Shown: positions 1 to 35,559 of the stretch, piece after piece
How the letters are laid out: each line of letters opens with the position of its first letter
How positions within the stretch are numbered: the first letter of the stretch is position 1
Virus record (IMG/VR): IMGVR_UViG_3300010354_000258
Coordinates: 1-35,559 of that record
DNA from: a virus
Reading direction: 5' to 3' (one strand)
Length of the DNA stretch: 35,559 nt
Position numbers and translations under genes: made by a program
Notes under the pieces: model-generated
Databases searched by the model: none
What the model saw: only the letters and a program-made list of their open reading frames with translations
What the model was told of the DNA's origin: nothing

Positions 1-758
1 CGGGCCTTCTGTCCGAGCAGCGCACCCTGCTGAACTACCGCAAGGAGTTCCGCATGAAGCTGGCCCAGTGGGCTGCCCGCAAGATCGAGGAGTCGGTTAT
101 CCTCGGCCTGTCCGGTCTGACCAGCTACTACGGCAACACGCTGGACACCTACGGTCAGGGTTCGTCCACCACCAATACCGAGTCGTCGGTGTTCGGTAAC
201 TCAATTGCCACCTTCGACATCAACCACTGCGTTGCAGCCGGTGATGCCACGGCGGCAGTCACGGGCGCAACGGGCGTTGGTTCGGACGACGTGCTTACCG
301 CACAGCTTCTGACCAAGCTCCAGACCATCGCTCTTGAGACGCTGGACACTCCGCTGGAGCCCCTGCGTATCGAAGGTGACGATGCGTTCATCCTCATGTG
401 TTCGCATCAGGGTGTGGAGCAGCTTCTGTACGATCCTGACTTCGTGCAGGCGCAGCGTGCCAACACCTACAACAAGCAGAACCCCCTGCTGACCGGCGTC
501 ATCGGTAAGTTCGGGATGTTCTACGTCAAGCCCTACCCCAAGATGCTGAAGCCTTCGGCTAACGTGTCGCGTGCGCTGGTCCTTGGCCAGAATGCGCTGC
601 ACTTCTGCAAGAAGGACGACTGGACTTGGTGGGAAGGCTTCGAGGACAACGCCGAGCGCCGTAAGGTCATGGCCATCAGTGCGTTCCTCGGTATGGCCGC
701 GACCAAGTTCAACAGCAGCCGTCGTAATGCCCTCGCCGTCGATCACTACGTTCGGTAA
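1..758 (+). CDS. Major capsid protein, 5'-truncated by window edge (N4 gp56/DUF4043-like)
   Basis: The open frame runs from the window edge (first whole codon at 3), so the true start is outside; the internal ATG at 54 is only the first Met in view. The visible 252 residues read like the C-terminal two thirds of the N4 gp56/DUF4043 family of HK97-fold capsid proteins: a helix with a KLAQWAARKIEES pattern followed by a short G-rich turn, then a segment where the protein stores a DNA-neighbour style FILMCSHQGVEQL strand, an RANTYNKQNPLLTG region and a final NALHFCKKDDWTWWEG segment. It would form the icosahedral shell. Position at the head of a run of virion genes supports this. Family assignment is from recalled pattern, not a search; a capsid role is likely, the exact family less so. 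Confidence 0.75.
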   Translation, partial: GLLSEQRTLLNYRKEFRMKLAQWAARKIEESVILGLSGLTSYYGNTLDTYGQGSSTTNTESSVFGNSIATFDINHCVAAGDATAAVTGATGVGSDDVLTAQLLTKLQTIALETLDTPLEPLRIEGDDAFILMCSHQGVEQLLYDPDFVQAQRANTYNKQNPLLTGVIGKFGMFYVKPYPKMLKPSANVSRALVLGQNALHFCKKDDWTWWEGFEDNAERRKVMAISAFLGMAATKFNSSRRNALAVDHYVR

Positions 759-776
759 GGGAGGAGGAAGCTAGAT

Positions 777-1307
777 ATGTCTAAGTTCGTAAACGTGTCG
801 CAGCTTTCGACGACTCAGCGTGTCCCCACGCTGATCCAGTGCGAAGTGCTGGCGGGTGATGCTTCGGCTACCTTCCGGTTGCCGATTGCGGCGGGTTCCC
901 AGATTCATAAGGTGTCGTACATGATTACTCGTCCCTTCGCCGTTACGGCTGGGACGATTTCAAGCGCCACCTTGACAGTTGGACGCGCTTCGGCAGAAGG
1001 CAACACCGCAGCGGATTACACCGCTACGGCGTACTTCAATCTGAGCGCAGCCAACCTGTTCAACGGTGGCAGTCCGAACACGGCTCCACAGGTTTCGTCG
1101 GCGGCTCCGTTTGTCAGTGCGTTTGACACCGCACTGTCTGGCGCAGCCACCCCGATTGCGTGTGGTGACGAGTTCCTTACTGTGGTGTGGAGCAAGGGCG
1201 ACGCTGCTCTGGGCCGTATCCTTATCTTCGTGGAACTGTCGCAGGTTCCTAACGACGGTATCGAGCCGACCCGGGACGGGCTGCCTTTGGCTGCCTCGCA
1301 GTACTAG
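777..1307 (+). CDS. Hypothetical virion protein, possible head decoration
   Basis: This 176-residue protein starts at an ATG preceded by a strong GGAGGAGGA ribosome site 18 bases after the capsid stop. It has no signal peptide or membrane segment. It is rich in Ala, Thr, Ser and Val with alternating hydrophobic residues, suggesting a beta-sandwich, and contains no catalytic motif I recognise. Being immediately downstream of the capsid gene, and well translated, it is a candidate capsid decoration, cement or head-fibre protein. That role is inferred from position only. Confidence 0.7.
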   Translation: MSKFVNVSQLSTTQRVPTLIQCEVLAGDASATFRLPIAAGSQIHKVSYMITRPFAVTAGTISSATLTVGRASAEGNTAADYTATAYFNLSAANLFNGGSPNTAPQVSSAAPFVSAFDTALSGAATPIACGDEFLTVVWSKGDAALGRILIFVELSQVPNDGIEPTRDGLPLAASQY

Positions 1308-1321
1308 GAGGTTGACCAGTA

Positions 1322-1744
1322 ATGGCTGACCTTTCGACTCGTATCGCCAAGCGATTTTCGCTTGGTAGCGGTAATCCCAATTCCGCAGACACTGTGTTTG
1401 CAAACGGGGTGACCGTGAATCTGGCTACGCAATCTCTGCCTATTCAGGGCGGTCAGATTGGGTACTTCGGTGGCGCGCTTCTGGTAGTTACCACGGGCGC
1501 GTTTACCGGCGCCGGCTCTATCGTAGTCAAGTTGCAGGGTTCGTTGGATAACTCCAATTTCTTTGACATCTTGACTGTCGCGACGGAAGCTACGTCCTAC
1601 CCTACGGTGTCAGCAAGCACCAAGGTTGGGATTTCAATTCCGGGGCCGCTTCCTCAGTACGTCCGAGCCAAGACCGGAGCCAAGACCGGAACGGTCAACT
1701 CGCTTGCTGATGGCGTGTCGGCTGAAGTCGTGGTCATCGGCTAA
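1322..1744 (+). CDS. Small beta-rich virion protein, paralogue 1
   Basis: A 140-residue protein with an AGGAGG site just before its ATG and 14 bases after the previous stop. The C-terminal half carries VVKLQGSLDNSNFFD, then GPLPQYVRAK and a KTGT turn. The same arrangement (LQTGRTSSGPW, GPLSGYVRV, ATGT) occurs in the next gene, which is also exactly 140 residues, so the two look like diverged paralogues. Sequence suggests an all-beta fold of the kind used for capsid decoration or head-tail joining; I do not recognise a named family. A strong hairpin directly follows the stop. Confidence 0.72.
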   Translation: MADLSTRIAKRFSLGSGNPNSADTVFANGVTVNLATQSLPIQGGQIGYFGGALLVVTTGAFTGAGSIVVKLQGSLDNSNFFDILTVATEATSYPTVSASTKVGISIPGPLPQYVRAKTGAKTGTVNSLADGVSAEVVVIG

Positions 1745-1756
1745 GGCAAGCAAACT

Positions 1757-1800
1757 GGGGGAGGGGGTTACAATCTGTAGCCTCCTCCCTTAGTATTGTT
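1757..1800 (+). terminator. Hairpin terminator or attenuator between virion genes
   Basis: Arms 1759-1771 and 1777-1789 pair over 13 positions (two of them G-U) around a 5-base loop (AATCT). The outer stem can extend by further weak pairs. It is followed by TTAGTATTGTT, a moderately T-rich tail. The hairpin lies in the only sizeable gap (73 bases) of the capsid-proximal gene run. It may lower transcription of downstream genes relative to capsid and decoration genes, or protect the 3' end of a processed mRNA. The weak T tract makes efficient termination uncertain. Confidence 0.6.
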
Positions 1801-1817
1801 CCAAGGAGACTCTCACA

Positions 1818-2240
1818 ATGCCTCGTCCGTCGTACTGTACCTACACCTTCGTAGGTATTCCTGCCGAGTCGGCGGGTGTTGGTTACTACACGACCACCCA
1901 GACCGGCACGGGAACCAACCTGTCCATCAACCATGACGTGTTCGGGCTGGACACGCACACCGGGTTCTTGGAAAAGGCCACGCTGATTGTCGAGCAGGCC
2001 GTAGGCGGCTCAGGCAACAACGCGGGCAACAAGTTCACGTTCACGTTGCAGACCGGGCGCACGTCGTCTGGTCCGTGGCTGACGGTCCCGTTGACGGCGA
2101 CCGTCGAAATCACCACGAATGCGGCCACCACCATCGGCGCGAACGCCGCAGGCCCCCTGTCGGGCTATGTCCGCGTGGTGGCTACCGCAACGGGTACCCC
2201 TCAGGCCCAGTTCACGGCCTACGTCATCGCGGGCGGCTAA
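1818..2240 (+). CDS. Small beta-rich virion protein, paralogue 2
   Basis: A 140-residue protein with AAGGAG at 1803-1808 upstream of the ATG. It shares length and C-terminal features with the preceding gene: an F-T-L-Q strand followed by a GPL-x2-YVR segment and a T/K-x-TGT turn, then a hydrophobic final strand. The N-terminus differs (Tyr/Thr-rich). Likely an all-beta structural protein of the head or neck. Located after the hairpin and before adaptor genes. Function is inferred from position and paralogy; no enzyme motif is visible. Confidence 0.72.
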   Translation: MPRPSYCTYTFVGIPAESAGVGYYTTTQTGTGTNLSINHDVFGLDTHTGFLEKATLIVEQAVGGSGNNAGNKFTFTLQTGRTSSGPWLTVPLTATVEITTNAATTIGANAAGPLSGYVRVVATATGTPQAQFTAYVIAGG

Positions 2241-2241
2241 G

Positions 2242-2559
2242 ATGCGGACCAAGAAGGTTGTCTACACCGGGCGGCGTGGCAAGATCGCCCGTCTGGGGCA
2301 TAGCTTTGAGCGGGGCGTTCCGAAGGATGTTCCGTGGGACATCGCCATGCGGCTGATTGTCCACTACCCTCGGGAACACGAGGTCGTCTGGGAGGGTCGT
2401 CTTGAGGATTCGCTCGTCGAGACGGTCCCACCGGAAGTCGCGGATACCCCTGTCGCTGTTGCACCGGACGTGGTGGATGAGCCTGCTCCTGCCATCGAAG
2501 CTGCGCCGGACCCTGCACCTCGTCGCGGTAGGCCCAAGAAGCCTGCGCCGTCGCGGTAA
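2242..2559 (+). CDS. Hypothetical protein with AT-hook-like C-terminal tail
   Basis: The ATG at 2242 lies one base after the previous stop, so translation is probably coupled; a longer frame starting at 2119 is rejected because it would overlap the preceding gene. The 105 residues split into a basic, folded-looking first half (about 1-55), an acidic Pro/Ala/Glu linker (about 56-92) and a basic tail at 94-100 reading RRGRPKK, which contains the GRP core of an AT-hook minor-groove binder. It may touch packaged DNA or simply be a charged tail. Such Pro-rich small proteins are common between capsid and adaptor genes; no family is recognised. Confidence 0.65.
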   Translation: MRTKKVVYTGRRGKIARLGHSFERGVPKDVPWDIAMRLIVHYPREHEVVWEGRLEDSLVETVPPEVADTPVAVAPDVVDEPAPAIEAAPDPAPRRGRPKKPAPSR

Positions 2560-2577
2560 GGACGGAGGAAGCAAGGT

Positions 2578-3501
2578 ATGGCTACCCTAGCGGAACTCAG
2601 GCGCAAGGTTCAGACGCGCCTGCGTGACTGGGGTGGCGACCTGTGGGACGAGTTCGAGCTGAACATCCTGCTCAACGAAGCGCAGGACCAGTTCACTCGC
2701 GACACGCAGTACCTTCGGGCTGTGGACATCATCCGGGTCTATCAGGGCGAAGGACTCTACACCATCACCGCGCCAGCGAATCATCGGGTCGGCAACGTGA
2801 TGAGTGCTGTCTACTTCGACGGTGTGCGGGATGACGTGCCCCTGTCGCCCGTCACGCTGTCCCAGATGCAGTATCTGGACCCAGACTGGCGGCATCGGAC
2901 GACCGGACGCCCGCAGTACCTGATTCGGAACTACAACCCTTACCAAGAGGGTGTAGCGTCGAACAACAGCATCTACATGTATCCGGTGCTGGAAGACCCG
3001 ATTACCACGTCGCCGGTTACGGAGACTCGGACGATGACGGGTGCGGGCACCAAGTTGTATCTGGGTGATGCTTCCCTGTACCAAGTGACCAGCGTTGTCA
3101 ATGCCAGCACCGGGTCCACCTACACTGTCGTCACTAACTACACGGTCGGCACGAACTACATTGAAAACGTCAACATCCCCGACGGAACCGCGTTGACGAT
3201 CACTTACACCGTCTACCCGTGTCTGCGCGTGACCTACGCGCTGGTCACGGACGGGCAGATGACGGATGACAGCACCGAGATGGCTCTGCCCGAAAACGTA
3301 GCCGAAGAAGCCCTCATCAACTACGCCGTGGCTGAAGCCCTGACACGCCGCCAGCTTGAGAATCCAGACAAGGCATCCCTGCTGGCAGAGCAATCCAAGT
3401 TCTACCGAGAGAAGTACACCGACCGGATGATCCGGGCATCGGTGGAATCCAAGGTCGGCTTCAGCAAGGGCTTCGCCAACTCTCGGGGGTACTGGGTCTA
3501 A
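2578..3501 (+). CDS. Head-tail adaptor protein, first copy
   Basis: A 307-residue protein with GGAGG upstream of its ATG. The N-terminus (MATLAELRRKVQTRL, then LNEAQDQFTRDTQYL) is the helical signature of phage adaptor/connector proteins that dock under the portal ring. A beta-rich middle (about 60-220) and a C-terminal helical bundle (about 235-290, with ALPENVAEEALINYAV) follow. The next gene starts with the same MATL and LNEAQ pattern, so the two are tandem paralogues. The gene end overlaps the next start (TAATG). An adaptor role is supported by N-terminal pattern and by location before a nozzle-like tail protein. Confidence 0.75.
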   Translation: MATLAELRRKVQTRLRDWGGDLWDEFELNILLNEAQDQFTRDTQYLRAVDIIRVYQGEGLYTITAPANHRVGNVMSAVYFDGVRDDVPLSPVTLSQMQYLDPDWRHRTTGRPQYLIRNYNPYQEGVASNNSIYMYPVLEDPITTSPVTETRTMTGAGTKLYLGDASLYQVTSVVNASTGSTYTVVTNYTVGTNYIENVNIPDGTALTITYTVYPCLRVTYALVTDGQMTDDSTEMALPENVAEEALINYAVAEALTRRQLENPDKASLLAEQSKFYREKYTDRMIRASVESKVGFSKGFANSRGYWV

Positions 3502-4178
3502 TGGCCACCCTGACGACGCTGCTGGCCGACACGCGCAACCTGCTGGATGACAACGCCACCATCAAGCGGTGGTCGGATGCGTTCCTGACGCAGTACCTGA
3601 ACGAGGCTCAGTACGAGTTCAATCAGTTGACCCAGCTTTACAAGACCACGCAGGATGTCAGTCTTGTATCCAACCAACGGGAGTACGCATTCAGTAACCT
3701 GATTGGTCCGATTCTTCGCGTTGAGACGTTCAAGTCGGGCACGCCACCTACCCGGGCAAACTTGAACCTGACGACCGAGGAACGGCTGGATACGCTGAAG
3801 CCGACGTGGTTCACAGAGGCTGCTGTATCTACGGCGCCAACCCGTTTCATCCGATCCAAGCTAGATTACGACACGATCATCGTCTACCCGACGCCCAACG
3901 CATCTGCGGTTTTAACCTACGGATTTCTTCGAGCCTACGGTGCAGGTCTACCGCCTACACTAGTCGCGTCCACCTACGAAACCCCAGACATTCCGACTCA
4001 GTACCATCAAGCCCTGCCTTATGGGGCGGCGTACCGGGCGTTGCTGCTGAACCAAGACGCCGACTCTATGACGCTTGCAAATGCTTACAAGACTCGGTTC
4101 AACGAGTTCGCAGCTATGGGCCAAGCCGACAACAAGGTGAGTTTGACCAGTGGCACAACCATTCAAGGTACAGTATGA
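3501..4178 (+). CDS. Head-tail adaptor protein, second copy
   Basis: A 225-residue protein whose ATG overlaps the stop of the first adaptor gene. Its start (MATLTTLLADTRNLLDD, then LTQYLNEAQYEFNQLTQLYK) matches the same helical adaptor pattern as the upstream gene, followed by a beta-rich centre and a C-terminal helix (about 170-205). Two adaptor-like proteins in tandem would form successive rings between portal and tail nozzle, or fill alternative positions in one ring. The 3' end overlaps the next gene by 29 bases. Confidence 0.75.
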   Translation: MATLTTLLADTRNLLDDNATIKRWSDAFLTQYLNEAQYEFNQLTQLYKTTQDVSLVSNQREYAFSNLIGPILRVETFKSGTPPTRANLNLTTEERLDTLKPTWFTEAAVSTAPTRFIRSKLDYDTIIVYPTPNASAVLTYGFLRAYGAGLPPTLVASTYETPDIPTQYHQALPYGAAYRALLLNQDADSMTLANAYKTRFNEFAAMGQADNKVSLTSGTTIQGTV

Positions 4179-7100
4179 CGATTTTGGTGGCGGCCTTAGC
4201 CTTCGCTATGCTGCTCACCTAATCGAAAAGAATCAGGCTGTCGTTGCCAAGAACGTAGACATTCAGGATCGGTACCTGCAAGGTCTGAAGGACTTGGGTA
4301 GCTCAGTTGCTACGTTCGCCACAACCGGACCCAAGTGGCTTTGGTACAGCCCTGCTGGCTCGTTTGTGATTGGCTCGTATGCAAGTGAGACCCGGTTTGC
4401 ATTGACAGACGGCCCAAAAGTTTACGCTACGATTGAAAATCAGCGGCCTGCTGTAAACAGCCCGTCTGGGTCGTACTCGTTGGGCATCGTGCCGCCAGAC
4501 GGCCTCGCGTACAGCACAACGCCGTCCGCTGGTAAGCAGGTCGGTACTTACAAGTACGCCTTTACGTTTGTGACCGCGGATGGGATCGAGTCTAACCCGC
4601 AAGACTTTGATTTGACGCTGGTGCTTACGTCTGCGTCGTATGTGAGCTTTTCTGAAATTCCAACAAGTTCAGATGCCCGTGTGGTAGCTCGTCGCATTTA
4701 CCGATCACTGGCCAACAGCACTGCGATGTTTTTCTTGTACGAGATACCCGACAATACGACTACCACGTTTACGGACGATTACCCAGATGGTCGGCTGGAC
4801 CTTACTCGCCCCCTGACATGGAGCGATGGCGGGTTTCCGGGCAGTGGTGGCGTATATGTGGAGGACCACAGCATACCGCCGACGCTTGCAGTCTTGTCCA
4901 CCGGCCTTCACTCTGTGGCGGGGTCAACCGGGCGCAGCGGATCAGGCATCTTGTTTGGTGCCGTGGGTGCAACAGTGTACTGGTCGGCTCTTGGGTTTCC
5001 CGACTACTGGCCCATCGTCAACCAGTTCTCACTAGCCGAAAATGTTGAAAGCATCGTGTCCTACGGTGGGGCCACGTTTGTCTTCACGCCAAACTTCATC
5101 TACCAAGCCCGGGGCGACTCGGACGACGCCATCAGTTGGAATCGCACCAGCGCCGCGTTCGGCGTGCGGAAGGGTTACGGCAGGTTCACCACACCCACGA
5201 CACAAGGCATCTTGTTCTTTGCACAAGACGGGCTGGCGGTGTTCGATGGTTCGAGCGCCCGGCTGGTGGCCGAGAACAAACTTCCTCGCGGTTACTTTGA
5301 CAGCCTGACCATCAACGCGGTCGGGTTCTTCCGTAATCGTTTCCACGTCTTTACCAACAATACCGGGGACACCGCCACCCTTATCTTCGACTTCCGAGAC
5401 GGTATCGGCAACCCCATCATCACGTCCTCGACGCACCTGATCTCGGCAGCCCACGTTGCCAACTATGCCGAACCCGTGACGGCAGACGTGCTCCCCCAAC
5501 TGCCGTCCAGCGTGGGATCGATCAAGGTGTCGGTGCCGGGCTCGTACAAGGTTGTGGATACCGGCACCTACGCGATTACGCTGTCTGTCACCGCCGCCCC
5601 GTCAGGAGGGACCAATGCTACGGCGGCGGGCCTGTTTGGTGTGGACCGTATTGCGGTTCGGTCTGGTGGGTCAGGGTACACGTCCGTGCCTACTGTTCGT
5701 TTCACCCCGCCTGCTGGCGGCGGCAGGGCGCCCAAGGCTGTTGCGTCGGTGGCAGGCGGAAAGGTTCTTGCCATTACGGTTACGGACTCGGGCGACGGTT
5801 ACACGTCCGCCGAGATGGCGAGCAGCAGCACCTTCGGACCGGCAATCATCACTTTGGATGGGGGCGGCGGGTCTGGCGCTACGTTCGACTTGTACACCAA
5901 GTTTACGGGCGTCACGATGACCAATGCGGGCGCAGGCTACACTACGGCGCCTGTCGTCACGGCCAGTATCGCGGCAGGCGGCACGACCAGTTTGGCTGCT
6001 CAGTTCGTTGCGGACCTTGAACCGCAGTCCTACAAGGATGCGGCGCTTGTTCGTCTTGGATCGACTTTGTACCGGATTGGGGGCTTTATGCTCAAATCCC
6101 CTGACCCAAGTCAGACCCCCGTGCAAACGATCGATACCTACAATACCGGCACGTCGGCATGGGCTAGATCAAGCGTGGCCTACCCTTACACTCTCGTTGG
6201 GCTTGCGGCTGCGGACAATGGGACAAATACTGCTTATATCGCAGGTGGTGGAAGTGACATTGATACTGCGGTCAGTGCTGAACTGTATTACTTTAACGGT
6301 TCCGCTTTTACGCTGCGGTCACCGAATATGCCCGCTGCCTTGGCATACGGCTCGCTCAGTCTTTTCCCTTTCGACGTAGTGTACTACATTGGCGGGGTCA
6401 CTACCGGAAGTGGGTTTATTTCCGACAAGGTGTACAAGTACGATCCGAACGCTGTGGGCGGCGCTGCGTGGTCTTCGTATTCCTTGATTGCAGGAGTCAC
6501 TCCTTATTGGATTGCCTACCATACCGCAGCCGTAGTCGGAACCAAGATTTACATATTTGGTGGTATGGTCAGCACCACGTCCAATACGCTATCTAATGCG
6601 TCGTTGAACTCGAACGTGCTGATTTGGGACACGTCTAACAGCACCCTAACGATAGACAGTTCAGGTCCTGCTGTGGGTTGGACAGGTCGGCAGTTTGCCC
6701 AGTCTGCGGTATACGGCGGAAAGATTTATGTGTACGGCGGTCTTGGGTCAACCGATCCGGACAGTCTGGGGAATGTGTTGTCTGACCTCTGGATTTACGA
6801 CCCCGCCGGAACCCCGGGGTCTAGTACAACGCCGACTTGGACACAATGCCGCACGGGTGAGGTCATCAACGCACAGGCTCGTGCCCGCGCTGCCTATGCT
6901 TACAACTCGACTACCGGAACCATGTATGCCGTTGGCGGCCAGACTAGTTACTCGCTCTTCGCCAGCGACGCCGTGTCTATTCCGCTTGCACAGGCGTCTG
7001 ACTGCTCAGGCACCCCGGGGCTGTACGTCATGGAAACCACCGGCACGAGCGTCAAGTTGTTCGAGGGCGGCAACCGAATGTCAGACTGGGTGTGGCAAGG

Positions 7101-7422
7101 TCGGCGGGAAGTCGGAACCATCCCCGGACCGAAGATGACGTGGATGCGGGCGCGTGCGATGGTCAATGACAGCGTGAGTATCGGCGCTCAATTTCAAGAC
7201 GGGGTGTCCACCGGCACTTGGGACACCTACAACACGACTGCCGCAGGAACGACCGGCCTTGGTTCTCAAGTGCGGTTCTGGTTCCCGTCCCGCGCCAACG
7301 GCGCCAACAACCCCGTCCCCATCGGACAGTGGATCGGCTTGCGCTTGAAGGCCAACAGTAGCACGACTGCACAGGTTTACCGCGTCGAAATTGACGCTAA
7401 GATGGACACTGATGGCGGGTAA
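4150..7422 (+). CDS. Large tail protein: nozzle-like scaffold with GxGYT repeats and kelch propeller
   Basis: The first usable start is GTG at 4150, with AAGGTGAG a short distance upstream, giving 1090 residues and a 29-base overlap with the adaptor gene. Residues 1-430 begin with a DDFGGGLSLRYAAHLIEKNQ pattern and look like the beta-rich body of podoviral tail nozzle proteins (T7 gp12 type by general pattern only). Residues about 505-610 hold GGSGYTSVP, DSGDGYTSA and NAGAGYTTAP repeats. Residues about 625-945 hold a series of kelch-type blades with GG doublets (YRIGGF, YIFGGM, YVYGGL, YAVGGQ), typical of a beta-propeller. The last 115 residues (from DWVWQGRREVG) look again like the scaffold. 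The propeller could bind host surface sugars or a receptor. The nozzle assignment is inference. Confidence 0.72.
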   Translation: MAQPFKVQYDDFGGGLSLRYAAHLIEKNQAVVAKNVDIQDRYLQGLKDLGSSVATFATTGPKWLWYSPAGSFVIGSYASETRFALTDGPKVYATIENQRPAVNSPSGSYSLGIVPPDGLAYSTTPSAGKQVGTYKYAFTFVTADGIESNPQDFDLTLVLTSASYVSFSEIPTSSDARVVARRIYRSLANSTAMFFLYEIPDNTTTTFTDDYPDGRLDLTRPLTWSDGGFPGSGGVYVEDHSIPPTLAVLSTGLHSVAGSTGRSGSGILFGAVGATVYWSALGFPDYWPIVNQFSLAENVESIVSYGGATFVFTPNFIYQARGDSDDAISWNRTSAAFGVRKGYGRFTTPTTQGILFFAQDGLAVFDGSSARLVAENKLPRGYFDSLTINAVGFFRNRFHVFTNNTGDTATLIFDFRDGIGNPIITSSTHLISAAHVANYAEPVTADVLPQLPSSVGSIKVSVPGSYKVVDTGTYAITLSVTAAPSGGTNATAAGLFGVDRIAVRSGGSGYTSVPTVRFTPPAGGGRAPKAVASVAGGKVLAITVTDSGDGYTSAEMASSSTFGPAIITLDGGGGSGATFDLYTKFTGVTMTNAGAGYTTAPVVTASIAAGGTTSLAAQFVADLEPQSYKDAALVRLGSTLYRIGGFMLKSPDPSQTPVQTIDTYNTGTSAWARSSVAYPYTLVGLAAADNGTNTAYIAGGGSDIDTAVSAELYYFNGSAFTLRSPNMPAALAYGSLSLFPFDVVYYIGGVTTGSGFISDKVYKYDPNAVGGAAWSSYSLIAGVTPYWIAYHTAAVVGTKIYIFGGMVSTTSNTLSNASLNSNVLIWDTSNSTLTIDSSGPAVGWTGRQFAQSAVYGGKIYVYGGLGSTDPDSLGNVLSDLWIYDPAGTPGSSTTPTWTQCRTGEVINAQARARAAYAYNSTTGTMYAVGGQTSYSLFASDAVSIPLAQASDCSGTPGLYVMETTGTSVKLFEGGNRMSDWVWQGRREVGTIPGPKMTWMRARAMVNDSVSIGAQFQDGVSTGTWDTYNTTAAGTTGLGSQVRFWFPSRANGANNPVPIGQWIGLRLKANSSTTAQVYRVEIDAKMDTDGG

Positions 7423-10400
7423 CATCAACCCCACGAGTTGGATTCGGGTGCCCAATGGTGGGACGCCTGAACTGCCGTCTGTCTACACGGCGATTCGTGA
7501 GGCGCTACAAGAATCCGCCGATGCTGCCAAGAATCTTCAGTCTCAGATCAACGGCCTGAAGCCGTCTACTTCAACCTCGACCACGACGACCATTATTTCG
7601 GGCGACGGTGGAGGCGGTGGCAGCGGAGGCGGATCTGTCACGTCTGTGGGGTTGGACCTGTCTACAGAGGCTGCTGCGGTCTTTGGCGTGACGGGTAGCC
7701 CGGTGCTTACTGCTGGCACCATCACGCTTGGCTTGGACACGCAAACCGCCAATACGGTCTTCGCCGGGCCGACGACGGGCATGGCCGATGAACCCACGTT
7801 CCGGGCGCTGGTGGCGACAGATATCCCTGACATCAGCGCCACCTACCTGACTGTCGCCACGGCGGCCTCGACGTACCTCACACAGTCGGCTGCGGCCTCG
7901 ACTTACCTGACTCAATCGGCGGCAGCGTCAACGTACCTTACGCAGGCCAATGCAGCCTCGACTTATCTGACGCAAGCAAACGCCGCCACAACGTACTTGG
8001 CTCTTTCGGGCGGCACGCTGACGGGCCGGCTGAACCTGCCGGCCTCGGTGGCGACTACCAACGGCGCCAAGTTCAATCTGGGTTCCGGTGCGACGCCTAC
8101 ATCGTTCGCTGACGGTGACGTGTGGGTTACGGCTACCGGTATCAACGTGCGCGTGGCTGGCTCCAGCTTGAGGTTGTTCCCCTACGAGGGCGGGCAGTTC
8201 GACGGCACCGTCACGACCAAGGCGGGCACGACCTCCGCAGCCGGCCTTATCCTTGCGTCCGGCACCAACCTGACAACCCCCGCAGCAGGGGCGGTCGAGT
8301 TCGACGGGTCGAACCTGTACTTCACGCCGTCCAGCACCCGCAAGACGGTGGCGTTCACCGACAGCAACATCACGGGCACCGCTGCCAATGTCACGGGCGT
8401 TGTGGCACTGACAAACGGAGGCACCGGCAAGAGTCTGACGGCTGCCGATGGGGGCATCGTCTACAGCGACGCCGACTCGATGGAGATACTCGCTCCCACC
8501 GCCACCGCCGGGCAGGTATTGCGATCTGGCGCCAGCGCCGCGCCGTCGTGGTCCACGGCGACGTATCCCGCCACGACAGCGATCAATCAGATTCTTTACT
8601 CGTCGGCAGCTAACACGATCGCAGGACTGGCGACCGCAAACAATTCCGTGCTGGTCACTAGTGGCACAGGTGTGCCCTCGTTGGCTGCGGATATTCCGAC
8701 CGGTGTCACTATTGGAACCAAGTACATTTACCGCGTTGACGGGACCGACGTGGCAATCGCCGACGGTGGCACGGGTGCGTCTACCGCAGTTGCGGCGTTT
8801 AACGCCCTGTCCCCGCTGACGACGCTCGGTGACACGCTGTACAACGACGGCACGAATGATGTGCGGCTTGCAGGGAACACCACAACAACTCGTAAGTTCT
8901 TGCGGCAGGTTGGTACCGGGTCTGCGTCGGCGGCGCCGGTCTGGGACACCCTGACTGCCGGCGACATTCCCAGCCTGAGCGGCACCTACCTACCGCTGGC
9001 GGGCGGAACAATGTCCGGTGCCATTGACATGAACTCGCAAGGCATTACCAATGCCGGCCTTTCGACGTTCAAGGGCATCCGGTCTTACTCAAGCAGTGGT
9101 GGAGGATCAGGAACCAATGGCCGCTATGCGCCCGTAGTTATCGTTTCCATTACGGGAAACTTTGCCAACGTCGGACTTACGCTTGCTGTTTCAGATGGGT
9201 CTTCGAGCGGAGACAGCACAGCACTGGCGGCGGCTCTTGTGCGTCTGCGCGTGAAACAACAAAACGTCATGGGTGGGGCACCGTATGTTGATGTGGACGT
9301 AGTAGCAGGTGCGTCGGATGATTGGGACACTGATAGCTTCATCTTCATCACGACGACTAACACGGTAAGTTTGACGGAAGGCACGCTTTACATTGAGCAG
9401 CCTTACCAGTTCACCAACATCACAGCCAGTGTCATTGACTACGCTGTCTCTGCAAACGCCTCGTACACGCTGTGTACTGCGTCCACAACACCTACGAACA
9501 CCCTAGTGGCCCCGGCCTCGCTTCCGGCGGGCACCCAGACCAAGCCTGTAGCGATGATGCTGGGCGGCGCGTCGATCCTTCGGTTTCTTACTGGGTCCGC
9601 CGAAAGGATGCGGGTTACATCTGCCGGAAACGTCGGCATCGGCACCGCGCCCTCCTACCGGTTCCACGTTGACCAAACCTACACCAGCACTGCTGGAAAC
9701 ATTACCACTCGGTTTGGGTCATCTGTCTCGCCCGCAGCGACAAACGCTAATACGCAGTACGGGCTTTTCAACACTCTTACGATGAACGCCAACGCGACAG
9801 GCGGCGGTCGGGCCTTGTACTCGATTGTCCAGCACCGAGGAGCTAGTAACACAGGCGTTCTGTCTGCCGGCTTATTCGGCATCGACAACAACGACGCAAC
9901 CACGATGGGGTCTACCATCAGCGACGCCGTGGCCATTTATGCGCTTACGCCAGCACAAAACGCCATGGGCGGCACGATCACCAACAGCTACGGACTCTAC
10001 ATTCAGGCGCAGTCTGGCACGAACATCACCAACTCCTATGGTGTCTACCAAACGGGCACGTCGGACATAAATTACTTTGCCGGAAGGGTCGGCATCGGCA
10101 CCACCAGCCCCGGAACGCTGCTGCATCTTGGCGCGGGCACGGCGACCGTTGCACCATTCCGTCTGACTTCGGGCATCAACCTGACTACGGCTGCCGCAGG
10201 CTCAATGGAGTTCGACGGGTCGAACCTGTACTTCACACCTGCGACTACTCGTAAGACCGTGGCGTTCACCGACAGCAATATTACAGGGACCGCAGCTAAC
10301 GTCACGGGCACTGTAGCCACCGGCAACGGCGGTACGGGTCTGACTAGCATTGGTTCCAGCAACCAAGTACTGGGCGTGGACAGCGGCGCCACTGCTCTTG

Positions 10401-12631
10401 AGTACAAGACCGTTACTGCCGGCACCGGCATCAGCATTTCGCACACCGCCGGGGCGATCACGATTACCAATACGTCGCCGAGTTCCGGCGGCACGGTAAC
10501 GTCAGTTACGGCGTCTTCTCCACTGGCCTCCAGCGGCGGCACCGCGCCGGACATTTCGCTTGGCACCGTAGGCGTCGCCAACGGAGGAACCGGCCAGACC
10601 TCGTTCTTGGCAGGGCAGATCCTGTACGCCTCTGCAACTACCACGATTGCCGGATTGTCCGTAACAGCGGGCGGCATGCTGTACGGCGGCGCTACGGCCC
10701 CAGCCTACACGGCCACAGCCGACCTGACGTGGGACAACACGAACAAGCGACTGGGTATCAGCCAGTCAAGCCCGTCGTACAAGCTGGCCGTGACTGATAA
10801 CAACGCCGCATTGACAGGCAGCAATAGGGTTGTGTCCCTCACTTCCACTATCTCCAATGCGGCTAGTAATTCCAATACTCAGTACGGCCTTTACAATTTC
10901 CTGTCCGTTGGCAATAACATTACGGGCACGCCGCACGGCATTTACAGCATCATCGACAAGTCCGCAGGGGCAAATACCGCTAATCTTAATGCAATTTCTG
11001 GCCAAGCCACCATGGGCGTGGCAGGCATTACAGTAACAGCCGCTGCGGCGCTGCGGGCAGTATCTCCCGCTGTCACGCTCGGCACGTTTACTAATGCTTA
11101 CGGCCTGTACATTGAAACTCAAGACACGGCTAATGTCGGCACAGGCTATGGTATTTATCAAGCCAGCACCGCAGACCGAAATATCCTTGCTGGTAATGTT
11201 CGTATCGGCAGTACATCGGTTGCAACAAACGCACTGGACGTAACCGGCGCCGCTACGGTCTCCGGTAACTTTGTTGTAGACAGCACTACTTTGTATGTGG
11301 ACGCCACTAACAATCAAGTAGGCATTGGGATTGTACCTTCGTTCCCATTCCATTTTGATGTTTCTTCCACGGACACGGCGGCCAACGCTTTCAAGCTCCG
11401 GTCAAACTGGACGTTGGCTCCTGCAAGCGCGTCTGCGGTTTCTCAGTACATGTCGTATCAAACGGCAACGACGACAGGCGCCAATTTTACAGGCAACCTA
11501 ATCGGCCATAACGTCGAGGTGAGCCACAATGGATCGTCTAATGTTTCCGCGTATATTGCCTTGCTAGGAAAAGTTGATCTGGAAAACACCGGCAATATGA
11601 CAGCGGCCTACGCTTTTTACGCAGACTCCCCGGGCAGAACAAGCACCGGCACGATTTCGACAGCGGTCGGTTTGTATGTGGCGTCACAGACTGTCACAGG
11701 CGTTACTACGCCTCTTGGTATTTACCAAGTCGGCACTAGCGATAAGAACATTCTTGCAGGCGGCACACGGATCGGTAGTACTTCGGCTCCCACAAACGCG
11801 TTGGACGTGACGGGTGCCGTTACAATTTCCGGCAACCTGACTGTTGATAGCCCTACGTTCTTTGTCGATTCCTCCAACAATCGCATCGGCGTCGGCACCC
11901 TTTCGCCGTCAGTGTTGGCTGATTTCGTCCAAAGTCTTGCGGGTGACGCTCAGATTAGGCTGAACAACAGTAACTCTGCGACTAATGCCCGCATGACTTA
12001 TCTGCTTGCCAACGGCTCTGTAAATGCAGGCTTTGAGCTTACAGGAGCCAGCTTCACCACCTACCCCAGTCGGGCAAAGGTTTACAACGGTGGCGCAGGC
12101 GGTCTTGTCATGGAGTCCGACAACGCTGCCGGATTTTTCTCGGTGTCCACGGCGGCTGTCTACCCCACGGGCGAGCGGCTGCGAATCAACTCTAGCGGTG
12201 TTGTTATTATCGGCGGTGGTGAGTCTGGTACGACTCCGACCGGCAATACCCTTCGCGCACCGTCCGGTACAGGTACCAACATCACTGGCGGCACCCTGAC
12301 AATTACGGCAGGCAACGGTACTGGTCTGGGCGGCAGCGGCTCGATCATCATGCGGACGGCCCCGGTCGGTGTGACAGGAAGCACCGCTAACACGATGGTG
12401 GATCGAGTCACGGTTACCCGAGCGGGAAGCGTGGTTATTGGTGATGCGGCGCTGGCCACAAACGCTACTGACGGGTTCTTGTATATCCCTTCGATGTCTG
12501 GCACACCCACAGCCGCGCCGCCCACAGCACATACGGGCCGAGTACCTATCGTGTTTGACACCTCGTCTTCCAAACTTTGGGTTTACAATACAGCTATTGC
12601 CGCGTGGCGGCAGATTGCACTTACCGTTTAG
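7412..12631 (+). CDS. Very large repeat-built tail fibre / receptor-binding protein
   Basis: I choose ATG 7412 rather than the in-frame TTG at 7391; either overlaps the previous gene. The 1739-residue protein has a short N-terminal domain with a heptad-like stretch (about 25-50), a Gly-rich hinge (about 66-76), then six 10-residue TYLTQ-type units (residues about 144-203). Much of the rest consists of duplicated modules: two copies of a FDGSNLYFTP/TRKTVAFTDSN module, three copies of a YGLY-x-YGIYQ/ILAG/RIGS/NALDVTGA module, and repeated NGGTG motifs. The C-terminus ends SKLWVYN...W, as in many fibre tips. I see no S74 intramolecular chaperone motif. It probably trimerises and contacts the host surface. 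Confidence 0.85.
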   Translation: MAGNINPTSWIRVPNGGTPELPSVYTAIREALQESADAAKNLQSQINGLKPSTSTSTTTTIISGDGGGGGSGGGSVTSVGLDLSTEAAAVFGVTGSPVLTAGTITLGLDTQTANTVFAGPTTGMADEPTFRALVATDIPDISATYLTVATAASTYLTQSAAASTYLTQSAAASTYLTQANAASTYLTQANAATTYLALSGGTLTGRLNLPASVATTNGAKFNLGSGATPTSFADGDVWVTATGINVRVAGSSLRLFPYEGGQFDGTVTTKAGTTSAAGLILASGTNLTTPAAGAVEFDGSNLYFTPSSTRKTVAFTDSNITGTAANVTGVVALTNGGTGKSLTAADGGIVYSDADSMEILAPTATAGQVLRSGASAAPSWSTATYPATTAINQILYSSAANTIAGLATANNSVLVTSGTGVPSLAADIPTGVTIGTKYIYRVDGTDVAIADGGTGASTAVAAFNALSPLTTLGDTLYNDGTNDVRLAGNTTTTRKFLRQVGTGSASAAPVWDTLTAGDIPSLSGTYLPLAGGTMSGAIDMNSQGITNAGLSTFKGIRSYSSSGGGSGTNGRYAPVVIVSITGNFANVGLTLAVSDGSSSGDSTALAAALVRLRVKQQNVMGGAPYVDVDVVAGASDDWDTDSFIFITTTNTVSLTEGTLYIEQPYQFTNITASVIDYAVSANASYTLCTASTTPTNTLVAPASLPAGTQTKPVAMMLGGASILRFLTGSAERMRVTSAGNVGIGTAPSYRFHVDQTYTSTAGNITTRFGSSVSPAATNANTQYGLFNTLTMNANATGGGRALYSIVQHRGASNTGVLSAGLFGIDNNDATTMGSTISDAVAIYALTPAQNAMGGTITNSYGLYIQAQSGTNITNSYGVYQTGTSDINYFAGRVGIGTTSPGTLLHLGAGTATVAPFRLTSGINLTTAAAGSMEFDGSNLYFTPATTRKTVAFTDSNITGTAANVTGTVATGNGGTGLTSIGSSNQVLGVDSGATALEYKTVTAGTGISISHTAGAITITNTSPSSGGTVTSVTASSPLASSGGTAPDISLGTVGVANGGTGQTSFLAGQILYASATTTIAGLSVTAGGMLYGGATAPAYTATADLTWDNTNKRLGISQSSPSYKLAVTDNNAALTGSNRVVSLTSTISNAASNSNTQYGLYNFLSVGNNITGTPHGIYSIIDKSAGANTANLNAISGQATMGVAGITVTAAAALRAVSPAVTLGTFTNAYGLYIETQDTANVGTGYGIYQASTADRNILAGNVRIGSTSVATNALDVTGAATVSGNFVVDSTTLYVDATNNQVGIGIVPSFPFHFDVSSTDTAANAFKLRSNWTLAPASASAVSQYMSYQTATTTGANFTGNLIGHNVEVSHNGSSNVSAYIALLGKVDLENTGNMTAAYAFYADSPGRTSTGTISTAVGLYVASQTVTGVTTPLGIYQVGTSDKNILAGGTRIGSTSAPTNALDVTGAVTISGNLTVDSPTFFVDSSNNRIGVGTLSPSVLADFVQSLAGDAQIRLNNSNSATNARMTYLLANGSVNAGFELTGASFTTYPSRAKVYNGGAGGLVMESDNAAGFFSVSTAAVYPTGERLRINSSGVVIIGGGESGTTPTGNTLRAPSGTGTNITGGTLTITAGNGTGLGGSGSIIMRTAPVGVTGSTANTMVDRVTVTRAGSVVIGDAALATNATDGFLYIPSMSGTPTAAPPTAHTGRVPIVFDTSSSKLWVYNTAIAAWRQIALTV
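7841..8020 (+). repeat. 30-bp tandem repeat in fibre gene (TYLTQ units)
   Basis: Six in-frame 30-bp units, starting at 7841, 7871, 7901, 7931, 7961 and 7991, encode TYLTVATAAS, TYLTQSAAAS twice, TYLTQANAAS, TYLTQANAAT and the diverged TYLALSGGTL. The DNA has diverged at many third positions while the peptide is kept, pointing to selection on the protein, probably a trimeric shaft, rather than recent slippage. Confidence 0.85.
8297..8325 (+). repeat. 29-bp exact direct repeat, copy 1 (fibre gene)
   Basis: This 29-base segment is identical to 10208-10236. It encodes the EFDGSNLYF core of a duplicated fibre module and sits in the same reading frame in both places. It contains the internal inverted repeat TTCGAC-GG-GTCGAA. 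The surrounding about 200 bp are also similar but diverged. Such a repeat could support recombination between modules, with loss of about 1.9 kb in frame. Confidence 0.85.
10208..10236 (+). repeat. 29-bp exact direct repeat, copy 2 (fibre gene)
   Basis: Second copy of the 29-base sequence found at 8297-8325, in the same codon frame, 1911 bp downstream. Flanking codons for TRKTVAFTDSNITGTAANVTG are also shared with synonymous differences. Confidence 0.85.
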
Positions 12632-12640
12632 GAGGACCCC

Positions 12641-12841
12641 ATGAATCTGGACGAAGCCATCAAGAAGACCGAGGAGTCTGTGCAGGCCATCGCCGCTCGG
12701 CTGGGCGAGTTGCACGAACTACTTGAACAGACCCGCAAGCAGCGTGATAATGAAATGGCAGTGCTGCAAGCTCTGCGTTTCGCCAAGCAGCAGGCCGACA
12801 AGCCCGAGCCTGTGGCGGAGGTCGAAACCCGGGAGGGCTAA
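12641..12841 (+). CDS. Small coiled-coil protein
   Basis: A 66-residue protein with AGGAGG directly after the fibre stop and ahead of its ATG. Residues about 3-50 form one amphipathic helix with leucine/isoleucine heptads (IAARLGELHELLEQTRKQR); the C-terminal 15 residues are acidic and Pro-rich. It could be a fibre chaperone or attachment peptide, or a minor virion component. No family is recognised. Its stop overlaps the start of the next gene (TAATG). Confidence 0.7.
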   Translation: MNLDEAIKKTEESVQAIAARLGELHELLEQTRKQRDNEMAVLQALRFAKQQADKPEPVAEVETREG

Positions 12842-14181
12842 TGGCTTACCAAACCGACCCCACGACAGGGGAGCGATACTACGTCCCTGACGTGTATCGC
12901 CCGACCTACCGGCTGACGGACGACTTCTTCGGGTACCGCAAGGGCACCGCTGTCGATCCGAACGCCGGGCTGTCCGGCTTGGTATCCGGGGCAGGCACAG
13001 GCGCTGCATTAGGTAGCGCGATCATGCCCGGTATCGGCACTGCTGTGGGTGCCGGTCTGGGTGGCCTTATCGGTGGGTTCGCTGGTTACTTTGGCGGCGG
13101 CCAAGAATTGGAAGCCACGCAGCGTGAACAGGAAATCCAAGCACAACTGGCTTTGGAAAACCGCCGTCGCATCTTGCAAGGGTTCCGGGATCGGGAAGCT
13201 GCGATTGAAACACAGCGTCAGATCGCCGAGCAGATGAACCCGGGCGAGGCGATTTACGGAACCGAAGGGCGAGCCGGGATGTTGCAGATGCAGCAGGCCC
13301 AGCTTGCCCAGCAGATGGCGGCACAAGGCGCTCGTAATCGCGCCTCATTGGCATCCCGAGGGCTACTGGGCAGTGGGATGGAGGCCGCCACTTCGGGGGC
13401 ACTGGCGGGCCAGCAGGCCACCGCACAGGCCCAGCTTCAGGCAAACGCTCTGACGCAGTATCAACAGCAGATGCAAGAGCGTCAGCAGCGAATCGCCCAG
13501 ACCACCATGCAGCAGGCAGAACTGTCTGCCGAGCGTGAACGGGTGCTGGCGGATATCAACACCGCGATGGCACAGGGCGATATGGCGAAGGCTCGCCAGC
13601 TTGCTGCGCGTAACCAAGCCTTGCTCCAAGCGGGGTTGCAGGGTCTTTCGGTTGGCCTTGGGGCGTACCAGCAGTCTCAGGATCGAGAACTGGCCAAGAC
13701 GCAGCGCAAGGAGGATCAGGAGTTCCTTGCCAAGCTGTTTGGTGGCGGAGGTGCGGCGGCTGCGCCCGCTGCGGCGACGAGCGCTGCCGCACCTGCTGCG
13801 GCGGCGGTGACAAACGCTGCCCGAGGGCTGATGGCCACTCCGGGGCCGAACACTGTCACGTACGATCCGTATGCGACGCCGGTTGAGCGCCCTCGACCCA
13901 TGCTTCCCGTCCCGGTTGGAGGACTCGACCAGCCGCTGATTATGAGGTCGTCCGGTAAACTCGGAAACATGGAATTCGTCCCGGCGATTTATCCCGGCGC
14001 CCTTTCGCAATTAGGACCATACAGCGAAGACTCGCCCGGCACGACTAGTGGCGCGTCTATTCCTTACATGCAAGGGGGTCAAGGAATGCGAAATCCCATT
14101 CCGGGTCCGCTTAATGTTCCGAAGACCCCGAAGTCTAATAAGAAGGCATCTTCCGGCTTGTCCGATCTGGTGTACGGCTAA
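12841..14181 (+). CDS. Putative internal virion (ejection) protein, glycine-zipper and coiled coil
   Basis: A 446-residue protein that starts at the TAATG overlap. After about 45 residues there is a Gly/Ala-rich hydrophobic stretch (about 47-82, with GTGAALGSAIMPGIGTAVGAG and GGLIGGFAGYFGGG) of the glycine-zipper kind that inserts into membranes. It is followed by a long Gln/Ala/Arg-rich helical region (about 85-285), an Ala-rich linker (about 297-325) and a Pro/Gly-rich tail. This architecture and its position before a giant virion-type gene match the first of the internal/ejection proteins of podoviruses (T7 gp14 position). That is architecture-based inference with no sequence match claimed. 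Confidence 0.7.
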   Translation: MAYQTDPTTGERYYVPDVYRPTYRLTDDFFGYRKGTAVDPNAGLSGLVSGAGTGAALGSAIMPGIGTAVGAGLGGLIGGFAGYFGGGQELEATQREQEIQAQLALENRRRILQGFRDREAAIETQRQIAEQMNPGEAIYGTEGRAGMLQMQQAQLAQQMAAQGARNRASLASRGLLGSGMEAATSGALAGQQATAQAQLQANALTQYQQQMQERQQRIAQTTMQQAELSAERERVLADINTAMAQGDMAKARQLAARNQALLQAGLQGLSVGLGAYQQSQDRELAKTQRKEDQEFLAKLFGGGGAAAAPAAATSAAAPAAAAVTNAARGLMATPGPNTVTYDPYATPVERPRPMLPVPVGGLDQPLIMRSSGKLGNMEFVPAIYPGALSQLGPYSEDSPGTTSGASIPYMQGGQGMRNPIPGPLNVPKTPKSNKKASSGLSDLVYG

Positions 14182-15539
14182 TGGCACAGCAAGAAGAAGA
14201 TCAGCTAGGGCTGCTGCCCGCGATGTCCATGGGACCATCCGGGTACGTGCCACCGATGGTGGCCTCGCTGGGCTCCGGTCTGGCGGGCGTTGCGTCACAG
14301 CAGATGGCGTTGCAGCAGCAACTGGACCAGAAGGAAGAACAGCGTCGTAAGGAGCGCGAACAGAAGGCGCAAGAACGCGGCAAGCTGATGCTTGAGGCTG
14401 GAAAGAGCGTCCGCGACGCTGATATGGCCGCACGTGGGTTGGGGCTTCAGTTTGGAGCCGAACTTATCAAACCTGAAGCGTTCAAGCAGAGTTTTGAGCG
14501 TGAGACCCAAACCGAAGCGCAAGACCAGTTGCTGAAGTTGCTGGGGCTTAAGGGACTTACTACCCCTTCCGCACAGGCTCTCATTGAGTCGTATCGCCCT
14601 AGATTGTCACCAGCCATGCAGGGTGTTCAGTTGGACATCCAGCCGGACTTGCCGCAAAAGCGCGCAGCTACCATGAGAGAACTGAAGAGCGCCGAGGACA
14701 ATGCAAGAGCGCTTCTTACACAGAACCGTATTTCGCAAGACGAGTTCAATCGCGTATCCGGTGCCATAGCCAACTTGAGAACAGGCGTGTCCACCGCTGC
14801 GGATGCGGAAGCCATGGACTCCTTGATGGCTACCGGTCGATCGAACCTGCTCTTGAAGACAAGAACGCCGAGTAAACAGAAGTTCAGGGTGGGTAATGGA
14901 TTGCTCATCAAGTACGAGGAGAGAATCGATCCCGCCACGGGTAACACGATAGTCGTGGAGCTTAGCCGCGAAGACCAGTCCATGAATGCAGCCCGCCGGG
15001 CCGCCCTTGGGCTTGCAGGCGAGCGACTCGCAATTGCGAAGCAGAATCTTAAGTTGGCGGGACAGCGGCTTGGGCTGGCCACGGACGCAGCGGACAGGGC
15101 GGATGCCACTTCGGTTCTGGCTGTGCTTCGTGCGGTAGACCCTGTGTTTCGTAACGAGAGGGGTGCCTACAACGAGGCGACAAAGCGGGCCAAGGCGCGA
15201 CTGGCTCAGAAGCACAGCGCAGGTCTTAACTCGATCAATCCGGTCGAGAAGGCGCGAGCTAACGCCGCTGTGGACGAGGAGCTTCCCGTGGCCATTGAAG
15301 AAGAACTGTCCACTATGGGACAGAACGCACTCAGTGTTGAGAACCTGACAAAGAATCCCGCCGCTGTAAAGTACTTGCGCAGCTTCCTTAAGAGCAAGAC
15401 GGCCCTGCCGGCGGCCAAAGCTGCGACAGGAGCGGCAGGAGCGCGTCCTGTGAGAGGCCGAGTGCCCGTGCCGGCGGGGCCTGTCCGTCCGCCCACCACC
15501 GTCAATATCACCATTCCGCGGTTTAAGCCACGGGGGTAG
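14181..15539 (+). CDS. Putative internal virion protein, coiled coil
   Basis: A 452-residue protein beginning at a TAATG overlap. Residues about 35-85 are a highly charged coiled coil (QQQLDQKEEQRRKEREQKA). The rest is mostly helical with few aromatic residues, and the C-terminus (about 405-450) is a Pro/Ala/Arg linker. There is no signal peptide, membrane span or catalytic motif visible. It occupies the second place of a three-gene set before the giant protein, comparable in position to T7 gp15. Role is inferred from context. Confidence 0.68.
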   Translation: MAQQEEDQLGLLPAMSMGPSGYVPPMVASLGSGLAGVASQQMALQQQLDQKEEQRRKEREQKAQERGKLMLEAGKSVRDADMAARGLGLQFGAELIKPEAFKQSFERETQTEAQDQLLKLLGLKGLTTPSAQALIESYRPRLSPAMQGVQLDIQPDLPQKRAATMRELKSAEDNARALLTQNRISQDEFNRVSGAIANLRTGVSTAADAEAMDSLMATGRSNLLLKTRTPSKQKFRVGNGLLIKYEERIDPATGNTIVVELSREDQSMNAARRAALGLAGERLAIAKQNLKLAGQRLGLATDAADRADATSVLAVLRAVDPVFRNERGAYNEATKRAKARLAQKHSAGLNSINPVEKARANAAVDEELPVAIEEELSTMGQNALSVENLTKNPAAVKYLRSFLKSKTALPAAKAATGAAGARPVRGRVPVPAGPVRPPTTVNITIPRFKPRG

Positions 15540-15543
15540 CATA

Positions 15544-15571
15544 TTGACCGCAGGCTCGTGGGCGTTAAACT
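15544..15571 (+). promoter_or_regulatory. Sigma70-like promoter abutting the giant gene
   Basis: TTGACC at 15544-15549 and TAAACT at 15566-15571 are separated by 16 bases, a good match to -35 and -10 elements. Transcription would start about 6-9 bases after the -10 box, at or next to the ATG at 15578. The mRNA from this promoter would thus have little or no leader. No Shine-Dalgarno sequence is seen before that ATG, unlike nearly all neighbouring genes. Prediction from sequence only. Confidence 0.55.
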
Positions 15572-15577
15572 AGAGTC

Positions 15578-18500
15578 ATGCGGCCTAACATCTCGCCGAC
15601 CCCGGGCGACCCGGGCGACCTTCTGGCAACCGGCTCTGTCGGCGGTCTGATGCCTGCCGTCACGCCGACGCCAGAACCTACGCCGCTGTTCACGCCGCAG
15701 CCGCTTACGCCTCCTCCGGGTCTTGCGGCCACCCCAAAGGCAACACCCACGCCTGCGGTGCCGAAGCCCTCACCCGCGCCTGCGCCCCCGAAGCCGCTTA
15801 AGTCTCCCGCCAAGCCAGCCGCGATTGATAACGTCAAGCTGTTTGATGAGGCCATGACTGGCGTGGCCTCACGTCTTCGCACGTCCGCCAAGCAAGCGCC
15901 GTACATGCAGGCGATGGGGGACAACCTCGACGAGCTTCGCAAGACCACGCTCGGCAACCGCAAGGACCCACGCTCGTTGGTGAAGTTCGGTCGTACGCTG
16001 GGTGAGTACGTCAACTACGTCGAGAGTACTGTTCTTCAGCAATTGGATGAGCAGGCCGACCTGTTCGATCCTGCTGAGTTCACCAAGTTCCGAACCAATT
16101 TCACGCTTGGCATGGAGCCCCTCAAGAATATTGCTAGGCTCGCCCTCAAATCAGCGTCGCCTACGTTCTCGCCCGATGTCGAACTGACCAAGGCAGAACA
16201 GGCGCTGATGAACTGGAAGGTCGGCGCGATGGCGTCCGGCATGCCCTTGGTCACGGGCACGTCCTACCTTGCTGAGAAGGTGACAGGCGAGCCCTTTACG
16301 ACAGGCCCGTTGTTTGAGCCAGACCCGACGATTCAGGGTCTGGGCCAGCTTGCGGGCCTTACTGCCGAACTGCTTGGAACTCGCGGTGTGGGTGTGGCCG
16401 CCACGGTTGCCAGTGCGCCGTTCAGGGCGGTTGCCGGTACGGGCATGCTAGCCGGCAAGTTGGTAGGCAAGGGCGCTGAAGCCATTCTTCGCAAAGTCGC
16501 ACCGAATCTGGCGCAAAAGACCATTGGCGGCAAGGCTATCATTGCGCCAGCCGCCGCACAGGGCGCTCGGGTCGCCCCGGGGCTTGTATCCGACATCGCA
16601 GGTGTGGCCGGCTCGGGTGCTGCGATTGCGGGAATGGGTGCCCTTGTTCCGAATCTGGTGGAAACGTCGCGTCCCATGATGACGACGTACGATCCGACGA
16701 GTGGACAACTGATTCAGGAACGAGCGCCGAAGAAGTCGGCGGAGGAGATCCGCAAGACCACCCTCATGGGCGGCGTGTCTGCCGGTCTTGGCCGCGCTGC
16801 CCTTGCGCCGTTTGCGCCGGCAACGACAAAGCTCGGGCAGGCTGCACAGGAGGTGGCCGAAGAAGCGGTCAGCACGGTGCCCGACTTCGTGCAGGCGTAC
16901 CTTACAGGCGAGCCGCTGGACCTCGTGGCCACCATGGCCGGCATCCTTGCATCCGGGCCGATTGGTGCGGCGGTGGGCGAGGCTCCTGCTGCCGGAGCGG
17001 CGGACACGACTACGACTCCTCCTGCGCCTTCCGAGGCCGATTTGCAAAACGCCGTCAACAGCGCTCTCGGTGTGGGTGCGGTGTCGCCGGAACCGACAGC
17101 GGCCCCCGCGCCCGCCGCTCCGCGCCCTGTGCCTCCCGATGTTCTTCGTCGAGTCGCCGCAACTCGGGCCAGTCTCGAACAGCAGCGCACGGTTTATGAG
17201 GCGTATCTTGCGGACCCGGCTGCACCGGAAGATGCCAAGACTGTTGTCCAAGCCACATTGGAAGGTATTCAGCAGCAACTCACTCGTATGGATGAGCGGC
17301 TGGCATCTTTCGGGATTGACCCTAACAACATCCAGCCGCCTCCCGCTGCGGTCGAGGCCAAGGGTCTTACGCCTCCTCCCGCCAGTGTGTCGGGTGGCAA
17401 TGTCATGTTCGGCCTTCCGCGAGGCGGCGGGAACTTCCCCGTGCAGTTTGCGGACGATGTGGACAAGGCCCTGTACCTCCTCCAGAGCAAGCAGGTTGGG
17501 TCACAGGCCAAGAAGAAGGAAATCCTGAACTGGCTGATGTCCGTCACGGGCAAGACCGAGGCAGAACTTCTGGAGGCGTCAGACCTCGTTCGGGATCAAG
17601 TGGCGCTTACCGCCGCTCGCCGACCCAAGACTGAACTTGGTCCAATCGTCAGCCCCAAGTCTCCAATTACTTTCCAAGCTCCCGAAGCGCCTGCGACGGA
17701 GACTACTGCGGGGCGAGTGCCGCCTACGCCGCAAGCTCCGGCAGGCCAAATCCTGATTGAGGACCCTGTTCAGCTTCAGTTTGCACGGAAGCTCGTTCAG
17801 CGAGTTCGCACTGGGTTCAAGGGCGTAGATACCGCTGAGAAGGGCGACCGTCGCCTGCGTCGGCTGGTGGACGATAACGGGCACACCAACGCATCCGCAG
17901 CCGACCTCAAGGCCACGTACGGATTTACGGATGAAGACTTGGCGGTGCTGGGTCTTGGTCAGCCGGGCGGCGCACCTCCCCTTCCTGCCCAGACGATGCC
18001 CACGTTGCCTGAAGCGCCTGAAGCACCTGCTGCTGAAGCGCCTGTAACGCCCGAAGCTCAGGCCCCCGAAGCAGCACCCGTCACGCCCGAGGCTCCTGCG
18101 CCTGCATTCAATGTGGATGCGTACGCCAAGGCTCTTGCGGATCTGGTTGAGGCCGGTGACGACGCCGCGTTTACTCAGCTTACGCAGACCATCCCCGAGG
18201 GTCAGGAGGCTGCGGTAAACGACGCCCTGACGGCAGAAATGTCGGCTCGTGGGCTGGGAGAAGCGGAGGCCGCGCCTGCGGAAGCCGCGCCCGAGGCTCT
18301 CACCCCGAACACCATCGAGGACTACGTTCGTAAATTTGAAGCCATCCGCAATACAAATGTGGACGAGGCAATTCGTTTGTTTAACGAAGCGCTAGACAAG
18401 TTTGGCGAGGATGAGTGGAATCGTGTTTATAAAGCCTCTGGTACCGAAGTCGCGGATCAAGGGCAGCCTGCGCCCCCGGGCGTAACGCCGGAAGCTGCGC

Positions 18501-21500
18501 CCGAGGCAGCACCTGAGCCGACCGAACCCGAGGCCCCGGCAGTTACGGCGGAAGATTACCGCGAAGCCATGGTGGCCGCTGCTGAGGCCAATGACCCAGC
18601 GGCTCTTGGCAGGATCGTTACGGATGCCCTCAAGAACAACATTCCGATTTCGGAAGTCCGGGCGATTGTTCAGTCGTTGCCCCCGATTCAAGGCGACCCT
18701 CAAAAGGCTCAGCAGTTCGCCCCTGACCTGTCACCTGCGGGTGAACGGGTGTACCGAGCGATTCTGGCTCAGGTAGCCAACGAGTTCCGTGGCATGGCGA
18801 TGCTGGACGATACTGCCATTCCCCGGTATCTGAAGCGGCTTTCGAATGCCATTGTTGACCCTGCACTTCGTAAGGCGGTCATGACACTGGCCAAGCGAGC
18901 CATCGAAGCCGTGCGAGCGGAGGCGAGGGTTGCGCAAAGCGTGCCCAAGGCGTCCCGTCTGGATGAGATGGCGCAAGCCAGTACGGAGAACGTACTTGAT
19001 TTGCTGCCTCGGCTGCAAGGCGTGAGTTTCGAAACCGCCGTCGCACAGGTTGAAGCCTACCGCCGCGAACAGCAGCTACAGGAAGTGGATCGTATTCGGG
19101 GCATTTTCACTCGGGCAAGCGGCATTCCGGATCGCATTCGGGATCAAGTGCTGCGGTTGCTCGACCCAAATAACGACGACCTTATCAATATTGCCGAGGC
19201 AATTGGTACGGGCGACATCAAAATTATTTCAAAGGAAGGCCAGCCGCAGCGGGCCAAACTAAAGATTGATATTGACAAGGCTCTTACGTTTAGCAAGTCC
19301 GAGCGGCTACCTGCTGTAAAGACTGCGTTGAAGGATCTGGAAAAGACTTTCAACGCGGTCATGGTGCGGGGAGGCGCGGACAGCGATGACCTTGTGGCCG
19401 CGCTGTGGCAACTGAAGGCCCGGCAACAAGAAGGTAATACCTACCGCTTGCCGTTCTCTACCGACAACGTTTTCAGTTCGCAGCGTGGGTACGGGCCGGG
19501 CTTGATTCGCCTCGATGATGACTCCCTGCAAGCGATTGTCGATGCCGATAATCCAGAAACGCAGGCTGCTCGATTGGAGAAGGCACGTACACAAGTTGGG
19601 GGTTCTGCTACCCCGGCTGAGCGGATTCAGTGGACAACCCGTCAAATAGAGGAAGAGAAGTCGCAAGCCGCCGCCGCTCGTTTAATCTTGGAATACCGCC
19701 AGTTCTTGGACGACCTGCTGCCGACTGAAACCGAGACCACGTTCGATGCCATCGAGGTTCCCGAGCCGGGCGAGTTGCCTCCGGGTGCCCAGATGGAAGA
19801 AGGCCCCGAAGTGATGGAAGCGCCCATGCCGCAGCGGGCTCCGGTCCCGGGCGCGTGGTGGCAGTCCCGAATGCAGGCGCTGATGGACGAGCGGAACGCC
19901 AAGCGCCAGCAGCGCGAAGCCATGGCCGGCAATGCTCGGGTACCTATGGCCTTCAGCGGGCGTCAGTTCCCGCCCGGATTCTTCGCTCGCTGGAACGGCA
20001 ACCGCAATCCTGAAAAGTCCTTCCTTGAGATCGGCACCGTCGAGGACGAGGGCTCCAAGACCGTCGGCAAGCTCAATGTACTCACCAACCCGAACGACGA
20101 CGGTGTGCATCCGTGGCGTTACGTGGATGGGACGGGCAAGAAGACGTACGGCGCAATGACCCCGGAGGAATACGGCAAGCTGTCGGACGACCTGTACGAG
20201 GGCGGCGCTCAGGACATGCAGCAGGCGGCGTATATGGACATGCTGCGGCAGCGCCATGCCACCGCCCAGATGCAGGCGCAGTCGGACAACCCGGAAGTCC
20301 AAGCTGCGATTGGCCGAATGAAGGCCGCGTTGCAGCGGTACATGCCCGGCTTCCTTGCCTTGGTGGGCATCGGCGCTGCGGCGTTCGCGCCCGAGGGCAC
20401 GCTGCCCGCGATGCTGCTGGCGGGCACGGTGGGCGCAGGACAGCCTGACTCTGTGGACTTGTTCAAGATGTTGACTACGGCTGAGGGCCGAGCCGCCATC
20501 AAGAAGGACTTTACGCAGTTCTACACCGACCTGCGCGTTATCGCTCAGGCTGCAAGTAACATCCAGACCCTTCGTCCTGACCTTTTAAAGGCTCGACCCA
20601 GCGACAACTTCAAGGCGTGGGCGGCCACGTTCCGTGGGTTGCTGGCTGCAAAAGAGGGCCGAGCCTTTGCGCAGGCGGTGCCGACGGCTGCACTGGAAGG
20701 CGTGTACGCGGACTACGACTTTAATCACGCGTTTGCGGTCAAGCCTGTACTAGATCCTACAGATCCGAGCTCGGCGAAGCCATTGCCGTTGTACAAGCAG
20801 CCTCGGGAGCTTTTCCCGACATTTCCTCCGGCAGACCAACTGCCCGATCCTGCGGAAACCTCGTACATACCGGGGAAGCGCGGCGCAGAAGACGCAAAAG
20901 ACGATATTGACAGGGCGATGGGCAGCATCCGATCCGCACAATGGGTTTTGTCTGGCGTTAAAAATCGTCTTGAAAACGACGATAAGCGTGCTGAGAAAAG
21001 CCGTCAAAAACTCGGCGAAGCCATTGCCGTTGTAACCGCCAAGTACGGTATTCCAAGCATACAGCGACCCGGTTCGATAGATGCGTTTCGTCGTCTTGTT
21101 GTGGCAACCATACAAAGACGCCCCGATGTGATGCTGGGGCTTGAACGGTTTGGTGTATTCAGAAGCGCCATGGGGCTTTCCCAGAGTCTGTATCTTCTCC
21201 CAGAAGACCCAGCGCTGGACGACGTGGAGGAGTCCGCGGTTGCCCTGTGGAATGCATTTCAAGGTATCGATCTTGATCCGAGCACGCTTAAGATCGAAGG
21301 AGGCGCAGAAGTAGCAGCGGGGGATTTCATTACGCGCCTCGCCCGCGCTAAGCAGAGTCTGCCACCTTCTATAAACCTTGGGTCTGCTGACCTTCTGGGC
21401 CGCATCAAGAAGGTCGCGCAGGACCTGCAAGATTTAGACACGTCGGCCCTTGGGGAAGTCACTCGTAGGAATCTTGTAAACCAGATCAAAGATTGGCAAG

Positions 21501-24500
21501 CATTGGCGAGTATTGCGGATGTCATGGCGCCTGTATTGGAGGTCGCCGACGCCCTCAAGGGCACTGATTTAGCGCAAATGCATACTTGGCCGGCTGAGCG
21601 CGAACTTTTACTCAAGCAAGCGGAACGCGCTGAATCGGAGTTGCAACGGGCTCGAAACACGTTACTTGACATGTTGACAAGTTCAAAGGTTTTGGGACGT
21701 TACGCAAATCCAGATCGGATCGATCCTCGCCAGACTGTACCTGCTCATACTCGACCTGTTCTTTACCACAACACCACCCTAGATGGTTTTATCACTATGG
21801 CGGCATTGGGGGAGATGGGAACACTGGAGCCCGGGAACCTCGCATATGGCCATAGCGGTATGGCGTTTGTGCCCCTTGTGACACGAAGCCAAAAAGAAGA
21901 AGAAGTGACTCAGTTGGGACTGGTATCTATGTCCCGTAGGGCTAAGTTCTTGGCGCCGGGACTCGATAAAAGACCTATCCGACTTCGATTTAATCGGGAT
22001 TCCTTAGCTCAGACCTACCCCATCACTGCTTACGAGTGGTACCGGCCTAAAATCCAAAGCACTACTTTCGCGTCTGAGAAAGCATCTCGGCTGTTTGAAA
22101 ACCTAGCGAGACGAGACTCGGGTCTTTTATCGAGAGAGGAACTTGAGGCGTATCGCAATAGTACCGCAGCCGAACGCGCACAGTTGAATACTCCCGTGTC
22201 CTCTTCAGACATGGGCGATTACTTGTGGAAGGTCGCGTTTGAGGGGTCCGGACTTCAAAAGCCGACGCCGGAGGAAGCGGCAAGGATTGCGGAACAGCGC
22301 CGCGCTTTAGAGGCAGAGTATGTTTACCCTAACATGAACATGCGCGATGCCTTTAAAGTAACCACATGGGATGATATAAAGTGGGCTCGAATGAGCCAAC
22401 TGAAGATTACAGACCAACTTGATACAAATATGCAATCCATTCTAGAGGCTGCGGCACAAGGCAAGACTCACAAGTACGCACCTGCGCTGTACGATTTGCT
22501 TGTTGCCTACATGGGTATGCCTAATTTTTCTACCGCACAGTATGCGCTGGCAATGCCATACCTGACTTCGTACCTAGATCAGTTAGCGGATCAGGCAAAT
22601 ATGCCTCGCGTGTCAGACCCCGCGTTCTTGGCTAAGTATTATCGACCGGGTGAAGCGCCCCCGATCGCGAAAACGATCATTTTAGAATACGCCAATCAGC
22701 TTGACCCACCTGTAAAGATGCCGCCTCAAATGGGACGGTATCGAGGCGCAGGTAAAATGGAATTGCGGAACGAAATTAAACAAGAGCGCGAAGCGCTGGA
22801 AAAGACCGGATATCGCAGGAGCAAACTAAAGTTCATCCCGGGCACGGAAAAAGATGAAAATCGGCGCGAGGCGGAGGATGCTATTCAAGGTCCAATTATG
22901 AATTGGATGCAGCACGTGGAAGGCATTGACATGCCACGGGCTGAGTACGATTACCTACGGTCAGAGTACGACTATCTGAGTCAAAAGGCGAACGACCCAA
23001 ACTTTGGAGCACTGCCTGACACCACCCGTAATAAGATTTTAGCCAACGCGAACGGCATTTTCCAAATTCTGACTCACCCGGGACTGCGGGTGTCGAAGAA
23101 AAAGGAAGACATCGGCAACCTGTTTGCAGCCGCTCCTGTCGGATTGGCAGGCGCGGAGGGAGCGGGTGTCGAGGGCCTTGCCGTGGGTGGAGCCGCCTTT
23201 GCGTACGCGATGACTCCATATCTGGCGTCCGCTGTGGAGGCTGTCAACAATACGGCTTACATGCGGAAGTTGGAATCCGACCTTCGGGCTTCAGCCGCCC
23301 CAGTTACTCCTCCCAGTGCTTCCCCGGCGCTGGCTGCGCCATTGCCTCGTACGCGGCTGGTGTCGCCTGTTGAATCCGTCACGGCAGACCCTGCGGTGGA
23401 AGCAGCATTGCAACAAGCACAGGCTACCGCACCGAAGTCCGCAGCAGCACGCGCCGCCCGGATGGTAGCAGGCGCGGCGGAGCGGGTGGCTTCCCCCATC
23501 CTGCGGTCGGTTGCGGGTATCAACCGCATTGTGCGCACGCTGGGCGAGACAGCGGTCGCCAAGACCTTGAGCCTGTTCGGTGCCAAGCTGAGGACCGGAA
23601 TCAACCCCGATACCTTGCGGTCAGAGACAGGCACGGCTGTGGCAGATGCCATCGGTCGGACTGCTGATGTCATGCAGACCCTTGGGTCCAATCTTTGGAA
23701 TGCCGCGACGGGCCGTCAGGGGCTGACTGTCCCGAAGGTGCTAAACGACGTGCGCGACCAGATGCACCGGATGATGGCCGCAGGTGAACAACAAGCGGTC
23801 CGCATCGAAGAGTATCTGGCCACAACCTACGACACGAACACCCGGGCGTTGCTTGAAACTATCCTTGATGCGGGGGGCGACTTGCCCCAGCCGTACGCTT
23901 CCGACGATGTGCTGAAGGCATTCGTCGCGTCGCTTCCGACAATGGCCAATGACTTGCAGACCATGGGCGTACTTACCAAGGACCAGATTGCCCGTATGGA
24001 CCGTTTGATGGTGCGGTCAATGTCGAAGCGCACGCCGGGGGATGTAGCCCCGATTCGGGATGCTCTGCTCAATCTGATTGATGCGGCCAAGGGTCAAGCC
24101 GGGCCGCCCGATCAATCCAAGTTCTGGATGGCGCGGGGCAATCGGCAGAATATTCCTATCGCGGAGTTCAACAAGTACGCGGGTCGCGTTGTCGATCCCG
24201 TGACGGGCAAGGTGTCGTACGACCCGTGGCAGGTCATTCAGGCCACACCGGACACATTGACGCTGCGGAACTCGACGGGCACTGTCACGGTCAGCAACCA
24301 GTTCGACAAGGCTACGGGCGAGATCGAATCCGCCAACTACGTCCGGTACAACCCGAAGACCAAGCAGTACGAGAATCCGTGGACCGAGATTCGTGGTGAC
24401 AAGTCTGTGATGACTGCGGTCCGAGATTGGACTCCGGCAGAGTTGGATAACTACGGCATTGTCCGCGACATCTCCACGGCAGCTTTCAAGACGCTTTCGA

Positions 24501-26260
24501 TGTGGAACAAGTTCACGGCCCGAGGCGTGATGTACGACTTCATTGCCAACAATCCGACCATCGACGGGCAGATGATCGCCATTCCCGCCAATGCTGTTCG
24601 GCGGTCGCAGGATCTGCAAGGCGGCGAGCAGAACTGGAGTCCGCCACTGGGCAAGGAGTGGGGCGCGTTGCAGGGCTTCCGCGTGCGCAAGGACGTGCTG
24701 GAGTTCGTGTCCAATGCGCAACAGGACGGCCCCATCCTGCAAATGCTGGAAGCGTCCAGCCGGGAATACAAGCGCACGCGCACGACGCTCAGTGTCAGCT
24801 ATGCGATGAACAACTTGCTGGGTAACGCCGCCATGTTGATGCTGAACGGCGGCCATTTAAGTGCGGTGCCGGAGGCAATGGGCATCCTGCTTGACCGGGG
24901 CGACCTATTCTTGGAGCTTCAGCGCAACGGCGGGTACGAAGGCACGACCTTCCAAGAGATGGTTCGGGAGCGTCAGCGGGCTGGCACCAATCTTCCTAGC
25001 CTTACCGAGAAGACGATGGACTTCGTGGGCGGGGCGATGGACCGAGCCACCAGCGGCCTCATCAAGGAAGTCAACAGCCGTCTTGGAGGCAAGCCGCAGA
25101 CCGCCGAGAACATCATGGCGACGATCCGGGATGTGGCCAGCACCGCTAACCCCACAGTCTTCAACAAGTTCGTGGACGACTTGTTCCGCACAGCACTGGC
25201 AGTCAGCGTGCTGAAGGAAGGTGGTTCCGTCCAAGGCGCTGCCCAGCGCATGCGGGAAGATATGTACAACGTGATGGTCCCGCGCACATCAGCGGGACGA
25301 CTCGCCAACGCAGTATTCCCGTGGGCGTCGTACCCGATGTGGGCGATTTCCAATACGCCTCGCGTCTTCTTGCAGAACTGGCACGTGGCCGGCGTCAACA
25401 CCTTGATGGCGGCAGCGGCGGCGGCCTTGACCGAGGCGCTGGCGTTTGGCGAAGAAGATGAGGAGGAGCGCAAGCGGCGGCGTGCCGCAGAAAAGGCCAG
25501 CGCCTATAACCAGACCAACATCCCATTCCTGCCGGAGCGTCTGTATCTTGGCAAGGACGTGACGATGGAGTTGGGCACGGCCAACCCGTTTGAACCCATT
25601 GCTCAAACAATCGAATTGGGCCGTCGATTTGCCGAGACTGGCGACCTCGGGGAGGCAATGGGCGCCTCGCAGGGCTTCCGGTTCCTGCCTGTACGTCCCT
25701 CTGGTCCGATTGTCGGTGCTGGGTTGCTGTTCCCCGGGGGTCGTAATCCAATGCAGCCGGACAAGCCTGCCCCGTCGGGACTGTCGGACTGGGCGTCATT
25801 CGCGGCTGAGGCAGCGTTCCCGAATCCGACCACGATTGCCCGTGGTCTGATGCGGCAGAACCTGCTGGGTGAACAGCCAGAACTGGAATCAGATGTGGCA
25901 GGTATTGAGCAGCCCAGCGGCCCCTCGGCAGCCCTGTTGCGCGGCCTTGGTCCCTTCAAGACGCGGAACTACGAGCGAGATGTAATGGGTCAGGTGGGTG
26001 CGCTGGGTCGCATCGAGAAGGAGATTCAGTTCCGGATCAACGATATCAACAACCGACTGAAGAACCCACAAAGCAAGAATCCACTGTCGCCCGAGGAGTA
26101 CGAGACCAAGTACATGGACCTGATTGACCTGAAGATGCGACTTCAAGCGCCGATTTACGCTAAGCTGGAGACGCTTGGTGCCATGACTGGCGGTGGCTCG
26201 TCTGGCGCGATTCGACAAGGGCTTGGTACTTCCCCGCCCGGCCCTTCTCCGTTAAGGTAG
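15578..26260 (+). CDS. Giant 3560-residue virion/polyvalent-type protein
   Basis: One uninterrupted 10.7-kb frame. The first 85 residues are Pro-rich. Hydrophobic Gly/Ala segments (about 254-308, 331-365, 453-475, 1588-1622, 2517-2558) could cross membranes after ejection. PEAPE-type linkers (about 805-845, 961-992) separate helical domains. Around residue 2059 RPVLYHNTTLDGF resembles the opening strand of ADP-ribosyltransferase-like domains, but no full catalytic triad is clear. Residues about 3068-3432 (NNLLGNAAML, FPWASYPMWAISNTP, IPFLPERLYLG) resemble the large-polyvalent-protein-associated domain LPD38. Such giants are packaged and injected with phage DNA. I found no lytic transglycosylase motif. 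It starts behind its own promoter and lacks a Shine-Dalgarno site. Gene reality is certain; domain calls are tentative. Confidence 0.8.
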   Translation: MRPNISPTPGDPGDLLATGSVGGLMPAVTPTPEPTPLFTPQPLTPPPGLAATPKATPTPAVPKPSPAPAPPKPLKSPAKPAAIDNVKLFDEAMTGVASRLRTSAKQAPYMQAMGDNLDELRKTTLGNRKDPRSLVKFGRTLGEYVNYVESTVLQQLDEQADLFDPAEFTKFRTNFTLGMEPLKNIARLALKSASPTFSPDVELTKAEQALMNWKVGAMASGMPLVTGTSYLAEKVTGEPFTTGPLFEPDPTIQGLGQLAGLTAELLGTRGVGVAATVASAPFRAVAGTGMLAGKLVGKGAEAILRKVAPNLAQKTIGGKAIIAPAAAQGARVAPGLVSDIAGVAGSGAAIAGMGALVPNLVETSRPMMTTYDPTSGQLIQERAPKKSAEEIRKTTLMGGVSAGLGRAALAPFAPATTKLGQAAQEVAEEAVSTVPDFVQAYLTGEPLDLVATMAGILASGPIGAAVGEAPAAGAADTTTTPPAPSEADLQNAVNSALGVGAVSPEPTAAPAPAAPRPVPPDVLRRVAATRASLEQQRTVYEAYLADPAAPEDAKTVVQATLEGIQQQLTRMDERLASFGIDPNNIQPPPAAVEAKGLTPPPASVSGGNVMFGLPRGGGNFPVQFADDVDKALYLLQSKQVGSQAKKKEILNWLMSVTGKTEAELLEASDLVRDQVALTAARRPKTELGPIVSPKSPITFQAPEAPATETTAGRVPPTPQAPAGQILIEDPVQLQFARKLVQRVRTGFKGVDTAEKGDRRLRRLVDDNGHTNASAADLKATYGFTDEDLAVLGLGQPGGAPPLPAQTMPTLPEAPEAPAAEAPVTPEAQAPEAAPVTPEAPAPAFNVDAYAKALADLVEAGDDAAFTQLTQTIPEGQEAAVNDALTAEMSARGLGEAEAAPAEAAPEALTPNTIEDYVRKFEAIRNTNVDEAIRLFNEALDKFGEDEWNRVYKASGTEVADQGQPAPPGVTPEAAPEAAPEPTEPEAPAVTAEDYREAMVAAAEANDPAALGRIVTDALKNNIPISEVRAIVQSLPPIQGDPQKAQQFAPDLSPAGERVYRAILAQVANEFRGMAMLDDTAIPRYLKRLSNAIVDPALRKAVMTLAKRAIEAVRAEARVAQSVPKASRLDEMAQASTENVLDLLPRLQGVSFETAVAQVEAYRREQQLQEVDRIRGIFTRASGIPDRIRDQVLRLLDPNNDDLINIAEAIGTGDIKIISKEGQPQRAKLKIDIDKALTFSKSERLPAVKTALKDLEKTFNAVMVRGGADSDDLVAALWQLKARQQEGNTYRLPFSTDNVFSSQRGYGPGLIRLDDDSLQAIVDADNPETQAARLEKARTQVGGSATPAERIQWTTRQIEEEKSQAAAARLILEYRQFLDDLLPTETETTFDAIEVPEPGELPPGAQMEEGPEVMEAPMPQRAPVPGAWWQSRMQALMDERNAKRQQREAMAGNARVPMAFSGRQFPPGFFARWNGNRNPEKSFLEIGTVEDEGSKTVGKLNVLTNPNDDGVHPWRYVDGTGKKTYGAMTPEEYGKLSDDLYEGGAQDMQQAAYMDMLRQRHATAQMQAQSDNPEVQAAIGRMKAALQRYMPGFLALVGIGAAAFAPEGTLPAMLLAGTVGAGQPDSVDLFKMLTTAEGRAAIKKDFTQFYTDLRVIAQAASNIQTLRPDLLKARPSDNFKAWAATFRGLLAAKEGRAFAQAVPTAALEGVYADYDFNHAFAVKPVLDPTDPSSAKPLPLYKQPRELFPTFPPADQLPDPAETSYIPGKRGAEDAKDDIDRAMGSIRSAQWVLSGVKNRLENDDKRAEKSRQKLGEAIAVVTAKYGIPSIQRPGSIDAFRRLVVATIQRRPDVMLGLERFGVFRSAMGLSQSLYLLPEDPALDDVEESAVALWNAFQGIDLDPSTLKIEGGAEVAAGDFITRLARAKQSLPPSINLGSADLLGRIKKVAQDLQDLDTSALGEVTRRNLVNQIKDWQALASIADVMAPVLEVADALKGTDLAQMHTWPAERELLLKQAERAESELQRARNTLLDMLTSSKVLGRYANPDRIDPRQTVPAHTRPVLYHNTTLDGFITMAALGEMGTLEPGNLAYGHSGMAFVPLVTRSQKEEEVTQLGLVSMSRRAKFLAPGLDKRPIRLRFNRDSLAQTYPITAYEWYRPKIQSTTFASEKASRLFENLARRDSGLLSREELEAYRNSTAAERAQLNTPVSSSDMGDYLWKVAFEGSGLQKPTPEEAARIAEQRRALEAEYVYPNMNMRDAFKVTTWDDIKWARMSQLKITDQLDTNMQSILEAAAQGKTHKYAPALYDLLVAYMGMPNFSTAQYALAMPYLTSYLDQLADQANMPRVSDPAFLAKYYRPGEAPPIAKTIILEYANQLDPPVKMPPQMGRYRGAGKMELRNEIKQEREALEKTGYRRSKLKFIPGTEKDENRREAEDAIQGPIMNWMQHVEGIDMPRAEYDYLRSEYDYLSQKANDPNFGALPDTTRNKILANANGIFQILTHPGLRVSKKKEDIGNLFAAAPVGLAGAEGAGVEGLAVGGAAFAYAMTPYLASAVEAVNNTAYMRKLESDLRASAAPVTPPSASPALAAPLPRTRLVSPVESVTADPAVEAALQQAQATAPKSAAARAARMVAGAAERVASPILRSVAGINRIVRTLGETAVAKTLSLFGAKLRTGINPDTLRSETGTAVADAIGRTADVMQTLGSNLWNAATGRQGLTVPKVLNDVRDQMHRMMAAGEQQAVRIEEYLATTYDTNTRALLETILDAGGDLPQPYASDDVLKAFVASLPTMANDLQTMGVLTKDQIARMDRLMVRSMSKRTPGDVAPIRDALLNLIDAAKGQAGPPDQSKFWMARGNRQNIPIAEFNKYAGRVVDPVTGKVSYDPWQVIQATPDTLTLRNSTGTVTVSNQFDKATGEIESANYVRYNPKTKQYENPWTEIRGDKSVMTAVRDWTPAELDNYGIVRDISTAAFKTLSMWNKFTARGVMYDFIANNPTIDGQMIAIPANAVRRSQDLQGGEQNWSPPLGKEWGALQGFRVRKDVLEFVSNAQQDGPILQMLEASSREYKRTRTTLSVSYAMNNLLGNAAMLMLNGGHLSAVPEAMGILLDRGDLFLELQRNGGYEGTTFQEMVRERQRAGTNLPSLTEKTMDFVGGAMDRATSGLIKEVNSRLGGKPQTAENIMATIRDVASTANPTVFNKFVDDLFRTALAVSVLKEGGSVQGAAQRMREDMYNVMVPRTSAGRLANAVFPWASYPMWAISNTPRVFLQNWHVAGVNTLMAAAAAALTEALAFGEEDEEERKRRRAAEKASAYNQTNIPFLPERLYLGKDVTMELGTANPFEPIAQTIELGRRFAETGDLGEAMGASQGFRFLPVRPSGPIVGAGLLFPGGRNPMQPDKPAPSGLSDWASFAAEAAFPNPTTIARGLMRQNLLGEQPELESDVAGIEQPSGPSAALLRGLGPFKTRNYERDVMGQVGALGRIEKEIQFRINDINNRLKNPQSKNPLSPEEYETKYMDLIDLKMRLQAPIYAKLETLGAMTGGGSSGAIRQGLGTSPPGPSPLR
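20770..20793 (+). repeat. 24-bp exact direct repeat read in two frames, copy 1
   Basis: Identical to 21011-21034, 241 bases further on. Here it is read to give S-S-A-K-P-L-P-L-Y. Because 241 is not a multiple of three, the second copy is read in another frame (L-G-E-A-I-A-V-V). The repeat lies at the start of a segment of the giant gene with lower GC and different codon choice. Confidence 0.85.
21011..21034 (+). repeat. 24-bp exact direct repeat read in two frames, copy 2
   Basis: Second copy of the 24-base sequence at 20770-20793, in a different codon frame of the giant gene, here encoding L-G-E-A-I-A-V-V. Identity in two frames cannot be explained by protein conservation. Confidence 0.85.
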
Positions 26261-26264
26261 AAAC

Positions 26265-26543
26265 ATGTCCGACGAAGCATTGGTGATCACCCGGCAGGAG
26301 TGGCAATCCTTGCAGGAGAAGCTGAACCGTATCGAAGCCGCCATAACTGGCGGCCTTGATGGGGCTAGCGGCGGCCTGCGCGGGCGTGTGGAAGGCATCG
26401 AGCGTGAAGTGTCGGCGGTACGCGCACAGGTTGCAGCGCTGGAAGAAAGCCGCCGTTGGGTTGTGCGATTGGTGTCGGGTGCGGTTCTGACCACGGTGGT
26501 ATCGGCAATCATTGCCGCCATTCAGATGATGGGTAAGCACTGA
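26265..26543 (+). CDS. Small coiled-coil/transmembrane lysis protein (XhlA/holin-like)
   Basis: A 92-residue protein with AAGG a few bases before its ATG and a TGATG overlap with the endolysin gene. Residues 10-64 form an amphipathic helix with a Gly-rich break (29-40), and residues about 66-88 form one membrane span (VVRLVSGAVLTTVVSAII) with a short charged tail. Length and layout match XhlA-type holin accessory proteins. Placement directly before a cell-wall peptidase supports a role in membrane lesion formation. It could alternatively be a minor virion membrane protein. Confidence 0.7.
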   Translation: MSDEALVITRQEWQSLQEKLNRIEAAITGGLDGASGGLRGRVEGIEREVSAVRAQVAALEESRRWVVRLVSGAVLTTVVSAIIAAIQMMGKH

Positions 26544-27004
26544 TGGCCAAGCTGTCCGAGAACTTTGGCCTGCACGAGTTCCTTGCCCACGACGATCCGA
26601 ACAAGCCTGACCTCGTGGCCATGCGGTATCTGGCCCAGCTTTGCGAGGATGTGCTGGAGCCTTTGCGGGCACACCTGAAGTCGCCTATCATCATTACGTC
26701 CGGGTTTCGGAGCCCGAGCCATAATGCCAAGATCGGCGGTGCCAAGAACTCCCTCCACACGACAGGGATGGCTGCTGATATTGCTGTTGGGCAGCTTGAT
26801 AAGCAGATCCGTGTGGCTGCATTTCTGTCAAAGATTCCAGAAGTCGGCGGCATCGGTTTGTACGAAGCCAAGGGCATCATCCATGTTGATATCCGCCCCC
26901 ACGTCGGTGTCCCGGCGACGTGGCTGGAACGCGCCGATGGCAAGTATGTTCCCCTACCCCTGACACTCAAGGCCCGTATCAAGCTGGCCGGAGGCAAGGT
27001 CTGA
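26543..27004 (+). CDS. M15-family D-Ala-D-Ala carboxypeptidase-type endolysin
   Basis: A 153-residue protein with the zinc peptidase motifs of family M15 (Peptidase_M15_3 type). It has SGFRSPSHN at 53-61, SLHTTGMAAD with predicted zinc ligands His72 and Asp79, and HVD with His114. It should cut peptide cross-links of peptidoglycan at the end of infection. There is no signal peptide, so it needs the neighbouring membrane proteins for release. Length is typical of single-domain phage M15 endolysins. Start overlaps the upstream stop and its stop overlaps the next ATG (TGATG both sides), forming a compact lysis operon. Confidence 0.93.
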   Translation: MAKLSENFGLHEFLAHDDPNKPDLVAMRYLAQLCEDVLEPLRAHLKSPIIITSGFRSPSHNAKIGGAKNSLHTTGMAADIAVGQLDKQIRVAAFLSKIPEVGGIGLYEAKGIIHVDIRPHVGVPATWLERADGKYVPLPLTLKARIKLAGGKV

Positions 27005-27345
27005 TGGATATTGGAAACCTGCTGGCCAGCGGTGTGATGTGGTTGGTGCAGCAGCCCGCAGTTCAGGGCGCGGCTGTTGCAGCGGTCACGGAAGTGGTGA
27101 AGAAGTCCCCGGTAGGGCCGACTGGTGGGCCGGGTATTCGTGCGGTAGCTGCTGTGCTGGCTATCGCATCGGCGTTTGCGTCTGCGGCTGCCGCAGGCGA
27201 CGTGAAGGCCGTCGATCCTGCCGTGGTCGGGGAACACCTGACCGAGGCCCTGTCGGCGTTCCTCGCGGCTGTGGGTGCGTGGCAGTTGGCCACCAAGAAG
27301 CCCAAGCCCCCGGCTGCGGAGGAGCCGGTCATCAACCCCTCCTGA
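27004..27345 (+). CDS. Putative holin, two membrane segments
   Basis: A 113-residue protein starting at a TGATG overlap with the endolysin gene. It has a hydrophobic Ala/Val-rich segment at about 44-65 (IRAVAAVLAIASAFASAAAAG) and a second at about 80-97 (TEALSAFLAAVGAWQLA), with a weaker N-terminal amphipathic stretch. The C-terminus is Lys/Pro-rich and polar. This layout fits a small phage holin that forms pores at a set time. Paired with the coiled-coil/TM protein on the other side of the endolysin, one may be holin and the other antiholin or accessory; which is which cannot be told. Confidence 0.65.
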   Translation: MDIGNLLASGVMWLVQQPAVQGAAVAAVTEVVKKSPVGPTGGPGIRAVAAVLAIASAFASAAAAGDVKAVDPAVVGEHLTEALSAFLAAVGAWQLATKKPKPPAAEEPVINPS

Positions 27346-27731
27346 TGGCCGGCACCGCCAAGAAGACCAATCCCGCCCTGTGGGAAAAGGCCAAGGCCCA
27401 AGCCAAGGCCAAGATGGGCGGCGAGCATAGCGCCCGTGCGATGCAGCTTGCCGTCCAGATGTACAAGAAGCAGGGCGGCGGTTACGTCGGGGCCAAGTCG
27501 AAGGACAACAAGCTGTCCAAGTGGACCCGCGAGGACTGGGGCTACAGTTCCAAGAAGCAGGAAGGCGAAGGCCGGTACCTGCCGAAGAAGGCTTGGTCCA
27601 AACTGAGTGCGGGCGAAAAGGCAGCAACCAATGCCGCGAAGAAGAAAGGCACGGCAGAGGGCAAACAGTTCGTCCCGCAGCCCAAGAAGATCGCCAAGAA
27701 AGCAGCGGCGGTCCGCAAGCGGATTCCGTGA
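27345..27731 (+). CDS. Basic protein, DUF5872-like
   Basis: The ATG at 27345 overlaps the previous stop; the longer frame upstream is rejected because it shadows the holin gene. The 128-residue product is very Lys-rich. Its centre reads KLSKWTREDWGYSS, then RYLPKKAWSKLSAGEKAATN and FVPQPKKIAKKA. This W-x3-DWGY / YLPK / LS-x2-E-K-A pattern resembles a small conserved family of viral basic proteins (DUF5872 as I recall it), whose function is unknown. It may bind nucleic acid. It is the first of a series of basic proteins. Confidence 0.7.
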   Translation: MAGTAKKTNPALWEKAKAQAKAKMGGEHSARAMQLAVQMYKKQGGGYVGAKSKDNKLSKWTREDWGYSSKKQEGEGRYLPKKAWSKLSAGEKAATNAAKKKGTAEGKQFVPQPKKIAKKAAAVRKRIP

Positions 27732-27745
27732 TGAGTACCACGATG

Positions 27746-27788
27746 AAGACCCCGCCGATTCCTGTGCCTGACGGCTCGGCGGGGTCTT
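27746..27788. terminator. Bidirectional-type hairpin terminator
   Basis: Arms 27746-27758 and 27776-27788 form a perfect 13-bp GC-rich stem (AAGACCCCGCCGA with its complement) around a 17-base loop. The ends are AA and TT, followed on the + strand by GTCGTCCTT. It sits in the 149-base gap after the DUF5872-like gene, the longest gap of the late region, and probably ends transcription of the lysis part or separates it from the small basic-protein genes. The T-rich tail is short, so strength is uncertain. Apart from this hairpin and a ribosome site near its right end I see nothing in the gap. Confidence 0.7.
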
Positions 27789-27880
27789 GTCGTCCTTCTC
27801 TGCGGCTTACCGCGCCCGCCCTGATAGTTGGAAATCGTCGGCAGGGACACAGTTCGTCGGACAGCACAAGGATAGCATAG

Positions 27881-28237
27881 ATGCCTAAGAAGAAGCCCAC
27901 GGCGGCGGAAGTCTACAAGAAGTACGACGCCCGCACGAACAAGAACATGGCGGAGCATAACGCCAAGGGCGGCAGCGTGCGCCAGCCTGTGCGAAACGCT
28001 GCCGGTGCCAGCACAAATGACTTGTATGACCGGGCCAAGTTCGGTTATCGTAAGGCAGTACAGGCTCTGAAGGGTCAGCCGTTGCAGGACAAGAACGGCA
28101 ACCCGACCCCGGCGGCGATGCAGTTCAAGCGGTGGGATTACCCCATCCCCAAGAACAGCGGCGACTTGTCCAAGATCAAGGCCCAAGCGGAACGGGCCAA
28201 GCTCAAGTATGGGCCGAAGCCCAAGGGGAAGAAGTAA
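27881..28237 (+). CDS. Small basic protein of unknown function
   Basis: A 118-residue protein with AAGGAT upstream of its ATG. It is rich in Lys, Ala, Pro and Asn throughout, with no membrane segment. A central part (about 45-95: STNDLYDRAKFGYRKAVQAL, then RWDYPIPKNSGDL) looks folded and helical; the ends are basic and probably disordered. First gene after the hairpin terminator and second member of the basic-protein series. Its stop overlaps the next start (TAATG). No known family recognised. Confidence 0.65.
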   Translation: MPKKKPTAAEVYKKYDARTNKNMAEHNAKGGSVRQPVRNAAGASTNDLYDRAKFGYRKAVQALKGQPLQDKNGNPTPAAMQFKRWDYPIPKNSGDLSKIKAQAERAKLKYGPKPKGKK

Positions 28238-29010
28238 TGGCTAAGAACATGCCGCCTGAAAAGCCCGCTGCCAAGAGTGCGCCGGCAAAGCCTGCTGCAA
28301 AGAGTGCGCCGGCAAAGCCTGCTGCAAAGAGTGCGCCGGCAAAGCCTGCTGCAAAGAGTGCGCCGGCAAAGCCTGCTGCAAAGCCTGTTGCCAAGAAGTT
28401 GCCTACGGCGACAGCTAAGGCACTTAAGTCACGCATCAGCAAGATGGAGAGGACCCGCGCCTACATGCCCGCAGGCCCAATCGGACAGGAAGAGATTCAG
28501 AAAGTACGTCTTGAGCCGGTGGGAAAGCGCAAACTCACTAAGGGCGAATTTTCTGATTATTCGCCTACAACCGGCAAGCCAGTAACTGTTAAGCCGCTTA
28601 AGGCCCGTGCGCGGGCAGCGTCTGAGCCAGCGATGGTCAAAAAGTTGGATCGTTTGATCGGCGGCACCCGTCCGGGCAAGCCTAGAAAATTTGACGTAAC
28701 CGGAGACAAAATGTTTAAGGAGCAATTGCTAAAGCGCAAGGATACTCGCCCGTATATCGAGCAGGAGTTTGACAAACTAAAGTATGGCCAAGGGGAATAT
28801 GACCCCAAGACGAGGAGTATGGCATACGGATTGCGGCCTGAGACGAAGAACATCGACAACGACACCCTGCGGAAAATGGCTAAGGAAAACGCCGCGACCC
28901 GGTGGATGAAGGAGTTGGGGCTACTGAAGTCACGCCCGTCTGGCGGCGGTGGCGGCGGTGGTGGCGGTATGGGTCCCGGTCGTATGGGCAAGCCCCAGCC
29001 CCGTCCGTGA
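28237..29010 (+). CDS. Histone H1-like Lys/Ala/Pro-repeat protein with Gly-rich tail
   Basis: Starts at a TAATG overlap; 257 residues. Residues 11-50 are nine-residue AAKSAPAKP repeats of the kind seen in H1-like tails. A charged middle (about 60-230) has no motif I know and uses more AT-rich codons than its neighbours. A run of nine glycines precedes the end GMGPGRMGKPQPRP. It is strongly basic. The repeat tail suggests non-specific DNA or RNA binding, for example packaging or masking DNA; the middle domain could instead give a specific role. Context: central member of the basic small-protein cluster. Confidence 0.7.
   Translation: MAKNMPPEKPAAKSAPAKPAAKSAPAKPAAKSAPAKPAAKSAPAKPAAKPVAKKLPTATAKALKSRISKMERTRAYMPAGPIGQEEIQKVRLEPVGKRKLTKGEFSDYSPTTGKPVTVKPLKARARAASEPAMVKKLDRLIGGTRPGKPRKFDVTGDKMFKEQLLKRKDTRPYIEQEFDKLKYGQGEYDPKTRSMAYGLRPETKNIDNDTLRKMAKENAATRWMKELGLLKSRPSGGGGGGGGGMGPGRMGKPQPRP
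28267..28386 (+). repeat. 27-bp near-perfect tandem repeat
   Basis: Units at 28267-28293 (one base different), 28294-28320, 28321-28347 and 28348-28374 are otherwise identical, followed by a 12-base partial unit. Each encodes AAKSAPAKP. Identity at third positions means recent slippage or recombination, so copy number may vary between isolates. Confidence 0.9.
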
Positions 29011-29021
29011 GGAGTAACGAA

Positions 29022-29279
29022 ATGCCCGGTAAGAAGATGCCGCCCAAGAAGGGCCTCGGCCTGATGATCATGATCGGCATGGGCAAGCCCAAGGGAAAGA
29101 TGGGCAAGCCGATGAAGGATGACGACGAGTCGCCGGCCATGGAGCGCAAGGAAATGGCGATGCTGAAGAAGGCTATGAAGAAGCCTATGGCAAAGAAGCC
29201 GGCAGCCAAGAAGCCGGGTGGGATCAAGACAATGCCGAAGGGCAAGCCCGGCTCGGGCTCGCAGGGGAGGGGATACTGA
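29022..29279 (+). CDS. Met/Lys-rich small protein
   Basis: An 85-residue protein starting at ATG 29022 behind GAGGAGT. It consists largely of Lys, Met, Gly and Pro (about 13 Met), with KKMPPKK, MIGMGKPKGKMGKP and LKKAMKKPMAKKPAAKKP runs and one acidic DDDE patch. A short hydrophobic stretch (LGLMIMIGMG, 12-21) is too short for a normal membrane span. Composition suggests a disordered, nucleic-acid-binding or metal-interacting peptide. Its stop overlaps the next ATG (TGATG). Real gene status is supported by the ribosome site and tight coupling. Confidence 0.65.
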   Translation: MPGKKMPPKKGLGLMIMIGMGKPKGKMGKPMKDDDESPAMERKEMAMLKKAMKKPMAKKPAAKKPGGIKTMPKGKPGSGSQGRGY

Positions 29280-29455
29280 TGTACGGCAAGGCTGGCAAGA
29301 TGCCGAAGATGAAGAAGGACAAGGGGATGCCTGCGGTGTCCTCGTCCAAGCCGGGCTCGACCCCTGAGCAGGGCACGATGTACCGGATGGGTGTCGCCAA
29401 GATGCCCAAGGAAATGAAGATGAACGGCAAGCCGCGTCCCGGCATGGAAATGTAG
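29279..29455 (+). CDS. Met/Lys-rich micro-protein
   Basis: A 58-residue frame starting at the TGATG overlap. It has 11 Met and 11 Lys residues, including GKMPKMKKDKGMP, KMPKEMKM and the end PGMEM. It is related in composition and in the GKMPK/GKP motifs to the gene just upstream, so the pair may be diverged copies. No fold is evident. Too short for most ORF cut-offs, but overlap coupling on the left and a two-base gap to the next start support translation. Confidence 0.6.
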   Translation: MYGKAGKMPKMKKDKGMPAVSSSKPGSTPEQGTMYRMGVAKMPKEMKMNGKPRPGMEM

Positions 29456-29457
29456 GG

Positions 29458-29637
29458 ATGAAGGCCAAGAAGGGAATGGGCTTCAAGGCGGCTCAGAAGG
29501 GCATTGCCAAGAAGCAGGGCATCTCGATGGACCGAGCAGGTGCTATTCTGGCTGCCGGGGCACGCAAGGCCAGTCCTGCTGCCAAGAGAGCCAACCCGAA
29601 CCTGATGAAGGTCAAGGGCGTCAAGAAGGGTAAGTGA
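29458..29637 (+). CDS. Small basic phage protein (KxG..A..IL..G..KAS motif)
   Basis: A 59-residue protein whose ATG lies two bases after the previous stop. It reads FKAAQKGIAKKQGISMDRA, then AILAAGARKASPAAKRAN and PNLMKVKG. I recall this IA-x-K-x-GIS / AILA / KAS-x2-AK / NP-x-L-x-x-VKG pattern as a recurrent short phage protein of unknown function. It is probably a compact basic helical protein. Its stop overlaps the next ATG. Confidence 0.68.
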   Translation: MKAKKGMGFKAAQKGIAKKQGISMDRAGAILAAGARKASPAAKRANPNLMKVKGVKKGK

Positions 29638-29834
29638 TGCGGATCATCTGCACCGGCATCGGTAAGGGCCACGACCAGCAGCCCGGCACGCTGCGCATCT
29701 CGTTCGAGGATGTGCTGCCGCCTTACGCCACGGTCCTGACCCTTACCGTGCCGACTGCCGATGTCGGGAAGTTTCAGGTCGGGGCGTTCTACGACCTGCC
29801 CGAGCCCGTCATCGCAGCGCCTGCCGAAGCGTGA
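29637..29834 (+). CDS. Hypothetical small protein
   Basis: A 65-residue frame that starts at ATG 29637 in a TGATG overlap (an in-frame GTG one codon earlier is possible). Residues 1-55 alternate polar and hydrophobic residues and look like a small beta domain; the tail is Ala/Pro-rich. In contrast to its neighbours it is acidic rather than basic. No family recognised. Translation coupling at both ends supports it. Confidence 0.6.
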   Translation: MRIICTGIGKGHDQQPGTLRISFEDVLPPYATVLTLTVPTADVGKFQVGAFYDLPEPVIAAPAEA

Positions 29835-30061
29835 AGCTCTACGCCAGCGCCAAGGGGGAGCGACGACTCCACATCGTCAAGGACTTGCATGGTCCGGCGC
29901 TGTGTGGAGAGCGCCCACCGGCGGGCTGGCATCAGGGGCACTTGCGCCCGCCCGGGGGTGACTGGAAACTCTGCGCTCGATGCTCTCGTGGTCAGCCGTC
30001 TGGATCACGGTCGTCAGAAACACCTTCCCCGATAACGCCACCAGCCCTTCGCCGTAGATGA
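29831..30061 (+). CDS. Small Cys-containing protein at the convergent junction
   Basis: Starts at a GTG overlapping the upstream stop (GTGA); the frame is open for 76 residues. Residues 1-53 look like a real zinc-binding domain (ALCGERPP at about 24-31 and LCARC at 47-51, i.e. Cys pairs). The last 22 residues, PSGSRSSETPSPITPPALRRR, lie opposite an antisense gene and look like a shadow of it. The natural end may therefore be extended by read-on, or a sequencing error may hide an earlier stop. Confidence 0.5.
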   Translation: MKLYASAKGERRLHIVKDLHGPALCGERPPAGWHQGHLRPPGGDWKLCARCSRGQPSGSRSSETPSPITPPALRRR

Positions 30062-30107
30062 TGGCGGGCTCGTTGCTGCCGGGGATAGCCTGCTGGATGT
30101 AGATCAT
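29877..30107 (-). CDS. Hypothetical small protein, last gene of leftward operon
   Basis: Its ATG overlaps the stop of the RuvC-like gene (ATGA). The first about 45 residues (MIYIQQAIPGSNEPAIIYG, then VFLTTVIQTADHESIE) look like a genuine folded, beta-rich domain. The remaining 30 residues lie opposite the + strand Cys-containing gene and look like its shadow. The two converging frames overlap by 185 bases. Function unknown. Confidence 0.5.
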   Translation of the reverse strand: MIYIQQAIPGSNEPAIIYGEGLVALSGKVFLTTVIQTADHESIERRVSSHPRAGASAPDASPPVGALHTAPDHASP

Positions 30108-30649
30108 TTGGCTTTGCCTTTCGGAAGTCCGAGGGGATTGGCGCGAACGACTTCAAGAATACGCTTGCGATCCGCGTTGGACTGTGCAAGCGGGGTGTCG
30201 GCATACGCGGCGGCCATTACTGCCAGATTGAAGGCGTCGCATTGGTTGTCGTCTTCAAAGCGAAAGCCCCACTCGTCAAATGTTGATACTGCCATGACAA
30301 TCTTGTCAGCGGCTCCGTTGCCTGTTGTCCATTTCTTCAAGACGTTAGGCGGTACGACGATGTACGGTATGCCTTGTGTATACAGCCACAGTCGAATGAC
30401 GCCGCCCAACTCGCCCAGATAGAACTGATTATTCTTGCTTCCGAACGAATAGCCTTCGATGGCGGCGTGCGTAATATCGGTACCAGCTAGAGCTTGGGCC
30501 AATGCCGATTGAATCCATTTGAGGCGCGGCGTTTCTTTTAGGGCGGGCGGCGGGGATAGCGTCGTGATCTTGGAAGCGGTCACGTCGTCGGGTGAAACCA
30601 ACGCTAGCCCGGTTGCTCGCAATGAGAGGTCCAGCCCTACGAACGACAT
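30104..30649 (-). CDS. RuvC-like Holliday junction resolvase / RNase H-fold nuclease
   Basis: A 181-residue protein with an AAGGAG ribosome site before its ATG. The RNase H-fold acidic residues are in place: Asp7 in GLDLS, Glu65 in IEGYSFG, and Asp134/Asp138 in EDDNQCDAF. The VPPNVLKKWTTGNGAADK segment (98-116) is typical of RuvC-type resolvases of phages. It should cut branched DNA before packaging, or act in recombination. It lies near the end of the leftward operon with methyltransferases and zinc-finger proteins. The upstream frame overlaps its first 221 bases. Confidence 0.88.
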   Translation of the reverse strand: MSFVGLDLSLRATGLALVSPDDVTASKITTLSPPPALKETPRLKWIQSALAQALAGTDITHAAIEGYSFGSKNNQFYLGELGGVIRLWLYTQGIPYIVVPPNVLKKWTTGNGAADKIVMAVSTFDEWGFRFEDDNQCDAFNLAVMAAAYADTPLAQSNADRKRILEVVRANPLGLPKGKAK

Positions 30650-30971
30650 CCTCGTACTCCTTACACTCAGGACAGTCTTGCGCCGTTACGATGCGGGCAC
30701 CACAGCGATCGCACCACGCAAGTAATCGGGCGGTGGCGTTCGCCAACCGTTTGCGCCAGTCGATAAGAATGACCTCCCGCATATCCCAGATGATGTGCAG
30801 GCACTCGACCCGACCGCAGTACGCCAGCCCCGTCAGCGGTATTCGCTTGTCGGCGGGGCTTAGACGGTAGGGTGCGGGGGCGTTCCGCACGAGTTGATGG
30901 CAACCCGGGCAGACTGGTATCTGACCAAACGCGGAATCGAGCCATTGCTGATAAAGAGCTTTCAGGGTCAC
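30429..30971 (-). CDS. Zinc-ribbon protein with long read-on tail
   Basis: The start is GTG at 30971, overlapping the upstream stop (GTGA). The N-terminal 108 residues hold Cys21/Cys24, Cys52/Cys57 and a classic ribbon Cys87/Cys90 with Cys100/Cys103 (CDRCGARIVTAQDCPEC). After residue about 108 the frame runs on through the RuvC-like gene for 221 bases with shadow-like composition, so the functional part is probably the first 108 residues. It could be a DNA-binding or adaptor protein for the nuclease that follows. The extra tail may be real or due to a frame error. Confidence 0.6.
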   Translation of the reverse strand: MTLKALYQQWLDSAFGQIPVCPGCHQLVRNAPAPYRLSPADKRIPLTGLAYCGRVECLHIIWDMREVILIDWRKRLANATARLLAWCDRCGARIVTAQDCPECKEYEDVVRRAGPLIASNRASVGFTRRRDRFQDHDAIPAARPKRNAAPQMDSIGIGPSSSWYRYYARRHRRLFVRKQE

Positions 30972-31555
30972 GCCAGACCTCGCTGCGTGAGGTGGCGCAG
31001 TACACCGTCCACATCAGCCGCGAAGTCAGGGTACAGCGCATACAGCCGCTCGCCGCGCTGGACGCCCCGGATGGAGTTTGAGATGTTCTTGGTGAACAGG
31101 ACCGCCATTTTCTCGTGAGGAAGATTGGTCAGGTTCTTCAGAACCAGCATCGCCACCGTCCGCATATGCACGTAGGGGGCGCGTTGGCTTGTGCCGTACA
31201 GCAACAAGGCCGCCGACACATCGAAGTACTCGGCCACTCCGCTGACAATCTGGAGGTACTTGGCAAACTCCGGGTGAGCCTTCAGGTGTTCTTCGCGGTA
31301 CTGTTGCCAATGGTCGGCACAGTACGTCAGGTAAACCGGAGGCTTGTCGCAGAAGTAGCAAGGCTCTGCCATAAGCCGCTTGGCCGTGCTGTCGTCGTAA
31401 ACCCGTTTGGCGTGGCACTCCTTGCAGACGCTGCGCACCGTGTAGGAGTTGTTGCCTGCACGGTAGAACTCCGTGAGTTCCAACTCGCGCTGGCACTTCT
31501 TGCAGACCTTGCGACCTTGCCGCGCTTTACGGGGTGATGAGGCTGGCGAGTCCAT
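30968..31555 (-). CDS. Zinc-finger protein with DnaA domain IV-like C-terminus
   Basis: I choose ATG 31555, which has GGAGG eight bases before it, over the longer frame from 31603. The 195-residue product has two Cys clusters: Cys18/Cys21 with Cys44/Cys47 (treble-clef style) and Cys66/Cys69 with Cys79/His82. Residues about 98-165 follow the DnaA C-terminal DNA-binding pattern: VAEYFDVS, then MRTVAMLVLKNLTNLPHEKMAVLF and SIRGVQRGERL. The usual RDHTTV signature helix is replaced by KNISNSI. It may recognise a DNA site, perhaps a phage origin or operator. There is no AAA+ ATPase part. The DnaA relation is read by eye. Confidence 0.72.
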   Translation of the reverse strand: MDSPASSPRKARQGRKVCKKCQRELELTEFYRAGNNSYTVRSVCKECHAKRVYDDSTAKRLMAEPCYFCDKPPVYLTYCADHWQQYREEHLKAHPEFAKYLQIVSGVAEYFDVSAALLLYGTSQRAPYVHMRTVAMLVLKNLTNLPHEKMAVLFTKNISNSIRGVQRGERLYALYPDFAADVDGVLRHLTQRGLA

Positions 31556-32138
31556 CCAGTTCCTCCCGAATATCCAGTCCTGAAATCTCGTTGCCGACGA
31601 CATCCCAGCCGTCTACCATCGACCTCCCAAACAACTCCAGCTTGCGGAGGTCCGGGTACATCTCCTCAATGCGCTGCCGCACCGTCTCAGGCTTGGCGCT
31701 GTGCCAAATCTTGCCGTCCTTGCGCGGGTGCGGCTCGATGATCACGCTGTCCACCAGCCGCTTGCGTGGCGTCAAAGGCTTGCCTTTGAAGGCGATGTAA
31801 ACATCTTCTGCGTTGCTGGCGGTGGTGTAGCCCGGCCCCCGGAACGTGCCGCCGTTCGGGTAGGTCTTGACCCACACGAAGGCCCGGGTGCAGTACCGGA
31901 AGCCCCACCGCTCGATGACCTGCTGCGTCAGGTACAGTCCCTTGGACGGCGTGGCCCACAGGAACAGGACGGCTTGGTCATCCAGCAAGGGTGCCAGATT
32001 GTTGACCAGACCCATGATGTCGCCGTCGGTCATCACGGGGTACTGCCCATGAACGCCACCACCGAACTTGGTGTCGGTGTGTACGGCCCGCTGGTTGAAT
32101 GCCCACGGCGGGTCCGCATATACAAGCTGATACTTCAC
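31527..32138 (-). CDS. MT-A70 family adenine methyltransferase
   Basis: The start is GTG at 32138 in a GTGA overlap with the upstream stop; a longer frame from 32225 is rejected because its first 29 residues shadow that gene. The 203 residues contain the catalytic DPPW at 9-12, LFLWATPSKGLYL (about 57-69) and the WVKTYPNGG and TASNAEDVYIAFKG segments of the MT-A70 fold. It transfers a methyl group from S-adenosylmethionine, most likely to adenine N6 in phage DNA. It shares an operon with a second methyltransferase. No matching restriction endonuclease is seen, so self-protection or regulation is likely. Confidence 0.9.
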   Translation of the reverse strand: MKYQLVYADPPWAFNQRAVHTDTKFGGGVHGQYPVMTDGDIMGLVNNLAPLLDDQAVLFLWATPSKGLYLTQQVIERWGFRYCTRAFVWVKTYPNGGTFRGPGYTTASNAEDVYIAFKGKPLTPRKRLVDSVIIEPHPRKDGKIWHSAKPETVRQRIEEMYPDLRKLELFGRSMVDGWDVVGNEISGLDIREELDGLASLITP

Positions 32139-32443
32139 CTGACCTCCGTGACTTGTTTGATGGCAGCCTTGAGGAGGTCTGCAATGATGGGCTCCGCCAA
32201 GATTTCTTCCCGGCTGATGTCCCACATCACGCCTGCCTCGCCCAGCTTGCGGGCAATCGTTACCGCCTCAGACCGCTGCTGGAACGGCCCGCAGATACGG
32301 GTCAGCGACTCCTCGTGCGTGACCTCGTACCCGAACCAGTTGGACTCCGTAATCAACAGGCCCGGGGTCGAACAAGTCCACGCGCCAACCTTCGCCGTGC
32401 CTCCATCAACGAGCGGCACCTCCACGTATCGTGGTGCTTTCAT
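32135..32443 (-). CDS. Hypothetical protein
   Basis: A 102-residue protein with an AGGAGG site before its ATG. N-terminal half appears beta-rich (VEVPLVDGGTAKVGAWT, then LLITESNWFGYEVTHEE), and the C-terminal half is helical (SEAVTIARKLGEAG, then ADLLKAAIKQV). Only two Cys, so not obviously zinc-binding. The stop overlaps the GTG of the MT-A70 gene, suggesting coupled expression. No family recognised. Confidence 0.7.
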   Translation of the reverse strand: MKAPRYVEVPLVDGGTAKVGAWTCSTPGLLITESNWFGYEVTHEESLTRICGPFQQRSEAVTIARKLGEAGVMWDISREEILAEPIIADLLKAAIKQVTEVR

Positions 32444-32451
32444 TCTGCCTC

Positions 32452-32655
32452 CTACGCAAGAAGTTCGTACACCTTTGCCGGACCAAGGCTCATCAGCATA
32501 TCGAGGGCGCCTCGGACCAGTTCTGACTTAGATACCTTTACACCGTGCGTCAGGCGCAAGTCAAGTAGCAACTGCTCCATACGCATGTCTAGTTCCTGCG
32601 GGATGTAGTAAGTGGCCCGCATGTTCAGGGAACCCGCCTCGAAATCCGAAGACAT
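32452..32655 (-). CDS. Ribbon-helix-helix DNA-binding regulator
   Basis: A 67-residue protein with AAGGAG before its ATG. Residues 12-19 (MRATYYIP) form the expected beta strand, followed by two helices (about 20-34 and 42-60, with KSELVRGALDMLMSLG), the Arc/MetJ/CopG fold. RHH dimers bind DNA through the paired strands. It is the first gene after a predicted promoter with an inverted repeat, so it probably represses itself and the downstream genes (hypothetical protein, MT-A70, zinc-finger/DnaA-like, zinc ribbon, RuvC-like). Confidence 0.82.
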   Translation of the reverse strand: MSSDFEAGSLNMRATYYIPQELDMRMEQLLLDLRLTHGVKVSKSELVRGALDMLMSLGPAKVYELLA

Positions 32656-32678
32656 GGCAATCTCCTTCCTGTCTCGTT

Positions 32679-32707
32679 AGTGTATCACATGCGTGTACGG
32701 TTGTCTA
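32679..32707 (-). promoter_or_regulatory. Leftward sigma70-like promoter before RHH gene
   Basis: On the minus strand TAGACA (32707-32702) and TACACT (32684-32679) are separated by exactly 17 bases, close to -35 and -10 consensus. Transcription would start near 32672, about 17 bases before the RHH start codon, leaving room for its AAGGAG site. It lies in the only AT-richer gap of the leftward operon. Confidence 0.6.
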
Positions 32708-32729
32708 GCATAACATAAACGCATGCTAG
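32705..32729. promoter_or_regulatory. Inverted repeat, candidate operator
   Basis: CTAGCAT at 32705-32711 and ATGCTAG at 32723-32729 form a perfect 7-bp inverted repeat with an 11-base spacer. It touches the predicted -35 box, and the far arm covers the stop codon of the upstream zinc-ribbon gene. A GCATGC palindrome lies inside. Likely binding site for the RHH protein, or alternatively a weak stem-loop. Confidence 0.5.
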
Positions 32730-33103
32730 GCGCTGCACAGGCGGTCCACCGTATCCGCAAGATCAATGCACTCGATGCACATCTGGTCCTTGCCGCGCTC
32801 GCTGGGCCGCTCGCCGCAGGCTTGGCAAGGCGCGGGCGGCTTCCGTGTTTCCCGCAGCCTGTCCCGAATGGCAAGCCGCTTGCACTCAAGACATACAGCC
32901 CTATCGTACGCCATCTCGACTTCCTTGCTGGACTTGCCGCAATGAATGCAGTTGTAAACATTCTTGGCACGGCGAGCCGCTACCTGTTTGGCGTGGCAAG
33001 GCTTGCACAGGCGACCGCTTTTCAGGTTCTTGGTTGCGCCACAGACATTACACGCCCTGCCTTGCGGCCTCGATTCTGGCTGTTGCGATCGCTGCGTATT
33101 CAT
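32726..33103 (-). CDS. Triple Cys-pair zinc-finger protein
   Basis: I choose ATG 33103, giving 125 residues and a 56-base overlap with the methyltransferase gene; no clear ribosome site precedes it, so coupling is likely. Three similar units each carry two CxxC pairs: 18/21 with 33/36, 52/55 with 71/74, and 93/96 with 109/112. The first is followed by a basic HAKQVAARRAKN helix. This looks like a tandem treble-clef or zinc-ribbon protein, suited to nucleic acid or protein binding, similar to HNH-associated Cys domains but without an HNH catalytic core. Confidence 0.7.
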   Translation of the reverse strand: MNTQRSQQPESRPQGRACNVCGATKNLKSGRLCKPCHAKQVAARRAKNVYNCIHCGKSSKEVEMAYDRAVCLECKRLAIRDRLRETRKPPAPCQACGERPSERGKDQMCIECIDLADTVDRLCSA

Positions 33104-34037
33104 CCGATAGTTCAAATCCGACAAAGTTGAATCCTTCCAATACCGCCGCCTTGCCGGTGCTGCCGGACCCGGCGAAGGGGTCCAGCACCGTACCGCCCGG
33201 CGGCACAATCATCTTGGCCAAGTACCGAAGCAAGGCCGTGGGTTTGACCGTGGGGTGGTGGTTGCGGCGCTTTGTCACGCTACCCAGCGAGCCGTCATTG
33301 CGCCCCTTCATCCCGCCCGCAGGTCGGGCGTCGAAGTCGTCCAGCCCCTCGTCGCGGTCCTTTGCTGTCGCCTTGCTACAGAAGAAGAATCGGGCAGCGG
33401 ACCCGAAGTCGGTCACGCCAGTCTGGAACTGCTGCACGGTCTTGAGGTCGCCCTTCTCGATAAATCGAAAGCCACCATCGAGCTTCTTCATCCCGACTTG
33501 GCCCTTCACCTCGGGGAACAGGTCTACGACTTCCGCGCTCCCGTCGTGCAGGATGTTGGCTGGCCATCGACCACTTACGTCGGGCACTCTGCACTCGTCG
33601 ATGTTGATAGCCCCCGTGCCAAAGATGTTTACATTCTCCTCGACAGTAGCAAACAAGGGCTTCCGAGCAAGAAGAATCGGCTCGTAGGCGGGCTTCAGCG
33701 CGGTGCCCCAGCCCTGCCAGTCGCCGCCGAGGTTGCGGGATTTGGGGAACCCGCTTGAGTACACCCACATCAGGCAGTCCCTGACTTCGAAACCCGCATC
33801 CTCGATAGCCACCGCGACCCGGTGGTACGTGCGCGTTGCCCCGAATACCAGCATATGAGCGCCGGGCTTCAGAACTCGCAGCACTTCCCGCCACAGATCC
33901 CGACTGAACGCGATGCCCGTCGAGTCCCAGCCCTTGCCCATCATCCCGATTTCGTAGGGCGGGTCGGTGATGACAGCATCAAGACTGTCAGACTCCAACC
34001 ACGCTAGACCATCACGGCAATCGCAGTTCAGGATCAT
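33048..34037 (-). CDS. Beta-class DNA methyltransferase (N6-adenine or N4-cytosine)
   Basis: A 329-residue protein with GGAGGA ahead of its ATG. The catalytic TDPPYEIG (DPPY 25-28) comes first and the AdoMet-binding DPFAGSGSTG (286-295) comes near the end; this order defines the beta class (N6_N4_Mtase). NHHPTVKPTALLRYLA (about 258-273) is the conserved element before the AdoMet site. The long middle (about 120-250) is the target-recognition region. It would methylate phage DNA and block host restriction. The start overlaps the stop of the 39-residue zinc-finger gene (TGATG). Confidence 0.93.
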   Translation of the reverse strand: MILNCDCRDGLAWLESDSLDAVITDPPYEIGMMGKGWDSTGIAFSRDLWREVLRVLKPGAHMLVFGATRTYHRVAVAIEDAGFEVRDCLMWVYSSGFPKSRNLGGDWQGWGTALKPAYEPILLARKPLFATVEENVNIFGTGAINIDECRVPDVSGRWPANILHDGSAEVVDLFPEVKGQVGMKKLDGGFRFIEKGDLKTVQQFQTGVTDFGSAARFFFCSKATAKDRDEGLDDFDARPAGGMKGRNDGSLGSVTKRRNHHPTVKPTALLRYLAKMIVPPGGTVLDPFAGSGSTGKAAVLEGFNFVGFELSDEYAAIATARIEAARQGV

Positions 34038-34156
34038 CAGTCCTCCAGATGAGCGTGTTCCGCTGAATACTGGCAGACGAGGGAGCAGTATCGGTTGTAG
34101 GTGCCGACCATCTTCTCGAAGTCAGTACCGCACCACAAGCACTGGTCAGTTTCCAC
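34037..34156 (-). CDS. 39-residue FCS-like zinc-finger micro-protein
   Basis: A short frame beginning at GTG 34156 with GAGGA about nine bases upstream and ending in a TGATG overlap with the methyltransferase ATG. It reads CLWCGTDF near the start and YCSLVC at 23-28, giving Cys6/Cys9 with Cys24/Cys28, the layout of MYM/FCS-type or DUF2116-like small zinc fingers. Its start overlaps the end of the upstream coiled-coil gene. Despite its size the Cys spacing and double coupling make it convincing. Function unknown; perhaps a regulatory partner of the methyltransferase. Confidence 0.65.
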   Translation of the reverse strand: METDQCLWCGTDFEKMVGTYNRYCSLVCQYSAEHAHLED

Positions 34157-34316
34157 GAAGCAGTTTCCTCAGTCGGTCGATGGTTTCCGCGTCCTTGTCC
34201 ATCTTGATCAAGTACGCGCCTTTGAAGCGAAGGCAATGTTCCCACTCCTGCAATGCCTTCTCAAGCGCGGCTTCGAGGTCTTCGACGCGCTCCATCAGGT
34301 GTTTGATCTGTCCCAC
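34146..34316 (-). CDS. 56-residue coiled-coil micro-protein
   Basis: A short frame from GTG 34316, immediately after the stop of the previous gene (TAAGTG), to TGA at 34146. It reads QIKHLMERVEDLEAALEKAL, then LIKMDKDAETIDRLRKLLRGN: two amphipathic helices with clear heptad hydrophobics. It overlaps the next start by 11 bases. No ribosome site is obvious, so re-initiation after the upstream gene is likely. Role unknown. Confidence 0.6.
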   Translation of the reverse strand: MGQIKHLMERVEDLEAALEKALQEWEHCLRFKGAYLIKMDKDAETIDRLRKLLRGN

Positions 34317-34517
34317 TTATCCGTCCTTGAGCGTCTCGTCCAATCGAATCTCCGCGCCCCGGAGGGCCTGAAGATTCACGGTCGTTGGGTGCAGCGCCCA
34401 TTCTCGCATGGCCTCGATGACCGCCATAGCCGCTGTGAACCGCGATTCCAGAATCGTGATGCGGAAATCGTCCGCCTCTTTCATCTGGGCAATCTGAGCC
34501 AGTGCGTCGCTAATCAC
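34317..34517 (-). CDS. Small helical protein
   Basis: The best start is GTG 34517, with AAGGAG six to eight bases upstream and a GTGA overlap with the previous stop; a TTG 30 bases earlier is less likely. The 66 residues are mainly helical (DALAQIAQMKEADDFRITIL, then FTAAMAVIEAMREWAL), with no Cys and no membrane segment. Unknown function; part of a set of tiny coupled genes. Confidence 0.65.
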   Translation of the reverse strand: MISDALAQIAQMKEADDFRITILESRFTAAMAVIEAMREWALHPTTVNLQALRGAEIRLDETLKDG

Positions 34518-34840
34518 AGGATGCTCCTTCCGAGTCCGCCAATCCAAACGGAGGCTTCTGCCTGAAACTTCTCAGACGCAGCCAAGCTGCGGGCTTCCGC
34601 CATCAGTGCCCGCAAGAACCCGTCGTAGCGGTAGCTGTCGCTTTCCAGCCAGTCCTCGAACTCCTCTTGGTCAGCATCCGTTGGGAGGCCCATACCAGTC
34701 ACGTCCAGCACCATCCGAACCCGCTTGAGGTACACCCCATTCCCCACGTTCACTGGTACAGGGAAGTCCACGAGGGTGCTGTATTGCCGGTCTGGGCGCT
34801 GCTCCTGCGTCCCCTCCATGAACACCGTGTATGTTGACAT
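34514..34840 (-). CDS. Hypothetical protein
   Basis: I choose ATG 34840, which has AAAGGAG just upstream, over the longer frame from 34924 whose first 28 residues shadow the preceding gene. The 108-residue product starts with beta-type residues (STYTVFMEGTQ, VNVGNGVYLKRVRMVLDV) and ends helical (FLRALMAEARSLAASEKF). No motif recognised. The preceding gene's frame overlaps it by 170 bases. Confidence 0.68.
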   Translation of the reverse strand: MSTYTVFMEGTQEQRPDRQYSTLVDFPVPVNVGNGVYLKRVRMVLDVTGMGLPTDADQEEFEDWLESDSYRYDGFLRALMAEARSLAASEKFQAEASVWIGGLGRSIL

Positions 34841-35465
34841 CAGTTGCTCCTTTCGTGATGTCGTAGAAATAAGCGCGACTCGCCTCGGTCGCCCACTTGC
34901 CCGTCCCCTCACACTTCCAGACATGACTGTTCACCAAGTAGTCAGGCTTGGCGGCGAACGGGTTGACGATAAAGCTGGGGTCCGCCCAGAGCATCCGGTT
35001 GTTCGGTTGCGCGGCGAAGTTGCCGTTCTCAAGCCGGATGATGTGGGCGCACTTGTGTCCGATCTCACCGGGGTTCTCGGCGTACTCGGACCCGTACCAA
35101 TCGACGGTGAACATGTACTCGCCGTCGTACCACTTGCCGTCCTTCAGGACGGTGCGGCAGGCGGCGCGGGCAAGGTGGCTGTAGGTGTGGACCGCCACGT
35201 CGTAGGACATGCAGTCCCACAGTTGCAGGTGGTCCAGATCCTGCTCGGGCGCGGATTCCTTCCAGCACAAGGCGTGGATCGGCAACCGCGCAATCTGGGC
35301 ACCGTCCTCGGTCAGGACGTGGAAGCCCAGCGCCCGGCCCTGGATGCTGGCGACGCCGAACACGATACAGGGGATATGCTCGCCCTTCTCGCGCACGAGG
35401 TCGTACAGGAACTCTGCTCGGATGAACGCCTGAAACACAGGCACGTCAGCGTTAAGGGTACTCAC
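34671..35465 (-). CDS. Conserved-looking phage hypothetical with read-on tail
   Basis: The start is GTG 35465 behind GGAGG, overlapping the upstream stop (GTGA); the longer frame from 35546 is rejected. Of 264 residues, about 1-208 look like a genuine protein rich in Trp, Tyr and His (HALCWKE, WYDGEYMFTVDWYGSEY, NNRMLWADPSFIVNPFAA, HVWKCEGTGKW, YFYDITKG). The last about 56 residues overlap the next gene and look like its shadow. The domain is unknown to me; the many aromatics and paired Cys/His could suggest a binding or enzymatic role, but no catalytic motif is identifiable. Confidence 0.62.
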   Translation of the reverse strand: MSTLNADVPVFQAFIRAEFLYDLVREKGEHIPCIVFGVASIQGRALGFHVLTEDGAQIARLPIHALCWKESAPEQDLDHLQLWDCMSYDVAVHTYSHLARAACRTVLKDGKWYDGEYMFTVDWYGSEYAENPGEIGHKCAHIIRLENGNFAAQPNNRMLWADPSFIVNPFAAKPDYLVNSHVWKCEGTGKWATEASRAYFYDITKGATDVNIHGVHGGDAGAAPRPAIQHPRGLPCTSERGEWGVPQAGSDGAGRDWYGPPNGC

Positions 35466-35559
35466 TTGGCTGCCTCCGGTACCGCCGCTGCGTACTTGGG
35501 GTGACACCGCTCCAAGTACGGACACACCATCTTCCCGTTGTGACACGGGCTATTGAACG
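35462..35559 (-). CDS. Cys-rich protein, C-terminal end only
   Basis: The frame enters from beyond the right edge and stops at 35462, overlapping the next start. The 31 visible residues read FNSPCHNGKMVCPYLERCHP followed by a short Ala-rich tail. The three Cys and two His suggest a small zinc- or metal-binding protein, fitting the series of Cys-rich genes in this operon. Start and length are unknown. Confidence 0.5.
   Translation of the reverse strand, partial: FNSPCHNGKMVCPYLERCHPKYAAAVPEAAK

Follow-up and report, generated by a model that had tools for sequence, protein, structure and literature searches.

The window analyzed here is the whole of a 35,559-base IMG/VR virus record, which derives from an uncultivated podovirus with SU10-type adaptors. 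The features discussed below are listed with their positions in the window and the evidence for each; residue numbers refer to the giant protein.

3-758, + strand: C-terminal part of the major capsid protein, truncated at the end of the contig (PF13252, 4e-9; phrog_334, 2.5e-16)
2578-4178, + strand: two SU10-type adaptor proteins in tandem (PF24175, 6e-12 and 1.5e-24)
7391-12631, + strand: tail fibre-like protein (sequence and position; partly common to the related contig G042)
12841-14181, + strand: ejection protein, 446 aa, Gly-zipper, no cysteine, in a T7 gp14-like slot (weak Gly-zipper and phrog_14486 matches; cysteine count; start of a counterpart in G042)
14181-15539, + strand: ejection protein, 452 aa, no cysteine, in a gp15-like slot (position; cysteine count)
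15578-26260, + strand: giant protein, very probably an ejection protein, 3560 aa, no cysteine (open frame; no cysteine against about 33 TGY codons expected; cassette position)
15578-15832, + strand: Pro-rich N-terminus of the giant, residues 1-85 (31% proline)
16340-17002, + strand: residues 255-475, rich in A and G and including the two strongest hydrophobic stretches; candidate for membrane insertion (hydropathy peaks)
17675-18547, + strand: Pro/Glu/Ala (PEAPE) linkers between short stretches, residues 700-990 (sequence; composition)
21752-22243, + strand: candidate ART-like domain, residues 2059-2222, with H2064 in LYHNT, S2117-x-x-R2120 and E2167-K-A2169-S-R2171 (tested with blocks, HMM and hhalign against a phage family of 17 members)
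24788-25372, + strand: residues 3071-3265, a C-terminal region whose likeness to LPD38-type ends, judged by eye, is not significant
26265-26543, + strand: holin-like protein (phrog_689, 5e-5)
26543-27004, + strand: endolysin (phrog_894, 5e-32)

The genes run from the tail fibre through the 446-aa Gly-zipper protein, the 452-aa protein and the giant to the holin and the endolysin, and a 1090-aa tail protein is among the genes upstream of the giant. This arrangement is an ejection cassette with the giant as its third gene. The giant thereby has the placement of podovirus ejection proteins, whose genes are grouped with those of other internal virion proteins next to the tail genes. In API480 and DS1, which like ctEqG8 were retrieved with a consensus written with the window in view, a large cysteine-free protein also lies directly upstream of the lysis genes, and in ctEqG8 such a protein comes after the tail genes. 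Contigs related to the window through capsid, portal, terminase and g1818 (L002-L005, G027 and G042) have the head genes in common with it, and in G042 this extends to the beginning of the Gly-zipper gene, located behind the fibre. A 140-aa protein encoded at 1818-2240 has 94% identity to its counterpart in G042, compared to 30-70% for most of the other genes common to both. Outside the cassette, a 27-base tandem repeat of 4.9 copies at 28253-28383 encodes AKPAAKSAP repeats in a small basic protein.

The giant is encoded by a single uninterrupted frame with an ATG start, and its GC3 of 0.65 equals that of several neighboring genes. The preliminary description of this frame as encoding 3560 residues matched exactly, and the Pro-rich N-terminus and PEAPE linkers it had reported were also found, the latter with a PEA count of 11 in a tally of PEA/EAP repeats. 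It had further listed several Gly/Ala hydrophobic segments. Such stretches are present, with maxima at residues 340-358 and 449-467, but they are no more numerous than in shuffled copies (five strongly hydrophobic 19-residue segments, shuffled mean 5.2). Therefore, the hydrophobic segments alone are not evidence of membrane spans. One short match, of phrog_5098 (65 aa, function not known), falls on residues 1772-1822 (window 20891-21043; 1e-4).

The most striking property of the giant is the complete absence of cysteine from its 3560 residues, where about 33 would be expected from the position-specific base composition. Together with its 446-aa and 452-aa partners, 4458 residues contain none. 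At the cysteine rate of all other proteins of the window (0.50%), the chance of finding none in 3560 residues is 1.5e-8; at the rate of its head and tail proteins (10 cysteines in 4178 aa), it is about 2e-4. This latter figure is far weaker than the one from base composition, and the loss of cysteine is thus partly common to virion proteins.

We extended the count to other phages. Ejection proteins of T7, P22, N4 and P60, taken together with the like-placed proteins of API480 and DS1, contain four cysteines in 15,289 aa, compared to 136 in 17,020 aa of the remaining proteins of the first four phages (Fisher P about 1e-32). No cysteine occurs in T7 gp15 and gp16, in P22 gp7, gp16 and gp20, in N4 gp50, gp51 and gp52, or in phiKMV gp35-37; T7 gp14 and gp6.7 have one each. 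In T7, P22, phiKMV, LUZ24 and phiA008, the two largest cysteine-free ORFs lie side by side in the region known or presumed to encode ejection proteins; such a pair also occurs in many of the viral contigs examined. With no cysteine in 3560 residues, the giant follows the composition of the T7, P22 and N4 ejection proteins, which is a trend and not a strict rule. A 4592-aa giant in contig G040 (L111-L112, ORF 37795-51570), with a methylase/helicase-like middle, a HELGH motif and an LPD38-type C-terminus, has only four cysteines, T4 Alt, which is injected via a long tail, has three, and the N4 capsid protein has none. Thus, a lack of cysteine is neither an absolute nor a unique sign of an ejection protein.

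For N4-type virion RNA polymerases, the lack of cysteine has been interpreted in terms of having to traverse the tail or the oxidizing periplasm (PMC3715699, PMC2784036, PMC4837373). We did not find a published general statement on the absence of cysteine from ejection proteins in the open literature, which does not rule out that one exists.

Several further observations were made during this survey. In most of the short-tailed phages examined (L198, L199, L200, L202, L203, L006 and G-contigs), the two largest cysteine-free ORFs lie next to each other and encode ejection proteins, known or presumed, and this adjacency could serve as a detector of ejection cassettes that needs only sequence. 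The phiA008 giant (L006:25226-31375; 2050 aa, no cysteine) begins with a staphylococcal-nuclease-like part (PF00565, 8e-7) and contains a HELGH motif. Another cysteine-free giant (L182:2-7924; 2641 aa, 5' end open) precedes an endolysin and has a zincin-like HEMAHW motif and no Pfam match.

No relative of the giant was found in phages, plasmids or viral contigs with the full protein, its C-terminal half, the ART part or the C-terminal part as queries, nor in genome contigs scanned using the capsid. Related contigs reached through capsid, portal, terminase, endolysin and g1818 all stop before the giant. Likewise, no similarity to known ejection proteins was detected in comparisons with PHROGs, phiA008, DS1, ctEqG8, API480 and N4 gp50. 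Apart from the short phrog_5098 match, nothing in Pfam, PHROG, NCBIfam, PADLOC or PDB explained any part of the protein. Ejection proteins are described as mosaic and fast-evolving (PMC8954989); membership of this class does not require sequence similarity, and its absence lowers certainty without excluding membership. A pattern scan of the giant showed no HExxH, RNA polymerase motif B or transglycosylase motif, and Pfam gave no transglycosylase either, in agreement with the earlier remark that no transglycosylase motif is visible. Applied to N4 gp50, the same patterns detected motif B at 1663 and HExxH at 2228.

The C-terminal end had been likened to LPD38. The LPD38 model (PF18857) did not match the giant at E<=10 and matched none of its control genomes either; the same model matches the giant of the terminase relative G008 at 7e-38. 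Alignment of the end to five LPD38-type giants with hhalign gave P = 0.067 in the expected register, and the score of a three-block LPD38 test was reached by 71 of 1000 shuffles. The likeness to LPD38 is thus unsupported in three tests. An AlphaFold prediction of residues 3040-3300 made without relatives was uninformative (pLDDT 44). A separate likeness of the C-terminal end to DS1, ctEqG8 and API480, seen by eye, also failed, with 78 of 1000 shuffles reaching its score.

Near residue 2059, the preliminary description had noted what looked like the beginning of an ADP-ribosyltransferase (ART)-like fold. The stretch in question, RPVLYHNTTLDGF (RPVLYHNTT patch), is present and starts exactly at residue 2059. 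Small phage proteins with LYHxT, SxxR and ExE are mutually similar by BLAST and form a family with invariant H, S, R and E. A consensus query written with the window in view gathered its first six members. For the second set, of 11 members, the query was an actual protein, HRDY3, itself a product of the first search. A three-block profile of the first set scored best in the giant at 2061, 2114 and 2134, exceeding all 1000 shuffles and 875,000 residues of other phage frames. A four-block score was reached by two of 1000 shuffles with the second set alone and by none of 1000 with all 17 members. In the second-set test, the S-x-x-R block was placed at 2097 and not at the 2114-2120 site, so that this block is uncertain, and the LYHNT block contributes the greater part of the signal. 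An HMM from the second set alone did not reach significance (E = 0.07). Alignment of the patch to the family with hhalign scored 23.9 and 25.5, whereas the highest score in 60 shuffles was 18.5. When 35 segments of the giant were compared, the ones that include the patch were alone in standing out.

H2064, S2117 and R2120 can be matched to the H, S and R of the family. The invariant E95, present in every other member examined, aligns with A2169 (ungapped from R2171), and the lack of this glutamate speaks for a domain with a structural or a changed role. The tie of the family to ARTs is weak and was seen in single members (Tox-ART-HYD1, 0.004, and PARP, 0.06, in Pfam). No PDB match was obtained for the family, the curated ART-PolyVal model (PF18760) did not match the giant, and a single-sequence AlphaFold prediction of residues 2050-2240, made without relatives, was uninformative (pLDDT about 36). 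Of the proposed ART-like patch, a weak family match has held up (P about 0.002 with the second set), while that family is itself only weakly linked to ARTs and its invariant glutamate is lacking here. Residues 2059-2222 possibly descend from these small phage proteins.

All other occurrences of the family in our collection are small, free-standing proteins, for the most part from large phages. At least four genes of this family lie near-tandem in Alishewanella phage Slickus01 (L208:1648-5496), and other phages have pairs. By eye, ART-like patches were also seen inside an internal virion protein of P60 (gp34, from residue ~394, VYHATS...GSGVYTAND; L130:8001-8195) and in the L182 giant (IFWHSSP...GRGTYMTT).

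On the basis of its cassette position and of its lack of any cysteine, which parallels the ejection proteins of T7, P22 and N4, we read the giant as an injected virion protein. With high confidence, we propose that it is the largest ejection (internal virion) protein of this podovirus, and we infer its packaging, threading and channel building. The resemblance to injected proteins that had been suggested before is well supported by gene position and the lack of cysteine, both of which the preliminary description had missed. The giant would be packed in the phage head and would travel down the narrow tail as loosely linked beads. Together with the two smaller cassette proteins, it would help to build a transient channel through the cell envelope for the passage of the DNA. 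Without cysteine, no disulfide could form in the oxidizing periplasm during or after threading, which would fit such a passage.

Two other identities of the whole protein are both very improbable. One is a tail tape-measure or other tail-structural protein that is not injected; tape measures can be large, helical and repetitive, and virion proteins are generally cysteine-poor. Against this stand a gene set that is that of a short-tailed phage with SU10-type adaptors, the position of the giant as the last gene of a three-gene cassette adjoining the lysis genes, and a complete lack of cysteine that is like that of ejection proteins. A diverged N4-type virion RNA polymerase would account for the near-identical length (3560 compared to 3500 residues), the absence of cysteine and the low-complexity linker that follows the N-terminal part, as in N4 gp50. 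However, N4 gp50 has both motif B and HExxH and the giant has neither, and it shows no similarity to N4 gp50 or any PDB chain; we regard this identity, too, as highly doubtful.

ART domains within injected giant phage proteins are an existing proposal (PMC5512222, PMC9503650), and the giant may be a further case of such a host-modifying effector. That residues 2059-2222 form an active ART-like enzyme modifying host targets on entry appears unlikely to us. In its favor are the matches by blocks, HMM and hhalign to the family of 17 members, in which H, S, R and E are invariant, and the patches seen by eye in P60 gp34 and the L182 giant; moreover, no other modifying domain is as common in polyvalent proteins as the ART, and packaging is assumed for many ARTs of phages (PMC5512222, PMC9503650). 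On the other hand, E95 falls on A2169, neither Pfam, PHROG, NCBIfam, PADLOC nor PDB gave a match, the ART link of the family itself consists of two weak Pfam matches (0.004 and 0.06) with no PDB match, and the AlphaFold pLDDT was 36. We tentatively entertain, as a possibility short of an even chance, that an unnamed and possibly ART-like family was built into the giant ejection protein and is delivered with the DNA, having lost its invariant glutamate to become a binding pseudoenzyme or to adopt a changed chemistry.

Ejection proteins evolve too fast for similarity searches, and no library explained this 3560-residue example. The absence of cysteine and the gene position picked it out from sequence alone, and did likewise in the other short-tailed phages tested. 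While the idea has been published for N4-type polymerases, our survey suggests that it is valid across podoviruses, and the cysteine criterion could help to detect injected proteins in metagenomes. Should the inner domain be an enzyme that is delivered, entry would include an additional step of host modification.

Compared to known systems, the giant shares with LPD38 (PF18857) polyvalent proteins that it is a giant multi-part phage protein, but it lacks a match to LPD models or a recognized enzyme domain. With the family of HRDY3, Lu11, SCTP-2, Dickeya JA13, Vibrio K566, Slickus01 and others, it appears to share LYHxT, SxxR, V-x-F-x-L-D-x-x-K-L and a downstream E-x-x-x-R-L in the same order. 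Those members are separate proteins, mostly of large phages and often paired or in tandem, whereas here the patch lies inside an ejection protein and E95 is replaced by alanine. T7 gp16, P22 gp16 and phiKMV gp37 are, like the giant, cysteine-free and the largest proteins of an ejection cassette beside the tail genes, but without sequence similarity to it; T7 gp16 has a transglycosylase motif, in contrast to P22-like phages and the giant. The ejection proteins of a reviewed set span 609-1337 aa (PMC8954989), compared to 3560 aa here. N4 gp50 of the Schitoviridae, in contrast, has about 3500 aa and is portrayed in the literature as a string of beads that includes a membrane part and a long linker (PMC12633501). 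The giant differs from it in having no detectable RNA polymerase motifs, HExxH or sequence similarity. Both have no cysteine, a long low-complexity linker, two smaller ejection partners and an N-terminal helical/membrane part, which in the giant is a candidate, and by analogy N4 gp50 is the closest parallel to the giant in size and layout.

Follow-up and report, generated by a model that had tools for sequence, protein, structure and literature searches.

Six small basic genes downstream of the lysis genes

The DNA considered here is a stretch of 35,559 nucleotides, corresponding to positions 1 to 35,559 of the viral record IMGVR_UViG_3300010354_000258 and hereafter termed the window, in which six adjacent open reading frames at positions 27345-29637 encode small and strongly basic proteins. 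Coordinates and strand of all six were verified among the open reading frames of the window, and the locus, including its upstream neighbours, comprises the following features:

26265-26543, + strand: holin (phrog_689 holin, E 5e-5), upstream neighbour in the same operon
26543-27004, + strand: endolysin, peptidase type (phrog_894 endolysin, E 5e-32)
27001-27345, + strand: small hydrophobic product, encoded after the endolysin and overlapping gene 1 by 1 nt
27345-27731, + strand: gene 1 (P1), 128 aa, Lys 21%, basic protein related to DUF5872 (phrog_14910, E 8e-23)
27740-27793, + strand: GC-rich hairpin in the gene 1/gene 2 interval, predicted 18-pair stem, weak terminator candidate
27881-28237, + strand: gene 2 (P2), 118 aa, Lys 18%, perhaps a divergent member of DUF6321 (Pfam E 0.002, below cut-off)
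28237-29010, + strand: gene 3 (P3), 257 aa, Lys 16%, N-terminal SAPAKPAAK repeats and Gly-rich tail
28253-28383, + strand: tandem repeat inside gene 3, 27 bp, 4.9 copies, 96% match, SAPAKPAAK x4
29022-29279, + strand: gene 4 (P4), 85 aa, Lys 25%, Met 15%
29279-29455, + strand: gene 5 (P5), 58 aa, Lys 19%, Met 19%
29458-29637, + strand: gene 6 (P6), 59 aa, Lys 24%, from a hyperconserved family that has no name, at least 520 IMG/VR relatives

The lysine content of 16-25% contrasts with 1-8% in the 23 other window genes examined, and the net charges range from +9 to +36 (+23, +19, +36, +17, +9 and +16 for genes 1-6). An earlier sequence-only reading had described a run of six consecutive small basic genes with two Met-rich products, and both statements hold, the latter for genes 4 and 5. 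Since the GC content of the cluster (59.0%) equals that of the window (59.2%), the richness in lysine does not reflect base composition. The same agreement, together with the tight overlapping junctions, speaks against spurious or compositionally biased reading frames, an explanation for which genes 3-5 offer some grounds by being of low complexity and devoid of relatives; it is barely credible for the set and is refuted for genes 1 and 6 by the strong purifying selection and saturated synonymous sites described below.

One-base overlaps join g27001 to gene 1, gene 2 to gene 3, gene 4 to gene 5 and gene 6 to g29637; genes 3/4 are spaced by 11 nt and genes 5/6 by 2 nt. Gene 1 is coupled via overlaps to the preceding holin-endolysin genes, and relatives of the window endolysin sit directly upstream of gene 1 in the loci L009, L074 and L076. 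The proposal that a hairpin terminator sets the cluster apart was not borne out: this element follows gene 1 and is thus internal to the set, features no good T-run and is absent from the terminator scan.

Relatives of the six proteins

Gene 1 has at least 576 relatives in IMG/VR. It matches PHROG 14910 with an E value of 8.2e-23 over residues 50-125, covering nearly the whole 80-column profile, as well as PHROG 17747; PHROGs provides neither function nor context for these two families. In Pfam no match to gene 1 was obtained at E values up to 1, the cut-off of DUF5872 (PF19197; 27.5 bits) not being reached, and its orthologue in locus L144 scores 22.9 bits against DUF5872, likewise below this gathering cut-off. 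A protein of locus L120 matches DUF5872 at E 4e-14 and aligns with the gene 1 family over 58 columns at 31% identity (hhalign E 3.7e-5, probability 71%). Judged from these profile comparisons, gene 1 is a distant homologue of DUF5872 via intermediate phage proteins and is not classed as a member. DUF5872 proteins of L120 and of cyanophages contain cysteines that gene 1 lacks. One protein of T4-like cyanophages, T4-GC119, combines a DUF5872-like with a DUF6321 segment and is labelled hypothetical by Sullivan et al. 2010 (PMC3037559); direct similarity of gene 1 to this fusion protein is not significant and the connection runs only via L120. No known structure matched gene 1 by sequence, and a fold search gave no significant match among the matches listed.

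The gene 6 family is conserved to an exceptional degree, with 77-94% identity in the 80 relatives kept, 17 invariant columns in an alignment of 43 sequences and a dN/dS of about 0.12 (0.115) with synonymous change saturated. Genes 1 and 6 are both under strong purifying selection, with saturation of their synonymous sites. The gene 6 family has no match in Pfam, NCBIfam or solved structures, it is almost absent from cellular genomes, and it was not found among cultured phages (INPHARED). Its model is helical with four helical segments (pLDDT 76), for which the fold search yielded no significant match among the matches listed.

Such conservation would be accounted for if the proteins served host takeover by late binding of a conserved host component such as the ribosome, RNA, the nucleoid or RNA polymerase, as this would explain a 59-aa protein that is 77-94% identical in unrelated phages. 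The gene 6 product is modelled as four helical segments and not as a disordered tail. Moreover, gene 6 is far better conserved than the head, giant and tail proteins of the window: no near relatives of the tail-tube-like protein and of part of the giant protein were found in IMG/VR, and the head protein has no close relatives in INPHARED. A RuvC-like window gene yielded only relatives of 32-47% identity, and no near relative of the window phage emerged from these searches. On the other hand, in the contexts seen the cassette belongs to the late structural region and not to the early genes, no defence family was matched (PADLOC), and no takeover PHROG exceeded chance level; hence, host takeover is considered rather unlikely.

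For genes 2-5, iterated profile searches of the fetched loci recovered only the queries themselves. A divergent relationship of gene 2 to DUF6321 (PF19846), the family that includes cyanophage T4-GC119, is possible. It shows a weak match to this family over 59 residues and possesses a C-terminal extension of its own: the Pfam score of 19.1 bits (E 0.0021) does not reach the gathering cut-off of 28.5 bits and the hhalign match is weak (E 0.0039, probability 8.6%), the comparison ranking 3 of 5002 against its own shuffles. No close relatives of genes 2 and 3 were found in IMG/VR. Genes 3-5 have no detectable relatives and thus may fall outside the shared pool of families described below. Lys/Met-rich minigenes like genes 4 and 5 recur near gene-6 relatives. 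The repeats of gene 3 had been called H1-like, which is apt for their AKP-type composition, but no linker histone match was found in Pfam up to E 1.

A recurrent cassette and its genomic position

Inspection of 160 loci, which form 65 DNA clusters after dereplication, revealed that genes 1 and 6 are members of a recurrent cassette of tiny Lys-rich viral proteins in unrelated tailed phages. Its pool comprises the gene-6 family, the DUF5872-related gene 1, DUF5754/Tlr6F, DUF6321 and Lys/Met-rich minigenes. DUF5754/Tlr6F (PF19058), which other phage genomes pair with genes 1 and 6 more often than any other family, accompanies gene 1 in 46 of 80 loci, always on the same strand and at a median gap of 5 nt. 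Among the 80 gene-6 loci, DUF5754 is found in 51, gene 1 in 26 and DUF6321 in 15, on the same strand throughout and, with few exceptions, no more than 2 kb away. After dereplication, 29/54 gene 1 loci and 11/19 gene 6 loci retain DUF5754. In addition, small neighbours rich in lysine (at least 15%) make up 131/491 within 1 kb versus 13/287 beyond 2.5 kb. In phages, DUF5754-type genes mostly remain under the Pfam cut-off, and a Pfam scan of the six window proteins detected no DUF5754. This small basic protein is conserved in giant viruses, virophages and polinton-like viruses as well as in some phages, and was noted in 2015 as being of unknown function (PMC4642659). A union of DUF5754 and DUF6321 in one superfamily was rejected, as merely 19 columns around RRKSFxAR align (hhalign E 9e-4, probability 23%); among known structures, DUF6321 has no sequence match and DUF5754 no credible one.

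Because two families are common to hundreds of unrelated viruses and share a recurring neighbourhood, the cluster is probably a real but uncharacterised viral toolkit, which perhaps handles viral DNA. The suspicion that the genes form a functional set with no established name is supported, genes 1 and 6 being linked on the same strand to each other and to DUF5754 and DUF6321 in dozens of unrelated phages, with neighbours enriched in Lys-rich minigenes. Occurrence in relatives is conserved rather than scattered for genes 1 and 6, but genes 2-5 lack close relatives; overall, the sequence-only reading is partly supported. Four labels of 'unknown function' hence become a single testable system, in which DUF5754-type phage proteins are tied to three other small basic families and a recurring genomic position, and which includes a hyperconserved family, gene 6, named in no family library searched.

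Three placements of the cassette occur: flanked by head genes and tail genes, next to terminase genes or, as in the window, after the endolysin. One locus type has a major head protein upstream in 67/67 cases, another a portal upstream and a phrog_334 head protein downstream; cyanophages carry the cassette beside terminase genes and CRP-9 near them. In Synechococcus phage S-CRES1 and Roseobacter phage CRP-9, DUF5754 adjoins gene 1 or is one gene off, and a lysis gene precedes, like in the window; Celeribacter phage P12053L is a further cultured phage with DUF5754. That the proteins are lysis accessories, i.e. cationic peptides disturbing the envelope, is suggested by the location of the set after holin and endolysin and by the endolysin or lysozyme genes that shortly precede it in the window, L009, L074, CRP-9 and S-CRES1; since most loci lie between head and tail genes with no adjoining lysis gene, this is very improbable. 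The flanking head-protein genes also invite a role as head assembly factors, in which the basic proteins would act on protein and not on nucleic acid, either as partners of the acidic scaffold or as minor capsid proteins themselves. Consistently, 17 loci encode a strongly acidic protein (about 337 aa, net -50) that resembles a scaffold in its position and whose gene stops about 12 nt before the cassette, and pelagiphage HTVC031P has DUF6321 flanked by its scaffold and capsid genes. However, the window cassette is away from head genes, behind lysis genes, and the cyanophage fusion sits with terminase genes, which renders this role improbable.

Proposed nucleic-acid binding around head filling and known counterparts

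Lysine enrichment, linkage to DUF5754 and DUF6321, the position near head and terminase genes, the cyanophage fusion and purifying selection together favour a tentative interpretation of the cluster as late, head- or packaging-associated nucleic-acid-binding proteins acting together without enzymatic function, to which we assign a probability of roughly 45%, binding and presence in the virion being inferred. The proteins would be made late and, at about the time the head is filled, would coat or compact viral DNA or offset some of its charge, and some may enter the head together with the DNA. Contacts with DNA or a common protein partner might come from the conserved helical cores encoded by genes 1 and 6, and bulk charge from the low-complexity Lys-, Lys/Met- and AKP-repeat parts. 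Counting against packaging, the window set follows lysis genes and not head genes, the folds of genes 1 and 6 have no significant match among those listed, and genes 3-5 have no relatives. A broader version, namely a widespread modular 'phage chromatin' toolkit of Lys-rich miniproteins, some of them related to proteins of giant and polinton-like viruses, that are loaded with the genome into many tailed-phage heads, is unlikely; it would run counter to the current view that phage DNA is neutralised by ions and polyamines and not by proteins. The papers searched contained neither virion proteomics nor binding data for any of the four families.

Among nucleoid proteins, gene 6 was compared with HU/IHF, its best sub-threshold fold matches being HU over its N-terminal helix pair. 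This resemblance is not significant (Foldseek E about 5; VIA Z 4.3 over 39 residues), the beta arms are missing, Pfam gives no HU/IHF match, and the HU/IHF profile reaches an hhalign probability of 2.6%, with a score exceeding 60/60 column shuffles. By analogy only, the cluster may be likened to the protamine-like proteins found in DNA viruses of eukaryotes and to the basic proteins in the particles of chlorella virus PBCV-1. The latter virus packages a number of basic proteins that bind DNA (PMC3281028); A278L, A282L and A437L/MC1 exemplify a single virus with more than one basic protein presumed to bind the packaged DNA (PMC3281028, PMC6163548). For phages, PMC3281028 sees nothing to indicate that basic proteins play a large part in DNA neutralisation and adds that dense packing leaves little room; if the cassette proteins are packaged with DNA, this view needs revision.

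Composition and layout of the lysine-rich cluster

All six genes that the sequence-only reading had described as a cluster were recovered in the window. Their products contain 16-25% Lys and carry a net charge of +9 to +36 (n=6), compared with 1-8% Lys in 23 other window genes examined; this comparison and the gene count refer to ORFs chosen by the authors (n=29) and not to the output of a trained gene caller. GC content is equal within the cluster and in the rest of the window. The Met richness noted for two of the genes is borne out by 15% Met in gene 4 and 19% in gene 5. Gene 3 starts with four SAPAKPAAK units encoded by a 27-bp tandem repeat.

Features of the window
4150-7422: protein of 1090 aa that follows the tail-tubular-like proteins and has a C-terminal kelch-type beta-propeller
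15578-26260: single 3560-aa ORF
27345-29637, plus strand: genes 1-6, starting at 27345, 27881, 28237, 29022, 29279 and 29458
27740-27793: hairpin of 18 pairs in the gap between genes 1 and 2
30104-34037, minus strand, convergent with the late genes: RuvC-like resolvase, DnaA C-terminal-like HTH protein, MT-A70 methyltransferase, N6/N4 DNA methylase

Junctions within the cluster consist of one-base overlaps or spacings of 2-11 nt; genes 1 and 2, which are 149 nt apart, form the exception. Because the hairpin sits in this gap, it divides the set and does not bound it, as had been supposed. On its upstream side gene 1 is coupled via short overlaps to the genes for the holin, the endolysin and the small hydrophobic protein.

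The window, a linear virus record of IMG/VR, may be a fragment. Its gene order runs from a head protein through tail-tubular-like proteins, the kelch-repeat protein, large proteins and lysis genes to the cluster, followed on the opposite strand by the RuvC-like, DnaA-C-like and two methyltransferase genes. The kelch protein is a possible receptor-binding protein. No Pfam domain was found in the 3560-aa ORF and no close IMG/VR relative of a 466-aa part near its C-terminus; in phage S-CRES1, too, a very large ORF, 5.8 kb long, precedes the lysozyme and the gene 1 relative. The searches made yielded no close relative of the window phage, and the exact six-gene order is a single observation.

Protein families of the cluster

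Gene 6 (59 aa) has at least 520 IMG/VR relatives, the best 80 of which are 77-94% identical, and an alignment of 43 members holds 17 invariant columns. Synonymous differences in the family are saturated (median 0.81) against 0.18 for non-synonymous ones, the median dN/dS of unsaturated pairs being 0.115. Searches gave no sequence match in Pfam, NCBIfam or PDB, a chance-level match only in PHROG, and none among 50,697 GenBank phage records. A collection of 84,980 prokaryote genomes contains nine loci only, each on a MAG contig 3.9-36 kb long, and the family is therefore close to virus-specific. The AlphaFold model comprises four short helices (pLDDT 76, pTM 0.55), and its best structural neighbours are HU proteins at insignificant levels, a predicted likeness that may serve as a lead and not as membership.

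Gene 1 matches phrog_14910 (E 8e-23), and its IMG/VR relatives number at least 576. It falls itself below the Pfam cut-off for DUF5872, to which its family is linked through a protein of locus L120 that belongs to DUF5872 (E 4e-14) and aligns with the gene 1 family (hhalign E 3.7e-5). A Chrysochromulina virus, for example, has DUF5872 annotated alongside DUF5754 (PMC12085832), and L120 combines gene 6, DUF5754-like and DUF5872 genes in one phage. Weak signals make gene 2 a possible DUF6321 relative. A short motif, RRKSFxAR, is common to the DUF6321 and DUF5754 alignments but does not establish homology. Relative searches detected none for genes 3, 4 and 5; in 8/19 dereplicated clusters (antisense strand, 0), Lys/Met-rich minigenes that resemble genes 4 and 5 in kind, without demonstrable homology, lie 1.2 kb or less from a gene 6 relative.

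A recurring cassette and its genomic position

Loci were fetched by searches with genes 1 and 6, up to 80 each, and their genes called mechanically. Among 80 loci fetched with gene 1, a DUF5754-type gene occurs in 46, DUF6321 in 11 and gene 6 in five; the 80 fetched with gene 6 contain DUF5754 in 51, gene 1 in 26 and DUF6321 in 15, absence of a partner saying little because many loci are fragments and at most 80 were fetched per query. The DUF5754-type gene lies within 2 kb of gene 1 in 44 of the 46 cases (median gap 5 nt), and every cassette pair in both sets is on the same strand. Linkage persists after merging loci by DNA similarity into 65 clusters: gene 1 co-occurs with DUF5754 in 29/54, and gene 6 with DUF5754 in 11/19, gene 1 in 8/19 and DUF6321 in 8/19, while ten of the 65 unite at least three of the four families. 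Other small same-strand genes are Lys-rich in 27% of cases within 1 kb, versus 4.5% at greater distances (Fisher p about 1e-16, indicative only, as related loci are not independent). Beyond the cassette genes these loci have almost nothing in common with the window; the cassette therefore draws on a pool of parts that unrelated phages have in common. GroEL genes lie near the basic-protein cassette in L120 (3011-7058) and in a further locus, L184, the latter with GroES too.

Features of compared loci
L061:1879-6375: about ten genes in a row, mostly Lys-rich (in most of them 19-28% Lys)
L032:4664-5695: strongly acidic protein (about 337 aa; family net charge about -50), whose gene stops about 12 nt short of the cassette in 17 loci
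L166:2972-4255, L179:2186-3283, L182:1643-2974: T4-GC119 proteins of S-B43, S-TIM4 (ORF_115) and Syn9 (gp114), with a DUF5872-like segment and C-terminal DUF6321

The L061 run includes DUF6321 and ends with a gene 1 relative, tail-side genes following. The commonest locus type has the major head protein (phrog_1357) upstream in 67/67 and tail-side genes after the cassette; a second has the portal and the acidic, scaffold-like gene before the cassette and a phrog_334 head protein after it, which makes the acidic protein a candidate scaffold for the basic ones to pair with. An arrangement close to that of the window is seen in three loci: gene 1 directly follows an endolysin in two (L009, L074), and in the third (L076) no more than about half a kilobase separates it from the point where an endolysin match starts. 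Gene 1 has three matches in cultured phages: S-CRES1 (lysozyme, small gene, gene 1, DUF5754), S-CRES2 (gene 1 and DUF5754 at corresponding positions) and CRP-9 (endolysin, small gene, DUF5754, an intervening gene and gene 1, followed at some distance by terminase genes). In P12053L the late genes have DUF5754 at their convergent end; in KBS-S-2A it is placed two genes ahead of the head protein. HTVC031P has DUF6321 between scaffold and capsid.

The T4-GC119 proteins of T4-like cyanophages, encoded near terminase genes, join a C-terminal DUF6321 part, the only Pfam-marked part in S-B43, to a segment that shares about 44-71% identity with the N-terminal portion of the DUF5872 protein from L120. 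Some records label them structural or virion proteins; these labels were not counted as virion evidence, because T4-GC119 is hypothetical in a 2010 comparative study (PMC3037559).

Proposed role and known systems

A proposed role starts from the observed composition, conservation, linkage, gene fusion and position in structural, packaging or lysis regions. The cassette proteins would be made late, bind nucleic acid and work together, and some may enter the head. The strongest rival is that gene 6 targets a conserved host component, since a 59-aa protein so little varied in unrelated phages probably contacts something itself conserved; DNA is one candidate for this partner, the ribosome another. 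The main argument against the nucleic-acid and head reading is that phages are not known to employ basic proteins as PBCV-1 does (PMC3281028), which is also why a positive result would matter. By analogy, the role proposed for the cassette would resemble that of the packaged basic proteins of PBCV-1 and of the protamine-like proteins that other DNA viruses of eukaryotes possess (PMC6163548).
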